The notes below the pieces were generated by a model. The model was not told the DNA's origin. It searched no databases and saw only the letters and a list, made by a program, of their open reading frames with translations. 64,000 nt of DNA from Chryseobacterium sp. StRB126 (GTDB taxonomy: Bacteria; Bacteroidota; Bacteroidia; Flavobacteriales; Weeksellaceae): the NCBI RefSeq assembly GCF_000829375.1, contig NZ_AP014624.1, forward strand, positions 2,480,001 through 2,544,000, given 5' to 3'. A program made the translations under genes and the position numbers. Of this stretch, positions 1-64,000 are shown piece by piece (position 1 is the first letter of the stretch; the number at the start of each line of letters is the position of its first letter).

Positions 1-1
1 A

Positions 2-588
2 AAAATAGAAGCAGCCAATATTGTAAACCATGAATCTCAGGGCAGGCTGGATATGAACTGTTGTGGTATCATAGTCCTTTTTAAAAACCAGAATGGTTAT
101 CAATTGGCTGCAGAAAATGATACCTGTTTTTCATCTGAGAATGAGGATGGAGGTGTCTATTTTTCTCCTGAACTTTTTGTAGAGGCTGAAAAAGGAAATT
201 TGATCGTTCACTATGCCCATGGAAGATATAGATATTGGCGGTATATATTCAGGTATCAGAATTCTGGCTTTGAACTGATTGGATACGATGAAAGTTCCAA
301 TAATGGTCCACTGGTGAACAGTACAACCAGTATCAATTTTTCAACAAAAAAGAAAAGAAAAGAAAAGATACCAACACCAATGAGGATGCAGTAGGAGGAG
401 ACGAAATATTTGAAACCACCTGAGGCAATATAAAAATTACCAAACTGTTTAACCTTACAGGAATCAAGGGTTTTGAAGAAACGGCAACGTCAGAAATTGT
501 AGCTCCAATAATAACTTCCAGCCTCTCTCTTCCAGCTTCCAGTCTATTATCCTTAATTTTATTATCCCAAACTCGGGTTAAATTATGA
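2..588 (+). pseudogene. 3' part of a broken gene of unknown function
   Basis: The reading frame is open from the first bases of the window, so the gene began upstream; the first ATG (53) is internal. The frame ends at 394 in a lysine-rich tail that looks out of frame. Moving to another frame across the A-rich run at about 340-367 gives a better continuation (TNTNEDAVGGDEIFETT), then a TGA at 421-423 where Trp would fit (TT-W-GNIKITKLFNL), and a stop at 586-588. The gene therefore has one frameshift and one nonsense change, unless these are sequence errors. The last 100 bases belong to a dispersed repeat. I do not recognise the family; tyrosine- and tryptophan-rich stretches near residues 40-60 (from the ATG) suggest a beta-rich domain. 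Confidence 0.55.
481..580 (+). repeat. Dispersed 100-bp repeat, copy 1
   Basis: Aligns without gaps to 34998-35097 with 8 mismatches in 100 bases by eye. It ends in an imperfect inverted motif (CCCAAACTCGGG here, perfect CCCGAACTCGGG in copy 2) and contains repeated CTTCCAGC units. Here it overlaps the end of a broken reading frame. Confidence 0.8.
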
Positions 589-631
589 AAGTGTATTTAT
601 ATGCTTCAAGACAGACTGATTTTCATTGACA

Positions 632-2134
632 TTATTTTATTTCCGCATTTTTTATATATTCTTTAATCCAGAGAGAAAGGTCTTCTTCTGAAGAAATATT
701 GATTTTTTTTCTGAAATTATATCTGTTATTTTCTATGGTTTTTACAGATTTAAAAGTGTATTGCGAAATTTCTTTTGTTGTAAAGCCAAGATAGAGATAA
801 GCTGATAGAACAAGTTCAGAAGTTCTGAACTTAGGATTTATTTTTAACATTTTTCCGGTGAAGTCAGGAAAAATCATTTGAAATCTATTCCAAAATTCCG
901 GCGAATTGTTTTTAACCATCAGAATGAGTTCTGATACTGAATCATTAACTTTTTCCTGTAATGTGGTAATGGTTTTCTCTTTTACTGTCAGATCATATTT
1001 TGTCTTTTCTAACAAATCATTTTTGCTTTCAATGATTTTATTTTTTTTCTTTCTTAATTTATGAATAATGTATGCCAAAAGTAATAAGGAAAGTAATAGG
1101 GTTGAAGTATAAATAAGGATATTTTTGTTCCTAGCTGCGTTGGTTTTTTCTATTTCTTCATTTAAAAGACCTTCCGCAATTCGTACAATATCTTGTCTTG
1201 TGACTTTTTCATCAAATCTTCTTTGTTCCGACGATATCTTTAAATATTTTTTCTCATTGGAAATATCTCCTATTTTGTTATAACACTGAGAAATCTTCAG
1301 GTTTATATCTGAGCTGGAATACAGATACTTTTTTTTATTTTCAATGGCGTTTTTATAATAGCTGATAGCATTTTTGTATTGTTTTGATAAAAAATAATAG
1401 TCTCCATATGCTTCTAAAATAGGGTATATATAGGTGTGATTTTCTTTAATAGCTTGAATGTAAGATTTTTCTATGAATGGAAGAGCCTGTTTTTCTTTGT
1501 GCTCCCTGTTGTATATCTGAGCTTTATAAAAGTAACTGTAAGCCTTTCTTCTAAACATACGGTTAAATGAGAGATACTGTTTTTCAGGAATTTCTTCAGC
1601 CAATTGTATAGATTTGTTAATATAGAAATGTGCAGAATCATATTTTTGATTTTCTGTATAACAATCGGCTATCCACATATATATTCTTGAGACAAAAAGT
1701 TTTGACTCAGCATTTTTGTTAGGGTCTACCAGCTTTAACGCAGCCTTATTTTCCTTCATTTCCTGCGGGATCATGTAAAGTCTGGAATAATAAATACTGG
1801 TAAGTTCAGTAAAAAGAGCCATTAAAAAGGAATTGTTTCTTACAGCTTCTTCATTTCTCCCTTTTTTTATAAAGGCGTAGCTTTCTTTGTATTTACCCAT
1901 AAAAATCATGTTTCGAGCCATATAATAGTAAGCATCAGCTTTTTGTTTTGAAGTTCCGGATTTATCTGCAAGAAGACAGGCTCTTTTTGAATACATGTAT
2001 GATTTTAATGGCTCTCTATAGCTAAAATCATCAGATAACTTTATCAATACATCAATATTATTATTGATTTTTTGAGAGGAAGGAAAATAAAAAATAGGGA
2101 TAATTAATAAAAGAATAAAAGACCGGAATTTCAT
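632..2134 (-). CDS. Membrane-anchored TPR / LuxR-like HTH regulator
   Basis: 500 residues. An N-terminal signal or anchor (residues 1-20) is followed by helical TPR-type repeats to about 320 (AYYYMARNMIFMGKY, ALPFIEKSYIQAI, YKNAISYYKNAIENKKKY). One membrane segment lies at about 340-360, then a lysine-rich coiled coil, and a C-terminal LuxR-like HTH at about 440-495 (LGFTTKEISQYTFKSVKTIE). In this architecture the TPR part is outside the cytoplasm and the HTH inside, so it should act as a one-component transmembrane regulator. It is divergent from the VGINT protein at 2521, the likely target. Two other intact proteins (19899-21503, 43282-44739) share the plan; the HTH is conserved while the TPR part is not. 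Specific signal unknown. Confidence 0.85.
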   Translation of the reverse strand: MKFRSFILLLIIPIFYFPSSQKINNNIDVLIKLSDDFSYREPLKSYMYSKRACLLADKSGTSKQKADAYYYMARNMIFMGKYKESYAFIKKGRNEEAVRNNSFLMALFTELTSIYYSRLYMIPQEMKENKAALKLVDPNKNAESKLFVSRIYMWIADCYTENQKYDSAHFYINKSIQLAEEIPEKQYLSFNRMFRRKAYSYFYKAQIYNREHKEKQALPFIEKSYIQAIKENHTYIYPILEAYGDYYFLSKQYKNAISYYKNAIENKKKYLYSSSDINLKISQCYNKIGDISNEKKYLKISSEQRRFDEKVTRQDIVRIAEGLLNEEIEKTNAARNKNILIYTSTLLLSLLLLAYIIHKLRKKKNKIIESKNDLLEKTKYDLTVKEKTITTLQEKVNDSVSELILMVKNNSPEFWNRFQMIFPDFTGKMLKINPKFRTSELVLSAYLYLGFTTKEISQYTFKSVKTIENNRYNFRKKINISSEEDLSLWIKEYIKNAEIK

Positions 2135-2520
2135 TATGATAGTTTTTGAATAAAAGAAAATTTATTAAATATATCATTTTTTAGTGAAAAATGTTTTGTT
2201 TTTTTTGTTTAGTTGTGGGATTTTACTAAGAATAATAACAATTTGAATAAATATAATTCTATTAGTCAGCAAAACGGCCGCTAATATATTTATTATCACA
2301 TTTTTTACAGGACTTATATAATTTCAGTGTAATATGTAAGTTGTTGATTGTTATTGTTTTAAAAAATAGAGTAGTCGTTGGGGGGTAATTTTTTTTGACC
2401 TTTTATGTATTTTCAATTGTTTTACAACGTTTTTCACACCAAAGAATATTTCATCTTAAAACCATAAACTAACCAACCTGAATATTCAATTTCTCACCAT
2501 AAAACAATAAATATTTAAAT
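2135..2520. promoter_or_regulatory. Divergent intergenic region
   Basis: 386 bases between the TPR/HTH regulator (minus) and the VGINT gene (plus). Very AT-rich with no open frame of note. It should hold both promoters. A TTGGGGGGTAATTTTTTTTG stretch near 2376-2396 is the nearest thing to a Bacteroidota promoter for the plus-strand gene, but the match is imperfect and I do not assign boxes. Confidence 0.4.
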
Positions 2521-3255
2521 ATGAAAAGAAAAATTTTTTTCCCGTTTTTTTTAATATCACAACTAGTATTATCACAAGTAGGGATCAATACACCTAATCC
2601 AACAAAGACATTAGATGTAAACGGTGACATGCGTATCAGAAATGTTTCCAGCACAAATTCTGATAATATTGATTTTTTGGTAAAGGATAATGAGGGTAAT
2701 ATAAGCTCTGTATCACGAAGTTTCTTTTCCCAGTCTGTGTCAGGAGTATTAAGTAATATTTTTTATCTGCAGGGTACCAATCCTGTTATTATAAATGTAG
2801 GAAGTACATTAGCTGTTCCTGGCCTGACTTTTAATTATACTATAAAAAAAGGGGAAAAGAAGATCCTTTTATTTACCATTAATGGTTCCGTCCGGTCGGG
2901 CACAGCTGCTGGTGTAGGAGCAACAGGGCAAGGCATATTTGGATTATTTGATGAAAATAATATTAAAATAACTTCAGGGTATGCTAATTTTTCAGATATA
3001 GTAATATCCAATGACCGCTTACTAAATGCTCCGTTTCCAGTATCATTTCAAAAGCAGGTTATTATCGACAATTCTACTGGGACTTCAGATATCACAAAAA
3101 CTTATACCGTTAAATATACTGCGTGGGCAACTAAAACAACAGATGCCAATAAAGCTCAGATTGTTAATTTTATTCCTTCATCCTTTGCTGGTTATGATAA
3201 TGATACTGAATCTCTATTGTCAAAAATGACAGTGCTGGTATTCAATATGAACTAA
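2521..3255 (+). CDS. VGINT-type exported protein
   Basis: 244 residues. Signal peptide at 1-18 ending LVLSQ, directly followed by VGINTPNPTKTLDVNGDMRI, the N-terminal signature of a large flavobacterial exported family. The C-terminal 150 residues are beta-rich with a repeated hydrophobic pattern (KILLFTINGSV, KMTVLVFNM) that resembles the jelly-roll heads of the other members here. It lacks the GLLVY...GFYYWDG middle module of most paralogs. It lies opposite a TPR/HTH regulator, the same association as in the two large islands. Probably on the cell surface; exact function unknown. Confidence 0.8.
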   Translation: MKRKIFFPFFLISQLVLSQVGINTPNPTKTLDVNGDMRIRNVSSTNSDNIDFLVKDNEGNISSVSRSFFSQSVSGVLSNIFYLQGTNPVIINVGSTLAVPGLTFNYTIKKGEKKILLFTINGSVRSGTAAGVGATGQGIFGLFDENNIKITSGYANFSDIVISNDRLLNAPFPVSFQKQVIIDNSTGTSDITKTYTVKYTAWATKTTDANKAQIVNFIPSSFAGYDNDTESLLSKMTVLVFNMN

Positions 3256-3273
3256 AAGTTGAATCTTTTTCTT

Positions 3274-3384
3274 ATGATGAACAAATTTTTCAATAATAAG
3301 AGGATGAGAATAATCCTTTTATTTTGTTTAATATAAGCCCAGTTAGGTATATCAATGTCCAATACAAACAATATTAAAAACTAA
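3274..3384 (+). pseudogene. Remnant of a VGINT-type signal peptide
   Basis: Reading from ATG 3274 or 3304 gives MRIILLFCLI, then TAA at 3334-3336, then AQLGISMSNTNNIKN and a stop at 3382. This matches the start of the VGINT family (hydrophobic leader, AQ cleavage site, (V/L)GI(N/S)T) with a nonsense codon just before the cleavage site and everything after the signature lost. It sits 18 bases after an intact family member, so it is probably a decayed tandem duplicate. Confidence 0.65.
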
Positions 3385-3434
3385 AACCTTTCCCTCTTCA
3401 AGTGTATAAACTAAAAAAGTTTATAACTGTAAAA

Positions 3435-3460
3435 GTCCCTATCATATGGGGATTTTTTTT
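3435..3460 (+). terminator. Probable Rho-independent terminator
   Basis: TCCC...GGGGA short stem with a run of eight T (3453-3460). It lies after the VGINT gene and its remnant, and inside the longest possible 5' extension of the next frame, which argues for the later start of that gene. Confidence 0.45.
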
Positions 3461-3502
3461 ATATTCACAATATGGAAAATCCTAGATAAAAACCTTTTTG
3501 AA

Positions 3503-4006
3503 ATGGAAATCACATCTATAGTATCATTCATAGATTATTATGAAAAAATCAGAGCAAGAACCCATAAAATTATTGAAATTGTTCCTCCTGAATATATTGA
3601 TTTCTCTTATAAGCCTGGAAAATTTACCATTGGAGATCAGATAAGACATATTGCGGCTATAGAAAGATATATGTACGGTGAAACCATTTCAGGAAGAGAA
3701 AGTGCCTATCCGGGATGTGGAAAAGAACTGGCAGATGGATATGAGAATACCGTAGCTTTTTTTAATGAAAAGCATAGCCAAACGCTGGAAATTATTCAGG
3801 GACTTTCGGATGAAGATCTTAACCGTAAATGTCTTACCCCTGCCAATAATCCAATTTCCCTATGGAAATGGCTTAGAGCGATGGTAGAGCATGAGATCCA
3901 CCATAGAGCAGAGCTTTATATTTATCTCAATCTTTTAGATGTCAAAACACCACAGATTTTTGGTTTTTCAGCAGAAGAAGTTCAGGATTTGAGTGTGAAA
4001 CTGTAA
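3503..4006 (+). CDS. DinB-like (DinB_2 superfamily) protein
   Basis: 168 residues from ATG 3503. The frame extends to 3446, but that ATG lies within a terminator-like hairpin, and the alignment-like start is MEITSIVSFIDYYEKIR. The protein is a four-helix bundle type with the DinB metal-site pattern: His in GDQIRHIAAIERYMYG and the HEIHHRAELY motif near the C-terminus. Members bind a divalent metal; a few are thiol S-transferases, most are uncharacterised. Single gene, no operon partner. I am sure of the superfamily, not of a substrate. Confidence 0.8.
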   Translation: MEITSIVSFIDYYEKIRARTHKIIEIVPPEYIDFSYKPGKFTIGDQIRHIAAIERYMYGETISGRESAYPGCGKELADGYENTVAFFNEKHSQTLEIIQGLSDEDLNRKCLTPANNPISLWKWLRAMVEHEIHHRAELYIYLNLLDVKTPQIFGFSAEEVQDLSVKL

Positions 4007-4082
4007 GTTTCAGTACAATCAATCATTTACAGTCATTAAAATGATGAAGGTTAATTTGTATATTGGCATTTAAAAATTAATA

Positions 4083-5846
4083 ATGACCAAACCCTTTATT
4101 ATCCCTTTATTATTACTGGTAAATTCGGTATACGGACAAACTGATATTGAGTTAAAGCCGGGAGATACATTGAAGTATTCACTAAAATCTCAACAACCGG
4201 TATGGGTAACAGTCCAGTCAAGTGATGCCAATGTTGGAGTAGCTTTATTTATAGAGGGGAAAAAGATAAAGGAACAGGATGATTCCAGAGGGATAAAAAG
4301 CATAGAACGGCTTTTTTATACTCCTGAAAAAGGGAAAAAATATGAATTGAAGGTTTGGGCAAAATCCTATATTGAAAAAACAAAATCTTCTAAAATTTCC
4401 ATCACAGAATCCAAAACGGTTTCTATTCTGAATGGGCAATTTACTTCAGCTCAGTTTGTTGAAGACTTACGGATTTTCCGTTCTATCAGAGAAAGAGCGA
4501 ATTCGGGATTGTATGTTTACAGAAGCAGAAAGCAGATAGACAGTCTATATCAAAAGGCAGAGGAAGAAGCGGCCAACAGTAAAAATATTTTCGATTTCTA
4601 TAAAGTAATCGCTAGGCTTACAGGTTTTGAAGGCAGTTGTCATAATTATACGGACCTTCCTAACCACGCATCTTATTATTTGACACGAAAACCTGAATAT
4701 CTTCCCGTCACTCTTAAAAATATAGATGGCCGTTTGTTCCAGGATTCAAAAGATAATAAAATTCCACTTGCTGCCGAAATTATTTCTATTAATAACATTC
4801 CTGCGAGAGAGATGATTAACCGTTTTTCCCAATACTATTTTTCTGATGGTTATTCTATACCCTATAAGGAAGCAACAGGCTTTGATAAGGGAATGTTGGA
4901 TAAATTTTATATAGAATTCGGTACCCATAAACAATACAGCATCAAGTATAAGTGGAATGAACAAATTCATGAGGTAACTTTGCCCGGGATATCATTAGAA
5001 GCTTTTAAAAAACTTCAGGAATCAAGACATTCGCTTACCTTAGATAAAAAATTGATGAGTGAGAAATACAGCTTTACCAAAGAAGATGAGAATGTATATC
5101 GCTTATCAGTAAGAGGCTTTGATTTTGCAACAGGTAAAGAAGATCCGGCGTATGAAAAATTCAGTACTTTTCTTGAGCAGATGATGGATACTCTGGAGCA
5201 CGAGAAAATAACAAACCTTATTATTGATCTGAGAGGAAACTCGGGCGGAACCGGAGCACTTTATGAAAAAGTTTTTACTTATCTCACGCAAAGACCTTTC
5301 CGTGACAGTCATTATGCTTATACCTGGTTTAATGAGGTTCCTATGGAAGAAAAACTGGTGATTACCCCTCTTTTCCTTTCCAATGGAGTGAAGGATAAAC
5401 AAGGCATTAATGCTTACCTGAAACAACTTTATCCTAAAGAGGTTCAGGGAAAATATTATTGGACAGATGATAAAAACCCTTCAATTCTGCCTAATGAAAG
5501 AACATTTAAAGGGCAGCTTTATCTTTTGGTAGATCAACGGGTGGCTTCAGCTGCGTCTCATTTGGCTTCTTTAATAAAATCCTATACCAATGCTATTGTT
5601 ATTGGAAAGGAAACGGTTGGGGGATATTACGAACATAACGGTCATCTTCCGTTAGTATATGAGCTTCCTAATACTGGAATTCAGACAGGTTTTTCAATTG
5701 TTCATGTGATTCAGGATGCTCAAAATCTTCCGGATCAGGAAAAAGGGCAAGGGGTTATTCCACACTATGAAATACGGCTAACCCATCAGGAGTTTTTAGA
5801 TCAGAATGATGTTTATCTGAAAAAAGCACTGGAACTTCAGAAATAA
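4083..5846 (+). CDS. Exported S41 family (C-terminal processing type) peptidase
   Basis: 587 residues. Signal peptide at 1-19 (SVYGQ), then a beta-rich N-terminal domain to about residue 110 with a WVTVQSSDANVGVALF segment, a helical linker, and the S41 core. The core shows LIIDLRGNSGG (about 378-388), the serine-bearing RVASAASHLASL (about 486-497), which fits the catalytic Ser region, and the lysine-bearing VIGKETVGGYY (about 505-515). No clear PDZ motif is visible between residues 200 and 330. Likely a periplasmic or secreted serine protease. Transcribed alone; followed by a hairpin at about 5867-5900. Confidence 0.85.
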   Translation: MTKPFIIPLLLLVNSVYGQTDIELKPGDTLKYSLKSQQPVWVTVQSSDANVGVALFIEGKKIKEQDDSRGIKSIERLFYTPEKGKKYELKVWAKSYIEKTKSSKISITESKTVSILNGQFTSAQFVEDLRIFRSIRERANSGLYVYRSRKQIDSLYQKAEEEAANSKNIFDFYKVIARLTGFEGSCHNYTDLPNHASYYLTRKPEYLPVTLKNIDGRLFQDSKDNKIPLAAEIISINNIPAREMINRFSQYYFSDGYSIPYKEATGFDKGMLDKFYIEFGTHKQYSIKYKWNEQIHEVTLPGISLEAFKKLQESRHSLTLDKKLMSEKYSFTKEDENVYRLSVRGFDFATGKEDPAYEKFSTFLEQMMDTLEHEKITNLIIDLRGNSGGTGALYEKVFTYLTQRPFRDSHYAYTWFNEVPMEEKLVITPLFLSNGVKDKQGINAYLKQLYPKEVQGKYYWTDDKNPSILPNERTFKGQLYLLVDQRVASAASHLASLIKSYTNAIVIGKETVGGYYEHNGHLPLVYELPNTGIQTGFSIVHVIQDAQNLPDQEKGQGVIPHYEIRLTHQEFLDQNDVYLKKALELQK

Positions 5847-6367
5847 AATAATCCATAAAATAAAAGGGCTGCAGAGAATTAATTTGCAGTCATTTTTATT
5901 TGGATAGTGTAAAAAAGTTAATTATTTCCCAGGTTAGTGTTAAAATTAAGTTTTTTATAAATGAATAGTGTCGATTGTATTGATTTGAAATATAGTTGAT
6001 TACTGGTTTTTGTATATCTAAAATAGGGGAAATATCACCCAAAAGTCGTAGAACTACTACAAATTTTCAGATTAAGGCCTTAAAATTTTTTGAATCTAAA
6101 TAACCGCTTTATATTTGTTTTACCATCACATCCTACAAAGTATTATTAACGACTAAAATTTATAGAATATGACAGTAACTAAAAAAGGATCTTAACATTC
6201 TAAGCGGGAGAAGAGTAAAACCTATTCATATAGTATCTTATCCCCAGTATTTACTAGAATTTACAATTATCCATTAATCAATTCATCTTAAACTATTTTC
6301 TGAAGCTTTTTGCTTCAGGAGGTATTTGTTAGTGCCGAAAAAGAACTGAACTAAAAAACAAAAAAAT
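5847..6367. other. Intergenic stretch with two hairpins
   Basis: 521 bases without a credible gene. A hairpin at about 5867-5900 (CTGCA...TGCAG then ATTTTTATT) may end the protease transcript. A perfect hairpin at 6300-6318 (CTGAAGC, 5-base loop, GCTTCAG) lies 49 bases before the Imm51 start and is followed by GAGGT. The ATG at 6169 opens only eight codons. Confidence 0.45.
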
Positions 6368-6718
6368 ATGGACATTCACAATTTTAAAGAAACAATTAAA
6401 CCTTTTTTCTGGGTAGAACATGCTAACAGCTTTTCGGTATGCCTGGATGCAGGAAGTTATAAACAGGAAATCTTTGATGCCAGGGCAGATGAAGGTTTTG
6501 AGGGAAGCGGCTACGACTGGGGTTCTTTAGCTCAGGTTTTTCTGGCAGAGAAAAGACCGGATCTTAATGAAAGTATACGATTTGACCCCGAAGGAGGAAT
6601 GTTTTGTGTTTATTCTTCGGAAGGAGATAAGTTACAGGATTTTATCCTAGATTTTAAAAAAGCCTGTGAAGATGAAACGCTGATAACAGATTTGTTTTCA
6701 AGAGCAGAATTGGATTGA
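6368..6718 (+). CDS. Imm51 family immunity protein
   Basis: 116 residues, the usual size of Imm51. Visible family features are AGSYKQEIFDARADEGFEG, the GYDWGSLAQVFL stretch, RFDPEGGMFCVYSS, and the C-terminal LFSRAELD. Imm51 proteins are cytoplasmic antidotes found beside contact-dependent or type VI/IX-delivered toxins. No toxin gene is recognisable within several kilobases, so this is an orphan, either protecting against toxins of neighbours or left from a lost toxin locus. Two following genes on the same strand may be part of the same cassette. Confidence 0.75.
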   Translation: MDIHNFKETIKPFFWVEHANSFSVCLDAGSYKQEIFDARADEGFEGSGYDWGSLAQVFLAEKRPDLNESIRFDPEGGMFCVYSSEGDKLQDFILDFKKACEDETLITDLFSRAELD

Positions 6719-6844
6719 TTCTCAACAATAAGTTATACGTTAGTAAGTCTGCCTTTAGGGGAATGAGGGTTTTAGCATTTAATAGAAAAGAAAGATAACC
6801 GGATTCGGCCAGCAATATTTTAAACCAATCTAATAAAAAATAAT

Positions 6845-7339
6845 ATGAAGAAAATATTTTCAGAACTTAAAGGCTTTGTCATATACAGCCCGGAGCTTTT
6901 AGCAAAATATCTGCAGGATCATAACCTGCCGGGAAACAATATCCTGAAATATTTTGTAGAAAATGAACATGGAGATGTAATAACAAGATCGGGAATAGCC
7001 ATTCCTGTGATAGGGGTAGAAGAAGATTATTATTCTTTCTGCATTTCTGCTAATGAAGATCGGGTATTGGGTAATGAAGAAGTGGCTGCACAGTCTGATG
7101 GCTGGATATTCCAAACCTCCAATAACGAACTGAGAGTGGTGGGTATCGGCTATTTAAAAGATATTTCAGCAATTAATGATGAAAACAGTATCCGCCTGAA
7201 TTTGGAAAACGGATGGTTTTCGTTAAAAATACGTGCCGGCCATAAAAATGGCGAAAGACTTTTTGAGCTCAATACAAAGAAACAGGAAATCCAACCCGAC
7301 TTTAACGGAGATCTTACGGCAACGTATTATTTTAATTAA
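6845..7339 (+). CDS. Conserved-looking protein of unknown function
   Basis: 164 residues, no signal peptide or membrane segment. Mixed alpha/beta composition with GIAIPVIGVEEDYYSF and VVGIGYLKDI segments. I do not recognise the family. Its position between an Imm51 gene and another small acidic protein, with only 9 bases to the next start, suggests an accessory or immunity cassette. The next gene begins directly after its stop, so the two are probably co-transcribed. Confidence 0.6.
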   Translation: MKKIFSELKGFVIYSPELLAKYLQDHNLPGNNILKYFVENEHGDVITRSGIAIPVIGVEEDYYSFCISANEDRVLGNEEVAAQSDGWIFQTSNNELRVVGIGYLKDISAINDENSIRLNLENGWFSLKIRAGHKNGERLFELNTKKQEIQPDFNGDLTATYYFN

Positions 7340-7348
7340 TACCTAAAG

Positions 7349-7751
7349 ATGGCCTATATCAATGTAGTCATGTCTTTAAAAGATTTTATCTGGTATGTGG
7401 GAGATATTCTTGAAAAGAATGGTGGAGTTTTCTTTATTGAAGAAAAAGATATGGAAGACATTTTTATGATTAAAAAAATTCCGTTCTATTCAGATTCTGA
7501 TATTGGAGATAACAGAGCAGGAAATCTTGGATTTTTTATAGTATCCCAAGACATTAAAGACATATCTAAGGATATGATTTATAAAGATGAAACAGCTCCT
7601 TTTGTAATAGAAGGTGGTAAAGCGGTGGGGGACTTTCAAAGAACCTGATAAAAGTGGAAACTTTACAAGCACAATTAATCCTAATAACCTTACCGAACTG
7701 CCTATTGGACTTAGAGAGAATAAGTCTAATGAGGAATTAAAAACCAAATAA
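7349..7751 (+). pseudogene. Small protein with a frameshift in a G-run
   Basis: As read, the frame from ATG 7349 stops at 7648 after 99 residues ending GGKAVGDFQRT. Removing one G from the run at 7627-7631 gives AVGTFKEPDKSG and an open frame to TAA at 7749-7751 (about 133 residues, ending NEELKTK). The continuation has coding-like composition, so this is either a recent frameshift, a phase-variable homopolymer or a sequencing error. The family is unknown; it is acidic and soluble. The corrected end overlaps the convergent membrane-protein gene by 15 bases. Confidence 0.65.
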
Positions 7752-8195
7752 TCCGCTAAAAATTATAAAGCAATAGATAGCAAACGCTAAAGCAAGATTA
7801 ATAGCAGTTTGTTCATATTTTTTCTTGGTATATAGCACAATGGATTCAACAATGGTATATATGAGGGTGGCATATCCCAATACTATCATCACTAAGTAGA
7901 GCATATATCCTGTTCCCCAATTGGTATTCTGTTCCTTAAGAAACCATTGTGAAAAAATGGCAATAAGTAGGAAAAGGCTAAGAATCCCGAGTCTTATGAA
8001 TAAATGTCTTTTAAGTTTGTTTTCCGAGGCAATAGGACGATAAATCAGCGTATAGGCTCCGAAGGCATAGACGGCTAATAGAATCAGACCAATGATGGAA
8101 CGGACCTGGTAGGAGACAGGCAACATATTGTTTGTAAAAATGAACCCTGCTATTAAAAATGCGAGAAAAAAATATTTGATTTTTTTGAAATCCAT
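7737..8195 (-). CDS. Small integral membrane protein, unknown function
   Basis: 152 residues with about five predicted membrane segments (near 8-24, 31-52, 67-84, 95-115, 128-150) and short charged loops (KLKRH, TKKKYEQ). No motif I recognise. Convergent with the immunity-like cassette and overlapping its frameshift-corrected last gene. Confidence 0.6.
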   Translation of the reverse strand: MDFKKIKYFFLAFLIAGFIFTNNMLPVSYQVRSIIGLILLAVYAFGAYTLIYRPIASENKLKRHLFIRLGILSLFLLIAIFSQWFLKEQNTNWGTGYMLYLVMIVLGYATLIYTIVESIVLYTKKKYEQTAINLALAFAIYCFIIFSGLFGF

Positions 8196-8490
8196 ACCGT
8201 TAAAATTTGTCTGTTATACTTCAAATACCTGATACAGACTGTTCATGATATTCTGCAATATAGTTAATTAACTATTCTTGGTATACAGTGGTTTCTCAAA
8301 TGTATTTAATATTTTCCTTGCACACAACTGTTATATTTTCACAAGGTTAATTTATTTTGGCTATTGGGTTTTAAGCTTGGAAAAATAATTCCGTTGGAAT
8401 GAATGAGTTGATAAGGAAAAATGAATGTTATCCTCCAAATTAATAGTTTTATAGATTTGAAAATACCTTCTGAACCATTGATTCACTTTA

Positions 8491-8523
8491 TTTTGCTGTA
8501 AACCAGGAAAGTCGTACTTTTTG
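8491..8523 (+). promoter_or_regulatory. Candidate Bacteroidota promoter
   Basis: TTTTG at 8491-8495 and TACTTTTTG at 8515-8523 with a 19-base spacer, 42 bases before the ATG at 8566. This is close to the TTTG-N19/21-TAnnTTTG pattern with one extra T in the -7 box. The rest of 8196-8490 shows nothing I can name. Confidence 0.5.
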
Positions 8524-8565
8524 AGAATAATTTAAGACCAGATAATTCAAAAATTAAAAAAATAA

Positions 8566-9342
8566 ATGAATAAACTACTTCTTTTAGCGAGTATCATTCT
8601 TTCCACGAGTTTATATTCTCAGCAAAATATTCATTTTGGCCGAGCCGGTTATTTTTTTGATTTTATAGAATTGAGTTTTGAAATGGAGGATAAGCCTAAT
8701 GGTAAGTTTCATTTAATAAAATTTGATACCATTACCGTCACGGATAAAAAAGGAAACCTTTTGATAGATAACCATAATGTCTATAACATCTATAGAAGAG
8801 CTAACATTCTGGCGCGTTATGAAGCACCAAAAGAAAAATTAAAAAGTGTAAATGCTCAAGGAGTTATCAAATATTTCCAGCCTTCCAGAGAAAACAATTC
8901 TTACTTTATTTTGGGAAAAGTAAAAGATTTAAAGAAAGATGTGAATCTTATTGACAAGAGTCTTGCTAAAAGTCAAGGTCTTTATTTTGGTCTAGTATCT
9001 GTAGAATCAGCAAATAAGATTTTTAAAGACTTTATCAATCACAAGGCCAATCAGGACAAGAAGATAGACTTTAATGAGTATGATCTTATGATGGCGAAAA
9101 CAAATGATAAAGAACACGATATAATACCTGTAGTACCCACTATAGATGATGGACTGGATTTCAGCTACAACAATGTTACAGTAAAAGATCCTAAAACCGG
9201 GATTATCTATACGTTTTATAAAATTAAACAATCAATGACTGCAGAAGAAAGAGGAAATATTCCTTTGGAATTGTTCATTGAAAACGAAGAATCTGTGCAA
9301 AAAATCCCTTTTGATTTTAAAAACTTTCAAGTCAAACAGTAA
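8566..9342 (+). CDS. Exported protein of unknown function
   Basis: 258 residues. Signal peptide at 1-18 (SLYSQ). The mature part mixes beta strands (KFDTITVTDKKGNLLI) and lysine-rich helices, with a DFNEYDLMMAK stretch at about 168-178. No lipobox, no metal motif that I can identify. It has its own promoter candidate and is not closely followed by another gene. Probably periplasmic. Confidence 0.6.
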   Translation: MNKLLLLASIILSTSLYSQQNIHFGRAGYFFDFIELSFEMEDKPNGKFHLIKFDTITVTDKKGNLLIDNHNVYNIYRRANILARYEAPKEKLKSVNAQGVIKYFQPSRENNSYFILGKVKDLKKDVNLIDKSLAKSQGLYFGLVSVESANKIFKDFINHKANQDKKIDFNEYDLMMAKTNDKEHDIIPVVPTIDDGLDFSYNNVTVKDPKTGIIYTFYKIKQSMTAEERGNIPLELFIENEESVQKIPFDFKNFQVKQ

Positions 9343-9483
9343 ATCACTGTTTTTAAACCATTTTAGTATAGCAGCTTGATAAAAAATGAGGTGATTATAT
9401 GACGAATATAGTTTTATCTTTTTTGTATGCAGCTATATATGATAAAAATTTATATTTTAGGGGAATAACCATGACTACCTTTT

Positions 9484-9795
9484 ATGTACAGACTATATTT
9501 CATTTTTGTTCTTATTCTCATATTTATTTTACAATGGACCAAAGGGCAGGGCAGGTCTGTTAGAAATGTATCTGATACAATTGACGAGAGCAATAATCTA
9601 AATGGAAGTTGTGTTGGAAGTGAAAGTTATTGTTGTAATTATGCTGGAGTGAGAGGCAATAATTATCCGGGTGAAAATCAGGAACTTCTTGTGAATACTC
9701 CAAGATCATCATCAGGCTATGTTTTTTTCGGACCTTTACTGATTATAATAAGCTTGTTGGTCTTGAGAGCGCTATCAAAAAGAGCAGAAGAATAG
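9484..9795 (+). CDS. Small bitopic protein with Cys-rich middle
   Basis: 103 residues. Hydrophobic N-terminus (3-18, signal or anchor) and a second hydrophobic segment at about 77-95 followed by ALSKRAEE. Between them is a polar stretch with three cysteines (SCVGSESYCCNYAG). No family recognised. The coding case rests on length, composition and the regular signal/TM layout only. Confidence 0.4.
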   Translation: MYRLYFIFVLILIFILQWTKGQGRSVRNVSDTIDESNNLNGSCVGSESYCCNYAGVRGNNYPGENQELLVNTPRSSSGYVFFGPLLIIISLLVLRALSKRAEE

Positions 9796-9820
9796 CTCTA
9801 TTAATTTTTAAAAGAAAGAA

Positions 9821-9982
9821 ATGCAAGGAGGCTTTTACATCCTTTCTATATTACAGGAGTACAATAATTTATTTTTTTCTATTTTTATCCATTTGATAAT
9901 ATATTCAAAAGGTTCATTAGAGGCTGAAAATCCAGTATTATGTCCTAAAGCTGGGCATTATTTATTTTCTATTGGATTTTAA
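9821..9982 (+). CDS. Possible small ORF, 53 residues
   Basis: ATG 9821 to TAA 9980-9982. Hydrophobic first half, then SLEAENPVLCPKAGHYLFS, which looks like real protein sequence. It could be the tail of a decayed gene. No family assigned. Confidence 0.2.
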   Translation: MQGGFYILSILQEYNNLFFSIFIHLIIYSKGSLEAENPVLCPKAGHYLFSIGF

Positions 9983-10583
9983 TACATTCAGGTATTCAAT
10001 GGATGGACAAGCATTCTGTGAAGGTTAAAATATAATGGCCCAGCAGTTGAATATTTAAAAATTCAGATACTTTTCTGATCTTATACGTCATTTGAAGCTC
10101 CGAAAACGATGCTGCTTATAATTGCTATTGCGTTCCAATTCTTCCCAACTCTTAAAATATAATCTTCAATTAGAGTTTTTTATTGTGATATTACATAATT
10201 ACCCCACTGATATTGATACATATCTCTCTACTGATTCCTTGGAAGGCTTAATAATTTTAGACCAGCATATTATCTCTATTTGAAAACCCTATTGCCCTAT
10301 ATTGTCAAGCTTTGAAATCATAATGTGCTAAGTCGAAATCTTCAAGATCTTTAATTTTAGATTTTTGGTTAATAGAATAGTTGTGATTATTTCTTTAATT
10401 GGATACACAGCCACAATCCCATTTCCCAAAACTTATTCCTGAAAGGAAAACAGATGGCGAATCCAACAAAACAATTTTAAGGATAATACTATTTGCTATT
10501 GATTGGTTATTAAGCTGAAAGTAAAGAAGGAATAAAAAATACCCTCAAAAAGATATAACTTTTAAGGGTATTGCTATCTTTAG
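9983..10583. other. Stretch without recognisable genes
   Basis: About 600 AT-rich bases with stops in every frame. I see no remnant that I can name, no tRNA and no clear terminator. It lies at the 3' end of the minus-strand surface-protein island and may be decayed coding sequence. Confidence 0.35.
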
Positions 10584-11030
10584 TTACAATGCATTAACAC
10601 TGAATAGTGCTTTAAACTCGGCAAAGTTAGCATAGCTAAAATTTGTCGGATAGGAAATTCCACCAGTTGCACTTGCGGCAGCATTTTCTCCAGTAAGGTA
10701 AACCACTGTATTGAGGGTATCTCCGCCAGTTAATGAAACCATTCCGGGAACAACTACAGAGTAACGCAGTGCTGCCTGCTATGGTGTTGCCCATCGTATT
10801 GTTGCATTATCCATTATAATAGTCCCGCCTGAAGGATTGCCACCTGTATTTTTTCTTATTTCAAGATTTACTGGATAAAAAAAGCCCGTTGTATTCCGAT
10901 CTGGATTAGAATTAGGCATAATATAGGCGGCAATCAAGTAGATTCCTGATTGGGCAACTGTGTAAGTGCCGTTACTAAGATTAAAACGACCATTGGGATC
11001 TGTAACGGTTAAAATATTAACCTTGATTAT
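10584..11030 (-). pseudogene. C-terminal half of a decayed jelly-roll surface protein
   Basis: On the minus strand the frame reads IIKVNILTVTDPNGRFNL, a SGIYLIAAYIMPNSNPD strand, IRKNTGGNPSGGTI, then an in-frame TAG (10779-10781), AALRYSVVVPGMVSLTGGD and a stop at 10584-10586. This is the typical SGxYxIxxxI...DxVxV pattern of the C1q/TNF-like heads of the VGINT proteins. The signal peptide and middle module are missing, since the 5' end runs into a stop at 11031. It follows the gene at 11057 on the same strand. Confidence 0.7.
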
Positions 11031-11056
11031 TTAATCATTATGGGCTGAAATGGAAA

Positions 11057-11851
11057 TCACTCGTACATTTTATAAAAAGTAACAACCAGTCCTGATTGGT
11101 TGGCATATGTATTTCCACCTTCCGAAAATCCATTACCGTGATTTAACATCAATCTTACGGACTGTGACGCAGGAAGCTGTAATATATATGTAAATTTATA
11201 TCCTTGTATTTTTCCAGGTGCGTATCCATTACCAGAAATCTGAGTTCCCGTTTTGAGATCTGTTAACAAGGCATTACTTGTATTAACAATTCCGGCATTC
11301 ACTACGAAAAAGCTGTAATTGGTAATAAAAGCTGCTACAGAAGTGCTGTCATTATAACAGTCCAAAGTTACATCTACCCTATATGTTCCGGCAGGCAGGG
11401 TAATATTCTGACCCCCTGAAAATGTAACCCCAGGTATTGTATTTATAATTCCTGTGTTGTTAAAAGAAACAATATTATTCCCTGTACCATTGGGAATAAT
11501 AATCGGCTGACTTGAAGTTCCACCAAAAACCTGAATTCTTAAGATCTGATCTACTTCATTATTCATAAGCATTCTTTCCCAAACATTGCCTGTCCAGTAA
11601 AAATATCCTTTAGGATAATTAGATCCCCCTGTTCCTTTATTATAAATAATCGAGCCTTTTACGGGGTTATTTACTGGAGACGTATTACTTGTTAAGGAAA
11701 GAAGTTCGTATTGAGGAAATAGAACTCCTTTATCAGAGGATACTATGTCCAACATTGAAGAAAGATTAGGTGTTGTGGTATTGATTCCCACTTGTGCTTT
11801 TACAATAGAAACCAATGCAATGTTGATAATTATAAATATTTTTTTCATCAT
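11057..11851 (-). CDS. VGINT / jelly-roll surface protein
   Basis: 264 residues. Signal peptide at 1-19, then QVGINTTTPNLSSMLDI, a GVLFPQYELLSL strand, the GSIIYNKGTGG...GYFYWTGNVWERM module (about 66-92), and a C-terminal beta-sandwich with AGTYRVDVTLDCYND and SVRLMLNHGNGF, like C1q/TNF heads. Its ATG overlaps the stop of the upstream gene by four bases, so the 12662-11848-11057 genes form a tight operon. Family members are thought to be surface or outer-membrane exposed; ligand unknown. Confidence 0.8.
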   Translation of the reverse strand: MMKKIFIIINIALVSIVKAQVGINTTTPNLSSMLDIVSSDKGVLFPQYELLSLTSNTSPVNNPVKGSIIYNKGTGGSNYPKGYFYWTGNVWERMLMNNEVDQILRIQVFGGTSSQPIIIPNGTGNNIVSFNNTGIINTIPGVTFSGGQNITLPAGTYRVDVTLDCYNDSTSVAAFITNYSFFVVNAGIVNTSNALLTDLKTGTQISGNGYAPGKIQGYKFTYILQLPASQSVRLMLNHGNGFSEGGNTYANQSGLVVTFYKMYE

Positions 11852-12654
11852 AATGATTTTTGTACATGAATTAGTGAATTTGAAACTGTTATTCTTCCGT
11901 TATTGGGTGAAATACCTCCTAAAGCATTTTCATAAGTACCTCCTGTATGATGGGACAGTTTAAATGTAATGGTTGTTGGAGAAATGAGTTCAACAGAAAA
12001 TGAAAAATTAGCTCCGTGTTTTTTATCTGCACTGGCGTTAGAAGTAGCATTTTCCAAAACACTGGATCCATACTGTACCGTTCCTGAAGTATTAGTTAAC
12101 TTTGCTTCATAATAATGCACATGAGTGCGTATTGTACTGCCTAACCCTGAAGACGGAGCTTCATCCGGAACAACAATGTTTAAAGCCACAGTAACAGAAT
12201 ATTTTCCTGCAGGAAGGCTTATATTGCCCGTTAAAGGATCGTAGCTTACTCCTGTAATACTGCTAAAAATCATGCTTCCCCCTGTCATGGTCTGAAAAAC
12301 CCCATTGGCTAATCCGGCAAGCATTATGTTCGATGTATTATTCGTCACAACAGTATTGGAGACGGAATTAGCTGAAGCTGCTACTGCGCTCCAAAGTCCT
12401 TTGTTCCATATATAAAAGCCTTCCATTTGGGAGCCTCCCACATTGTAAACAATTAGTCCTTCTGCGGGATTATTTACGGGATTGGTATTATCAAACAGCC
12501 CTCCTAAAGTTACTCTTGCAGGAAGAAAAGCTTTGCCTGTATTACCAGATACCTCCAATACAGATGAGGGATGAGGATTTGTTGTGCCAACTCCCACCTG
12601 GGCATATAAATTTCCTATCAAAAATAGAAAGGAAGTAATGAGTATATTCTTCAT
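11848..12654 (-). CDS. VGINT-type (VGVGT) jelly-roll surface protein
   Basis: 268 residues. Signal peptide at 1-18 (NLYAQ), VGVGTTNPHPSSVLEV, FLPARVTLGGLF, then GLIVYNVGGSQMEGFYIWNK (about 72-91), and a jelly-roll-like C-terminus with AGKYSVTVALNIVV and TITFKLSHHTGG. Same plan as its operon neighbours, with a C-terminus clearly different from both, as expected if heads diversify faster than N-termini. Seven bases separate it from the upstream gene. Confidence 0.8.
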   Translation of the reverse strand: MKNILITSFLFLIGNLYAQVGVGTTNPHPSSVLEVSGNTGKAFLPARVTLGGLFDNTNPVNNPAEGLIVYNVGGSQMEGFYIWNKGLWSAVAASANSVSNTVVTNNTSNIMLAGLANGVFQTMTGGSMIFSSITGVSYDPLTGNISLPAGKYSVTVALNIVVPDEAPSSGLGSTIRTHVHYYEAKLTNTSGTVQYGSSVLENATSNASADKKHGANFSFSVELISPTTITFKLSHHTGGTYENALGGISPNNGRITVSNSLIHVQKSL

Positions 12655-12661
12655 CTTTGTG

Positions 12662-13516
12662 TTATTTTAATTTTGTTATTTTAATAATTGTTCCATTAGC
12701 CAAAATAGTAACCAAATCATTGAAACTACTTGCAGCCATTCTTCCAATATCAAGCTTAACGGCTACTGTAGATACAATGTCAAAACTATGAAGCAAGCGA
12801 ACTTTATGATTTTCATTGATTTTGGATACAACTGCTCCTTCAACCCGTTTGGTTGATATAAAATTCCCAAAGCTATTTGTAACTGGATTGTATTCGTAAA
12901 GATTAAGATCACTATAGTATCCCATGTTGTAATAACTCCCTTGAATTGCAACAGCATTACCTGAAGGGTTAGCGGGAGGAGCATTTAACTGATGTACTAT
13001 TTCCAAAGTATAACTCCCAGGTCCCAAAACGATTTCCCATGCATTCAATGTCGTATTGTAGACAAAATCCAACAGAGGCATATATCCGGAATTGATGATA
13101 TAGTAATTGTTAGTTGAACCGCTTACCAACGCTTCTTGATCACCCGCAACAAAATTATTTAACTTTGAGGTATTGTTTAACAATCCAATATAAGCAACCT
13201 TGGGTGTTTCTTTGAAATAGAGCGATTTATTCCATGCCCCGCTTCCAAAGTTAGCGGTAGAATCCCAGAAGTAAAGCGTTTGGGAAGTTCCTTGTGAAGT
13301 TCCAGAGTTATAGACCAATAATCCATCTTTAGGAGTAACAGAAATGGGAGACTGAGATGTTGTATTGGTGATATTTACTCTTGGAATCAATATGCCTTTA
13401 TTACTGGATTCTACTTGCAGAGCAGCTGAATTATAAGGGTTAGACGTATTTATACCCATTTGAGCAAACGTCATAAAGGGAATGGATATTCCCAATAATA
13501 ATAGTTTTTTCATCAC
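12662..13516 (-). CDS. VGINT-type (MGINT) exported surface protein
   Basis: 284 residues. Signal peptide at 1-18 (MTFAQ), MGINTSNPYNSAALQVES, GILIPRVNITN, then GLLVYNSGTSQG...LYFWDSTANFGSGAW. The C-terminal domain is beta-rich (SYTLEIVHQLNAPP, VAVKLDIGRMAASSF). First gene of the three-gene operon 12662-11848-11057. The 478-base region upstream, before the HTH pair, must hold the promoter. Confidence 0.8.
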   Translation of the reverse strand: MMKKLLLLGISIPFMTFAQMGINTSNPYNSAALQVESSNKGILIPRVNITNTTSQSPISVTPKDGLLVYNSGTSQGTSQTLYFWDSTANFGSGAWNKSLYFKETPKVAYIGLLNNTSKLNNFVAGDQEALVSGSTNNYYIINSGYMPLLDFVYNTTLNAWEIVLGPGSYTLEIVHQLNAPPANPSGNAVAIQGSYYNMGYYSDLNLYEYNPVTNSFGNFISTKRVEGAVVSKINENHKVRLLHSFDIVSTVAVKLDIGRMAASSFNDLVTILANGTIIKITKLK

Positions 13517-13994
13517 TTATTGTTTAAAATTTATTATCAAATGTGTTTTCGCGTATTATAATTTTAAAAATTATAATGCGGTTTTTAAATAGTAAATATT
13601 TTAAAACAAAACATTTGCAAACTGATCAACAGAGCAGCTAATGTTTTGAAATCTCAATAAGATATTTACTAAAAATTATGGATTTTGTATGTCCGTAGAC
13701 AAATAGACTCTTAACTATCAAAGCTAGTATAAGAACTATTTAAGAGTCATATGTATGGAAATGTAAGGTAATGGTTTTCATCGTAAGTGTATTTTTTTGT
13801 GTTTTATACTTCAATTCTTAAGAATCGAAAAGAGAAATAAGAAACCGGTTTTTTTTTATTTATTTTTGAAAATGTATATTTTGGCTGTTAGTAAAAATTT
13901 ATTCAGGAGTATTCTATTAATATCCATTGGTAGTTTCTTTAATCATAGTTGTTTTACTTTTATTTCATAATATTAATCCCAAAGGGAATATCAA
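13517..13994. promoter_or_regulatory. Intergenic region between HTH pair and surface-protein operon
   Basis: 478 bases, very AT-rich. Contains a near-perfect palindrome at about 13552-13576 (TTATAATTTT on each side) and a 9-base inverted repeat GACTCTTAA (13706-13714) / TTAAGAGTC (13740-13748). It should contain the promoter of the 13516 operon on the minus strand. Whether the inverted repeats are operators for the adjacent HTH proteins is not shown by the sequence. Confidence 0.4.
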
Positions 13995-14369
13995 TTAATT
14001 TAGAATGTTTTCAACTTCACAATTTTCACCTTCATTGTCCGTCATACTAATAAACAACCTCTTCCATTTGGTTACAGTATTCCTGCTTAACTTAAAATGT
14101 TTTGCAAGCTGTGAATTAGTTAATTTATTTTTCTTTTGATAATCTAACATCATCAGTATGGAAGATTTATTGTAAGATCGATGACTTTGATTAAATGCTT
14201 CTGTCCTCTGATCTGATATACCAAAAATTCTGCGGTTAAGCTCAATTACATCTAATACTGATAGGTTTTCTTTATTCAACAAGAACTTACATTCCTCTTT
14301 TCTAGATGGGTATTTTTTGTTGATTATGTCATTATAGATCTGGTGATAATCTGGAGTTGACTTTTGCAT
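13995..14369 (-). CDS. HTH protein B (transposase-like DNA-binding domain), copy 1
   Basis: 124 residues. The N-terminal half has the B-family pattern (DYHQIYNDIINKKYPSRKEE, VIELNRRIFG), and the C-terminal half has a helix-turn-helix, LDYQKKNKLTNSQLAKHFKL then SRNTVTKWKRLF. It resembles the N-terminal HTH of transposases but has no DDE or other catalytic part. Copies are at 49491-49823 and 55000-55317. It starts 16 bases after the stop of HTH A, so the two are co-transcribed. Probably a small DNA-binding regulator; target unknown. Confidence 0.75.
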   Translation of the reverse strand: MQKSTPDYHQIYNDIINKKYPSRKEECKFLLNKENLSVLDVIELNRRIFGISDQRTEAFNQSHRSYNKSSILMMLDYQKKNKLTNSQLAKHFKLSRNTVTKWKRLFISMTDNEGENCEVENILN

Positions 14370-14385
14370 ATTGTGTCTAATAATG

Positions 14386-14868
14386 TTATTTTATATTTAG
14401 TCTTAACTTGTTAACCAGAGTTTCTGCCTTGTTTCCTGCAGCATATTTTTTGATCCAGTTATGTAAAGTTGTTTTAGGAATCTTATATTCACTTATGATC
14501 TGTTCCTTTGTTTTTTCCTTGTATTCAATAGATTCCAAAATGAAATCGATTACTTCTTTGGTGTAAATATTTTTTCTAAACTGTGGAAGCTGAGATCCAT
14601 TTTCTTTTATAGAGGTGCTGTAATTAACTCTTGCAGGTGGAGCATATAATATTAAATGTTGAGAATAGATTCTGAAAAAATCATATTCAAGTAATTTGCA
14701 CCATTTTAATAAAGTATGAGTATCTAACTGTTCCTGTAAAAACATTTGATCTATTTGTTCACTAGTACATTTGAAAAACTTGCAAATACGTTCTGTTTCA
14801 ATTCCAGTTTCCAAAACCCTTTGCTTAATCAGTGATCCAATATAAATATTTTTAAAATCTATGTTCAT
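14386..14868 (-). CDS. HTH protein A (two DNA-binding domains), copy 1
   Basis: 160 residues. The N-terminal domain (1-85) contains FKNIYIGSLIKQRV and the block LLKWCKLLEYDFFRIYSQH, nearly identical in all three copies and Cro/XRE-like in helical pattern. After a variable linker comes FRKNIYTKEVIDFILE and a second HTH, ISEYKIPKTTLHNWIKKY (about 124-141), of transposase type. No catalytic domain. It begins 99 bases downstream of the VGINT gene at 14968 and precedes HTH B, an order repeated at 48981 and 54282. Automatic pipelines may call such proteins 'transposase'; I think regulator is more likely. Confidence 0.75.
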   Translation of the reverse strand: MNIDFKNIYIGSLIKQRVLETGIETERICKFFKCTSEQIDQMFLQEQLDTHTLLKWCKLLEYDFFRIYSQHLILYAPPARVNYSTSIKENGSQLPQFRKNIYTKEVIDFILESIEYKEKTKEQIISEYKIPKTTLHNWIKKYAAGNKAETLVNKLRLNIK

Positions 14869-14967
14869 CTTAGTATTAAGAATAATGTTTAGCGGATTAA
14901 TAAAATTCTGTATATAGTTTAATCTTTAAAATTTGGAAACTGCCGTAAAAAGCAATTTCCAAAGTGA

Positions 14968-15939
14968 TTATGGTGTAGATAATTGCTGTAAAGAAAAGTT
15001 TCTACTTTCCGACAAAGAAGCAGGGGTAGAAATATGAGCATCTACTGTAGGCTTATTCAGTGCCCCCCAGTTCATTGTAAGATAGACTTTATCCCCAGCA
15101 TTGAGGTGTACAATGCAATCCACACTTATAGGTGTATTTCCAGCTGCTGCACCGTTATTATCAATATTACCCCTGTTTCCTCCAATAATATTTGAAAGAG
15201 CAGTTCCATTCTTGGTAATATTCAAATTGATTCCCGTAAAAGCTCCAGTTCCTGAAACAGCTCCACCACTTCCAAAATAAGCATATCCCTCTATTTTATA
15301 AACACCTGACTCAAGTATTTGCCAGTAATCTCCTGCATCATTCCAAACTGCGGAACCTCCCTGATTCACAATAACATCACTTACAGAAAATGGAATAATC
15401 TGAGGAATACTGTTATTGAAATTTGTTAGTGTAGTTCCAGAATAGGTAACTGTATCAGAAGCCCCTAATGCAGCAATTGTTGGGGTTGTTTTATTGATCA
15501 GAATTCCTAACTCCCAGGTAGTTCCGGTTGTTGTTCCTTTGCTGATAAGCATTGTATATCCACCAGGTGTTAGGATGACACTTGAAACACCTGCTCCGGA
15601 TTGATTATCAATTAGTTCAGTTCCGCTTGCTGTAATTGTAAGCGATGCAGTTCCAACATTTTTGATGTAATAAACTCTTCCCAGTATATTTCCACTGGCG
15701 GGTGTAGCTACTGTTGCGGCAGGTAAAGTAAATGTCCCTGCTGAGGAACCACTAAAAGCCATATAGAAATCACCAATACCCAAGGTTGTGGAAACTGATG
15801 TCCTTTTGTATTGACCCGCTATAGATCCATTCACGGTAAAAGTACTGCCTGGAATTGCTGTATTTACTCCGACATTTCCTGCCTGCGAATAGATAATATT
15901 GGGTAATCCCAATAAGGTTGCTAATAATAAATTTTTCAT
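14968..15939 (-). CDS. VGVNT-type exported protein with C1q-like head
   Basis: 323 residues. Signal peptide at 1-18 (IIYSQ), AGNVGVNTAIPGSTFTVNGS, then a Thr/Ser/Gly-rich stalk-like domain (40-155) with GTFTLPAATVATP and LTITASGTELID, resembling phage-fibre sequences. The C-terminal C1q/TNF-like head (about 190-300) shows SGVYKIEGYAYFGSGG, LNITKNGTALSNI and LNAGDKVYLTMNWG. It is followed by the HTH A/B pair on the same strand. Likely a trimeric surface fibre, by fold analogy. Confidence 0.8.
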   Translation of the reverse strand: MKNLLLATLLGLPNIIYSQAGNVGVNTAIPGSTFTVNGSIAGQYKRTSVSTTLGIGDFYMAFSGSSAGTFTLPAATVATPASGNILGRVYYIKNVGTASLTITASGTELIDNQSGAGVSSVILTPGGYTMLISKGTTTGTTWELGILINKTTPTIAALGASDTVTYSGTTLTNFNNSIPQIIPFSVSDVIVNQGGSAVWNDAGDYWQILESGVYKIEGYAYFGSGGAVSGTGAFTGINLNITKNGTALSNIIGGNRGNIDNNGAAAGNTPISVDCIVHLNAGDKVYLTMNWGALNKPTVDAHISTPASLSESRNFSLQQLSTP

Positions 15940-16572
15940 AATAATACTATTTCAAGGTTTAACATTTAGAGTTTTCGATATGATTTATAGATTGACCAGG
16001 TTTACCTTACTTTCAAATTCATTGAATCAAGGGGGGAATTACTGAATTTTAATCAACATTAAAATCTGCTAAGGGTGCAGGCAGAAATAAAATTTATAAT
16101 GAAGAGTAGTGTTTTTCCATTTTCAGCATACTTCATCATCAGGTGTCTGCTAGTACAACCATCTTCATCATAAAACATTATTACCGATGCATACGCATTA
16201 TGAAATAACCTCTAAAGAAATTTTTGGGGTAATATTAAAAGTAAGAGAACCATTTTTAGCTATATTGAATCCAGTGTTATGTTGTGGCTTTGTGTATCTG
16301 TAAGACTCGGCCAAAATAAAGAGTAGAAACTAATGCAGTTTCCAAATATTTGTATTTTTTTCATTGTGTATTTTTTTTATGTTTTTTTCATTAAATCACA
16401 GGAAGGCCAATCTTATAACACCAGTATGAGTTGAAACTTCCATTTTAGTTTATTTGCATTTCCTTTTGAAATTGAACAAGGATACATTGGCATTCTATAC
16501 AATATAGAGCATCCACAAAGGCTTAGCTGAAAAATAAGACTATCCAGTTTTTACACTTCATAGATAATTTTT
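15940..16572. other. Gene-free stretch inside the surface-protein island
   Basis: 633 bases. The minus strand has one open stretch of about 53 codons (about 16060-16220, containing FYDEDGCTSRHLMMKYAENG) without a good start and without a family I know; it may be a remnant. The rest is AT-rich with no hairpin I trust. It should contain the promoter of the 15939 gene. Confidence 0.35.
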
Positions 16573-17385
16573 TTAAAAATTTCCCATATACCGCAACGTA
16601 AGATTAGAAAGCGTACCATTGGGGGTAATTGTAGCAGAATCTGTAAAAGTAGGGTCTCTATAATATCTGTTAATGGAAAACCGGATCCTGTCATTTACAT
16701 TTAAGGTCACAAACCCGGAAATCGCCGTGTTGCTGTCAAAAACAGTTTGGCCGCTAGGAAACCCGTATGCAGTACGTAGATTAGGTACAGGCTCTGCACC
16801 ATTTACCATAATGACTCCTTCATAGGCATCTCTGGCCGCATTATTACCATTTGTAATACTGTGAAGAGAAATTACGCCCTGAACATGATAAGTACCTGCT
16901 TTTTGGACAACCAGTTCTCCAGCAGCATTGACTGCAAAGTTACCCGCATCATTAGCAATAAGTGTAGTACTGTCAAAACCAAGAGTTCTTAGATTGGTTG
17001 AAACAGAAGTTAAGGGGCCCTCATCAAATACATTTTTACAGCTTACATACGTAATGGTTTTGTCCCTAGTCATCTTATTCATAGAAAAAATGGGAATCCA
17101 TGTATTACTTGTATTGTTCCACCAATAAAACCCTTTTTCAATAGCCTCAGTGAGTGGATCTTCGAAGTCGAGGAAAACCAATAATCCATGTTGTTTGGCA
17201 CTTGTTACATTCAGTGATGTTACCCTTGGTACGATTACTCCTTCGTTGCTGAGCGGATTATCTTTATCTTTTGTTTTAATTTCTAATGTAGTTTTGGCGA
17301 CACTGGTATTGATGCCGACCTGAGAACTTAAAAATCCAAAACAAAAGATATTACCAAGTATAAGTAAAGTTGATATATTTTTCAT
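16573..17385 (-). CDS. VGINT / jelly-roll surface protein
   Basis: 270 residues from the ATG at 17385; the longer frame to 17451 overlaps the upstream gene and has no signal-like start, while MKNISTLLILGNIFCFG is a normal signal peptide (cut at SSQ). Then VGINTSVAKTTLEIKTKD, EGVIVPRVTSLN, GLLVFLDFEDP...GFYWWNNTSNTWIPI, and a C1q/TNF-like head (AGTYHVQGVISLHS, DRIRFSINRYYRD). Only five bases from the upstream gene: third gene of the operon 18167-17391-16573. Confidence 0.8.
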   Translation of the reverse strand: MKNISTLLILGNIFCFGFLSSQVGINTSVAKTTLEIKTKDKDNPLSNEGVIVPRVTSLNVTSAKQHGLLVFLDFEDPLTEAIEKGFYWWNNTSNTWIPIFSMNKMTRDKTITYVSCKNVFDEGPLTSVSTNLRTLGFDSTTLIANDAGNFAVNAAGELVVQKAGTYHVQGVISLHSITNGNNAARDAYEGVIMVNGAEPVPNLRTAYGFPSGQTVFDSNTAISGFVTLNVNDRIRFSINRYYRDPTFTDSATITPNGTLSNLTLRYMGNF

Positions 17386-17390
17386 AATTA

Positions 17391-18155
17391 TTAGTCCAAA
17401 TAAGATAAGGTTAATGTATAAACAGACTCCGGCCCAACTTCTGTGCTGCATGAACTGGTTCTCCGTGTCTGTACCGATATTCTCTGCCCTTTAGTTAATG
17501 TGATAATATTCGAAATCGTATGATTGGTACTTCTTTTAGCATTATCTGCTGACGGTAAAGGTGATTTGGCTATAAGGACAGGGTTCGCCCCATTATCTAT
17601 AAAGACTCCTACTTCTGTTATTGTTGCTCCAAGATCACCAGTATTTTTGTATACACCACCGGTAAAGAATACTGAATAATTTCCAGTTTTTCCTACAACT
17701 ACATCGCCATTCTGTAACATGTAATTCGCATCCGGAGCTTTCAAGCCTGTGAAGGGGGTTTTAAACCAAACATTAGTATTTGTGTCGCTACTGGTAATTA
17801 CAGGAAATCCATTTCCTGAAGCAATCGTCTTAAATAGATTCTTTCCCAAAATCTTAGTCTGGAATATATATTGCCATAGTTTTTTTGCATCATCCCAGAA
17901 ATAGTACCCCTCAAAACCTGCCGTATTTGCGTTATCCAAAAAAACCAACATTCCATTCTGACTCTGAACAGGGTCCACAGATGAAAAGCGACTTACAGTT
18001 GGGAATAATATACCTGCAGAATTTTCCGGAGTACCAGTATTTTTTGCCTGTATATCCAGCAGAGCCTGCGGAGCACTGGTATTTATACCTATCCCATTCT
18101 GAGCAAACAAATACCCTAAAGGAAGCATTAAGAAAAATAAAGTTATCTTTTTCAT
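17391..18155 (-). CDS. GINT-type jelly-roll surface protein
   Basis: 254 residues. Signal peptide MKKITLFFLMLPLGYLFAQ, NGIGINTSAPQALLDIQAKN, AGILFPTVSRFSS, GMLVFLDNANTAGFEGYYFW, then a jelly-roll-like head (TGNYSVFFTGGVYKN, GQRISVQTRRTSS). Its first 56 residues match the odd N-terminus of the regulator at 21503, so a duplicate of this gene once stood there. Second gene of a three-gene operon, 11 bases after the first. Confidence 0.82.
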   Translation of the reverse strand: MKKITLFFLMLPLGYLFAQNGIGINTSAPQALLDIQAKNTGTPENSAGILFPTVSRFSSVDPVQSQNGMLVFLDNANTAGFEGYYFWDDAKKLWQYIFQTKILGKNLFKTIASGNGFPVITSSDTNTNVWFKTPFTGLKAPDANYMLQNGDVVVGKTGNYSVFFTGGVYKNTGDLGATITEVGVFIDNGANPVLIAKSPLPSADNAKRSTNHTISNIITLTKGQRISVQTRRTSSCSTEVGPESVYTLTLSYLD

Positions 18156-18166
18156 AGCATTAAAGA

Positions 18167-18892
18167 TTAATCGTTCAGGTACGTCATTGTGATACAGTTG
18201 GTTCCATAACCCGTGTATGATGTACTTCCCGTCTCAGTAGTTTTTTGTACTGTAACTATTATAACATCATTCTGAGCCAAATTCAAAATTCCGCTAAGCG
18301 CCACGCTAGTTGCTGTTGTGCCTTCATTAGTTATGGAGTTGGAAGTTGTCAGAACTGTTACTCCGTTCTTTTTTATCCTGTAAGTATAAATTGCTCTATT
18401 CTCATTGACTGTACCAACCGTTTTTTTTAATGCGGAATTAAAACTGAGCAGATAGGTTCCACTTTTTCCTACAGTAATCTGATTACCCGAAACAGAGAAA
18501 CCTGTCGTATCATATGCCTTTAATGCACTGAATAATACATTATTCTCAGTATTTCCCGAAGCAGAATAACCAACTCCGCTAACTGCATAAATACTATCAT
18601 CATACAGCCGGTTATAATTGCTAAGAAAGGAAACCCAGCTTATACCATCCCAATAATAAAAACCATCCGGAAGTGTAGCGTGCTGAAATAAGAAAACGGT
18701 ATGCCCTTTCGACTGGGCAATAGGAAATGATTTTACCCTGGGAATCAAAATTCCATCCATCCCCGTAGGAGCCGAAATACTTGTTGGCTCCATATGAAGG
18801 CTTGCATTGGGAGAAGTTGTCCTTATCCCCACTTGGGCTAGAGAGAACATTGGAACGAATATAGCTCCATAAATAATAAATTTTTTTTGCAT
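18167..18892 (-). CDS. VGIRT-type jelly-roll surface protein
   Basis: 241 residues. Signal peptide at 1-19 (MFSLAQ), VGIRTTSPNASLHMEPTS, GILIPRVKSFPIAQSKGHTV, GFYYWDGISWVSFL, and a C1q/TNF-like head (SGTYLLSFNSALKK, YRIKKNGVTVLTTS, NDVIIVTVQKTTET). First gene of the operon 18167-17391-16573. A decayed copy of its 3' part is visible at 21515-21790, also directly upstream of a decayed copy of the next gene, so the gene pair was duplicated as a unit. Confidence 0.82.
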   Translation of the reverse strand: MQKKFIIYGAIFVPMFSLAQVGIRTTSPNASLHMEPTSISAPTGMDGILIPRVKSFPIAQSKGHTVFLFQHATLPDGFYYWDGISWVSFLSNYNRLYDDSIYAVSGVGYSASGNTENNVLFSALKAYDTTGFSVSGNQITVGKSGTYLLSFNSALKKTVGTVNENRAIYTYRIKKNGVTVLTTSNSITNEGTTATSVALSGILNLAQNDVIIVTVQKTTETGSTSYTGYGTNCITMTYLND

Positions 18893-19139
18893 TGTATATG
18901 TTTTTAGAATTGTGTTTTACCTTTAGATATATCCTACACCAAAGCCGGGATACCATTATAATTTTTCATCTTAATCTGTATTAGTAGTAAACCTGAATAA
19001 CTACAGCATTACTTGTTACAAATCACATGAAATTACTTTATGTAAGCAAAAAACTTAGGTACCAACGAAGTACTCAATGTTTCAAAATGTTGATAATCAG
19101 ATGTAAGTTCTATTCGTTGAGTTTTTTTGCAACCATAAG

Positions 19140-19560
19140 ATTGTATTATGCTGAATAGGAATATTAAGCCTTTCTTTAAATTACTTTTATTATTTTGATG
19201 GTCTGTATACGTTTAAAAGTATACTTAGCTATATCTTTAGTTGTAAAGCCTAAAAAATATATGTACAGAAGATAAGTTCAGAAACTTTAAGATTAACCTT
19301 AAGGTCCGAAATTTTTTCCGGAAATCAGGATACTGTTTCTGAAAATGTGGACCAAATTCGCGACTGTTATTCTTTGCCAGTTGAATCATTTCATCAAAGG
19401 TCTTGTACTTGTTTTATCAATCAATGGATCTGTTTTTTTCCATATTTCTGTCATTTGGAGAAAATAAAAATAATAAATTAATGAAACCGCTACAGCAACA
19501 TCTCCAATAGTGATATAATAAGTCTTATTTTTTCTCTATACTTTTTTGTTTCGGACTTAT
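19140..19560 (-). pseudogene. Decayed C-terminal part of a TPR/LuxR-like regulator
   Basis: The minus strand shows LGFTTKDIAKYTFKRIQTIK with flanking similarity to the HTH of the regulator at 19899-21503 (LGFNTKDIANYTFKAVQTIK), broken by several stops and frameshifts. Upstream within it, degenerate sequence still resembles the membrane and coiled-coil part. The DNA is visibly related to 19960-20380. It lies between the intact regulator and the surface-protein operon. Confidence 0.75.
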
Positions 19561-19578
19561 ACCAATAGACAGCTTGAA

Positions 19579-19686
19579 TTAATACTTTTTAAAGACAATG
19601 ATATGATCTTTATATTGTATTTCTAAAGTTTTATCTACCTTTTCAATCATGAGTTTTTTAAGATCAAAATATCCATTATTTTTCAT
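19579..19686 (-). CDS. Possible small ORF, 35 residues
   Basis: ATG at 19686 to TAA at 19579-19581, reading MKNNGYFDLKKLMIEKVDKT and ending IIVFKKY. Composition is protein-like and the frame has no stop, but the length is too short to be sure. It sits upstream of the decayed regulator and could be a fragment of it or a free small protein. Confidence 0.25.
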   Translation of the reverse strand: MKNNGYFDLKKLMIEKVDKTLEIQYKDHIIVFKKY

Positions 19687-19898
19687 AAATATTTTTTTAC
19701 GTGGAGAAATTTAGAGTTTTAAACTTTTGAAGGCACAAAGCAAAAAATGTCATCAATTAAATCAAAAAAAATAAGGTACCAACAAAGTACCTTACCAAAA
19801 TTAGTGTGGAAAACATATTAATCAGATCATATTTTTTAACCCTAGAGCGATATTCTATTTTCAGAAATATTTGAAACCCTTCCTAGATTCTAATTTCT

Positions 19899-21503
19899 TT
19901 ATCCTGTCTGATTTCTTATCCAAACTACTATATCTTCCTGTGCAGGGATATTTAATCTTTTCCTTAAATTGTATTTATTATTTTTTATAGTCTGGACAGC
20001 TTTAAAGGTATAATTAGCAATATCTTTTGTATTGAATCCTAAATAAATATAAGCAGTTAATACAAGTTCGGAAACTTTTAAAGTAGGATTAATACTGAGA
20101 ATTCTACTGCGAAAATCGGGATAAACCTCTTGAAAGCGTCCCCAGAACTCAGGATGGTTTTTTTTTGCCAATTGTATTATTTCATCAAAAGTTTCGTTTA
20201 CTTTTTGCTCTAATACTTTCACCTGTAAATCTTTTTGCAAAATAGCTGTTGTATTTTCTTTCAACAATAGATCTTTTTTTTGCACTTTCTTGTAATATGC
20301 AATACTTAGTAGAACTATTAGAATTGTTACCCCTAAAAATAATCCTGCAATAATGTAATACCATTTCTTATTCGATTCTTGGATCTGTTTCTTTTCATCG
20401 TCAATGATTTTTTTTCCAGAGGTCTGTAAAGCGATCAAATTACCTTTCTCAAAGCTATCCCGAATTTTTGTATACTTTTGCAGATATTCATTAGCTTTAT
20501 AAACATTGTTCTGAAGATTATATATTTCAGCGATTTCTTTATAATTCTTCATCATATTTTTAGGTCTGTTCATTTTAATTGATAAGGCGAGAGATTTTTC
20601 GTAGAACTCCAAAGCCTTATTATAGTTTTTTATATTTTCATAGTACTGGCCAGACATATAATTAAAGACTAAATAGTCGAATGGCTCCGTAGAGTTTTTT
20701 AGTAAACCTTCAGCCTCGCGAAGATAAAATTTTGCAGAGTCTAGATTTTTCTTATTTTCAAGAAAATAGCTTGTAAGGTTAGTTGCTTCTACTACTCGGG
20801 GTAAAATTTTATAAGCTTTGTGTATATAATAGTACATAGAATCATTATATCCAATCAGTCCGAAGTTTATAGCCTTATTTCCATAAATATAATGCAGGCG
20901 TTTTCTTTTTCGCTGTTTATCTTTTATTTTTAAAGCTTCCTTTAGTGCCTTATCAAAGCTTTCGTTAGATTTTTCAATCAACCCTAATTCATGATAATTT
21001 TTTCCGTAAGCGGCAAAAAATGCTGAGAGTAATGCAGGATCGTCATCAAATGTATAATAGAGAGATTCTGCCTTTTGCAGGTATACCTGTTCTTCACTGT
21101 ACTTTCCCAAAGAATGAAGAAAATTTACCATGTGAATATATCCTCTTGCCCGGCCTTTTGTATAATTTATTTCCTCTGATAATTGTATTGCTTTTTTAGT
21201 TTGTTCAATCCCATCATGAATTCTGCCTTCTTGCAGGTATTGGCTTCCTATTTTATCTTGTAAACGGTCTATTTTTTCGGGAGACCATTTCTGAGTATAG
21301 AATACACTGGACAAAGACAAAAAAAAGATTAAGAATATCCTGTTTACTGCCGGGAATAATATACCTGCATTATTTTTCTGAACATTAATATTTTTTGCCC
21401 GTATATTCATTAAAGAATATAAAATATTTTTAATTATACCAATCCCTTCCTGCGTATCTGTAATTTTAAGAGAGGATAGACAAAATAAAGTTATCTTTTG
21501 CAT
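19899..21503 (-). CDS. TPR / LuxR-like HTH regulator with chimeric N-terminus
   Basis: 534 residues as the frame runs. Residues 1-56 are not regulator sequence: they match the N-terminus of the VGINT protein at 17391-18155 (QKITLF, GIGI, NAGILFPAVNR against KKITLF, GIGI, SAGILFPTVSR) but the SQVGINT signature is destroyed. From about residue 57 a normal exported regulator begins (IFLIFFLSLSSVFYTQK), followed by TPR repeats to about 360, a membrane segment near 375-395, coiled coil, and the HTH (LGFNTKDIANYTFKAVQTIK, about 475-494). The original start codon of the regulator is missing; only ATGs in the VGINT remnant (21503 or the internal one at codon 32) remain in frame. It may be a working fusion or a dead gene. 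Confidence 0.7.
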   Translation of the reverse strand: MQKITLFCLSSLKITDTQEGIGIIKNILYSLMNIRAKNINVQKNNAGILFPAVNRIFLIFFLSLSSVFYTQKWSPEKIDRLQDKIGSQYLQEGRIHDGIEQTKKAIQLSEEINYTKGRARGYIHMVNFLHSLGKYSEEQVYLQKAESLYYTFDDDPALLSAFFAAYGKNYHELGLIEKSNESFDKALKEALKIKDKQRKRKRLHYIYGNKAINFGLIGYNDSMYYYIHKAYKILPRVVEATNLTSYFLENKKNLDSAKFYLREAEGLLKNSTEPFDYLVFNYMSGQYYENIKNYNKALEFYEKSLALSIKMNRPKNMMKNYKEIAEIYNLQNNVYKANEYLQKYTKIRDSFEKGNLIALQTSGKKIIDDEKKQIQESNKKWYYIIAGLFLGVTILIVLLSIAYYKKVQKKDLLLKENTTAILQKDLQVKVLEQKVNETFDEIIQLAKKNHPEFWGRFQEVYPDFRSRILSINPTLKVSELVLTAYIYLGFNTKDIANYTFKAVQTIKNNKYNLRKRLNIPAQEDIVVWIRNQTG

Positions 21504-21514
21504 AGAAATTAATT

Positions 21515-21790
21515 ATTATTTACTACAGTTGGTTAGTTTCAGATTTGTGTAAGGTACTTGCTGTTTCAGTAATTCTTTTTACAGTAACTCAGAGGGTATC
21601 CATACACTAAACCCCTTTAATTGAGCAATTAAAAAGAGTTTTAATCTCACTTCTATAGGAGATGAACCGCTTGTTATTCTTAAAGACGACTGGCAAAGTG
21701 AGTAAATTTCCTTACCGACACTTGGAAATTTGTATTGGATGATCCAACAGAAAAAAATACAGTTTTTATTAGTTTTCTCATAATTATTAT
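21515..21790 (-). pseudogene. Decayed copy of the 18167-18892 surface-protein gene
   Basis: The DNA at about 21515-21590 aligns by eye with the 3' end of the gene at 18167-18892, including the ACAGTTGGTT and TTTTTNNACTGTAAC segments. The frames further upstream are broken by several stops. It directly precedes the VGINT remnant fused to the regulator, in the same order as the intact pair 18167/17391. Confidence 0.6.
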
Positions 21791-21794
21791 TCAT

Positions 21795-22428
21795 TATTAA
21801 TGGAATATAATAATTTTTGATACATATATTATAAAAATATTAAATTTTAATAAAATCAATAAATGACAAATATAATTAAATATTATAAAATAACACTAGA
21901 TGATAATTAAATAAATGTTAAATAGTTAAAATAATTAAATAAAGTTTAAATAAATACCGATATTAGAAAAAATCACACAAAATTGAATAAAAAAAATAAA
22001 AATATATAACTGTTAAGTTATCAATGTATTATTGTGAAAAAATTAATCATGTTTGGGTGGGTTTTAAAGAAATCTCAAATTTTAATGGATTAATTCCATA
22101 CATTTATTATATACAGATCCTTCTAAAGGAAGGAGGATAATCCCAGCAAAAAAATATATTATGTTTATCTAAATTTTGACGAATGTTATATTGAATTTGG
22201 AATTTCCTTATTGTAGATAATAATTTATAGGAAGTATTTCTGATTGAGCAATGTATTGCGGTTTGACAAGGAGTAATTTTTAGGGTTTTAAAATTTAGTT
22301 TTTCTGACCGCTTTTCACAAGATGTATATTGTTTAAACTCTCTGTTGGTTGAGGTCCTCGGAATTTCTGTGGCCTCTTTTTGTCATTTTTCAGAGAGGTT
22401 ACTCAAAAGGTCACTAAAATGTTGATTT
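21795..22428. other. Very AT-rich gene-free stretch, ends in att-arm-like repeats
   Basis: Bases 21795-22030 are nearly all A and T. No open frame is credible. Near the right end are two related units, AGGTTACT (22396-22403) and AGGTCACTAAAA (22408-22419), like the AGGTCACT units beside the integrase at 34564-34610, and the neighbourhood (CAAGATGT...GTT...ACTC) resembles 34513-34540. I read 22313-22428 as a leftover element end. Confidence 0.5.
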
Positions 22429-22451
22429 TTTTGATACTAGTGCTAAAACAA

Positions 22452-22485
22452 AAAACGCTGTAAACATTAATGTTTACAGCGTTTT
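22452..22485 (-). terminator. tRNA-Ser terminator, copy 1
   Basis: Perfect 16-base inverted repeat (AAAACGCTGTAAACAT, 2-base loop) followed on the minus strand by a T-rich run. It lies 24 bases after the tRNA 3' end. Confidence 0.9.
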
Positions 22486-22509
22486 AGCTTATTTTAGTTT
22501 CTCAACCAG

Positions 22510-22594
22510 CGGAGAGTGAGGGATTCGAACCCCCGGACCTGTTACAGTCAACAGTTTTCAAGACTGCCGCAATCGACCACTCTGCCAACTCTCC
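22510..22594 (-). tRNA. tRNA-Ser (anticodon UGA), copy 1
   Basis: The minus strand reads GGAGAGTTGGCAGAGTGG at the 5' end, an anticodon loop CTTGAAA with TGA anticodon, a long variable arm (class II), a T-loop GGTTCGAATCC and a matching acceptor CTCTCC plus discriminator G. No CCA is encoded. The gene is identical to that at 34715-34799. Confidence 0.95.
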
Positions 22595-22628
22595 TTAAAC
22601 TCCGATTGTATCGTTGTTTTTCAGTGGT

Positions 22629-22658
22629 GCAAATATAGAAAAAATTATAATAAGTCCA
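22629..22658 (-). promoter_or_regulatory. Promoter of tRNA-Ser copy 1
   Basis: The minus strand has TATATTTGC (22629-22637), a match to TAnnTTTG, preceded by a TTTG with about 21 bases between. The -7 box is inside the duplication, while the -33 region is outside it and differs between the two copies. Confidence 0.65.
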
Positions 22659-22847
22659 CAAATAAAAAAATAAACTAAAATCTATTTGTCGGATTATCAG
22701 TAATATTATTTTTGTTGATGCCCTGAATTGGAAGATTCGACTTTAATTTCAGTACTGTTTTACACCATTTTGTTGATTATAAAACTTTATATTGATAAGA
22801 TAGTTTCTATCTAAAACATCTTTACTGTCTGAAAAATGGTTGAAAGA

Positions 22848-24134
22848 TTATTTCTTTTCGGTTTTAAATGATATTTTATATTCTCCCGTATCAAAAGGGT
22901 AGCCATCTTCAGATTTTGTAGCTCTATCTGTTATATAAAAGTCGTATTCCGTATCAGGATGTAAGTCAGTTGTTTCTATAGTTAGAATTGTTTTAGAATC
23001 GTTTAAACCTACAATGTTTTTTAACGGAAAATGTTCCTTTCCGTTTTTTGAAAAGCTGATAGACACTTTTTCATTCATGGGCTTTGAGAAAACAATTTGA
23101 ATTTTTTTAATATCTGTACTTATATTCTGGTTGCCATTTTCAAATTCAATGATCTTTGTTAATTGGGGCTGATGTTCTTTATATTCAGAGCGTATTTGCC
23201 CGGCATTTTTTTGATCTTCAAAATAATCTGATGTTGCTAAAAACTGGAGTACATCAGTTTCATTATTGAAGTCCAACTCAATGATGTTCTTAATAGCAGC
23301 TTTCTTATCTGTCGATTTTTCATAATATTTTTTGGAAATCACATACCCTACGAAATATCCAAGATCAGGGTTTTTAGCGTTACCATTATAAAACCAGTTC
23401 TCCAATTTCTTACTCAGCATCTCGCTTTTAAAATCAGACTTTACTTTTTCATAATTTCTGAACCCATAATCAAGATAATGTGCTGTAAATTTCTTGTTTA
23501 AAGCCAGTTCTGCAATGAAATCACAGGAACCTTCTTTAATAGCCTTTGATAAAACATTGATTTCCCCGTTTTTTTGAAAAGTATGGATGAATTCATGTAC
23601 CGTTACCTGCTCCAATTGTGAAGGATTTGTGAATAAGAACATTTTCCGAAGATTTTCATTCTCAAATTCCGAAACACTAGTGTTCTGATTCCCTGTTATT
23701 TTTTCTACCCCTAGCAATAAATCTTCTTTATTGGTTGTTCCGCCTGATTTCAACGCTCCAATAGTGTAGTAAATAGTTCCTTGGGAATTATTGGGGTAAA
23801 GTTTTCCAAGCTTTCTGAAAGCAGTATTGATGGTTTTAATTTTTTTTGCATCAATGAATGTGCTGGGTCTGATGGTATTCCAAAAATTAGGATATTTCTC
23901 GATTGCATTTAAATAATCTTCTTTTCCAAATTTCTTAATTTCCATGAATGCTTTTAATCCATCAGTTTTTTTATTAAGAAAGAGGGTTTCAAGAATTTCG
24001 CTTTTATTACTTTTATTTTTTTTGATACTGTCATAAGCCATCCAAAAATTATTAATATCAGTGCTAATGATTTTTTGAGCGTTTGAATAATTGAAAAAGG
24101 TCAAAACGGCTAATACAGGAAGTATACGCTTCAT
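22848..24134 (-). CDS. Exported putative zinc metalloprotease with Ig-like C-terminus
   Basis: 428 residues from ATG 24134, which gives a clean signal peptide (MKRILPVLAVLTFF...NAQ); an in-frame ATG at 24149 adds five residues. A HEFIH (HExxH) motif in VTVHEFIHTFQK lies near residue 180, with a possible third ligand in EGSCDFIAELAL about 25 residues later, as in DUF2268-type predicted Zn-proteases. The C-terminal 100 residues look like a bacterial Ig-like domain (IQIVFSKPMNEKVSI, LHPDTEYDFYI). It sits alone between tRNA-Ser copy 1 and a partial att-like site, so it may be mobile cargo. Confidence 0.7.
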   Translation of the reverse strand: MKRILPVLAVLTFFNYSNAQKIISTDINNFWMAYDSIKKNKSNKSEILETLFLNKKTDGLKAFMEIKKFGKEDYLNAIEKYPNFWNTIRPSTFIDAKKIKTINTAFRKLGKLYPNNSQGTIYYTIGALKSGGTTNKEDLLLGVEKITGNQNTSVSEFENENLRKMFLFTNPSQLEQVTVHEFIHTFQKNGEINVLSKAIKEGSCDFIAELALNKKFTAHYLDYGFRNYEKVKSDFKSEMLSKKLENWFYNGNAKNPDLGYFVGYVISKKYYEKSTDKKAAIKNIIELDFNNETDVLQFLATSDYFEDQKNAGQIRSEYKEHQPQLTKIIEFENGNQNISTDIKKIQIVFSKPMNEKVSISFSKNGKEHFPLKNIVGLNDSKTILTIETTDLHPDTEYDFYITDRATKSEDGYPFDTGEYKISFKTEKK

Positions 24135-24174
24135 TGGTTTAGCTTTCATGGGCTGTCATTCAGTTTTTATAATG

Positions 24175-24210
24175 AAAAAAGGTACAAATCAAATGATTTG
24201 TACCTTTTTT
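24175..24210. terminator. Bidirectional terminator
   Basis: A6, GGTACAAATCA, 2-base loop, TGATTTGTACC, T6: a perfect palindromic hairpin usable on both strands. It abuts the att-like tRNA fragment at 24211. Confidence 0.85.
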
Positions 24211-24395
24211 GCGGAGAGTGAGGGATTTTGTAACCTCCCTTCATCTCTTTATTGATAAGCGTTGCGCTGTAGCATCTTCTAAAAGGCCCTAAATAGGTCA
24301 CCTGCAAAAAAGCGGTAAAATCCTAATTTAAATTTTACTTAGTAAAAGTAGGAATTTTCGTTCGAATTTGCAAGTAATGATTGCTAAATTTTGAA
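24211..24395. repeat. Att-like inverted repeat, left copy
   Basis: Starts with GCGGAGAGTGAGGGATT, identical to the 3' end of the tRNA-Ser genes (17 bases), then about 170 bases that match 31885-32062 in reverse complement at roughly 80 percent by eye, with a perfect 31-base block (24317-24347 against 31928-31958). Contains AAATAGGTCACC (24291-24302), like the arm sites beside the integrase. Confidence 0.75.
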
Positions 24396-24797
24396 CATGT
24401 TTTTTAAAATTCATATTTGAAATTTAATATCTTTTTTCTTTTGAGAAATTCCTCAGATGAAATATTTATATAAGAAAACGAAGAAAAAATCGAAATTAAA
24501 ATAAATCCTTTTATAAAGGAAATTGAATTTAAGATTTATAGGTGGAATTAAGAAATAAAGAGTCCTGTCAAGTGAACTTAACAGGATTCTATTCAAACCA
24601 TTTAATAACCGATATAGATAATATTTTGAAGGTATTAAGTGATACTTAAGTGTACTTTGCTGTAATCAAATTAATCAAATCTCTATTTGTAAAAGTTTTC
24701 ATAATATATGATTAATAAAATTTATTGAAAATTTACTTTAAAAAATAATAACATGTGAGTTAAATAGATGTTTTGTTTTAAAGAAAATAAATCTGAG
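24396..24797. other. Gene-free stretch downstream of the oxidoreductase operon
   Basis: About 400 AT-rich bases. Imperfect hairpin at 24563-24586 (TCCTGT...ACAGGA with AAGT/ACTT inside) without a convincing T-run, and an imperfect palindrome around 24637-24655. Either could end the minus-strand operon. No gene remnant recognised. Confidence 0.35.
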
Positions 24798-25796
24798 TTA
24801 CTTAACTTTTATAACGACCTTTCCTTTCGCATGTCCACTTTCAACATATTCCAGCGCTTCATTGGTTTGTTCAAAAGGGTAGATTTTGTCAATTACAGGT
24901 TTGATGATGTCAGCTTCGATAAGTTTTGCGATTTTTTCCAATTGATTTCCGTTGGCTTTCATAAAAAGAAAAGAGTAGTCGATATTTCGCTTTTTGGCTT
25001 TCCCTCTGATGCTGAAACTTAACAATGACATCACAATCTTTAAATACCAAGGCAGTTCCATTTCTTTAGCAAAATCGGGAGTTGGCGGACCTGAAATAGA
25101 AATCACCTGACCGTTTGGTTTAAGAATGTTGATTGATTTTTGTAATGTCTTATTGTCCTGACTGTTGAGTACAACATCATAATCTTTAAGCATCGTTTCG
25201 AAATCCTGCGTTTTGTAATCAATCAAAACATCTGCTCCGAGACTCTTCAAAAGTTCGAAACTTTTTTCACTCGCAGTTGTTGCAACAGTTGCTCCTAAAT
25301 GTTTTGCCAATTGGATTGCTAAAGTTCCCACGCCACCTGAACCGGCCTGGATAAAGACTTTTTGTCCCTTTTTCAAATTTGCTTTTTCAACCAATGCTTG
25401 CCAAGCAGTCAGCGCTACCAAAGGAATAGAAGCGGATTCTTCCATCGTCAGGTTTTTAGGTTTAAGGGCAACATCTTTCTCATTAATAGAAATATATTCT
25501 GCAAAAGTCCCTATGTGAAAATCCGGAACCCGTGAATAGATCTCATCACCCATTTTGAATTTCTTGACATTCTTGCCAACTTTCGTGACGATTCCAGCAA
25601 CATCGTGTCCTAAAATTAATGGAAATTGATAGGGTAAAAACAATTTGAATTCGCCCTTTTTGATTTTTGAATCCAAAAGATTGAGGCTGGCGGAATGAAC
25701 TTCTAACAAAACGTCATTGTCACCGACTTTTGGTGCAGGAACATCTGCAAGCTGAAGTCCATCTTTCGTGTAATTGTTGATGAGGAAAGCTTTCAT
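24798..25796 (-). CDS. Zinc-independent MDR-type NAD(P)H:quinone / alcohol oxidoreductase
   Basis: 332 residues, normal for the medium-chain dehydrogenase quinone-reductase group. N-terminal GroES-like part with LGHDVAGIVTKVG (about 63-75), nucleotide-binding QAGSGGVGTLAIQLAKHLG (about 149-167), and no structural zinc cysteine cluster. It probably reduces quinones or activated carbonyl/alkene compounds with NADPH in the cytoplasm. Last gene of the operon 28439-27313-26568-25796; four bases separate it from the SDR before it. Confidence 0.85.
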   Translation of the reverse strand: MKAFLINNYTKDGLQLADVPAPKVGDNDVLLEVHSASLNLLDSKIKKGEFKLFLPYQFPLILGHDVAGIVTKVGKNVKKFKMGDEIYSRVPDFHIGTFAEYISINEKDVALKPKNLTMEESASIPLVALTAWQALVEKANLKKGQKVFIQAGSGGVGTLAIQLAKHLGATVATTASEKSFELLKSLGADVLIDYKTQDFETMLKDYDVVLNSQDNKTLQKSINILKPNGQVISISGPPTPDFAKEMELPWYLKIVMSLLSFSIRGKAKKRNIDYSFLFMKANGNQLEKIAKLIEADIIKPVIDKIYPFEQTNEALEYVESGHAKGKVVIKVK

Positions 25797-25800
25797 TTTA

Positions 25801-26568
25801 TTAATTTTTTAAAAGTTGATGACTTTGTTTTGGATTGTTGATATTAAAGCCAATTTTCGGGAAGAATCTATTGATAAAGCTAAAAATTTTTGCGTCACCT
25901 ACTCGGATGGTGTAATGGTCTTTTGACAAACCATTGATGAGACCTTCGATCATTTTTTCAGGCGTTATTTTTTTATCTTTTCTTTCTACGGTCATTTCTG
26001 TTGCAACAAGTGGTGGAATCAATTCAAAGATTTTCACTTTGCTTCCAATGATCTTTAAATGTTCCCGAAGCGAAATGGTGTAAAATGCCAATGCGGTTTT
26101 TGAGGAGGAGTAGGTTGCCTCGATCAGTGAAGGCGTTATGCTTAATATCGAAGTCGTATTGATGATTGCAGATTCATTTCTGGAGTTTAGCATATCCAAA
26201 AAAAGATTATTCAGCCTGATGACACCCAGATAATTAACTTCCATTTCGTATGCTGCACCTTCAAGATGTTTATCATTTGGAATACCGAGATTTGCAGGCG
26301 GCACAAGAACGCCCGCATTATTATATAAAATATCAATGCCACCTAATGCTTTCACTTTTTCAAAAAGAGCTTGGGCATCAGCTTCTTTTCCGGCATCACT
26401 TTGTATCGTGACGATAGATGGAAATGCTTTTTTTACGGCATCCAGCTTAGATTGGGTTCTTCCTGTAATGATCACCTTTGCGCCAATTGCTAAAAATTGC
26501 TTCGCAGCTTCGAGCCCAATTCCTGATGCGCCACCTGTGATCAAAATGGTTTTTCCTTTTAATTTCAT
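25801..26568 (-). CDS. Short-chain dehydrogenase/reductase (SDR)
   Basis: 255 residues. Rossmann motif TGGASGIG (about 11-18), NNAG (about 86-89), catalytic YSSSK (about 153-157) and the SSILS serine region before it. The sequence resembles DltE/YciK-type SDRs of unknown substrate. It has only about 30-35 percent visible identity with the next SDR upstream, so the two are not a recent duplication. Third gene of the operon, 16 bases after the stop of the second. Confidence 0.85.
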   Translation of the reverse strand: MKLKGKTILITGGASGIGLEAAKQFLAIGAKVIITGRTQSKLDAVKKAFPSIVTIQSDAGKEADAQALFEKVKALGGIDILYNNAGVLVPPANLGIPNDKHLEGAAYEMEVNYLGVIRLNNLFLDMLNSRNESAIINTTSILSITPSLIEATYSSSKTALAFYTISLREHLKIIGSKVKIFELIPPLVATEMTVERKDKKITPEKMIEGLINGLSKDHYTIRVGDAKIFSFINRFFPKIGFNINNPKQSHQLLKN

Positions 26569-26584
26569 AATAGAAAATTTAAAA

Positions 26585-27313
26585 TTAATGAGGAATCTGC
26601 TCTGTGATCGGATTTATCAAATTATGGATGTTTTTCGTATCGCCAACCGGAACTTCGAACTGATCTTTTTCTAAAGCTAAAAACAGTTCATCTGCAACTT
26701 CAGAAGCAGGAATTCCATTAGCACCACCAATTTCTGCTGAAAATTCTGTATTGACCAATGGCGGATAAACTTCATAAACATTCAATTTATCATTGTCTGC
26801 AAAAGTATCCCGCAATCCTTGGGTGTAACTGTGGAGCGCGGCTTTGCTGGCAGAGTATGTGGGCAAAAATTTGTTTGACCTGAAAACAGCAATCGAAGAA
26901 ATGTTGATGATTGCCGAATCTTCTTGTTCTAATAATTGTGGCAAAACCAACGAAGTGAAATGAATCACGCTGATGTAATTGGTGTTGATTTCCTGATATG
27001 CTTTTTCAGCAGCGTTGTTTTCGCTGTTGCTGAGGTCATTCATAAAAGCAGAACCGGCATTGTTGATGATGATATTCAGATTCGGATGATTGGTTTTGAG
27101 TTCCTCTGCAATTCGGATTCGGTCTGCTTCCAAAGATAGATCACCTGCGATAGCAACGGCATTATCCAATTCTTTTAAGGCATTTTGGAGACGCGCTTCA
27201 TTTCTACCATTAATGATGATTTGATTGCCTGCATCACTTAGTTTTTTGGCAATTGCCAATCCGATTCCGGCACTTCCGCCACTGATGAATATGGTATTTC
27301 CTGTTGTTTTCAT
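26585..27313 (-). CDS. Short-chain dehydrogenase/reductase (SDR)
   Basis: 242 residues. SGGSAGIGLAIAKKL cofactor motif (about 11-25), NNAG (about 85-88), NISSIAV, catalytic YSASK (about 151-155) and a YPPLVNTEFSAEIGG segment after it. Same general class as the next gene. Second in the TetR-linked operon, 28 bases after the alkene reductase. Confidence 0.85.
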   Translation of the reverse strand: MKTTGNTIFISGGSAGIGLAIAKKLSDAGNQIIINGRNEARLQNALKELDNAVAIAGDLSLEADRIRIAEELKTNHPNLNIIINNAGSAFMNDLSNSENNAAEKAYQEINTNYISVIHFTSLVLPQLLEQEDSAIINISSIAVFRSNKFLPTYSASKAALHSYTQGLRDTFADNDKLNVYEVYPPLVNTEFSAEIGGANGIPASEVADELFLALEKDQFEVPVGDTKNIHNLINPITEQIPH

Positions 27314-27341
27314 TTTGATATTTTAAAAATTTGGTTAAAAA

Positions 27342-28439
27342 TTATTCTGATAAAAATGGATAATCTGTGTAGCCTTTTTCGCCAGGCGTGTAAAATGTGC
27401 TTTGGTCTGGAGCGTTGAGAGGAGCATCGATTTTAAATCTTTCTACCAAGTCAGGATTTGCCAGGAAAGGAACACCGAAAGATACAAGGTCGGCGTCGCC
27501 GTCATTGAGTATTTTTGTAGCTGTTTCTTTGTTGAATCCTCTGTTGATGATGATGGTGCCGTTGTAGATTTTGCGGAAATATTTTGCAACTTCCTGTATC
27601 GCGTTTTGATTATTTGAAACATCCGTAAATGGCTCAATGAGGTGGATGTATGCTAAACCGTATTCATTCAATTTAGTAACTACATAATTATAAAATTCAA
27701 TGGTTTCGTCATCTACTGAGATTCCCATAATACCGTTTAAAGAAGGATTCAGACGGATTCCAACACGGCTTAGATTTACCACATTTTTCAGTTCATCCAA
27801 AATCTCAAAAAGAATTCTTGCACGATTTTCTATCGAGCCACCATATTCATCCTCACGCAGATTGCTGTTTTTGCTGAAGAATTGCTGTAGCAGATAGCCA
27901 TTCGCACCGTGTAATTCCACACCATCAAAACCAGCTTCGAAAGCATTGATTGCACCTTGTTTGAAATCTGACACCGTTTGTTTGATGTCATCAATGCTCA
28001 TCGCTCTAGAACTTTCACTTTTTTTGAATCCGGTAGGAGTGAAGACTTCCACATTCGGGTTGTACGCAGATGGTGCTAAAGGAGCGTTGCCATTGTGATG
28101 ATCGGGATGGGAGTTGGCGCCCGTATGCCAAAGTTGAGCAAAGATTTTACCTCCTTTCTCGTGAACGGCTGAGGTGGTGAGTTTCCAACCTTCAATTTGT
28201 GCTTGGCTGTAAATGCCCGGAACGTTGATAACACCAACTGCTTCTTCACTGATGACAGTTCCTTCCGTAATAATAAGACCTGCTGATGCACGTTGGCTGT
28301 AATATTTTGCATTCAATTCTGTGGCGGTATGTTCTGGGTTGTCGGAACGGCTACGGGTTAATGGCGCCATTACCATTCTGTTTTCTAATTCTAAATCGTT
28401 GAGTTGAAAGTGCTCAAATAAGGATGTTGTATGACTCAT
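27342..28439 (-). CDS. Old Yellow Enzyme family alkene reductase
   Basis: 365 residues, typical for the NemA/OYE group. Visible signatures: NRMVMAPLTRSRS (FMN side), AQLWHTGANSHPDHH, the ELHGANGYLLQQFFS motif with its His/Asn pair, and NLREDEYGGSIENRARI. Family members use NADPH and FMN to reduce activated C=C bonds and nitro compounds. First structural gene of a four-gene oxidoreductase operon behind a TetR gene, typical of electrophile or xenobiotic detoxification. A TetR-type half-palindrome lies 46-65 bases upstream of its start. Confidence 0.9.
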   Translation of the reverse strand: MSHTTSLFEHFQLNDLELENRMVMAPLTRSRSDNPEHTATELNAKYYSQRASAGLIITEGTVISEEAVGVINVPGIYSQAQIEGWKLTTSAVHEKGGKIFAQLWHTGANSHPDHHNGNAPLAPSAYNPNVEVFTPTGFKKSESSRAMSIDDIKQTVSDFKQGAINAFEAGFDGVELHGANGYLLQQFFSKNSNLREDEYGGSIENRARILFEILDELKNVVNLSRVGIRLNPSLNGIMGISVDDETIEFYNYVVTKLNEYGLAYIHLIEPFTDVSNNQNAIQEVAKYFRKIYNGTIIINRGFNKETATKILNDGDADLVSFGVPFLANPDLVERFKIDAPLNAPDQSTFYTPGEKGYTDYPFLSE

Positions 28440-28484
28440 AATTTTGTTGTTTTTAAATATGATGTATAATAGAATATGTTTTAA

Positions 28485-28504
28485 AATATACTTTTTAGTT
28501 TATT
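28485..28504. promoter_or_regulatory. Candidate TetR operator upstream of the alkene reductase
   Basis: AATATACTTTTTAGTTTATT shares the left half-site AATATACT and the spacing with the perfect palindrome upstream of tetR (29131-29150); the right half differs by one base. It lies between tetR and the operon it probably controls. Confidence 0.55.
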
Positions 28505-28519
28505 TTTAATTAAAAAAAA

Positions 28520-29110
28520 TTAGATCGCGTATTGTTCTAATTCTGCTTTTAGATTTTTGATGAGTGATTGCATCGGTTTCATCGTGTCCATCGTTCGGCA
28601 CATTACAATACCGCCTTCTACAGATGCCACAAGTTTGAATGCAAAAACAACAGGGTCGAGTTTGGTAGAATATTCGCCGTTCGCAATGCCTTCTTTAAGG
28701 ATAGAACTAAGTCCTTCTTGCCCGACTCTGAACAATGTTGCAACCTTTTGCTTGATGACCGGGAAATTGTCATCTACTTCCACGGCTGTGTTGAAAATTG
28801 GACAACCTCCTGAAATGTAAGTGTTTATTGGGTCTTTGTAGAAATCCAAGAAGGCTGATATTTTCGCTTTAGTTGTTTTAGCATTTGAAACTGCCAAATG
28901 CATTTTGTCAGACACTTTCTTTAGCATCAATTCAATCACTTGCTCGGTAAGGTCATCTTTATTTTCGAAGTGGCCGTAGAGACAACCTTTGGTCAGTTTT
29001 GTTTCATCCAAAACGTTGTCAATGTTCACGCCAGAGATACCCTTCTTGTTATAAAGAGGTACAGCGGTTTCCAGAATAAATTGCTTTGTTTTTTCTGCTT
29101 TGGTCAACAT
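28520..29110 (-). CDS. TetR/AcrR family transcriptional regulator
   Basis: 196 residues from ATG 29110; the frame reaches 29131 but that start would lie on the operator. The N-terminal HTH reads KKGISGVNIDNVLDETKLTKGCLYGHFENKDDL (only the family pattern G-x-x-x-x-YxHFxxKxxL is diagnostic), followed by a helical ligand domain with ISGGCPIFNTAVEVDD. Likely represses itself and the downstream oxidoreductases and is released by an electrophile. Same strand as the operon, 80 bases upstream of it. Confidence 0.85.
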   Translation of the reverse strand: MLTKAEKTKQFILETAVPLYNKKGISGVNIDNVLDETKLTKGCLYGHFENKDDLTEQVIELMLKKVSDKMHLAVSNAKTTKAKISAFLDFYKDPINTYISGGCPIFNTAVEVDDNFPVIKQKVATLFRVGQEGLSSILKEGIANGEYSTKLDPVVFAFKLVASVEGGIVMCRTMDTMKPMQSLIKNLKAELEQYAI

Positions 29111-29130
29111 TGGTATTGAATTATAATGCA

Positions 29131-29150
29131 AATATACTAAAAAGTATATT
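29131..29150. promoter_or_regulatory. TetR operator overlapping the tetR promoter
   Basis: AATATACTAAAAAGTATATT: perfect 8-base arms with a 4-base centre, 20 bases before the tetR start. On the minus strand its end forms TATATTTGC, a match to the TAnnTTTG -7 box, so repressor binding would block transcription. Confidence 0.75.
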
Positions 29151-29264
29151 ATGTTGTAATTTTTTTATCTTTGAATGATCATATTTTTAATCGTTGTTTT
29201 TAACACGGATAAGGTGAAATTAAAAACAATTGACTTTAATATTCTATAAAAAACTAAAAAATCT

Positions 29265-29502
29265 ATGGATTATATTATAAAAAATGAGAAACTCAAGCTC
29301 ATCTATGAGCCAGGAAAAGGCGCCTGGACTTATCACTTGCGTATTCCAAATTCAGAACATATCGAGGGAAAGTGGGGTGAGATAAAAGTGTCAGGTTCAA
29401 TTGATGATTATAAATTAGAATCGAGAAATCTTGCGCTGACTAAAGAAGGAGACAAAATTCTTTCTATAAATAATGAGATAAGAACTGCCATCAACAAAAA
29501 AG
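29265..29502 (+). pseudogene. Truncated DUF1905-like protein
   Basis: From ATG 29265 the first 78 residues look like a DUF1905 domain (LRIPNSEHIEGKWGEIKVSG, LSINNEIRTAINKKGGE). Then the sequence joins a helicase fragment and the frame runs out of frame into it, stopping at 29582. The normal C-terminus of the domain is missing. The junction is at about 29500 and marks a deletion or insertion end. Confidence 0.6.
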
Positions 29503-30774
29503 GTGGAGAAGGGAGCAATTTTAACGCATATTCTCAATGCTCGATTAATTGCAATTTCTCCCTATCTGTCGCCATTTTATGATGACGAAGAACCCACTAT
29601 AAAAGAATTTGTAGAAAATTCATCAAAGTTGAAACTGACATTGGATTTAATTCGGCAAAATAAAAAGGATATTCCGGAATCGGGACAAATTATCTATTCT
29701 GAATTGGCGGTTGCTCAATTTCCAAAACTAAAAGAATATCTAATAATAGAAATCGGTTACAAACCCGAAGAAATCGGAATTATTACCGGAGCTACCAATA
29801 AAAATCAAAGAATTTCTATTCAAAATGATTTTATTGAAGGAAAAATAAAAGTAGTCATTGGCAGTGAAGCCATTCAGGAAGGAATGAACCTTCAGGAAAA
29901 CACAACAGATGTTTATATGCTCACGTTGCCATATAATTTTACGTCACTCCGACAAGTGGAAGGACGAGCGTGGAGGCAAGGAAATAAAAACGAAAATGTG
30001 AGAATTAATTTTATGCTGACCAATGACAGTATTGATGTTTTTATGCTTCAAAAACTGCAGTCCAAACAGGCAAGGTATTTAGAAGCAATGAAAAAAGGTG
30101 CCGATGTTCTGGATATTTCTGACATCAGTACACAAGAACTTAAAACGTCCATTATTACCAATCCGGAAACAAGAGCCAACATTGAAATTGAATTAATGAA
30201 AAAAAGGATTGAAAGTGAGAAAAATAAGCATCTGGCAGATAGTGCCTTTGTATTGAGAAAATATGAGGATGTTTTGAAAGTTCAAGAGTTAGTTACCAAA
30301 GCTGAACATTCATATAATAGAATTGAAGGCTATTCGAAAAATGGCGATGCAAATGCAGAATATTGGGCAACTCAATTGCCATCTTACCAAAGTACAATTG
30401 ATCTGCATAAAGCTCAAGTTCAAGAAACAATTGAAAAACTAGCTGAAAAAGGAATAGATGTTACTGAAATTGAATATCAAACCAAAACCACTGAAAATAA
30501 AATTACAGAACTGGATAAAAAGCTGGATAAACTTCCAGATATCAAGAAGGATTTAATTGTTCAGTATAAAAAAGAAAAGGATGAAAGTTTAAAGCTTAAT
30601 CAGAATGTGGATAGTGTAGGAGAAAGACGCGAAGAGAATTTGAGATTATTTACAATCACTGATAGGGTAGTAACCAGTGATGATTCTATTAAAAGTGATC
30701 AAATTAATGATGATAGTACATGGAATCTACAATATGAAGAAAGGAATAGTAATTCTATACCTAGAAAAAGATAG
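29503..30774 (+). CDS. C-terminal fragment of a mobile-element SNF2-type helicase
   Basis: 423 residues with no ATG at the start (the frame opens at a GTG created by the junction). Helicase C-terminal motifs are present: IGIITGATNKNQR, the IQNDFIEGKIKVVIGSEAIQ strand with EGMNLQ (motif V region), and RQVEGRAWRQGN (motif VI). Then a long coiled-coil tail (residues 235-390). These motifs fit the very large helicase/methylase proteins of Bacteroidota conjugative elements, where this would be only the last part; the ATP-binding half (Walker A, DExx) is absent. Almost certainly non-functional. Confidence 0.75.
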   Translation: MEKGAILTHILNARLIAISPYLSPFYDDEEPTIKEFVENSSKLKLTLDLIRQNKKDIPESGQIIYSELAVAQFPKLKEYLIIEIGYKPEEIGIITGATNKNQRISIQNDFIEGKIKVVIGSEAIQEGMNLQENTTDVYMLTLPYNFTSLRQVEGRAWRQGNKNENVRINFMLTNDSIDVFMLQKLQSKQARYLEAMKKGADVLDISDISTQELKTSIITNPETRANIEIELMKKRIESEKNKHLADSAFVLRKYEDVLKVQELVTKAEHSYNRIEGYSKNGDANAEYWATQLPSYQSTIDLHKAQVQETIEKLAEKGIDVTEIEYQTKTTENKITELDKKLDKLPDIKKDLIVQYKKEKDESLKLNQNVDSVGERREENLRLFTITDRVVTSDDSIKSDQINDDSTWNLQYEERNSNSIPRKR

Positions 30775-30970
30775 TTGCAGTACTTTGTAACGTTTTTTAA
30801 TGAGTTTATAAATTCCAACTTAGCCTTATACTTTCTTTTTTAATCGTCTGATTTTCCAGATCATTCCAGAATACTCTTAATTAGACCGATTTCCTCTAAT
30901 GCTATTGTTTTCAAAAGCTTGATGTTTCAACTTTGTAATAGAAATTTTAGTAAAATATAAAAGAAAACTT

Positions 30971-31231
30971 ATGAGAGTAAACCTTGTTACTAGTGAAGAT
31001 CTTCAGGAGTTCAAAATCGAATTGCTTGAAGACATTAAAGATCTTTTTAATATCAAAAGTTCAGAACAGAAATTATGGCTAAGATCATCAGAGGTTAAAG
31101 AACTTCTGAAAATTTCTACTGGAACATTACAAAATCTACGCGTCAATGGTAACTTATCTTATACTCGCGTTGGAGGTACACTGTACTATAACTACAAAGA
31201 CATCGAAAAAATGTTAAATAATAAGGGTTAA
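30971..31231 (+). CDS. Excisionase-like HTH protein
   Basis: 86 residues. N-terminal helix, then a MerR/excisionase-type HTH (LWLRSSEVKELLKISTGTLQ, NGNLSYTRVGGTLYYNYKDI). In Bacteroidota integrative elements such genes lie beside a winged-helix gene, as here, and act in excision or in control of transfer. Downstream gene begins 30 bases later on the same strand. Confidence 0.75.
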   Translation: MRVNLVTSEDLQEFKIELLEDIKDLFNIKSSEQKLWLRSSEVKELLKISTGTLQNLRVNGNLSYTRVGGTLYYNYKDIEKMLNNKG

Positions 31232-31261
31232 TTGTTTCTAACTAAAGCTAAAAATAATAAA

Positions 31262-31594
31262 ATGAATTACATAAAACATCTTACAGGTTTTTATGAAAAG
31301 GTAGTTCAAGATAGTACTCTTAATCCTAGCCATATAAGTCTGTACATAGCTTTGTTCCAATTCTGGAATTTCAACCGTTTTAGAAATCCAATCAGTATTT
31401 CTAGGGATGAAGTAATGAGAATCAGTAAAATAAATTCAAAAGCCACTTATCACAAATGTCTTAAGAATCTTCATTCTTTGGGCTATATTGATTATCAGCC
31501 TTCCTACAATCCATTTATAGGCAGTCAAATTGTTATGCTTGATTTTGCAGGAGAATTAAAACCTGCGTCTAAGTATACAAAAAGAAAAAACTAG
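31262..31594 (+). CDS. Winged-helix mobile-element protein
   Basis: 110 residues from ATG 31262; the frame upstream lacks an ATG. The pattern LNPSHISLYIALFQFWNFNR and ISRDEVMRISKINSKATYHK, then LHSLGYIDYQPSYNP, is that of small winged-helix proteins found beside excisionase-like genes in Bacteroidota integrative elements. Probably DNA binding (replication or transfer control). Followed by about 290 bases without a recognisable gene before the inverted repeat. Confidence 0.6.
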   Translation: MNYIKHLTGFYEKVVQDSTLNPSHISLYIALFQFWNFNRFRNPISISRDEVMRISKINSKATYHKCLKNLHSLGYIDYQPSYNPFIGSQIVMLDFAGELKPASKYTKRKN

Positions 31595-31884
31595 CTCATG
31601 GAAAAACAGACTTGAAAACATTAACTCTGAAGTTCGAGGAGCATTTTGTTAAGGTTCATTAACGAAAGAACAAGATTAACTTAAGTGGTGTTCTTAAAAA
31701 ATACGAAATTTTAATTGGTTTTGAATCATAGATAGATTTAGCTTTATTGAATATAATGATAAATAGGGATTGCTAACTCATTAAGGTTCAAAGAATGCTA
31801 ATTACTGATTTGGATAAGAATTTTCCAAATCTGAAAGGAATCAATATCCAAATTCTAACTGTGAGCAGTTCAAAAAGCCGTTTA

Positions 31885-32062
31885 AATTTTAGTCCAAATA
31901 TTTGCAAATTCGAAAGGAAATTCTTAGTTTTACTAAGTAAAATTTAAATTAGGATTTTACTGCTTTTTGCCAATGTCCTATTTAGGGCCTCTTACAAGAT
32001 ACTGCAGCGAAACGCTTATTAATAAAGGGATTAAGACAATGGTTCGAATCCCTCTCTCGCAA
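31885..32062. repeat. Att-like inverted repeat, right copy
   Basis: Reverse complement of 24211-24395 with a perfect 31-base block at 31928-31958. It ends with GGTTCGAATCCCTCTCTCGC (32041-32060), a degenerate tRNA-Ser T-arm and acceptor end. The matching tRNA 3' end in the left copy faces the other way. Confidence 0.7.
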
Positions 32063-32222
32063 TACGTATTAATTTTGTCATCTAAAATTTTTTAGCACAT
32101 GCTGAAACCGAAAAAAAATCCTTAATATTAACAAAATTAATTACTGCAAAAAATTCTTAGCAAAATTCAATAATTTTTAGAGAAAAACCTTTACAAATAA
32201 AGTATAAAATATAGACAAGATT

Positions 32223-32744
32223 CTATTTCTCAATATTAGTTATCTTATCCAATACTTGCTTTTTCCTTTCCTCTAAAGTCCCCATAACTTCTAGAATTTC
32301 ATTGCTAAAATCTCCAATCCAGTCTTCTAAAATATAATTTACTTCGTGTCTTAGATTGGGCAAATCTGATTCCTGACAGGATATTAAATCGACTTTTTCT
32401 ATGGGAACAAAAACTAAAAGGTCAATTTCAGCAATTGCTGTGGTCATCTCTTCGTAGAGAGAGGATATATTTTTCTTTTTTCCTACCGCATAAGTGTATG
32501 CCAATAGGTCTAATGGACACCTGTCAAAAATCACATTATCATCACTATTTTGTAGTTGTTCTACAGAAAAATTGAATTGCTCAATGTAATCATCCAATGT
32601 TGGTATTTCCGAAAATAGATATCCTTCTTCTTCAAGTTGTAAATAAGGCTCATTTATAAATTTATAATCAGATAAACTTTCAGCAATCTCTTCTGCCAAA
32701 GTTGTTTTTCCCACTCTATGTGAACCCGTAAAAGCTATTCGCAT
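32223..32744 (-). CDS. AAA-type P-loop NTPase (AAA_28-like)
   Basis: 173 residues. Walker A GSHRVGKTT (7-15) and a kinase-like body with IFDRCPLDLLAY (about 72-83), the DRxPxD pattern of deoxynucleoside-kinase-like NTPases, and LLVFVPI. Members are small cytoplasmic NTPases or kinases of uncertain substrate (some linked to nucleotide or NAD metabolism). It lies between the inverted repeat and the integrase, and its start is three bases from a VOC-family remnant. Confidence 0.75.
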   Translation of the reverse strand: MRIAFTGSHRVGKTTLAEEIAESLSDYKFINEPYLQLEEEGYLFSEIPTLDDYIEQFNFSVEQLQNSDDNVIFDRCPLDLLAYTYAVGKKKNISSLYEEMTTAIAEIDLLVFVPIEKVDLISCQESDLPNLRHEVNYILEDWIGDFSNEILEVMGTLEERKKQVLDKITNIEK

Positions 32745-32747
32745 AAT

Positions 32748-32975
32748 TAATATTTTAGAATTTTTAATTCAATGTTTCCAAAAGTTATCAGATGACTATC
32801 TGGGTCAAGGAAAGAAAAAAAAATCCCAATTTTTTTCAGCTAAATGTCCATTAGGATGGATTGGAACTTTATTTTCGAGAAATGTGTTGTACAAATTTTC
32901 AATGGTTTTGATTTCAATATTTTGATTGAATAACTGTATTTCAAAATCTAAAAAAATTCCCAAGCTTCTAAACAT
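32748..32975 (-). pseudogene. Broken VOC (glyoxalase-like) protein
   Basis: The minus strand reads MFRSLGIFLDFEIQLFNQ from ATG 32975 and ENKVPIHPNGHLAEKNWDFF, then a frameshift in the T-run, after which FLDPDSHLITFGNIELK and a stop at 32748 follow. The FxDPDxHLI ending is the typical C-terminus of VOC family proteins. The N-terminal half of the fold is missing as well. Confidence 0.65.
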
Positions 32976-33239
32976 ATTCTAATAATTTCTCTAATACCGT
33001 GACGATTTAATATCAAATTTACACATTACAGCAATAATATGAATGATATTCAATAATATATTTGATCGTAATAAAAAGAAAACAAAGCGTAACTTAACTC
33101 AACTAATCGCTCAACAATTCTTTTAAATTTCATTTAGAACTATAGGTAACAAAATTTCATTCTTTTAAGTTATAGAAGAATCAATTATCACTGTACTGTA
33201 AAACTTTTTCAATTATTAATAACTAATCTACAGAGCTTT

Positions 33240-34461
33240 TTACTCTTTACTTTTAAATATCTTCCTCAAAATCGCCATATCATCACTCACTTTCTGATCA
33301 AGAATCTTTGCATAATGTTGAGTCGTTTTTATATTTGTATGCCCCAGCATTTTACTTACGCTTTCTATGGGGACACCATTTGATAACGTTACAGTGGTGG
33401 CAAATGTATGCCTTGCTATATGAAATGTTAATTCCTTGTTGATTCCACAAACATTCGCAATTTCTTTAAGATAGGAATTCATTTTTTGATTACTGAGGAC
33501 AGGAAACAATACATTTAAATTTACACATTCCAGATGGTCTTCATATTTTAAAATCAGCTCCTGCGCTAAAGGTAGTAATGGCACTCTGGTTGAAGTATCG
33601 GTTTTCTGACGATTTGTAAATATCCATTTGTCGCCATCTATTCCGAGAGTGATGTTAGATTTCGATAATTTTTTAACATCTATATAAGCTAATCCTGTAT
33701 AGCAACTGAAAAGGAAAATGTCACGTACTTGATTCAATCTGTCCGATGCAAATTCCTTATCATAAATCGCCTGAATTTCTTCTCTGTTAAGATACCGGTC
33801 GTTCCACCACCTTAAGCTTTGCTTTGTAACCTAAAAAGGGATCTTTAGCAAGCCAGCCATTCGCCATACATAACCTAATAATCTTTTTGAAATTCTTTAT
33901 ATACTTTATTGCTGTATTGTTCGCACATTTGCGTACACTACGAAGCCAAAAATCATAATCCATAATGAAAGCGTGGTCGATCTTTGTAATGTCAATATCA
34001 GAAGTTTTATATTTCCAGATTAGGAATTCCTGTGTGTGTTTTAAGGAAGTTTTGTATCGTTCCAATGTACCGGGAGCAAAATCCTGACCCACCAATGCTT
34101 CTACTTTATCATTATGATCCTGGAAAATGGGGATTAGCATTCTTGTGGAAATGTCAGTCCCAAGCAGTTTAGATTTTAAACTATCTGCAGTTATGAAGTC
34201 TTCTTCTTTGAGCATAAGATAATGAAAATCGTAAACTTGCTGTTCCAAATTTTTAAGGTAAGAGTTCAATGTTTTGGCTTCTTGACTATTGCCTATGGCT
34301 TTCTGTGATTTATTATCCCATTTCTTTGGGTCGATATATCTTTTAGCCGCAATCTCTGCTGCCTTGCCGTCTATCGTGATTCGTAAGTAGATAGGAGCGG
34401 TTCCATTTGTTCTGATTTTATTCTTTTTTATAAAGAATAGCAGGTTGAATGTTTTGTTCAT
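33240..34461 (-). pseudogene. Frameshifted tyrosine integrase
   Basis: Two frames make one integrase. 34461-33787 encodes the arm-binding and SAM-like domains (LLFFIKKNKIRTNGTAPIYL at the start). The frame then shifts near 33800, where DRYLNREEIQAIYDKEFASD restores continuity, and 33737-33240 carries the catalytic domain: CYTGLAYIDV, HIARHTFATT and LGHTNIKTTQHYAKI with the nucleophile Tyr. Together about 407 residues, the normal size for Bacteroidota element integrases. It lies 250 bases from tRNA-Ser copy 2, the presumed attachment gene. The frameshift makes the element unable to move on its own unless this is a sequence error. Confidence 0.85.
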
Positions 34462-34563
34462 TGTGTGATAACTTTAATTATTTAATAATTTACTTTTTGT
34501 TACCACTTTTTGCAAGATGTTCAATCGTTAGACTCCTTATTGGTCAGGTTTTCCAGAGATTTT

Positions 34564-34610
34564 AGTGACCTATTTTGATATTTTCACGATAGGTCACTAA
34601 ATAGGTCACT
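34564..34610. promoter_or_regulatory. Candidate integrase arm-binding sites
   Basis: AGTGACCT (34564-34571), then AGGTCACT twice (34591-34598 and 34603-34610, 12 bases apart) between the integrase start and tRNA-Ser copy 2. The same unit occurs at 22408-22419 and 24294-24301, each next to a tRNA-Ser end. This distribution fits integrase or excisionase arm sites. Confidence 0.6.
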
Positions 34611-34656
34611 TTTAATATGGCCTTTTTTGATTTTCTTTGATACTAACGTAAAACAA

Positions 34657-34690
34657 AAAACGCTGTAAACATTGATGTTTACAGCGTTTT
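34657..34690 (-). terminator. tRNA-Ser terminator, copy 2
   Basis: Same 16-base-arm hairpin as copy 1 with one changed base in the loop region (ATTGAT instead of ATTAAT). Confidence 0.9.
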
Positions 34691-34714
34691 AGCTTATTTT
34701 AGTTTCTCAACCAG

Positions 34715-34799
34715 CGGAGAGTGAGGGATTCGAACCCCCGGACCTGTTACAGTCAACAGTTTTCAAGACTGCCGCAATCGACCACTCTGCCAACTCTCC
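34715..34799 (-). tRNA. tRNA-Ser (anticodon UGA), copy 2
   Basis: Identical to the gene at 22510-22594: class II tRNA with TGA anticodon and no encoded CCA. The upstream side joins apparently chromosomal sequence, so this is the better candidate for the original chromosomal gene. Confidence 0.95.
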
Positions 34800-34832
34800 T
34801 TAAACTCCGAATATATCGTTGTTTTTAGTGGT

Positions 34833-34865
34833 GCAAATATAGGGAGTTTTTAATTTATGGCAAAA
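34833..34865 (-). promoter_or_regulatory. Promoter of tRNA-Ser copy 2
   Basis: The minus strand has TTTTG (34861-34865), a 19-base spacer and TATATTTG(C) (34833-34841): a full match to the Bacteroidota consensus. Confidence 0.75.
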
Positions 34866-34997
34866 TATTTTTCAATAAAATTTAATATTTTTTGACTTGG
34901 CCAGCAGAGAGGAGGTTTTCATGTACTTTATTTAGACTTACGAAATGTTTCTAAAGTTTTGAATATTATTCCTTTAAAGACTGTTTCATCAAATTTT

Positions 34998-35097
34998 ACG
35001 GCAACATCAGAAATTGTAGCTCCGGTAGTAACTTCCAACCTCTCTCTTCCAGCTTCCAGCCTATTATCCTTAATTTTATGATCCCGAACTCGGGTTA
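34998..35097 (+). repeat. Dispersed 100-bp repeat, copy 2
   Basis: Second copy of the repeat at 481-580. Ends with a perfect CCCGA-AC-TCGGG inverted motif. Here it is in intergenic DNA between tRNA-Ser copy 2 and an esterase remnant. Nothing else is recognisable in 34866-35289. Confidence 0.8.
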
Positions 35098-35289
35098 TTT
35101 AATAACTATTCAATATTTAAATTGGAAATATAATTGATTTTTAACAATGCCTGCTTGAATCATTCATACTGTGACAGACTCAGATTTTGAGACCGTTTCA
35201 TATAATGAATTTTCCGAAGGCTGATTTCTTACAAAAAAACGTAATGAAATAGTTAGGGGATAAAGATCTGTTTGATACCTAGGGATATA

Positions 35290-35562
35290 GGGGAGTATAT
35301 GCTTCCCGCTTTGCAGGCTTCCATAGAACACTCAAAAGGATTACTTCCGGCTTTGGTTCACACGGCAGAAAATAATGTGCTTCATGATAAAGGAGAAGCA
35401 TATGCAAAAAAATTAAATGAAGTAGCTGAATAAGTTACCCTTACAAGATACAGCGGTCTAATTTATGACTACGGCCTGTTGAATTCTTTAGCAGGTGTGC
35501 CGGTTATACAAATAGCTATTTTACAGGCTGCTGAAGTTATAAAAGAACAACTTAATCAATAG
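35290..35562 (+). pseudogene. C-terminal remnant of an alpha/beta hydrolase (esterase)
   Basis: One frame reads GEYMLPALQASIEHSKGLLP, ALVHTAENNVLHDKGEAYAK, an in-frame TAA, then RYSGLIYDYGLLNSLAGVPV and AAEVIKEQLNQ to a stop at 35560. The (T/A)AEND-LxDEGEAY and GxIHDY patterns are those of the last 90 residues of HSL-type acetyl esterases. The catalytic Ser half is missing, and the catalytic His position reads Tyr (GLIYDY instead of GxxHDY). Confidence 0.75.
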
Positions 35563-35576
35563 ATTGTCGGAGTAGA

Positions 35577-35617
35577 GGTAATTCGGGCCAGCTTTAGCTG
35601 GCCCGAATTACCTTTTT
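35577..35617. terminator. Strong Rho-independent terminator
   Basis: Perfect 16-base stem (GGTAATTCGGGCCAGC, loop TTTA) followed by T5 on the plus strand. It lies after the esterase remnant and 59 bases beyond the tetA-like stop. Confidence 0.9.
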
Positions 35618-35675
35618 ACTGCTGAATACTCTCTTTATCCTATACATATGTTTAGGGTTGTACTGAGATTCAATA

Positions 35676-36896
35676 TTATATTCTGTTTTTTCGTTCAAAA
35701 ACAAAATATATAATAATTACACTAACGAACATTAAAATGGAAGCCAGCAAAAATGGGGCTCCTGAAAATTCGAAAGGAGCTTTTTCGTGAGTAAAATAAT
35801 AAAATAAATTTGTCATTACTGGGGGACCGATGATGGAGGTTGCACTTACTAAACTCGTTAATGCTCCCTGAAGCTCACCTTGTTCATTAGAAGGAATATG
35901 TTTAGTGATAACTGATTGAAGTGAAGGGCCACAGATTCCTCCCAGGCTGTATATAATAAGAAAGGCAAACATCATCCATCCCTGGCTGGCAAATGCAAAC
36001 AAGAGAAGTCCTGTCGAATAGCATATCAAACCATAATAAATACTTTTGTATTCTCCCAGTTGAGGAGTTGTCCATCGTATCAAAACACCCTGAACCAATC
36101 CTAGCAATAAACCGAGCACTCCAAGAGAGATTCCTACCATCCGTTCATCCCAGCCAAATTCATACATTGTAAAAAAATGCCAGTTGCTCTGCACGGCATG
36201 AATTCCAATATAAATAAGGACCAAAGCGATGATTAAACCGGAAATTTCACGATGTTTTCCTAAAAAGAGCAGTGACCCAACCGGGTTAGCCCGTTTCCAG
36301 TCAAAAGGTCTGCGTTTGTTTTTATCAAGACTTTCAGGAAGAATAAAGTATCCGTAAAGAAAATTTAAAAAACACAGGCCGGCAGCAGTGTAAAAAGGAA
36401 CTCTTGCTCCATAATGGCCCAGTAGCCCACCAATAATGGGTCCGATAATGAATCCCATTCCGAAGGCAGCGCCTATCATACCAAAATTTTTAGCTCTGTT
36501 TTTGTCAGTTGAGATATCAGCGATATATGCACTTGCTGTGGATATGCTGGCTCCTGTAAACCCGGCAATAATTCTTCCTACAAATAGCCAACGGATGGAG
36601 GGAGCGAGAGCCAGAAAAATGTAGTCTGCAGTAAATCCCAAAAGAGAAATTAGAATAACTGGACGTCTTCCATACCGATCGCTGAGGTTTCCAACCAAGG
36701 GAGAAAATATAAATTGTGTAAATGCATAGGCAAATCCTAACCAGCCACCATATTGTGCGGCTTCACTGATGTCCCCATGAATAAGTTCTTTAATCAGTTT
36801 GGGAACCACCGGAAGAATAATTCCCCATCCTGTAATGTCTATGAGCAAGGTTATAAATATGAATCCCATTGCTGCCTTTTTTGTTGAATTTTTCAT
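35676..36896 (-). CDS. TetA-like (TCR/Tet family) MFS efflux transporter
   Basis: 406 residues with about 12 membrane segments. MFS motif A is GNLSDRYGRRPVIL in the loop after segment 2, followed by GRIIAGFTGASISTASAYIADI and a GAAFGMGFIIGPIIGGLLG segment (motif C type). Start region DITGWGIILPVVP matches the 'D-x-x-G-x-G-x-I-x-P-V-x-P' of TetA(A/B/C) proteins. Such transporters export tetracyclines or other small compounds in exchange for protons; genomic relatives in this group are mostly of untested specificity. An AraC gene lies 95 bases upstream on the same strand and may control it. Confidence 0.85.
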   Translation of the reverse strand: MKNSTKKAAMGFIFITLLIDITGWGIILPVVPKLIKELIHGDISEAAQYGGWLGFAYAFTQFIFSPLVGNLSDRYGRRPVILISLLGFTADYIFLALAPSIRWLFVGRIIAGFTGASISTASAYIADISTDKNRAKNFGMIGAAFGMGFIIGPIIGGLLGHYGARVPFYTAAGLCFLNFLYGYFILPESLDKNKRRPFDWKRANPVGSLLFLGKHREISGLIIALVLIYIGIHAVQSNWHFFTMYEFGWDERMVGISLGVLGLLLGLVQGVLIRWTTPQLGEYKSIYYGLICYSTGLLLFAFASQGWMMFAFLIIYSLGGICGPSLQSVITKHIPSNEQGELQGALTSLVSATSIIGPPVMTNLFYYFTHEKAPFEFSGAPFLLASILMFVSVIIIYFVFERKNRI

Positions 36897-36991
36897 GGTG
36901 TAAAAGTAAAACAGGGAGTGCCCGATTTCTTTTACAATTTTGTAGTGTTTGTATACAATTTATAAGATCTGTGAGTAGAAATGTCTGTCGT

Positions 36992-37867
36992 TTATAACCC
37001 GTTCCGGAAAGTTCTTGGTGAAACTCCGGTGATCTTTTTGAAAAATCTGCAGAATACACTTGAATTTTCGAAATTCAGCTCATAGCCAACCTGTTTAATG
37101 GATAAACTTGTTGATTTAAGTAACGTTTTAGCATGCAGAATCATGGCATGGTCAATCCATTGCAGTACAGATTTTCCTGTTTTCTGCTTTAGAAAAGTGG
37201 ACAGATATTGTGGTGTTAAATGAAGTTTTTCCGCATAAAATGTAACATTTCGCTGCTGGGTAGCATATTTTGAAATCAATAGATAAAAACCATCGATAAT
37301 ATCATGGGTACGGCTTTTAATAAAGTTATTGTGATCTGCTAAATCTGAGTAAGCTTCTGAAATCATGCACATCATAGCAATCACAAGATGCCTCAGTATC
37401 TCGGCCTTCCTTGGACTGGGACTTTTGTGGTAGGTGTTTTGAATTAATGCTACAAGTTCTTTTTGTAGATCTGTTTCTTCAGATCGAAGTCTGATAACCG
37501 GTTGCCACCGGATCTGATGGTTCATTACAAATTCACGTAGGATCGGAAAGGCGGCAATAAAATCTAAGGAAAGTCCAATGGTTACAATTTCAGCATCTTC
37601 ACTCAGAGATTGAGTGTCAATCATCAATTGTGGTTGTAAGACTGCAATATCTCCTGCATTGAGTTCATATTCCATAAAGTGGATCTGAGCTTTCATGGAT
37701 CCCTGTATCATAAATCCTAACAATAACCCATCAAATACGCGGGTGTGTTCAGTAAATTCTTTTCCAGGATGGTTTTGTTGATGGAGAATAACGATGCCTT
37801 CCATCTTTTTTGAAGGATCAATATTGTACAGTTTATAGACATTGTCAGAAGTTAAGAATAAAGCCAT
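36992..37867 (-). CDS. AraC family transcriptional regulator
   Basis: 291 residues from ATG 37867 (MALFLTSDNVYKLYNID); an ATG at 37891 would add eight residues. N-terminal cupin-like ligand domain (LNAGDIAVLQPQLMI) and C-terminal double HTH (VTFYAEKLHLTPQYLSTFLK; LSIKQVGYELNFENSSVFCR) ending in KKITGVSPRTFRNGL. Same strand and just upstream of the TetA-like pump. Probably activates it; the inducer is not visible. Confidence 0.85.
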   Translation of the reverse strand: MALFLTSDNVYKLYNIDPSKKMEGIVILHQQNHPGKEFTEHTRVFDGLLLGFMIQGSMKAQIHFMEYELNAGDIAVLQPQLMIDTQSLSEDAEIVTIGLSLDFIAAFPILREFVMNHQIRWQPVIRLRSEETDLQKELVALIQNTYHKSPSPRKAEILRHLVIAMMCMISEAYSDLADHNNFIKSRTHDIIDGFYLLISKYATQQRNVTFYAEKLHLTPQYLSTFLKQKTGKSVLQWIDHAMILHAKTLLKSTSLSIKQVGYELNFENSSVFCRFFKKITGVSPRTFRNGL

Positions 37868-38042
37868 ATTCAAATTTCGTAAAAATTGCACATTTATTCC
37901 ATAAAATAAAGTTTGATATTTAGTGATGCATTACAAATTGTATGTAAATTCCATTAAATTGTAAACAAAAACACTCTCTTTAGGAGTTGCGAAGAGAGGA
38001 AGCTTTAAAATAATTACTTTTGCTGACAACATTCATAAGATA

Positions 38043-38366
38043 ATGAAGAGTGCAAAAGAATTTATTACTAAAGAAATTAATAGACTGAACGGTTTAATCA
38101 GCAAGAAAGGAGATCAAGAATCTAATGTACTGTTAAAGAAAGAGCTATCAAACGTTATTCATTTATTGGAGGTGTTTGATCGTTTTCAGATCAGTAAAAA
38201 GACCATTGATGCGATTTTTGAGCTTCCGGATTCCCATACCGGATACTCCGATTACAGAATCATGAACGATTGTGAATCGGATGATCCAATGCAATGGGTT
38301 GAGCTTAAGATAAATGATGAGAATATTAAACTGTCAGAAGGTGATATCATTATCAGAAAGAAATAA
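38043..38366 (+). CDS. Small soluble protein of unknown function
   Basis: 107 residues. First half helical and charged (KEFITKEINRLNGLISKKGD), second half with GYSDYRIMNDCESDDPMQWV. No family recognised. Divergent from the AraC regulator with 175 bases between. Confidence 0.5.
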   Translation: MKSAKEFITKEINRLNGLISKKGDQESNVLLKKELSNVIHLLEVFDRFQISKKTIDAIFELPDSHTGYSDYRIMNDCESDDPMQWVELKINDENIKLSEGDIIIRKK

Positions 38367-38419
38367 AAAACAATACTCTTTTAGAAAAATAAAACCATCA
38401 GATTCTTCATTCAATTGGA

Positions 38420-38625
38420 TTATCCGAATAAATTTTTACGATTATTATTGAAAATATCCGGAATATTGCCCTCTATCAATACGTCAAAAAATTTCCCATA
38501 TCCATTTTCTATTTTATATTCCAGTTCGTTTTGATAGAGTGGGAAGAGTGTATGCAGGGTAATGATCCTGTCATCGTAATTAATTGTAGCAAATAAGTTC
38601 AGTAGACTTATATTTTTGATTATTT
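38420..38625 (-). pseudogene. C-terminal gene remnant, unknown family
   Basis: The minus strand is open for about 67 codons without a start and reads ATINYDDRIITLHTLFPLYQ, ELEYKIENGYGKFFDVLIEG, then DIFNNNRKNLFG and a stop at 38420. The composition is clearly coding-like, so this is probably the tail of a truncated gene. Confidence 0.4.
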
Positions 38626-38743
38626 ATGAAAACGCAGAATGTATAATTTTATCCGATAGTGTTAAACGCAGAGAGAATATTTGTATACATTTGTTGGTGA
38701 GATTGAAACCCTTATATCCATCATAGAACAAAATAATTATACC

Positions 38744-39484
38744 ATGGAATTTTCACCATTTAATAACATTGTTAAGCTTTGCATCCAGGGAATGGCCATG
38801 GAAGAGCAAGACAAATCTGAAGAAGCCGGAAAGCTATTTGAACAAGGCTGGAATGAAGCAGCAGACGATGTTGAAAAATTTCTTGCTGCTTATTATATGG
38901 CCCGACATCAAACAACACCTTCCGAACGGTTAAAGTGGCTTGAAACAGCTTTGCAGCATGCTTTAAGTACAAATGATGACAGTGCTAAAAGTGCTTTATA
39001 TTCTCTTTATTTAAAGATTGCTGAATGTTATGAAGAACTTTCTGATCCACAAAAAGCAAAAAAATATAATGAGTTGGCGGTGTCTGTAAAAGATAAAATA
39101 TTTGATAAAGGACCTTTTTATCATGGGACAAAAGCAGATCTGAAAATAGATGACCTGTTAGTAGCAGGAGGGGATTCCAATTATAAGTCTGAACTCAAAA
39201 TGAACCATATTTACTTTACGGCATTGGTGAATGGTGCAGGGCTTGCGGCGGCTTTAGCAAAAGGAGATGGAACCGAACGGGTATATATTGTAGAACCCAC
39301 AGGTATTTTTGAAAATGATCCGAATCTGACGGATAAAAAATTTCCGGGTAATCTCACCCGTTCTTATCGGTCAGAAGCTCCATTGAAAATTATTGGGGAA
39401 GCAACATGGAGTAAGCCAGGTCCTGAAGAGCTTCAAAAATTCCGTGGAAAGCTGGAAAATAATAAAGGAGAAATAATCAATTAA
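38744..39484 (+). CDS. arr: Rifampin ADP-ribosyltransferase with helical N-terminal extension
   Basis: 246 residues from ATG 38744 (the frame upstream has no ATG). The last 135 residues are the Arr domain: GPFYHGTKADLKIDDLL, NHIYFTALVNGAGLAAALAK, ERVYIVEPTGIFENDPNLTD, GNLTRSYRSEAPLKIIGE. Arr transfers ADP-ribose from NAD to a rifamycin hydroxyl and inactivates the drug in the cytoplasm. Standard Arr proteins are about 140-150 residues; here some 105 residues of TPR-like helices precede (ERLKWLETALQHALS, YLKIAECYEELSDPQKAKKY). Single gene with a terminator behind. High confidence in the domain, moderate in activity. Confidence 0.85.
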   Translation: MEFSPFNNIVKLCIQGMAMEEQDKSEEAGKLFEQGWNEAADDVEKFLAAYYMARHQTTPSERLKWLETALQHALSTNDDSAKSALYSLYLKIAECYEELSDPQKAKKYNELAVSVKDKIFDKGPFYHGTKADLKIDDLLVAGGDSNYKSELKMNHIYFTALVNGAGLAAALAKGDGTERVYIVEPTGIFENDPNLTDKKFPGNLTRSYRSEAPLKIIGEATWSKPGPEELQKFRGKLENNKGEIIN

Positions 39485-39512
39485 CCGGACAGTTTTCGGG
39501 TATATCAAAATA

Positions 39513-39544
39513 AAAAGCGATGAAACCTATGTCTCATCGCTTTT
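39513..39544. terminator. Bidirectional terminator
   Basis: AAAAGCGATGA, 10-base loop, TCATCGCTTTT. Lies between the convergent arr and phosphodiesterase genes and can serve both. Confidence 0.85.
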
Positions 39545-39550
39545 ATATTA

Positions 39551-40495
39551 TTAAGGCAAGTTAATTCTTTTACCCTGTTCCGGGAAAATATATTTTACCT
39601 TTAAAGGATTGTTTTTTAATAACTCTTGTTTAATGATCTCAGGATTATTTCCTGTAGGCTTTCTGTGGGTAACCACAATATTAAGACCTTCCAGATCTTT
39701 ACGTCCTGTTTTTTCCTTCAGTTTTTCCAGTTCTTCTGTCAATAGATTAGGTGTAAGATGGCCAAAAAGCAAATGTTCAGGTTGACTGTTTGGGAAAGAA
39801 ACTTCGATCAATATGGTGTTTAGTTGCTTTTTCTGTACCAGTGGAGCTACATTTTTCCAAAGGTTTTCCATACGGTCAGATTTCTCGATTCGGTCTGCCC
39901 CGGTATCGCCCAGGTAAAGCAGGTAATGGTTTTCATTTCTTACAAGGGCTGCGCTGCTTTTATAAGGATTTACATGGCTCAGCTCATATCCCGTTAAGAA
40001 AAAAGACGTTTTTTGTGTCGGTATTTCTACACCCTCCTGAAGCTCATTATAATGATATTTTCCAAGGATAGGTTTCTGACCCTGATCTGCAAAATTGATC
40101 CAGGTATCTGTAATGAAATAATGGTTCTGCAGAATTTGAACTACCGATGGGATGGCAAAAATATCTTTTTTAGAATCAGCTGGAGAGTTGATGATAAGGC
40201 CGGATAAATGATCCAAATGACCGTGGGAAATAAAATATCCTTTGATCTGATCTTTCAGAACCGTTTCTTCCGGGCCATTAAGGCTTTTCTGTTCAATGGC
40301 TTTTCGGATTCCTGTGTTTACCGTTCCTGCATCAAGGCAAAGAAAAGTATTGTCTTGGGTTGCCCCTACCAAATAAGCAGATAAGTTATCTTCCTGTTCT
40401 CCTCCATAAATTCCTAATGGAATAACGTCAAAATTTTGTGCCTGGCAAGCCATATGTAACAAAAGCGCCAGTAAAGAAAATGCTGTTTTTTTCAT
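39551..40495 (-). CDS. Exported class II cAMP phosphodiesterase-like protein
   Basis: 314 residues from ATG 40495, which gives a signal peptide (MKKTAFSLLALLLHMACQAQ). The first ATG at 40540 adds an unlikely leader. The metallo-beta-lactamase-like signature SHGHLDHLSG (HxHxDH) stands near residue 95, with later ligands in SHVNPYKSS, LYLGDTGAD and VVTHRKPTG. The overall layout is that of class II 3',5'-cyclic nucleotide phosphodiesterases (PDE1/CpdP). Probably periplasmic. Convergent with arr. Confidence 0.8.
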   Translation of the reverse strand: MKKTAFSLLALLLHMACQAQNFDVIPLGIYGGEQEDNLSAYLVGATQDNTFLCLDAGTVNTGIRKAIEQKSLNGPEETVLKDQIKGYFISHGHLDHLSGLIINSPADSKKDIFAIPSVVQILQNHYFITDTWINFADQGQKPILGKYHYNELQEGVEIPTQKTSFFLTGYELSHVNPYKSSAALVRNENHYLLYLGDTGADRIEKSDRMENLWKNVAPLVQKKQLNTILIEVSFPNSQPEHLLFGHLTPNLLTEELEKLKEKTGRKDLEGLNIVVTHRKPTGNNPEIIKQELLKNNPLKVKYIFPEQGKRINLP

Positions 40496-40769
40496 TATAT
40501 TAAAAAGTAAAAACCTAACCTTTGCGGTATAATAGGGCAAATTTACATTATTTTTTCCCGGTTTCGCCTATCAATAACCGTTCATTATTGATCTAAAGAA
40601 GAGCTTGGAGCTGAAAATAGAAAATTATTTAAAATATGAAAAATGATAACTTATCTTGAGGGTAAGCTTTTGTTGGTTAAATAATAACTTCCGGCTTCCA
40701 TCCTCAAGCTTACTGTCTATTCTTTGTAATTTTAATATCTTTAAACCCGAAAACCATTAAAAAGTTAAT

Positions 40770-41312
40770 ATGAAAATACAACCATTCACCTTAGTTCTTG
40801 CAGTACTTTTTCAATTTTTAAGCTGTACTGCGTTTTCGCAAAAATCTGCTGCTCTGAATTCGTTGCTGGATAAAAACTCTGAATTTGCTTTTCCACAGAC
40901 AACGGATAAAATTTCGAAGGCATTGAATGCAAAAGCTGTATTCTATGAAGATGCTAATGGTGAAAAATATGCTAAATGGCTTACGAAATCAGGATTGGAA
41001 CTTTATACAGATCTTGGAAAAAATAATGTTATTAATGAGATGTTTTTTGATATACCTGATCATAAACCAGTGATCGTTAGTGGTCTGCCATATGGCCTTA
41101 TCATGAACAAGACAACATTAGAAAGCGCTAAACTTCAATTCAAAAAATATGATGCAAAAGCTCAAAAGCTTGGTGCTGGCAGTGAATTTCCGGAAGGAAC
41201 ACAACTTATTTTCAAGAGAGGAAAGCACTTTACAACATTGCTTTTTGATAATAAAAATCTTTTAAAATCGATTGGAATTACTACTGAACTTGTTGATCCA
41301 GCAGCCAATTAA
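40770..41312 (+). CDS. Exported protein of unknown function
   Basis: 180 residues. Hydrophobic leader with LSCTAFSQ; a signal peptidase I cut after AFSQ and a lipoprotein cut before the Cys are both possible. The mature part is lysine-rich alpha/beta (LDKNSEFAFPQTTDKISKAL, GLPYGLIMNKTTLESAKLQF). No family recognised. It precedes a small membrane-protein gene by 84 bases and may be co-transcribed with it. Confidence 0.6.
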   Translation: MKIQPFTLVLAVLFQFLSCTAFSQKSAALNSLLDKNSEFAFPQTTDKISKALNAKAVFYEDANGEKYAKWLTKSGLELYTDLGKNNVINEMFFDIPDHKPVIVSGLPYGLIMNKTTLESAKLQFKKYDAKAQKLGAGSEFPEGTQLIFKRGKHFTTLLFDNKNLLKSIGITTELVDPAAN

Positions 41313-41396
41313 TGGAATTCTGCAAAGATTTTTCATTTAAGAAAGTAAAACTTTTATAAGTTAGCGGAACTTCAAAAAAACTAAAAAACAATAATC

Positions 41397-41648
41397 ATGG
41401 CAGAAAAAGAATTAAATGAATTAACAGATCAGGAATTATTAGCAAAAAAAGGTAAAGCCAAATCGGATAAAATAATCACTGCTGTTCTTATAGGGTTTTC
41501 TATTGGTATTGCTGTTTATGGGGGTGTAACCTATGGTATTGGATTTTTTACACTTTTTCCCTTAATTTTTGCTATATTTCTGGGAACGCAATGGAACAGG
41601 CGTAATCAGGCATTAGAAAGGGAATTGGAATCCAGAAATTTGAAATAA
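41397..41648 (+). CDS. Small two-TM membrane protein
   Basis: 83 residues: acidic/lysine-rich N-terminus (MAEKELNELTDQELLAKKGK), membrane segments at about 26-45 and 47-63, and a charged tail NRRNQALERELESRNLK. No enzymatic motif. It follows the exported protein at 40770 on the same strand. Confidence 0.6.
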   Translation: MAEKELNELTDQELLAKKGKAKSDKIITAVLIGFSIGIAVYGGVTYGIGFFTLFPLIFAIFLGTQWNRRNQALERELESRNLK

Positions 41649-41663
41649 GGATTAAAATAAGAA

Positions 41664-41702
41664 AATAAACCTGTCACTGTTACGCGCAAGGGCGGGTTTA
41701 TT
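41664..41702. terminator. Weak shared terminator
   Basis: AATAAACC ... GGTTTATT arms with a 23-base loop between two convergent genes; the right arm overlaps the stop of the LLM gene by two bases. No long T-run. Confidence 0.35.
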
Positions 41703-42693
41703 ATTCAACCAGACTTTTATATGTGAAAATCCGGTCTTCTTCTCTGAACATATTGGATAATAGGACAAGATCTTGAGTTCCATATTGTAATGCTTTTTCT
41801 TCAAGCTTTGAATGTATAGTTTCAGGAGTTCCTGTTACAACTTTATCTAGCAAAGCATTAAATAATTTTTTGTCTTCATTGTTATCAAAAAGGGCTTCTA
41901 CTTCTTCAGAGGGTTTTAGCATACTTGGAGCTAAAATTTTTCTGGATTCAAGGAACTGATATACCATTCCGAATGCATTATAACGTGCCTGATCCTGAGT
42001 TTCCGCAACAGAAACTGAGAGGGCTGCCTGAAAAGAAGGTCGGTTTCTATACCCGAATTGATTAAATTCTTCCTGATATATTTTCTGGATTTCAGTATTG
42101 GATCCGTCTGCAATGAAATCGGCCATGGAGTAGGATATACCGTATTTAGCCGCTTCTTTTGCTGAATTTTCTCCAGAACCCAGCCAAGTGATCTCTGGTA
42201 ATACTGAAACATGGGAAGGCTGAGCAAACAGGTCTGTATTCTTATAGTCTTGTTCTTTTACATAGGCTATAATTTCTTCCAGTTTTTCATTGATGTTGTT
42301 GAGGACAGGAAGTTTATGGCCATTCAGTGCCAATACAGCATCTTTCAGTCCTCCGGGAGCTTTCCCTAGCCCGAGTATAAAGCGGTTGGGGTAGAGTGTA
42401 GCGAGCATTTTAGCCCATTCTGCAATTTTAAATGCAGAATAATTACGAAGCATAATTCCTCCGGTGCCCACCTTAATGTTTTTTGTGTTAGCAAGAACTG
42501 TTGCCGCCAGAATTTCCGGACTAGAGCTTCCATAAGCTTCCACCCCATGATGTTCTGAATACAGAATACTGTGATAGCCCAATTCATCAGCCATTTTTGC
42601 TAATGTGAGGCTATTTTGTAGCGCCAAAGCAGCATTGCTGCCTTTAATAATGGGAGTCTGATCGAGGATGCTTAATTTCAGTTCCATTGTCAT
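41701..42693 (-). CDS. LLM class flavin-dependent oxidoreductase
   Basis: 330 residues. Luciferase-like monooxygenase pattern of the 'MsnO8-like' group: ELKLSILDQTPI, LGYHSILYSEHHGVEAYGSS, NIKVGTGGIMLRNYSA, RFILGLGKAPGG and ITWLGSGENSAKEAAKYG. These enzymes use reduced flavin; substrate unknown. The start may be the second in-frame ATG at 42687 (MELKLS). Convergent with the two small genes to its left; a decayed AraC gene lies upstream on the same strand. Confidence 0.85.
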   Translation of the reverse strand: MTMELKLSILDQTPIIKGSNAALALQNSLTLAKMADELGYHSILYSEHHGVEAYGSSSPEILAATVLANTKNIKVGTGGIMLRNYSAFKIAEWAKMLATLYPNRFILGLGKAPGGLKDAVLALNGHKLPVLNNINEKLEEIIAYVKEQDYKNTDLFAQPSHVSVLPEITWLGSGENSAKEAAKYGISYSMADFIADGSNTEIQKIYQEEFNQFGYRNRPSFQAALSVSVAETQDQARYNAFGMVYQFLESRKILAPSMLKPSEEVEALFDNNEDKKLFNALLDKVVTGTPETIHSKLEEKALQYGTQDLVLLSNMFREEDRIFTYKSLVE

Positions 42694-42831
42694 GATTTAT
42701 TGTGTATCAATTTAAGACAAAAAAGGGGAGATCTTCAAAAGATTTCCTGCTTTTTATAATGAATTTTATTATTAATTTAGTTGATCTCCACAAACAGTTC
42801 TTCCTTCGGTCTTCTTCATTTGTTCAGGTTT

Positions 42832-43011
42832 CCCAACCAGTAGATTTTAATAACCGTTTAGCTTCAAGAATGGAACATTGTAAAATAAGCTGAGGAGATG
42901 AAGTCTGCAATTAGGTTCTGCATATTTTAGTAAGTTACCTTGTTGAAATATGACGCTTTTCTTCATAAAATGAAACTGATTTTTCTCTCTGAAAAACTCA
43001 TCAATAAGTTT
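42832..43011 (-). pseudogene. Decayed AraC-type regulator fragment
   Basis: The minus strand contains KLIDEFFREKNQFHF (about 42967-43011) and, in another frame, QLILQCSILEAKRLLKSTGWE (about 42832-42892), which are the first-helix and mid-helix segments of an AraC HTH. Stops and shifts separate them and the second HTH is lost. The remaining bases in 42694-43281 show no other gene; the minus-strand promoter of the LLM gene must lie in the first part. Confidence 0.55.
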
Positions 43012-43281
43012 GTTGAGCCTTACAATTCGTATATTGTAAGGATTATTTTATTTTTATGGAAAATCTTTTAGGATGTCTTTACTCATCATGGCATCTATAA
43101 TGGGGGAAATCTCCATTTTCTTTAGTTTAGGGTAGATATAGCTTTTTTATAAATATCCGTATGAAGCCATTTTTTATCGACAAAAATCTATGAAATTTCA
43201 CTTTTTTCATTGTTGTATAAATGATATTTTTGTGTTCATCTTATTTATAGGTGTATTTTGTTTCTTAATCTCATTGATTTG

Positions 43282-44739
43282 ATGAAAAATTTCCATATTC
43301 TTTTTCTTTTATTGAGCGGCCTCTTTATTCAGGCTCAAACTGGTATGGAAAAGCAAGTGGATAGTCTTTTAGATAAGTCTTTTACAGAATTTTCTGAAGT
43401 ACAATTAGTTTCTGCTCTTAAGAGTACTAATGAAGCTTTAAAAAAATCAGATAAAATTGATTATTCGAAAGGAAAAACTTTGGCAAATATCTACATCGCC
43501 AAGGTATTGGCTGAAACAGGAGGATATAATGAAGCATTAGGGTATTTAAAAAATGCAGAACACGAGTCCTATTTTTCGTCTTCTATAGATATACAGGTTG
43601 AGGTCTGCAGGCTGAGAGGAAGAACATATGGACTGCTTAAGATGAGGAAACTGGCCCTTAAGGAATTTTATCAGCAATTGAAATTTTCTCAACAAATCAA
43701 AGATTCTTATAGAAGGCAAATGTCAACATACTGGGCATATGAAAACTTAGCAGAAATTCATACTCAGATGAACCAACATGATTCTGCCTGGGTATATGTA
43801 CAGCGGCAAGAAGATGTTTTAAAAAAGATGAAAGAGGAAAATGTCTTTTTCGATCTTAGCGGAACTTATGCAAAAAAGGGACAGATGTACACTATCCGGA
43901 AAGATTATGCAAAGGCTCAGGAATATCTGGACAAATCATTGGCTCTGCTCGAAAAATATAAAGGGACTTATTTATTCTACGTTTTGGAGAATTATGGAGA
44001 CCTTGAAGATGCGAAAGGAAATAAAGAAAAGGCTATCTATTATTACCGTAAGGCACTTCAAAATGCAGTTGATCTGGAAGATAAAGATGCAGCCAAACAC
44101 TTGTACAGGGTTCTTGGAGATTATTTTATGAAGAATAAACTTGACCTCAAAGAATCCAATGAGTATCTTTATCAATATCAAAAGCTAAGTGATTCTCTTG
44201 ATACAGCCAACAAAGAAGTGGTAGAGCAGGCCTTAAGCCAGGTTCTCGATCAGAAAGACCATGAAAACAAGATGAAAAGCAGACAATATGTGTATCTTAT
44301 TGTATCTATAGCTATTTTATTAATCATTGTTGCTTTATTTTGGTACAGATGGCATCTCAAAAACAAAAGATTAATTTATAAAAATAAAAAGACCCTTTCT
44401 GAAATGAGCCAGGTGACTGTGGGACTCGAAAAGAAAATAGAGGAAAATAAATTCAATGATCTTATTGTTTTGGCAAAAAATAATAATCCTGGATTTTTAA
44501 CCCTTTTCTCAGAATTATACCCGGACTTTATACAAAAATTAAAAAAATATGATCCCAAAATCCGTAGTAGTGAACTGTCTTTCTGCGCAATGGCATACCT
44601 GAATTTTTCTGCCAAAGACATTGCTACTTATACATTCGTGACCCTGGGAGCTGTTGAAATGAGGCGAAGCAGGCTCCGTAAGAAATACAATATCCCTTCA
44701 GAGATAGACTTTAACAATTGGATGAGAAGAGAAGGATAA
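43282..44739 (+). CDS. Membrane-anchored TPR / LuxR-like HTH regulator
   Basis: 485 residues from ATG 43282, which opens a signal-like leader (MKNFHILFLLLSGLFIQAQ); the frame upstream has only a TTG. TPR-type helices to about 320 (YAKAQEYLDKSLALLEKY, GNKEKAIYYYRKALQNAVD), a membrane segment at about 335-355 (YLIVSIAILLIIVALFWY), coiled coil, and the HTH (AYLNFSAKDIATYTFVTLGA, then EMRRSRLRKKYNIPSEIDF). The HTH is shared with the proteins at 632, 19899 and 55486. It precedes the plus-strand surface-protein island on the same strand, with a terminator directly behind, so it is its own unit. Confidence 0.85.
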   Translation: MKNFHILFLLLSGLFIQAQTGMEKQVDSLLDKSFTEFSEVQLVSALKSTNEALKKSDKIDYSKGKTLANIYIAKVLAETGGYNEALGYLKNAEHESYFSSSIDIQVEVCRLRGRTYGLLKMRKLALKEFYQQLKFSQQIKDSYRRQMSTYWAYENLAEIHTQMNQHDSAWVYVQRQEDVLKKMKEENVFFDLSGTYAKKGQMYTIRKDYAKAQEYLDKSLALLEKYKGTYLFYVLENYGDLEDAKGNKEKAIYYYRKALQNAVDLEDKDAAKHLYRVLGDYFMKNKLDLKESNEYLYQYQKLSDSLDTANKEVVEQALSQVLDQKDHENKMKSRQYVYLIVSIAILLIIVALFWYRWHLKNKRLIYKNKKTLSEMSQVTVGLEKKIEENKFNDLIVLAKNNNPGFLTLFSELYPDFIQKLKKYDPKIRSSELSFCAMAYLNFSAKDIATYTFVTLGAVEMRRSRLRKKYNIPSEIDFNNWMRREG

Positions 44740-44774
44740 TATTCTGGTTCTTTCATCTTTCCTTAAATAATAGT

Positions 44775-44804
44775 AACCATTGGCAGGCAAGCCGATGGTT
44801 TTTT
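44775..44804 (+). terminator. Rho-independent terminator
   Basis: AACCATTGGC, 6-base loop, GCCGATGGTT with one mismatch, then TTTT. Ends the TPR/HTH regulator transcript. Confidence 0.75.
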
Positions 44805-45490
44805 ATTTGGGATAAAGATACAGAGCAATATAGCAATAATAAGCTGAAAAATGGTTGATTTATTATTACTGTATAAATGAATTTAAGTTGCTGCAAAATG
44901 GATTTTTATTTTTTTCTTGAATTTAAATTCTATAAGTGTCTTTGATTTTGTGGAAAGAACATCCATCGGTTGAAAGAATACATCCTTGAATTTCCGATGA
45001 AGGGAGGGATTCAATAATAATCAGGATTTCTCACTTCTAAAATGCTTTTGCAGAATATGGGCTTATATACAGAATAATGATAAACAGTAAAAATATAAAA
45101 ATAAAAAACCTTATTGAAATGTTCAGAAATGTTCATTCAAAATTATAGTATTGGTATAATAAACTTCATGAAAAGCTTAGCTTATTTTTTATTTTGAAAA
45201 GAGTATCAAATCATCCCGGCCTTTAAATGATTATGTTGTTTCTTAAATTTAGAGTTATTAAAATAAATAGCTGAAAATCAATATACTAATTTTATGTATA
45301 GCTTTTGTAGGGGGTGAGGAACTTGCTATTGAACACTAAAATAATGAATATTTGCCCATTCTAATTGATAAGAATAAAGAGGATTGAAAAACACAGATAA
45401 TTCACAAAAAAGGAAGAATATTTAAACCGTAAAATGCGATTGTTTACCTATTCATTTTTTGCCCCAACACTAAAACTATTTTCTAACACA
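44805..45490. other. Gene-free stretch before the second surface-protein island
   Basis: About 690 AT-rich bases with stops in all frames. No remnant, hairpin or repeat I can name. The promoter of the gene at 45491 should be near its right end. Confidence 0.35.
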
Positions 45491-45859
45491 ATGAAAACAC
45501 AAATAATAACATTCAGAAAAGGACTTTCCCATTTTATATGGAGATTGTTTTTGTTATGTAGTGTTGCCATTGGCAGCTTTGTAGATGCTCAGGTATGTAT
45601 TGGAAATTTATTAATAACTAATGAAACTGTAGTTTCAGGATTTTTTTCCAAAGAGATTGAAGATCAGATTCATATTGTTTATTCTGCTGTTAAACAAAAT
45701 TCAGATACAAAGCCTAAAGCTTTTACAATGTTTGGGGCTTATTATAATATAAAGCTCATTAATCTGAGAATGGCTGTGTTAAAGGGATATGATGAGACTT
45801 TTGAATTTATTATGATAAAGCCTCCCAGGTTTTTACCCAGGCCGTCATCTTTTATATAA
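45491..45859 (+). CDS. Short exported protein, possibly truncated
   Basis: 122 residues from ATG 45491. Long leader (basic to residue 16, then WRLFLLCSVAIGSFVDAQ) followed by VCIGNLLITNETVVSGFFSK. The AQ-V-x-I-G junction recalls the VGINT family, but the LDI signature and the middle module are absent, and the C-terminus (MIKPPRFLPRPSSFI) looks out of context. It may be a truncated gene. It stands upstream of the large VGIST protein on the same strand. Confidence 0.45.
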   Translation: MKTQIITFRKGLSHFIWRLFLLCSVAIGSFVDAQVCIGNLLITNETVVSGFFSKEIEDQIHIVYSAVKQNSDTKPKAFTMFGAYYNIKLINLRMAVLKGYDETFEFIMIKPPRFLPRPSSFI

Positions 45860-46007
45860 ACTCATATCGGTCATATCTGTTTAGACAAGATTTCTTTTTT
45901 ATCCATAATAAAACATTTTGAATACCCACAGTTCATTGCACCAAAAGTGTAGTGCAGTTACTGAACTGTATACTATTAAGATTAAAAAAATATATAACCC
46001 AACAGCA

Positions 46008-47483
46008 ATGAAGAAAAATTTAATTTTAGCAGCAACACTTTTAACAGGAGTATCAGCTTTCGCACAGATTGGCATCAGTACACCCGATCCAAAGGCAACA
46101 TTGGATATTGTAGCTTCCCCCACAGATACTACGAAAACTGACGGACTTATTGCCCCAAGGCTAAAGGGCTCGGAACTTAAAGCTAAAGATTCTAATTACA
46201 CAAATGACCAGAAAGGAGCTATCGTATATGTAACTGAAGCATTGGAAGATGTTGCTACTACAGATAAAACGAAAAATGTAACCAAGGTTGGATACTATCA
46301 TTTTGATGGTTTAATCTGGCAAAAGCTAGGACATAATATCTACAATACCGATGATGTTTTTACCAGCGACAGATATGCTTTTATTCAAAAGGATAAATTT
46401 TTACTCTTTGATGGTCCCGGATATGTAGGAATTGGAGATGTAGATCCTCTTGCCAAATTAAATGTTGATGGCTTTATACAGTTTAGTTCAGATTCCGATT
46501 ATGGAATAGGACATATTTTTGATGATGCAACAGGGGAGAAGTATGGAATGACCCAAACTACTTATTTCCCAAAAATTGGAGATGCCAATTCTCCCGGAAC
46601 AAGATTGTATACTTCCGGAACGAGAGGGCATATTTCTTTCGGAGAGTATACAGGCGCTACCGCGTATAGTGAATGGGCCAGATTTGCGCATAATACAGGG
46701 AATCTGGGACTCAATACCCTCAATGCCACACAAAATAATCCAACTGAAAAACTGGATGTCAACGGAAATGTAAGAATCCGTACTCTCCCTGCTAATGGAG
46801 CTGCTGATGCCATATTTACTAATGCTGATGGTACGAGAAATGAGACCCAGAGCCAGCCTTTTGTTGCCACTAAAACAGTGGTGGCAGACAATAATGGGAT
46901 ATTGGGTGCAGTAGAGGGAATACCAGCCGTAACCACTTTGTATGCAGGAGGAGATAATAATGATGCTCTTGGAGAAACTATAACCAGTGTGGGCGCTCAT
47001 AATTACAGTGATTCCAAAGCAGATTTAACCAAAAGAACCTTTACGCTCACTAAAAAATCAATGGTGGCATTCTCCCATTCGATAAGTGCTTCTCACTTTA
47101 CAAAAGATGCAGGACAATATGCAGGATATGGTTTGGAAGATCTATATGCCAAGTTAATTCAGGTGAATGTAAGACTATATTCAGGTTCAACAGCTGATAC
47201 TCCTTATTTTTCTAAGGCAGTAATCCTGAGATCCAGTATGTCTTATACCAATGGTAAGCTGGGAGGTACCTGGGGCACTTTTTATCTTACAGGAAATAGA
47301 AGCGTGGTATTAGAGCCGGGTACCTATACCGCTGTATTGGAAGGCTATGTATACGCAGCAGATGATGATGGAATAAGAGTTGAATTCGGTGGTTTTAACG
47401 ACTGTGCACCAAGTCCGTTTCCAGGATGTGAAAAGACCTATGGAGATAACCGATTTGATATTGTTGGCACTATAATTAACTAG
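46008..47483 (+). CDS. Large IGIST-type exported surface protein
   Basis: 491 residues from ATG 46008 (signal peptide MKKNLILAATLLTGVSAFAQ); the longer frame from 45918 has no leader. IGISTPDPKATLDIVAS, GLIAPRLKGSELKAKDSNY, VGYYHFDGLIWQKLG, then phage-fibre-like repeats with VGIGDVDPLAKLNVDGFIQF and LDVNGNVRIRTLPANG (two further 'L-x-V-x-G' units), and a beta-rich C-terminus (RTFTLTKKSMVAFSH, PGTYTAVLEGYVYAADDDG). Its first 115 residues are close to those of the next gene while the rest differ, pointing to exchange of C-terminal modules. Probably a surface fibre. Confidence 0.82.
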   Translation: MKKNLILAATLLTGVSAFAQIGISTPDPKATLDIVASPTDTTKTDGLIAPRLKGSELKAKDSNYTNDQKGAIVYVTEALEDVATTDKTKNVTKVGYYHFDGLIWQKLGHNIYNTDDVFTSDRYAFIQKDKFLLFDGPGYVGIGDVDPLAKLNVDGFIQFSSDSDYGIGHIFDDATGEKYGMTQTTYFPKIGDANSPGTRLYTSGTRGHISFGEYTGATAYSEWARFAHNTGNLGLNTLNATQNNPTEKLDVNGNVRIRTLPANGAADAIFTNADGTRNETQSQPFVATKTVVADNNGILGAVEGIPAVTTLYAGGDNNDALGETITSVGAHNYSDSKADLTKRTFTLTKKSMVAFSHSISASHFTKDAGQYAGYGLEDLYAKLIQVNVRLYSGSTADTPYFSKAVILRSSMSYTNGKLGGTWGTFYLTGNRSVVLEPGTYTAVLEGYVYAADDDGIRVEFGGFNDCAPSPFPGCEKTYGDNRFDIVGTIIN

Positions 47484-47568
47484 ATTCTAATTACACAAAT
47501 GATCCTACGGATTTATAAAAATCTGTATTTCTCAACACTACACACAAGGATAAATAAATATACAACAC

Positions 47569-48876
47569 ATGAAAAAAAACATCATTCTTTTAGGAACGCT
47601 ATTGATTTCCGGCTTTGCATTATCACAAGTAGGAGTGAATACAGCAACGCCACAAGCAACGTTTGATATTGTAGGGGCTTCAACGAATACTGCTAAAACA
47701 GACGGACTGATTGCACCAAGACTAAAGGGTTCTGAACTGAAAGCCAAAGACGCATTATATACTGCGGCACAAACAGGAGCCATTGTATACGTTACTGAAG
47801 CTTTGGCATCTACCGGTACAACTACAAAAACAGCTAATGTAACCACAGTAGGGTATTTCTATTTTGACGGATCAGCATGGCAAAAAATAGCATATGGATC
47901 TTTTACAGAAGCCGATGGTGTCATTGGTAATGAAGTACTTAATGCAACAACTAACGGTGGTTTAACCAGGACAGGATCAGGAACTGTAGCAAATCCTTAT
48001 ACACTGGGCCTTACTACCGGAACTGTTAATGGGCAGGTAATGACGTGGAATGGGACTACATGGAATCCTGCAAATCCTCTGAATATTTATAACGCTGACG
48101 GAACACTTACAGGAATAAGAACTCTAACTCAAAATGGTAATAATCTTAGTTTTCAAGGGGTTCAAAGAACTCAGTTTGAAAATAGTGCAGGAATAGGAAT
48201 ACAGCAAGACTCAGGTACTGGAACGAGGTCTTCAATAGGACTTTCTAATGGTGGAGCTTATCAGCTTTGGATATATACAGATAAAAATAATGCAGCACAA
48301 ATCAGTGCTTCTGGCAATAGTACATCTTTAGTAATAGGAACTGGTAGTACAAGTAATCCTTCAGGAATTGATTTTAATACATGTTCAGGAGGAGGTACAA
48401 CAGGCAGCCAGAGGGCAGAAATTGATGGAAACGGAAGATTTAATATCAATAATACGTTAAGCGTAGGATATAGTAGTCAGCAAACTTTCACAGGCACTCA
48501 GAAACTGAAAGTAAACGGAAGTATCGTGACAACAGGCGGTACTTATCCTGATTATGTTTTTGAAGACTACTATAATAAAAACTCAGCTATAAAACCTACT
48601 TATAAGTTTACGTCATTATATGATACTGAAAAATTTATTAGGGAAAACAGGCATCTTCCAGGGGTAACTTCTATCAGAGAACTTGAAAAAACCAAAGATG
48701 GGTATTCTTTTAATATTTCAGACCTGTCTGTACAATCGTTGGAGAAGATTGAAGAATTGTATTTGTATACCATAGAACAGCAGAAGCAGATTGATGAACA
48801 GAAGTCTCAAATTACTTTGCTGCTTACCATTACAGAAAAGCTGAAGTCGGAGGTAGAATTTCTGAAAAAGCAATAA
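47569..48876 (+). CDS. VGVNT-type exported fibre protein with coiled-coil tail
   Basis: 435 residues. Signal peptide at 1-20 (ALSQ), VGVNTATPQATFDIVGAS, GLIAPRLKGSELKAKDALYT, VGYFYFDGSAWQKIA, a Thr/Gly/Asn-rich fibre region, and the C-terminal module typical of Bacteroidota fibre proteins: DYVFEDYYNKNS, FIRENRHLPGVTSIRELE, then the LEKIEELYLYTIEQQKQIDE coiled coil (about 385-435). The tail looks like the intramolecular chaperone region of phage tail fibres, without an evident S74 catalytic pair. HTH pair copy 2 starts 104 bases behind it. Confidence 0.85.
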   Translation: MKKNIILLGTLLISGFALSQVGVNTATPQATFDIVGASTNTAKTDGLIAPRLKGSELKAKDALYTAAQTGAIVYVTEALASTGTTTKTANVTTVGYFYFDGSAWQKIAYGSFTEADGVIGNEVLNATTNGGLTRTGSGTVANPYTLGLTTGTVNGQVMTWNGTTWNPANPLNIYNADGTLTGIRTLTQNGNNLSFQGVQRTQFENSAGIGIQQDSGTGTRSSIGLSNGGAYQLWIYTDKNNAAQISASGNSTSLVIGTGSTSNPSGIDFNTCSGGGTTGSQRAEIDGNGRFNINNTLSVGYSSQQTFTGTQKLKVNGSIVTTGGTYPDYVFEDYYNKNSAIKPTYKFTSLYDTEKFIRENRHLPGVTSIRELEKTKDGYSFNISDLSVQSLEKIEELYLYTIEQQKQIDEQKSQITLLLTITEKLKSEVEFLKKQ

Positions 48877-48980
48877 GATATTGAATAATGTGATTACAGT
48901 GTTTAGGTACAAAGGGGGCAAAAATTGTCCCCTGAAGTACTGATTGAATAAACGTTGATGAATTAAAATTTTATTTGAAG

Positions 48981-49448
48981 ATGATAAAACACAATGTATT
49001 GGTAGATTTTAAAGATATTCATATGGGAAATCTGATAAAGCTTAGGGTTGTTGAGAAAAAGATAGGGTTGTTACGGATATGTGGCTTTCTTAAGTGCAGC
49101 GCGGAAGAAATAGAAAAGATGTACATCTCCAGCAGTATTGATTCTGAGATGCTTTTAAAATGGAGCAAACTATTGGAATATGACTTCTTTCGTATTTACT
49201 CGCAGCATATCATTCTATTTGCTCCCTGTAACTCTGATCAGGGAAAAGAGCAGCCCAAAGAAGATACAGTATTACCTAATTTTAGAAAAAGCCTTTACAC
49301 CAGAGAAATTATTGATTTTATGCTGAACGAATATAATTCCGGGAATATGTCCAGACAAGAAATCCATAAAAGGTATAATATCCCGAAATCAACCTTTCAT
49401 AAATGGTTGAATAAATATAATAGTGAACTTAAAAGGTCTGAAGAATAG
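48981..49448 (+). CDS. HTH protein A, copy 2
   Basis: 155 residues from ATG 48981. FKDIHMGNLIKLRV, ICGFLKCSAEEIEKMYISSS, the block LLKWSKLLEYDFFRIYSQH, a linker, FRKSLYTREIIDFML and the second HTH KRYNIPKSTFHKWLNKYN (about 130-147). Same two-domain plan as 14386-14868 and 54282-54710. It lies directly downstream of a VGVNT protein and 42 bases before HTH B. Likely DNA-binding regulator without catalytic domain. Confidence 0.75.
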   Translation: MIKHNVLVDFKDIHMGNLIKLRVVEKKIGLLRICGFLKCSAEEIEKMYISSSIDSEMLLKWSKLLEYDFFRIYSQHIILFAPCNSDQGKEQPKEDTVLPNFRKSLYTREIIDFMLNEYNSGNMSRQEIHKRYNIPKSTFHKWLNKYNSELKRSEE

Positions 49449-49490
49449 TATTCTGAAATCCTTTTTACACCGTGAAATGTAAACAATACC

Positions 49491-49823
49491 ATGAAAATAA
49501 ACCGCCCCAATTATAAAATTATTTATCAGGATATGCTTCAAAAACAGCATCCGGATAAGATAAAAGCCTGTAAAGAACTATTAAAAAAAGAAAATCTGGA
49601 TACAGCAGACATTCTGGAACTTAACCGTAGAATCTTCCCCCAGATTTATGATAACAAAGAAAAATCTTCCCAAAAGCATCGCGCCTACAATGAATCTGAT
49701 ATTTTGAGGGTCCTGGATTATCAGAAAAAAAACAGGCTGAACAACTCACAACTGGCCAGCCACTTTAAAATGAGCAGAAATACCATTACTAAATGGAAAA
49801 AGCTGGAAAAGCTGGTGAAATAA
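49491..49823 (+). CDS. HTH protein B, copy 2
   Basis: 110 residues. NYKIIYQDMLQKQHPDKIKA, ILELNRRIFPQIYD, then LDYQKKNRLNNSQLASHFKM and SRNTITKWKKLEK. About two thirds of positions agree by eye with copy 1 in the HTH half. It ends shortly after the HTH. A hairpin-like AAGACT ... AGTCTTTTTTT at about 49935-49970 may end the transcript. Confidence 0.75.
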   Translation: MKINRPNYKIIYQDMLQKQHPDKIKACKELLKKENLDTADILELNRRIFPQIYDNKEKSSQKHRAYNESDILRVLDYQKKNRLNNSQLASHFKMSRNTITKWKKLEKLVK

Positions 49824-49986
49824 AGTGGAAAAGAGGAGATTGTTTCAAAGGTCAAAAAGTAGGCTCTTGTTATTCTGGGAGTAATGTAAAGGCTTTTAAA
49901 GTCAAACACTTTATACTATTGAACTGCATTCGAAGACTTTTAAGTCTGTGTTGAGGCAGTCTTTTTTTATGGATATAGCTGGTAAA

Positions 49987-51183
49987 TTAATGAGACAAAG
50001 CTTTATTAATTATCCTTTTAAATTTTGATGGACTCACTTTGGTAAGAAGTAGAGATTCACAGCCATTAAAGGATGCAAACCGCTTTACAGCCTCGGCAAA
50101 AGAGGATAGCCAAAGTTCCGGAGCGATTTCTGTATTCTCAATATGCAGGTGGATCATTTCAAATTTTTTATCCTTTCTATGGGCCTTACAATCCACTCTT
50201 CCTATAAATGTGTTTCCAAATAAGATAGGTAGACAGAAATATCCATATTGCCTTTTTTCCTTGGGAACATAACACTCAAGGCGGAAATCAAAATCAAAAA
50301 TCTGCTTAATACGGTCACGATGAATAATGGAATTGTCAAAGGGAGACAACAACCTTACCTCTGATCCCGTTATACCATCAGACTTTTCAAGTAAATCACG
50401 TTGAATAAAAAAGGAAGGAATCCCTTCAACGGAAATCTTCTGTATTTCACCCTTCTCAAGTAAAGATTGTAAACCCAAATTCACATTTTTTTTCAATGTA
50501 TCATCTTTCCTAAGATGGGTTATCTGTTTTAAACTTGTAAAACCATAAGCACGGAGAGTTGTTTTTACCAAATATTCAGCTAGTTCAAGTGGGGTAGGTG
50601 CTGTTGTATTGATAGAAGATGGTATTACCCTCTCTGCAAGATCATAAGTTTTCTGCATACCGCGACGGCCGCTGACCATCAGGTCTCCCTGCATAAAAAG
50701 CCTTTCAAGAGCCAGTTTTGCGGGTTTCCAGTTCCACCAGCTTCCGGTTTTATCCTTTTTACTCTCAAAATCTCTTGCCATTTTAGGACCTTCAGTCCGG
50801 ATAGTATCTACTACATAGTCCATATCCTTTTTATCTGCATTATAATAATGAGAGTCGCTTTGTTTTATATAAAGCATTTGAGGCAATACATATCGGAAAT
50901 CCTGCATTGGAAGATAGGAAGCAGCATGAAACCAGTATTCAAATACTTTACGTTCCTCCACCAGCTCTTCCAGATAATTGGTCTGAAAATCAGGAATTCT
51001 TGTCCATAAAGTATGATGATGTGCCCTTTCCACTACAGATAAGGTATCAATCTGTATATATCCAAGATGCTCCAAAGCGGTAAGCACTGCATCTTTTCCA
51101 GTTCCGAAAGGAGAGGTATGCGTTAATCCCTGACGCTCTAATGTGATGAGCTGTAATGTTTGTAACGAAGGTGTATTTTTCAT
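49987..51183 (-). CDS. YcaQ/AlkZ-like DNA glycosylase (HTH_42 family)
   Basis: 398 residues from ATG 51183 (MKNTPSLQTLQLITLERQGL); the upstream part of the frame is not conserved-looking. The hallmark IQIDTLSVVERAHHHTLWTR (about 42-61) contains the QxD motif of the YcaQ group, followed by FEYWFHAASYLPMQDFRYV, GGW-like RRGMQKTYDLAERV, ALRAYG-like TTLRAYGFTS and LLSPFDNSIIHRDR. Members unhook interstrand DNA crosslinks or excise bulky alkylated bases. Convergent with HTH pair 2; not obviously part of the surface-protein island. Confidence 0.82.
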   Translation of the reverse strand: MKNTPSLQTLQLITLERQGLTHTSPFGTGKDAVLTALEHLGYIQIDTLSVVERAHHHTLWTRIPDFQTNYLEELVEERKVFEYWFHAASYLPMQDFRYVLPQMLYIKQSDSHYYNADKKDMDYVVDTIRTEGPKMARDFESKKDKTGSWWNWKPAKLALERLFMQGDLMVSGRRGMQKTYDLAERVIPSSINTTAPTPLELAEYLVKTTLRAYGFTSLKQITHLRKDDTLKKNVNLGLQSLLEKGEIQKISVEGIPSFFIQRDLLEKSDGITGSEVRLLSPFDNSIIHRDRIKQIFDFDFRLECYVPKEKRQYGYFCLPILFGNTFIGRVDCKAHRKDKKFEMIHLHIENTEIAPELWLSSFAEAVKRFASFNGCESLLLTKVSPSKFKRIINKALSH

Positions 51184-51314
51184 ATCAATAGGATTACAAA
51201 TGTATTGAATTATAAGAGACAAAGCTGTCATCATTCTGTTCTGATTTTTAGCTTTTCAGGGAATTGAAGTTTTTTGTATTTTAGCTTTATTCCCAATCTG
51301 ATAAACACACACGA

Positions 51315-52385
51315 ATGAATCTAAAAGTAAAAGTTTTTTTAATAGGTTTGCAACTTATATCTACGGTACTTTTTTCACAAAAAAATAAGGACTATAAAAC
51401 CCTTTTTGAATCTCTCAATTTTGAATCTGCCTATCCTTTTCAGGAGCGAAAGGCTCTGGTTTGTATCAATGATTATTACCAATATATGGATAATAAAGGG
51501 AATTTGTTGCCTTTCAAATTCAAGCGGACTTCCAGACTGCCATTACAATTTAATTTTGACAGAGCTGAAATGTATACCAGATCAGGAAAATCCGGATTTA
51601 TTAACGGATCAGGAAAACTGGTGATTGATACCCTTTATCAGAACGTAGGTGAATTTGGAGATTCATTGGCATTTGCTGTGAGGAAAGGGTTCTATGGTTT
51701 CATTGATTTGCAGGGAAAGGAGGTTTTACCCATCGATAAACGATATAGGGTAACATTTCCGTTTTATAAAGGATTATCTGTAGTTTCTGATGGCCAAAAA
51801 TATGGAGCTATCAACAAAAAAGGAATAGTAGCAATTGCATTGGATTTTGATGAAATAGAAACTTTTCATGAAGGATTTGCAGTTGCCCGAAAAACAAAAG
51901 ATGGATTATGGGGCGTGATTGATATAACCGGTAAATTTGTGATCGAAACAAAATATAAAATACTTTCCCGGGTATCTGAAGGTTTAATTGGTTTTTATGA
52001 CGAAAAGTCTGACAAATGGGGATTTCTTAATCTGCATGGAAACGTAGTTATACAACCAAAATATGTCAATTCAGGAGACTTTCATGAGGGATTAGCCTAT
52101 GTAGAAAATGATCATTCACAAATTGGATATATTGATAATACGGGAAAACAGATTATTGACTTTAAGTTTTATGAAGCATGGGATTTTTCAGAAGGATTGG
52201 CTGTAGCTATAGGTGAAAAAGAAGAAAACGGTTCCCAAAGACACTTATCCGGTTATATTGATAAAAAAGGGAATTGGATATTCAAGCCTGCGTTTTCGGT
52301 AGCCAATAGGTTTAGTGATGGTAAAGCTCTTGTTCTTGAAATGTATAATAATCATTTGAGATGGAAGTTTATTTCCAAGCCATAA
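51315..52385 (+). CDS. Exported WG-repeat protein
   Basis: 356 residues. Signal peptide at 1-20 (STVLFSQ). At least seven WG-type repeats, for example KYGAINKKGIVAIALDFDEI, LWGVIDITGKFVIETKYKIL, KWGFLNLHGNVVIQPKYVNS and IGYIDNTGKQIIDFKFYEAW, each ending in a 'F-x-E-G-L-A-x-V' turn. The fold is beta-rich and used for binding; ligand unknown. Single gene with its own terminator. Confidence 0.85.
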   Translation: MNLKVKVFLIGLQLISTVLFSQKNKDYKTLFESLNFESAYPFQERKALVCINDYYQYMDNKGNLLPFKFKRTSRLPLQFNFDRAEMYTRSGKSGFINGSGKLVIDTLYQNVGEFGDSLAFAVRKGFYGFIDLQGKEVLPIDKRYRVTFPFYKGLSVVSDGQKYGAINKKGIVAIALDFDEIETFHEGFAVARKTKDGLWGVIDITGKFVIETKYKILSRVSEGLIGFYDEKSDKWGFLNLHGNVVIQPKYVNSGDFHEGLAYVENDHSQIGYIDNTGKQIIDFKFYEAWDFSEGLAVAIGEKEENGSQRHLSGYIDKKGNWIFKPAFSVANRFSDGKALVLEMYNNHLRWKFISKP

Positions 52386-52511
52386 CCTGTCATCTTATTC
52401 TAAATATACTCTTCATTTTTTCAATATCTAAAGACGTGAAAAATATTTTTCACCCATTCACAATCATTTCATAAGTCAGAAGTGAAATTCCCTTTTTTCA
52501 GAATATATGGA

Positions 52512-52557
52512 ATAAACCCTACATGAAAATTAATTCATGTAGGGTTTATTTTTATTT
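52512..52557 (+). terminator. Rho-independent terminator
   Basis: AAACCCTACATGAA, 6-base loop, TTCATGTAGGGTTT, then a T-rich run. Ends the WG-repeat gene. Confidence 0.9.
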
Positions 52558-52657
52558 TCAATATTTAAAATATTGTTGACTTTTTATAAAATTGAATTCA
52601 TTTATAGTAAGTGATTGATTTTTAATTTTTTGTATTATTTATTTTGATGCCCAACGT

Positions 52658-52704
52658 ATCTGTGACGTATGTTGTCATGAACTTGTAGTGTATCTGTAGC
52701 GTAT
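52658..52704 (+). promoter_or_regulatory. Tandem GTATCTGT-NN-CGTAT sites upstream of a surface protein
   Basis: GTATCTGTGACGTAT (52658-52672) and GTATCTGTAGCGTAT (52690-52704), start-to-start 32 bases, i.e. about three helical turns. They lie 81-127 bases before the ATG at 52785, in otherwise AT-rich DNA. This looks like a paired activator or repressor site. I did not find the same sites upstream of the other VGINT genes. Confidence 0.5.
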
Positions 52705-52784
52705 TTATTTTCTTGGGCTGAGTGTGAAATAACTCTAATCTTGCATTAAAATCTTACAAGAAATTTAAATACAATAAACACAGA

Positions 52785-54044
52785 ATGAAAAATTATCTCC
52801 TTCCATTATTTGTAATGGCTTATTCGCTCAACTATTCACAGGTTGGCATCAATACCCCTAATCCGCAGGGAATCTTTAATATTGATGGGAAAAAAGACAA
52901 TAATGCCACAGGAAGTCCTACTGCAGGGCAACAGGCCAATGATTTTGTAGTAACAGCCGACGGAAGTGTTGGGATGGGAACTACATCGCCTGATCTGTCG
53001 GCAATGTTAGAACTCAATGTCAGCCAGTTGGCATCAGGAAAGCAGAAAGGTTTTCTGGGACCAAGAGTGGCTTTAACAGCTTACAACGACTCTTCTACAA
53101 TTCCTAATCCTGCTATCGGGCTTTTGGTTTATAATTTGGGAACGCAATCTACATTTACCTACGCCGGATATGTATATTGGGATGGTGCCCAATGGAGACC
53201 GCTGGACGGGCGGTTATTACAGCAGGGAAGTATAGGAGCTTTGAGATGTACGGATGCTAATCTTGATCCGCTGACATATACTGCCGGAACTCCTTTTCAG
53301 GGAACAATGACTATTCCTTATGCTGGAGGAAACGGCGGAATATATGCTGCACAGACACTAGGACCAGTAAACGGACTTATCGCAACCATTACACAAGGGA
53401 ATTTTGCACAGGGATCAGGAACTTTAATCTATACAATTTCCGGAACACCTACAGTCTCAAGTCCCAATACAACGGTATTCCCTGTTTCTGTCGGCGGGCA
53501 AACGTGTAATGCAGAAGTGGGCGGAGGTAAAAAGCTTAGTCCGGGAGAGTACCAGTTCTTCACGTATGAAGTTCCGGCAACTACAACAGGGTTATTAAGT
53601 ACTATGATTCCGAATCCACCTATTTTAGGCGGAAAAGTTAGGCTGGATCTTAGCTTTTTGTCCAGTTCCAATACAGGGTCAGGCGGAGTGACATACAATC
53701 CCAGATTGGTGAATGTATCTTCCGGTAATGTTAAAATGTGGTATTCGGCATTATCCAGTGTAGACCGTTTCCGTAGAGCCAATATCTTAGTAGCTCCGGG
53801 AGGTTATGTAGAAACAGATAACGGGATTTACCTTAACTGGGGGGATAATATGAACAGCAGTTCTACACCAATAAATTCTACAAGCAGCTCTGATGATTCT
53901 CAGGAAATAGAAACCATAGATCTGGCTATTGATGGAGTTTGGTATCGATTAACCGTTTTTGTCTATGTAGATAATTTAAATGATACAATTCCTGCCAATA
54001 ACATCAGACGTGTTCATATTACAGCACAAAGAATGTCTTCTTAA
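52785..54044 (+). CDS. VGINT-type exported surface protein
   Basis: 419 residues. Signal peptide at 1-18 (LNYSQ), VGINTPNPQGIFNIDGKKDN, DGSVGMGTTSPDLSAMLELN (a second signature copy), FLGPRVALTAYN, GLLVYNLGTQSTFTYAGYVY followed by WDGAQWRPLDG. The rest has a bacterial Ig/fibronectin-like linker (GTLIYTISGTPTV) and a beta-rich C-terminus (GKVRLDLSFLSSSNTGSGG, WYRLTVFVYVDNLND). A strong terminator follows, then HTH pair copy 3. Proposed surface exposure is by family. Confidence 0.8.
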   Translation: MKNYLLPLFVMAYSLNYSQVGINTPNPQGIFNIDGKKDNNATGSPTAGQQANDFVVTADGSVGMGTTSPDLSAMLELNVSQLASGKQKGFLGPRVALTAYNDSSTIPNPAIGLLVYNLGTQSTFTYAGYVYWDGAQWRPLDGRLLQQGSIGALRCTDANLDPLTYTAGTPFQGTMTIPYAGGNGGIYAAQTLGPVNGLIATITQGNFAQGSGTLIYTISGTPTVSSPNTTVFPVSVGGQTCNAEVGGGKKLSPGEYQFFTYEVPATTTGLLSTMIPNPPILGGKVRLDLSFLSSSNTGSGGVTYNPRLVNVSSGNVKMWYSALSSVDRFRRANILVAPGGYVETDNGIYLNWGDNMNSSSTPINSTSSSDDSQEIETIDLAIDGVWYRLTVFVYVDNLNDTIPANNIRRVHITAQRMSS

Positions 54045-54049
54045 TATTG

Positions 54050-54083
54050 AGTTCCGGCGGGGCGGAGCCCCGCCGGAACTTTT
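54050..54083 (+). terminator. Strong Rho-independent terminator
   Basis: Perfect 14-base GC-rich stem (AGTTCCGGCGGGGC, loop GGA) followed by TTT. It separates the VGINT gene from HTH pair copy 3. Confidence 0.9.
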
Positions 54084-54281
54084 AAAAATTACCTGTCTGA
54101 TCTTTAATTAAAAAAATCAGTTGTTAGAGGTATTTTCACAGAGAAGCTTTTTACGATTGATAATAAGGTAAACCAGAAATCTCTTTTGATATATCTTATT
54201 TACCTCTTGAAACAAAACACAAGCTGATTATAAATACTGTATCTCTTCTGAGGTTCTTACAGTATTTTAAAAAAAAGAAGT

Positions 54282-54710
54282 ATGAATTATAAAAATATTC
54301 ATATAGGAAACCTGATAGAGAAAGCCGTTTCCGAAAACAATATAGAATTGTCCCGCATCTGTAATTTTTTTCATTGTACAGAAAAAGAAGTTGGTGAAAT
54401 GTATATTTGCAGCAGCCTGGATGCCGAAATTTTATTGAAATGGAGCAAACTTTTGGAATATGATTTTTTCAGAATCTATTCCCAACACCTTATTCTTTAT
54501 GCTCCTCCTTCACCTAGAATAAAGAATGCTTCATCTGAAGAGAAAAAAACAGAATTACCCCGGTTTCGTAAGAATATTTATACCCGGGAGGTTATTGATT
54601 TTGTTCTTGAACAGATAAAAAATGGTGAAATGACTAGGGCAGAAATTGTTATACGATACAAAATCCCCAAAACAACCCTTCATAAGTGGATTGGTAAGTA
54701 CAGTCAGTAA
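54282..54710 (+). CDS. HTH protein A, copy 3
   Basis: 142 residues. YKNIHIGNLIEKAVSENNIE, ICNFFHCTEKEVGEMYICSS, LLKWSKLLEYDFFRIYSQH, LYAPPSPR, FRKNIYTREVIDFVLEQIKN, and the HTH IRYKIPKTTLHKWIGKY (about 123-139). Shortest of the three A copies. It is followed not directly by HTH B but by a small BamE-like gene. Terminator 54050-54083 lies upstream, so it should have its own promoter, as in the other copies. Confidence 0.75.
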   Translation: MNYKNIHIGNLIEKAVSENNIELSRICNFFHCTEKEVGEMYICSSLDAEILLKWSKLLEYDFFRIYSQHLILYAPPSPRIKNASSEEKKTELPRFRKNIYTREVIDFVLEQIKNGEMTRAEIVIRYKIPKTTLHKWIGKYSQ

Positions 54711-54791
54711 ACTGTTGTAAAAGACTTTCAGAAAATCGCGAAGGCGAATCTATTATTGGTCTTACATCATTCAAAAGCTCAAAATTACGAT

Positions 54792-55013
54792 ATGAAAAAT
54801 ACAGTATTGAATAACGATAAAGTATTGATCGGCTTATCCAAAAAGGAAGTTGTAGTCAGGCTGGGGAATGGGTTTAACTTTTACCCGGATAATCAATGGA
54901 GCTACATTCTGAAGAGATATTGGTATGGCAGAAAAAAGGTTTTGTATATAGACTTTGACGCTGCCGGAACAGTAATCCGTCAATCTATTGAATCAAAATA
55001 TGGAAGAATATAA
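54792..55013 (+). CDS. Small BamE-like-fold protein of unknown function
   Basis: 73 residues from ATG 54792; no signal peptide. LIGLSKKEVVVRLGNGFNFY and YWYGRKKVLYIDFDAAGTVI follow the 'GxSxxEVxxxLG ... L.I.FD.-G.V' pattern of BamE/SmpA-like domains, here cytoplasmic. Its last 14 bases overlap HTH B copy 3, so they are translationally coupled. The gene is absent from the other two HTH pairs. Confidence 0.5.
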   Translation: MKNTVLNNDKVLIGLSKKEVVVRLGNGFNFYPDNQWSYILKRYWYGRKKVLYIDFDAAGTVIRQSIESKYGRI

Positions 55014-55317
55014 ACAACCTGATTTTAAACAGATCTACACAGATATTATTAACCGTAAATGTCCACATAAATACAATCTGTGTGAACATTTATTGTCTAA
55101 AAATGAGCTTTTAGCATTGGATATCCTGAAGCTTAATACCATTATTTTTGGAAACTCTGAAAAAAGGAACAGCCAGTACCGTTCTTATAAAAGAACTGAT
55201 ATAATGAGAATCCTGGATTATCAGAAAGAGAATAATCTCAACAACACCCAGTTAGCGCTTCGATTTAAACTCAGCAGAAATACTATTGGAAAATGGAGAA
55301 AAATCTTTTTGATATAA
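55000..55317 (+). CDS. HTH protein B, copy 3
   Basis: 105 residues from ATG 55000, which overlaps the end of the BamE-like gene; the frame upstream has only a TTG. DFKQIYTDIINRKCPHKYNL, ILKLNTIIFGNSEK, then LDYQKENNLNNTQLALRFKL and SRNTIGKWRKIF. Same design as the B proteins at 13995 and 49491. A multi-TM HTH regulator follows after 168 bases. Confidence 0.75.
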   Translation: MEEYKQPDFKQIYTDIINRKCPHKYNLCEHLLSKNELLALDILKLNTIIFGNSEKRNSQYRSYKRTDIMRILDYQKENNLNNTQLALRFKLSRNTIGKWRKIFLI

Positions 55318-55485
55318 ATAGATAATTCTATAGAGATAGTCAATGATTTTTAAAAAAAATGAAATTATCAAACTGCTTTTTATAAATGTGTTTTTTAATG
55401 ATAATCGACTCTTTTGGTAAAATATAAAAGCATTTTATTTATTTTTGTATTGAATTTCAAGTTTTTTGCTAAATATCTATAAATT

Positions 55486-56430
55486 ATGTTTCGTAAAATC
55501 TGGGATCAGATAATGAACAGGCATATTGCTCCTGATACAGGTCCGCTTGAGCTTATTGAAGCTCAAAGAATGAATTTATTTGCGTTTTCTATTGGAGTTG
55601 TTCTGATCTTTAACGGATGCAGAGACCTGTTGTTTGGTTTAAAGGTCAACTTTTTTGTTTTATCGGCATTGGGGATTTTTTATCTCTTCCTTTTCTTTTT
55701 TACAAAAGTGCGCTATAATCATTTGGTAACGCTATTTAGTTTAGAACTTTTTCTTTTTCTGATCTTCTTTTTTTCATCCACTACAGGTTTTGAAAACGGG
55801 TTGTCATTATATTATTTTGTCATTATGCTGGCCTCACTGTTTATTTTCAATTCTAAAAAAACAGTCTGGTATAATCTGATTGTGTATCTCACCGCCCTTA
55901 TTCTTTTCAGCATCAGTCATTATTATGATTTCAGGATATTTACCATCGAAGGAGCAGATAATGTGCTGTTTTCAGAAAATCAAAGATTGATTACCTTTTT
56001 ACAGGTATTCTTAGGGGTTAGTATCCTTGGATATTGTATCCTTACAAAACAGTTCAAGATTGTAAAATTATATCAGCAGGCCATGAGAAGTGAGAAGATT
56101 ATTGCTGATATGAGAGCAAAACTCAACAGTAAATATCAGATAGATTTGGAAGGTATCGTAAAGCTGGCCATGAATGATGATATTGCCTTTATTCCTAAAG
56201 TTAAACAAATGTTTCCCGGTTTATATGATAATCTGATGGAATGTAATCCTGATATGAGTGCTGATGAATTTAAGTTGTGTGCTTTGATTAAACTAGGTTT
56301 CACAACAAAAGACATTGCTGAATACAATCATCTTGCAGTACGTACCATTCAAACCAGAAAAAGCAGACTCAGAAAATCATTTGGAATTTCCGCTGATGTT
56401 GATCTGTACAAATGGATTGATACTGTATAG
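55486..56430 (+). CDS. Multi-TM membrane regulator with LuxR-like HTH
   Basis: 314 residues. About six membrane segments between residues 28 and 190 (LFAFSIGVVLIFNG; FFVLSALGIFYLFLFFF; LVTLFSLELFLFLIFFF; LYYFVIMLASLFIF; LIVYLTALILFSI; LQVFLGVSILGYCIL), a coiled coil, and the C-terminal HTH LIKLGFTTKDIAEYNHLAVR with IQTRKSRLRKSF. The C-terminal 100 residues align with those of the TPR regulators, with the TPR sensor replaced by a membrane sensor. It probably senses something in or at the membrane and controls nearby surface-protein genes; the signal is unknown. Confidence 0.8.
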   Translation: MFRKIWDQIMNRHIAPDTGPLELIEAQRMNLFAFSIGVVLIFNGCRDLLFGLKVNFFVLSALGIFYLFLFFFTKVRYNHLVTLFSLELFLFLIFFFSSTTGFENGLSLYYFVIMLASLFIFNSKKTVWYNLIVYLTALILFSISHYYDFRIFTIEGADNVLFSENQRLITFLQVFLGVSILGYCILTKQFKIVKLYQQAMRSEKIIADMRAKLNSKYQIDLEGIVKLAMNDDIAFIPKVKQMFPGLYDNLMECNPDMSADEFKLCALIKLGFTTKDIAEYNHLAVRTIQTRKSRLRKSFGISADVDLYKWIDTV

Positions 56431-56570
56431 TAGATTAATAATTGATGAATAAAATTTAGCTGTCTTAATGCCATTCTTTGCTAAACGAAGTGGCCTTGCG
56501 AACACAAAATAAAAGTTTTCAACTATTCTCTTTGCGAGCCCTTGGGTTTAAGTCCCTTTGTCAGATAAGA

Positions 56571-56990
56571 TTACTGTTCAAAAATCAATACCAAGGTTCC
56601 TATAATAATCAATAAGGCTCCTATTGTTGTTTTTAAAGTAAGAGATTCCCCAAGGAATATAATAGAAAGAACAATTGTCAAAGCAACACTTAATTTATCC
56701 ACCGGAGCTACCTGAGTGACTTTACCCACTTGTAATGCTTTAAAATAAAAAATCCATGAAAGCCCTGTCGCCAGACCGGAAACCACAAGGTAAATAAGAT
56801 TATGACGGGAAAGAGCAGGGATCCCTTTGTATTCACTTCTTGCTAAAACAATTCCCCATGCTACCAGTAAAATAATTACACTTCTGATCGCGGTAGCAAG
56901 GTTCGAATTTACTCCTGTAATCCCAATTTTGGCAAAAATGGCAGTCAACGAAGCAAAAAACGCCGAAAGAATCGCATATACCCACCACAT
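56571..56990 (-). CDS. EamA/DMT-type small transporter
   Basis: 139 residues with four to five membrane segments: one EamA repeat instead of two. WWVYAILSAFFASLTAIFAK at the start, SGLATGLSWIFYFKALQ in the middle and FLGESLTLKTTIGALLIIIG at the end are the usual half-size DMT pattern. Such proteins act as dimers. Substrate unknown. The bases upstream of it (56431-56570) are repeat-like and contain no gene. Confidence 0.85.
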   Translation of the reverse strand: MWWVYAILSAFFASLTAIFAKIGITGVNSNLATAIRSVIILLVAWGIVLARSEYKGIPALSRHNLIYLVVSGLATGLSWIFYFKALQVGKVTQVAPVDKLSVALTIVLSIIFLGESLTLKTTIGALLIIIGTLVLIFEQ

Positions 56991-57122
56991 ATTGTAAGGT
57001 TTTAAATGATTGATTTAAAATAGCAACACTCTGAAACACTTTACTCTAAAGTACAAATAATATTAATACTTTCCTGGATCTATAGGGTTAAAATTAATTT
57101 TAAAGTTTTAATATCAGACTGA

Positions 57123-57818
57123 TTAATCTTCTGTTTCATAATCTTCACCCATATCTTCGTAAGAAGTGTATGACCAATCAATACCGGGAAGATCCAGTAT
57201 CTTTTCAAACCTTTCCTCCAGAGATGTACCTACAAAAACTGCGGTACACTCACCCGCCTCATCAAATGAAAGACTAATGACTTCAAAATAATGATCTGTA
57301 TAAATCTTTTGTCTTTCCCATGAAATTTCAGAAACTTCAGACCTATTACGTTGTATGAATTTTACTGTTTCAGAAGCTACCGGCGAAAAAGAATTAGCAT
57401 GATAGAGAAGCCCGCCAAGGGTTCCGTAATAGATAGACATAGATAGAAAGAAGTTTTCCAGAGTTTGTGTTTCCTGTTGCCAGTCTGATTCGTGAACCGT
57501 GTCGTAATTTCCCCATACGGAAGGATTGTCAAGATGAAGATCCGTTTCTTTGATTCCCCATTGTACAACCCCTTGATTCTCTTCATAAAAAACAAGATAT
57601 CTATCCTCTGTAAAATAAAAATTATTTGGACTCAGAAGCCTGTTGTGTGAATCATTAACCGTTTTATTTTTGCCTATAGCGAGATAATATTCATGAAGTA
57701 CAGCTGGAAGTTTAATGTTCAGGGACTGCTCCACCGATATAATTTCTGTTTCAGAAAAACCGGAATGTTCTGCCTTAGATAATTGATATAACCGTTTTAT
57801 TTTTTCAAGATAATTCAT
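57123..57818 (-). CDS. SMI1/KNR4 (SUKH) family protein
   Basis: 231 residues. The N-terminal FSETEIISVEQSLNIKLP and LHEYYLAIGKNKTVNDSHNR, then YLVFYEENQGVVQWGIK, give the SUKH pattern (small N-terminal helix, 'LP..y..fy...G', and W-x-I strand). Many bacterial SUKH proteins are immunity proteins of toxin systems. No toxin gene is nearby. C-terminal region is acidic (YEDMGEDYETED). Confidence 0.7.
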   Translation of the reverse strand: MNYLEKIKRLYQLSKAEHSGFSETEIISVEQSLNIKLPAVLHEYYLAIGKNKTVNDSHNRLLSPNNFYFTEDRYLVFYEENQGVVQWGIKETDLHLDNPSVWGNYDTVHESDWQQETQTLENFFLSMSIYYGTLGGLLYHANSFSPVASETVKFIQRNRSEVSEISWERQKIYTDHYFEVISLSFDEAGECTAVFVGTSLEERFEKILDLPGIDWSYTSYEDMGEDYETED

Positions 57819-58345
57819 TTCTATGATACATGTTTCTGAGGAAATTAAAGCAAATTTGCAGTTTTTTATTTAATCCTGTGTTTTCTCACTATCTTTTTAT
57901 ACTGGATTTCATAATTCGGCTTAATTTCCAAGAGTTTATATTAGTATTATTTGCTAAATTTTTATAATTATGAGCCGTTTGAAATAAAAAGTGAGATAAA
58001 AAACTTGTTTTTTATCCAGAATTAACTAATTTTATCCCAACCAAGTAAACAATTCGTTTTGAGAACAACTCTTAAACCTGTTATAGCTTAATATTAGCCT
58101 TCACAAACCATAGGCTAATTATTCTTTCGTTTGGGTAACTCTACCCGAACAGGTTTTCATTTAACCCTATTATTTAATTGCATTGCCATTAAGGCAACTG
58201 TATCTTCTATTTCTACTTTTGACAATTTTATTGTTCAGAAGAGAATAGGAGAGAATATTTCTATTCAATATTCTGTGCAGACTTGTGTAATGCTTGAATA
58301 ATAGGTGAAAAAATTACTAAAGAATATTATTAAGCATCAATTATA
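57819..58345. other. Gene-free stretch
   Basis: 527 AT-rich bases between divergent genes. It has a GGGTA-ACTC-TACCC hairpin at about 58133-58146 without a T-run. No gene remnant recognised. Both promoters should lie here. Confidence 0.35.
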
Positions 58346-58987
58346 ATGAGTATAGAGTATACATGGGCTGTAAAAGTACAGAATACGCCCCTTTTGAAAA
58401 AGAAATGCAACCATTGTGACAGCGATAGGTTTTATTGCAGTGATAAATTCAGGCTGAATGCCCAAAAAAAGAATATTGATATCTGGTTAATTTACCGATG
58501 TGAAAAATGCAACACCCGATACAATATGACCCTGTTTTCAAGAATCAGAACTGAATCTATCAGTAAGGAAACCTTCAACAGGCTTTCGGAGAATGATAAA
58601 GATCTGGCTTGGGAATATGCATTTTCCCGCGAAACAAGAAGGAAGAATAATGCCGAAGCTGATTTAGACAGCGTAGCCTATGAAATTCAGTTTGATGAGA
58701 TTCCGCTAGAACAGATGATAGCTTCGGACAGTGAAATACTGAATTTTAAAATCAAATGTCCTTTTGAATTCAATCTCAGATTGTCAACGGTTATCAGAAC
58801 CTGCCTACAACTTTCATCAAGCAAGATGAATCAATTGATTGATGCAGATGCGATCTTTGTTCATGAAAGACCTTTACAGAAAAAGCATAAAGTTCAGAAT
58901 GGAGACGTTGTGAAGATTTATAAAGATCTATTGAAGAATATATTATTCAATGCGGAGAAACAGGTTGAAGTAAGTGGAAAGGAATAA
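58346..58987 (+). CDS. DUF1062 family protein
   Basis: 213 residues. N-terminal Cys4-type region (CNHCDSDRFYCSD, RCEKCNTRYNM) that probably binds zinc, a helical middle, and a C-terminal S4-like part (LSSSKMNQLIDADAIFVHER, VQNGDVVKIY). This is the DUF1062 layout; function unknown, RNA binding is suggested by the S4-like end. Single gene. Confidence 0.8.
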   Translation: MSIEYTWAVKVQNTPLLKKKCNHCDSDRFYCSDKFRLNAQKKNIDIWLIYRCEKCNTRYNMTLFSRIRTESISKETFNRLSENDKDLAWEYAFSRETRRKNNAEADLDSVAYEIQFDEIPLEQMIASDSEILNFKIKCPFEFNLRLSTVIRTCLQLSSSKMNQLIDADAIFVHERPLQKKHKVQNGDVVKIYKDLLKNILFNAEKQVEVSGKE

Positions 58988-58998
58988 ATCTTCATAAA

Positions 58999-59104
58999 AG
59001 ATGAGGCTATCTCAATTTGGACTTTGTCCTTCTGACGAAGGAAAAATCTCATTAACGATCAATTGTTTGAGATTCTTCACTCCATTTTGAAGACAGCCTC
59101 ATCT
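58999..59104. repeat. Structured intergenic repeat, possible terminator
   Basis: Outer arms AGATGAGGCT (58999-59008) and AGCCTCATCT (59095-59104), a second inner pair TCTCAA/TTTGAGA and a TCCTTC-TGAC-GAAGGA hairpin make a branched structure in the 106 bases between two convergent genes. From memory this resembles short interspersed sequences common in Chryseobacterium; that is not shown by this window. Confidence 0.55.
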
Positions 59105-59136
59105 ATTTTAATGGTAAAGTTACTGTATGAATTAAT

Positions 59137-60063
59137 TTATGTAGAAAAATCATCCAGCATATCCGCTGAAGGAACAAAAAATAAAGTTCCTGTCTGGGCA
59201 GTACTGAAATCCAGAATTCTGTCGTAATTTCCTACAGGATCACCAATGAACATATTGGTCAGCATTTTTTGTACGGTACTGAACGTACTTGCATAGCAGA
59301 TAAAATAAGTTCCCATTTCATTGGTTGAGACATTTCCGAAAGGCATATTGTCTCTCACTACCTTAAAATCATCCCCTACATTGGCCAATGCAATATGGGA
59401 ATTTTTAGGTTTTACATCATCATCCATTTCAATATCCTGTTCTTTGGATCTTCCGATCACTTTTTCCTGATCCTCTACAGAAAGAGATTTCCATGCATTC
59501 ATATGATGAATGTATTTCTGAACAAAAAGATAGCTTCCGCCTTCATATTGAGGATCTGCATCTCCGATAATGGCAAAAAAATCACGGTCTTTTCCATGTG
59601 GATTTTCTGTGCCATCCACAAAACCTAGGATAGATCTGCTGTCCCAATAGCGGAATCCCTGAACCTCAACCACACAATCTGCAATTTCCGTCATGAAATC
59701 AGAAATTGTAGAAGCCATATCATACGCCAGACTCTTTTCATTAGAACGAATGTGAAAATGAATATCTCCTCTCGTACTCACTGCGGTATGCTTACTGCCT
59801 TTTATAGCTTCAAATTTTTTAAATTCTTTAGGGAGCGGACTTGGTAATTCAAGATGTAACCATGCCTCATATCCAATTCCCATCACGCAGCTTGCTTTAG
59901 AATTCGGAAAACGATCAAGAACCGAATTGTTAAGATTGGTGACTAAAGCACAGATTCTTTGGAATACAGATTTAATTTTAGCAGGATCAGCATCCTCTTT
60001 GAAATTCCAGACCAGAAAATAGGTGTTGTTGTTAGGATAATCGGTAACATTCTGAGAATTCAT
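59137..60063 (-). CDS. Dyp-type heme peroxidase
   Basis: 308 residues from ATG 60063 (MNSQNVTDYPNNNTYFLVWN); the frame upstream is a short basic leader of doubtful use. GFVDGTENP (GxxDG motif, about 156-164), the heme-ligand region SHIALANVGDD (His), then VRDNMPFGNVSTNEMGTYF (distal Arg side), and MFIGDPVGNYDRIL. No Tat signal, so cytoplasmic (class B type). It oxidises phenolic or dye-like compounds with H2O2; the natural substrate is unknown. Confidence 0.85.
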   Translation of the reverse strand: MNSQNVTDYPNNNTYFLVWNFKEDADPAKIKSVFQRICALVTNLNNSVLDRFPNSKASCVMGIGYEAWLHLELPSPLPKEFKKFEAIKGSKHTAVSTRGDIHFHIRSNEKSLAYDMASTISDFMTEIADCVVEVQGFRYWDSRSILGFVDGTENPHGKDRDFFAIIGDADPQYEGGSYLFVQKYIHHMNAWKSLSVEDQEKVIGRSKEQDIEMDDDVKPKNSHIALANVGDDFKVVRDNMPFGNVSTNEMGTYFICYASTFSTVQKMLTNMFIGDPVGNYDRILDFSTAQTGTLFFVPSADMLDDFST

Positions 60064-60301
60064 ATTTTTTGTGTTTCGTTTGCGGACATTTTTACTGTTT
60101 CTAATCAATCAAATTTAATAAATGATAATGGTAACCCATTACTTTATTTTTGAAATAAACAATTTATGACATTTTTTTCACAAATTACCATAGAGACTTT
60201 TACATCTTCTATCATTAATCAAGCGGTAAAATGAGTATTATTGTAATGAAATAAACCTTCAACAAATTAATAGGGGATATTGGGAGATTTTTCTATTCTT
60301 T

Positions 60302-60547
60302 TTGATAATTGCATTTGAATATTCATCAGTAGGATTTGGCGGTAGTTCCATTTATCTGGCGGTATTAGCCATGTATAGTCTCCCTTATCAGGAAATCCGT
60401 TTAACAGCGTTGATCTGTAATGTTATTGTGATAATTGCTTTTGAACTGGGATTTCAGAACTTTTCTCACTTATTCAAAGTAAAAACCGGATCTACTCCGA
60501 AAAACTATCGCAAAAAACTGGACGGGACTAAATTGGATTCAGAATAA
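60302..60547 (+). pseudogene. Chimeric remnant: TauE/SafE N-terminus joined to AraC C-terminus
   Basis: No ATG start (frame opens at TTG). Residues 1-45 (SVGFGGSSIYLAVLAMYSLP, YQEIRLTALICNVIVI) match the first membrane segments of TauE/SafE sulfite/sulfonate exporters. From residue 46 on it is the last part of an AraC HTH (AFELGFQNFSHLFKVKTGST, PKNYRKKL). Two unrelated gene fragments fused in frame mark a deletion junction near 60436. Not expected to be functional. Confidence 0.7.
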
Positions 60548-60550
60548 GTA

Positions 60551-61459
60551 TCATACAAACATCACTGTACGGAATACAGTAACAGCATCTCCTGTAATTC
60601 TGATGATTTCAGGAATATAATTTTTTATAATGACCTCAACTTTCATTTGTCCAATTCGATTGATGATTTCCCCTTGTCTTCCGATAAATTCAAAAGTTCC
60701 GTCAGAAACTTCTACGATTCTATTCTGAATAAGATAACCTCCCAAAGGGCCATTGGCATTGCCTGTAACAGGGTCTTCCTGAATACCGATAGCCGGAGCA
60801 AACATTCTTCCGTAGGTCAAAACATCCTGGTCATCAGAATCGAAAGTAAATACAAAATAACCATTACATTTGATTTCTTTGCTGAGATGGGCTAAAGTAC
60901 CAAAATCCGGAGCGAGATTATTCAGTAATGTTCTGCTGTTAATACCAATCATGACTTTAGAATGGCCTGTAGAAGCAATCTGTATTGGGCATTTCTCATT
61001 CAGGTCCTCCTTTTTTAAGCCTAAGGCATCCACAATTCTTTGCTTTATTGATGGTTCAAAAGCTGGTTCCAGACTAAAGCTTCCCTGAGTCATCGTAATT
61101 TGATAATCATTATTTACTTTTAGAATGTCGATAGGTAAAACACCAACCTGAGTGTTGATTTTAAGGGTACAGGAATTTAGCTGGTCTTCTATAGCTCTGG
61201 CATAAAGCGCTCCAATGGTGGCGTGTCCGCAGATAGGAACTTCAGTGGTAGGAGTGAAGTAGCGTATATGATAATCAAAATGGTCCTTCTGATCGGGTTT
61301 AAAAACAAATGCTGTTTCTGAATTGTTGAGTTCTCTTGCAATGAGCTGCATCTCATCAGAGGTCAGCTTCTCAGCGTTTAGTACAGCACCTGCAGGATTT
61401 CCTTTGAATTTTTCTTTTGTAAAAGAATCAATTTGATACACGATTACTTCCTTCATCAT
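60551..61459 (-). CDS. PhzF family isomerase/epimerase
   Basis: 302 residues. YQIDSFTKEKFKGNPAGAVL (GNPAGV motif near 20), RELNNSETAFVFKP with the catalytic Glu, YFTPTTEVPICGHATIGALY (GHAT motif), and the C-terminal half with GIQEDPVTGNANGPLGGYL. PhzF-like proteins are cytoplasmic isomerases, only some of which make phenazines; no phenazine genes are nearby. The start may be the second Met. Convergent with the chimeric remnant, four bases apart. Confidence 0.85.
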   Translation of the reverse strand: MMKEVIVYQIDSFTKEKFKGNPAGAVLNAEKLTSDEMQLIARELNNSETAFVFKPDQKDHFDYHIRYFTPTTEVPICGHATIGALYARAIEDQLNSCTLKINTQVGVLPIDILKVNNDYQITMTQGSFSLEPAFEPSIKQRIVDALGLKKEDLNEKCPIQIASTGHSKVMIGINSRTLLNNLAPDFGTLAHLSKEIKCNGYFVFTFDSDDQDVLTYGRMFAPAIGIQEDPVTGNANGPLGGYLIQNRIVEVSDGTFEFIGRQGEIINRIGQMKVEVIIKNYIPEIIRITGDAVTVFRTVMFV

Positions 61460-61549
61460 AACTTATTAAATTCAGGATAAAGATAGGTATAAATGAAATG
61501 ACCTCGTCTGCTTTTTGCCGTTAATGCCCCAATAAAATCTTAAAAAACT

Positions 61550-61605
61550 ATATCTCTATGTGGTTTAACAAAATTCTAACCACATAGAGATATAGAATTT
61601 TGTTA
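61550..61605. other. Interlocked inverted repeats (pseudoknot-type order)
   Basis: Order A-B-A'-B': A 61550-61565 and A' 61578-61593 are perfect 16-base inverted arms; B 61566-61577 (the whole loop of A/A') and B' 61594-61605 are perfect 12-base inverted arms. The two stems cannot form as nested hairpins. It sits in the 318-base gap between phzF and the response regulator; 61606-61777 holds no gene I can recognise. Confidence 0.75.
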
Positions 61606-61777
61606 AAAACGCTAAGACTCTAAGTTTTCTTTTTTCAACACGTTTATGGCACAAGGATTTTATCTGCGATAAAATTGATTGTGGGAAGAGATTATCACTC
61701 AGAAATTGTTGATGACGCAGATGTATCTGAATAAGTTTTAATGGCCATGAATGCACTGGTGTATTTTGGCCATTTAC

Positions 61778-62533
61778 TTAATCATCATTCAGCCATTCAA
61801 GAAAGTTCTGAACCCGCACGCGGCTCACAACAATTTCATGGGGACACTCCGGTTCAAAATCAATCGCTAATCTACTGTTGACAACCTTTTTTATTCCTTT
61901 AATGGCTTTGATATTGGCAATACAGTTTCGGGAAACCCTGAAAAAGACATCCTCTGTAAGCTGTTCCTCCAGCTGATCCAGCGTATAATTAATAATATAT
62001 CTTTTATTATCAAATGTATGCAGCATTACTACTTTTTCTTCACTGTAGAAGTAGGCGATGTTTTTAGATTCAACATAGAGATATCCATCACGGGAGTGAA
62101 CCAAAAATCTGTTTTTAACCTTTTTCATGAGGGAAGATTCTACCATCCGTATACCTATTTCTTTTTGTTCATTGTGAAAATGAAGGTCTTCAAGCTTGAT
62201 GAGGGCACGTTCCAGATCCTCTTCATAAATAGGTTTCAACAGATAATCTATACTGTTTACTTTAAAGGCCTGTATGGCATATTCGTCATAAGCGGTTGTA
62301 AAAATGATAGGAACTTCTACTTTTATATGGTTAAAAATCTCAAAACAACTCCCATCCGACAAACTGATGTCCATTAAAATAAAATCAGGCTTGTATTCCT
62401 GTAAATATTCAACAGATTCCAGTACACTTTCTGTTCTTCCTAGTAATTGATAATCCGGGCGAAGATGATCTACCATTCGTTTCAATTCAGAAAAAGCCAG
62501 ACGCTCATCTTCAACAATTAAATATTTTTTCAT
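61778..62533 (-). CDS. LytR/AlgR-type response regulator (REC-LytTR)
   Basis: 251 residues. Receiver domain 1-120 with acidic pocket EDE (8-10), phospho-acceptor Asp55 in DFILMDISL, Thr/Ser in FTTAYDEYAI and Lys in DYLLKPI. LytTR DNA-binding domain at about 145-245 (FLVHSRDGYLYVESKNIAYF, FFRVSRNCIANIKAIKGIKK). Its ATG overlaps the histidine-kinase stop by four bases, so the pair is translationally coupled. Regulon unknown; the partial outer-membrane protein beside it is a candidate. Confidence 0.9.
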   Translation of the reverse strand: MKKYLIVEDERLAFSELKRMVDHLRPDYQLLGRTESVLESVEYLQEYKPDFILMDISLSDGSCFEIFNHIKVEVPIIFTTAYDEYAIQAFKVNSIDYLLKPIYEEDLERALIKLEDLHFHNEQKEIGIRMVESSLMKKVKNRFLVHSRDGYLYVESKNIAYFYSEEKVVMLHTFDNKRYIINYTLDQLEEQLTEDVFFRVSRNCIANIKAIKGIKKVVNSRLAIDFEPECPHEIVVSRVRVQNFLEWLNDD

Positions 62534-63597
62534 TCTACGAAAGGTATTTTGACCGTAAAATCATTCTCTTCTTCTGTTATTCTGAGTTTTTTATGATAAC
62601 GGTCGTATTGTGTATTCAGAAAAGATAAACCAATGCCTTCTCCTTTTGTGATATCATTGCGCAAAAATATTCTATTTCTGAAAGATATACCGTTTTCATT
62701 CACAGAAATATAGATTAATAAAGGATTTGCAGCAGAGCTTACATTGTGTTTAAAAGCATTTTCCAGAAGAAGCTGAAAGCTGAAGGCTACCAATTTGCGG
62801 TCTTCCCATTGCTCAATAGGTTCAATTTCTATTTTAAAGCCATTTTCAAACCGTATTTCCATCAGAAACAGATATTGCCGGAAGAAATGCATTTCCTCTT
62901 GTAATGTATTCAGAGGTTTTTTACTTACAGATAAGACCTGTCTGTATACCTGTGATAAGGCTTTGGTATATTTATTCGCCTGTTCCTGATTTTCATAAAT
63001 GAGAGAAGATAATACATTAAGCGAATTGAACAAAAAATGTGGATTTACCTGTACTCTCAAGGCATTATACTGGTACATCAACATATCCCGTTTAGCTTTT
63101 TCGGTAGCTTTAATTGCCTTACGTTCTGCCTGAAAGTAAAATAGCAGATCAATAACCAGAAGGATGGGTAAATTGGCTGTAATATTGAGAATAAGACTTG
63201 TTTTATAAGAAAGTGACTGCCGGATTCCCACATCCATTACCTCTGTAACTGTAAAGTTAAAGATAACATACAGAAGAATACATAACAAAATATTACTTAC
63301 AAACAGAGCCGAAGCATGTCTGTATAAACTGCTGTGCAGAGGGGTAATCTCATTAATAAACTTAATCAAAAGATAATCCAGAAAAGTCATAACCAGAACA
63401 ATAGGATAGAAGATGGCAAACTGAAGCAAAAAATTGTCCCATAAGCTGCTTTTTGAAAGAATGCTGCTTTTCAAAATCGTATTGAAGAAAATGATTTGGT
63501 ATATGGTGTAGAGAGTGGTTACCAAAAAATAATAGAGCGGGAGCACATATCTTTTGGTTTTCATTTCCTGATTCGGGAAAATTTCAGAAAGATCCAT
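62530..63597 (-). CDS. LytS-like sensor histidine kinase
   Basis: 355 residues. Four membrane segments in 1-160, then the His_kinase domain with RVQVNPHFLFNSLNVLSSLI (phospho-His in NPHFLFN, about 190) and an HATPase part with FQLLLENAFKHNV (N box) and GEGIGLSFLNTQYDRY (G box). Partner of the overlapping LytR-type regulator. No extracellular sensor domain, so the signal is probably at the membrane. Confidence 0.9.
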   Translation of the reverse strand: MDLSEIFPNQEMKTKRYVLPLYYFLVTTLYTIYQIIFFNTILKSSILSKSSLWDNFLLQFAIFYPIVLVMTFLDYLLIKFINEITPLHSSLYRHASALFVSNILLCILLYVIFNFTVTEVMDVGIRQSLSYKTSLILNITANLPILLVIDLLFYFQAERKAIKATEKAKRDMLMYQYNALRVQVNPHFLFNSLNVLSSLIYENQEQANKYTKALSQVYRQVLSVSKKPLNTLQEEMHFFRQYLFLMEIRFENGFKIEIEPIEQWEDRKLVAFSFQLLLENAFKHNVSSAANPLLIYISVNENGISFRNRIFLRNDITKGEGIGLSFLNTQYDRYHKKLRITEEENDFTVKIPFVE

Positions 63598-63632
63598 ATT
63601 AAGTTCAGTTTATAGAGTAAGTTGGGTATTTC

Positions 63633-64000
63633 TTATTTATGCTTTTTTGCAAAGTTATATTTTATCCCTGCAGAAATATAGAATGAAGGATCAAAAGTTG
63701 CATTTCCCCATTTAAGAAAATTGGAAGGCTCTCTGTCACGATAGCGGTCCGTACGTCCAAAATTAGCCCCAAACATACCACTTATTGTCCAATTATTGAT
63801 GCTATATTCTGGTTCCATGCCTAAGCTTACGTAATGATGATCGAAATATTTCTTTTGTCCGTCAATCTTAGCAAGAGAAAAGAAAAACTTGGGACGGTTC
63901 ACAATACGCAGAGCAAATGCCTCATTAAATCTGTACCCTACAGAAAATTTGGGTGTATAACTCAATTCCGCATGATATTCCATTCCACGAGCTTTTTCAC
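63633..64000 (-). CDS. Outer-membrane beta-barrel protein, C-terminal part
   Basis: The frame is open to the window edge, so the start lies beyond 64000; the ATG at 63983 is internal. The visible 120 residues are amphipathic beta strands (ELSYTPKFSVGYRFNEAFAL, WTISGMFGANFGRTDRYRD, FYISAGIKYNFAKKHK) with an aromatic near the C-terminus, as in small outer-membrane barrels. 35 bases upstream of the histidine-kinase gene on the same strand, so probably co-transcribed with the two-component pair. Confidence 0.65.
   Translation of the reverse strand, partial: EKARGMEYHAELSYTPKFSVGYRFNEAFALRIVNRPKFFFSLAKIDGQKKYFDHHYVSLGMEPEYSINNWTISGMFGANFGRTDRYRDREPSNFLKWGNATFDPSFYISAGIKYNFAKKHK

Follow-up and report, generated by a model that had tools for sequence, protein, structure and literature searches.

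The window, the whole stretch of 64,000 nucleotides analysed here, contains three copies of a module in which a gene for a VGVNT- or VGINT-type secreted protein is followed on the same strand by two small helix-turn-helix (HTH) genes, A and B. The genes, which are longest open reading frames (ORFs) throughout and not gene-finder predictions, and the hairpins between them are as follows.

15939-14968, minus strand: VGVNT-type secreted protein gene, copy 1 (323 aa; signal peptide by eye; VGINT profile match)
14932-14963, minus strand: hairpin (13 pairs) between VGVNT gene and A, copy 1 (gap MFE -16.8, z -3.5)
14868-14386, minus strand: A, copy 1 (160 aa; predicted XRE-type fold at ~7-75, transposase-type HTH at ~104-142)
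14369-13995, minus strand: B, copy 1 (124 aa; four predicted helices at 8-62, HTH at ~68-110)
47569-48876, plus strand: VGVNT-type gene, copy 2 (435 aa)
48906-48941, plus strand: hairpin between VGVNT gene and A, copy 2 (gap z -3.3)
48975-49448, plus strand: A, copy 2 (157 aa)
49491-49823, plus strand: B, copy 2 (110 aa)
52785-54044, plus strand: VGINT-type gene, copy 3 (419 aa)
54049-54081, plus strand: strong hairpin in the gap from the copy 3 VGINT gene to A, with a short T-run after it (z -6.0 over the gap's first 106 bases)
54282-54710, plus strand: A, copy 3 (142 aa)
54756-55013, plus strand: 85-aa ORF between A and B, present only in copy 3 of the three (without a PADLOC match)
54988-55317, plus strand: B, copy 3 (109 aa)

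The order VGVNT gene, A and B on one strand, which the original prediction had proposed for copy 1, is exact in its coordinates and in its gaps of 99 and 16 bases. Its proposed recurrence holds in that copies 2 and 3 are present, but the order in copy 3 differs by the 85-aa ORF between A and B. The core of A, LLKWSKLLEYDFFRIYSQH, said to be invariant apart from one change, is found in copies 2 and 3, and copy 1 carries the single change (S to C). The A proteins of copies 2 and 3 are 47-57% identical to that of copy 1 and the B proteins 49-54%, indicating that the A/B genes of the three window copies are old paralogues. A of copy 1 shares 91% identity with a protein from Chryseobacterium jejuense CC143, and B of copy 1 shares 94-95% with proteins from Chryseobacterium bernardetii. 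Neither Pfam nor NCBIfam gave a family for the copy 1 VGVNT protein at E 1; we call it a putative fibre protein from its by-eye signal peptide and its motif.

The N-terminus of A (residues ~5-75) is predicted to form a five-helix XRE (Cro/C1-type) fold, and a membership test on the model placed it within that fold. The core LLKWSKLLEYDFFRIYSQH corresponds to helices four and five of the predicted fold, which had previously been missed. Helix 36-43 of the fold is acidic in most of 78 A proteins, and because this recognition helix is acidic, the modelled surface is more likely to serve as a contact or dimer surface than as a DNA reader. The XRE part is followed by a basic transposase-type HTH, and in both A and B the C-terminal HTH is similar to domains of IS3, IS481, resolvase, and terminase type. 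The transposase-like HTH ascribed to each protein was thereby recovered, and the predicted XRE fold of A is an addition to that description. The HTH_7 model matches 42 of the 78 A proteins, with no catalytic resolvase domain among the families listed. The claim that A and B lack a nuclease or DDE domain was borne out: none was detected in the six A and B proteins of the three window copies (Pfam, NCBIfam, PADLOC), and in 78 A and 95 B relatives the families listed comprise HTH parts only. Structure searches gave no fold name for the N-terminal half of B, the second search covering residues 61-117 only, a result that says nothing on novelty.

In the C-terminal recognition helices, most positions hardly vary among the 78 A and 95 B proteins, and a few vary. 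As most of the recognition helix is the same from paralogue to paralogue, these would be expected to bind similar or identical DNA sites, which would make cross-talk between loci likely. Judged from these helices, different A/B pairs probably read similar DNA, and strictly locus-specific A/B regulators appear less likely.

A and B are a conserved, jointly inherited pair. We compared 20 related genomes, 18 from a genus sample and two (G177, G308) from an order sample, which are not a random draw and of which 13 have one A and seven have 12-20. At 97 of 109 A sites, a B gene follows in the same direction no more than 2.5 kb downstream (at 93 of 109, no more than 700 bases), with a median distance of 27 bases; the 109 A sites are what remained of 113 rows after two short fragments and two second pieces were set aside, and the B sites likewise number 109, from 110 rows (one second piece left out). 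The two genes, predicted to be a pair, do not occur mostly apart, and solitary A and solitary B both exist among these genomes. The trees of A and B co-vary (based on 99 of 119 A sites; 100 with B within 700 bases, identical pairs taken once), and the database protein P0203 consists of part of A fused to B. The window's own 5.50-Mb genome holds A at 13 places, 11 intact and 2 decayed (the last four of 15 search rows are pieces of the two decayed places), and B, complete or broken, adjoins 10 of the 13. A was found in 114 of 118 sampled Chryseobacterium genomes, with 0 to 20 copies per genome, and in 34 of 296 genomes of the order sample, 30 of these 34 belonging to the Chryseobacterium genus or family.

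VGINT-type genes (V) were scored by a 14-sequence N-terminal profile together with the motif, and compared with 17 control stretches, each 20 kb long and placed at round-number positions; these come from eight genomes, with eight of the stretches from the own genome. A V gene lies within 5.5 kb of A at 72/108 sites in the 20 genomes, at 49/87 in the named loci L039-L118 (which partly overlap the 20 genomes, the counts not being independent), and at 8/11 in the own genome, compared with 12/122 control positions (neighbouring control positions and paralogues are not independent). A/B is thus not found mostly away from VGINT genes. With identical A taken once (106 of 108 in the 20 genomes), a V gene stands directly upstream of A on the same strand in 30/104 cases and on the opposite strand in 0/104; the corresponding counts are 27 vs 1 of 83 in the named loci and 3 vs 1 of 11 in the own genome, and directly upstream of control genes they are 3 vs 1 of 253. 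That chance co-occurrence is unlikely, as first proposed from the window, is supported by the own genome, in which 8 of the 13 A places lie within 5.5 kb of a VGINT gene and such zones make up 7.3% of the sequence (binomial p 7e-7, with sites assumed independent, which neighbouring copies are not). This genome has 60 counted VGINT genes (from 68 rows, after removal of three short fragments and of five rows that were second stretches of a gene already counted; one of the fragments lies 3 kb from a decayed A, an omission that counts against the association).

The link of A/B to fibre genes is strong, not exclusive. Several other A sites adjoin giant Ig-like adhesins and small secreted partners (8 of 119 sites by string match). 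A sulfate permease gene adjoins a fibre-free A in 11/20 genomes, and an ABC1/UbiB-type kinase gene does so in 5/20. In the A tree, read without regard to support values, the permease-locus and kinase-locus copies form one clade each, one contig-end copy falls inside the permease clade, and the rest is star-like. Among the 13 single-copy genomes, A stands at the permease or kinase locus in 11 (one assigned by tree position; one, L227, by flanking genes, the permease gene being absent), beside a class T gene (described below) in one, and near a V gene in one. A at the kinase locus of G177 (L244) was dropped by ORF calling and was seen in the comparison of kinase-locus sequences. The notion that the pair is dedicated to surface fibres was not upheld, since A is at fibre-free loci in 11/13 single-copy genomes and 23 of the 29 VGINT zones in the own genome are without A, the other 6 holding it. 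The two fibre-free core copies suggest an older role of the pair and a later recruitment.

Three further observations concern these neighbourhoods. The presence of any protein of at least 700 aa, tried as a sign of surface proteins, was dropped because control positions also showed it too often (115/187, vs 78/108 A sites). Five genomes (G009, G045, G051, G117, G177) combine a single A/B pair at the kinase locus with one solitary B elsewhere. At kinase loci without A/B (L275, L276, L277, L280, L281, L285), a small opposite-strand gene lies between a 499-aa gene and the kinase gene; it seems to fill the A/B gap and, by eye, is possibly a short peptide precursor.

Extra A/B paralogues have arisen mostly downstream of VGINT and other secreted-protein genes and in the same orientation as these, in many cases after a hairpin. 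A strong hairpin is present in 21/40 fibre-to-A gaps, compared with 2/23 V-to-V gaps, 7/27 gaps between V and other genes, and 18/68 ordinary gaps; all three window copies have a hairpin at this position. The housekeeping promoter box of Bacteroidota is TAnnTTTG. This box is enriched before ordinary and V genes, hardly before A, and not before B. The strict direction, the hairpins, and the scarcity of the promoter box fit a supply of A/B by leak-through from the fibre operon. An alignment of 12 sequences upstream of A at the sulfate-permease locus revealed no conserved operator, and Rfam identified two tRNAs only in the window.

The surface loci also carry class T genes, whose products are TPR or membrane proteins that have a LuxR-like end. 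Starting from one seed, a profile was grown that found 96 such proteins, none in the control stretches and four in the window:

632-2134: class T protein
19899-21503, minus strand: class T TPR protein upstream of the copy 1 VGINT cluster (TPR match; T profile 113.7 bits; associated)
43258-44739, plus strand: class T TPR protein upstream of copy 2 (TPR match; T profile 115.5 bits; LuxR-like end by eye; associated, outside the pair)
55486-56430, plus strand: class T protein 168 bases after B of copy 3 (no Pfam family, no TPR; T profile 80.1 bits; associated)

T genes lie within 5.5 kb of A at 42/108 sites in the 20 genomes, 22/87 in the named loci, and 6/11 in the own genome, and at 0/122 control positions. 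The class T proteins are candidate sensors of the same surface loci.

We give about even weight to the reading that A and B are subunits of a small, putative chromosomal DNA-binding regulator with transposase-type HTHs, which exerts feedback or cross-talk over surface-protein loci. Transcription leaking through the terminator of a fibre operon would produce A and B, and their level would report the activity of that fibre locus. Through the shared recognition helices, each pair could then act on one common type of site, whether at its own locus or at others, thereby tuning (feedback) or ranking (cross-talk) the display of surface proteins; activation and repression are not distinguishable from sequence. 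A/B would thus probably help to decide which secreted surface proteins Chryseobacterium makes, a candidate role.

An unlikely but still serious alternative is a general DNA-binding pair, such as a nucleoid or housekeeping regulator, which has no special role in fibres and whose copies collect in recombining VGINT arrays, where mild selection keeps them. Such a pair would account for the fibre-free core copies at the permease (11/20 genomes) and kinase (5/20) loci, for the 2 decayed A copies in the own genome, and for locus L187 of another genome, in which an A-B pair with its flanks is tandemly duplicated inside a VGINT array (5647-7296 and 10399-12046; a 1.65-kb repeat at 99.2%). Drift of this kind does not easily yield 30 same-strand against 0 opposite-strand neighbours, nor the excess of hairpins over VGINT-to-VGINT gaps, and the class T regulators near 42/108 A sites also speak against it. 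The constraint on the genes speaks against it as well. For reciprocal best matches in matching loci of the own genome and C. jejuense (G005), the median dN/dS is 0.13 for A (8 pairs) and 0.14 for B (6 pairs), compared with 0.11 for 12 VGINT genes and 0.11 for 37 other genes; A/B are under purifying selection, with a constraint about equal to that of neighbouring genes.

The surface-locus regulator also has a more ambitious form, which we regard as doubtful. In it, the 1-20 A/B pairs of a Chryseobacterium genome would form a cross-talk network, in which each active locus leaks into its pair, all pairs read one common element, and an active locus dampens or allows the others. This would amount to a second, unrelated hierarchy of the Bacteroidota capsule type, built from domesticated transposase HTHs and an XRE domain turned contact surface.

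Less probable again is the view of the original prediction, in which every locus has its own pair, acting as a private activator or repressor of just the neighbouring fibre gene. It would agree with the adjacency and direction of the genes, with the co-divergence of A and B paralogues, and with the few recognition-helix positions that vary. The similarity of the recognition helices from copy to copy argues against a private regulator for each fibre locus: most helix positions hardly vary over 78 A and 95 B proteins, so specificity for separate sites would have to come from those few variable positions, from the linker, from the XRE part, or from the N-terminal region of B.

We consider it very improbable that A/B is an insertion sequence (IS) or its remnant, namely an IS3/IS481-like OrfA with a helper that prefers sites behind terminators. 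Databases name A 'transposase', the HTHs resemble those of IS3, IS481, resolvase, and terminase domains, the copy number ranges from 0 to 20 per genome, and transposase-looking genes of other families were seen by eye within 3 kb of 5/108 A sites. Set against this are the missing catalytic domain and the absence of common inverted ends in the three module regions of the window, among which clear DNA similarity outside genes is also absent and stops at gene edges. Identity to copy 1 among the A copies of the own genome is 45-60%, searches of plasmid and phage collections with A of copy 1 gave no match, and orthologues in matching loci are under purifying selection. Furthermore, in the 20 genomes all 30 A genes with a directly upstream VGINT gene share its strand (30/30). 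At the kinase locus, for which 9 of 14 sequences were obtained, a comparison of filled (3) and empty (6) sequences showed no clean insertion edge. A/B is therefore not carried within an IS with recognisable ends, and we rejected it as a mobile element; the pair is apparently non-mobile and resident.

A toxin-antitoxin or defence pair with A as the XRE-type antitoxin, suggested by the predicted likeness of A to HigA and Stl, is the least probable reading, given that an HTH and a helical N-terminus are all that B shows, with no recognised toxin domain (the best PADLOC match, E 0.0065, is to the end of an unrelated model), that both partners carry an HTH, and that solitary A and B occur.

The surface-locus regulator that we favour can be compared with known systems. 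According to the accessible part of one account of the capsule loci of Bacteroides, UpxY prevents premature termination, UpxZ represses non-adjacent loci, and both are encoded at the start of the operon (PMC7315117). On that partial account, A/B would share with UpxY/UpxZ the arrangement of two small regulators at each of several surface-antigen loci in one Bacteroidota genome and a proposed cross-locus logic, and would differ as HTH proteins at the downstream end of the operon. A NusG-type domain, which marks one partner of UpxY/UpxZ, was not among the Pfam families (E 1) of the six A and B proteins. The PapB-type fimbrial regulators of E. coli, as far as the accessible part of the source describes them, are small DNA-binding proteins encoded with a surface organelle, and some act on other fimbrial loci (PMC12388093). 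Their operon position and phylum differ from those of A/B, and no Pfam match to the PapB or PapI families was obtained for the six proteins at E 1. We use UpxY/UpxZ and PapB as working comparisons and do not assign A/B to either family. The predicted fold of A (~5-75) resembles that of the XRE regulators ImmR, HigA, and C.Esp1396I, from which A differs by its acidic recognition helix, a second, transposase-type HTH, and its usual partner B. The C-terminal HTH sequences of A/B resemble those of IS3/IS481 transposases and resolvases; A/B differ from these in having no DDE or resolvase catalytic domain and no element ends, and A of copy 1 was not found on plasmids or phages. Among the matches listed, none was literature on A, B, or VGINT genes. 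If the favoured reading is true, a family named 'transposase', with A in 114/118 genus genomes, would be a resident regulator, and it would offer a handle on the choice among dozens of secreted VGINT-type proteins (60 genes in the own genome). The reading of the same site by different A/B pairs is a directly testable prediction.

A 15-base motif, GATTCTAAAAACACA, was derived from k-mers enriched upstream of A and downstream of B and from the VGINT leaders of L187, and it occurs nearly always in one direction. Allowing up to 2 mismatches between -250 and +30 of the start, we found it at 27/234 VGINT, 8/187 A, 2/175 B, 1/83 T, and 5/1361 other genes, an enrichment of ~30-fold before V genes, often 4-35 bases ahead of the ATG. 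In 12 genomes, 118 matches with up to 1 mismatch compare with 10 for the reversed pattern; examples lie in L187, L106, L043, L246, and L177, and in the window at 18897-18914 (minus strand). Across 32 genomes, the copy number of A correlates with the number of GATTCTAAAAACACA (Spearman 0.67), with VGINT number and phylogeny remaining as confounders. Against GATTCTAAAAACACA as the target of A/B stand its presence in the four genus genomes without A (1, 7, 3, and 3 matches with up to 1 mismatch) and the position of two of the A-gene matches inside the A reading frame. GATTCTAAAAACACA may be a promoter or leader element of a surface regulon. In 9/12 genomes, one copy belongs to a strongly conserved element in which an 11-base inverted repeat is followed by GATTCTAAAAACACA and ATGATGAAAAAAAATTTA (in the own genome near base 963994, L369; also L309, L318, L320, L323, and L327, among others), and Rfam gave nothing at four loci with this element. 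The VGINT leaders of L187 are repeated as well, and an intergenic tandem array of four GATTCTAAAAACACA, ~77 bases apart, is present in a relative (L368, G242:C3:834000-839000).

Two features of the window lie outside the modules' A/B genes. An identical 21-base direct repeat occurs at 46187-46207, inside one VGINT gene, and at 47482-47502, in the leader of the VGINT gene that follows. C. jejuense (L160) lacks the intervening 1.3 kb, and the break falls at the repeats. Two tRNA-Ser(TGA) genes are located on the same strand at 22509-22594 and 34714-34799, and a phage-type integrase split over two ORFs (33240-33737 and 33787-34461) lies just inside the second. The ~12 kb between the two tRNA genes is probably a decayed integrated element.
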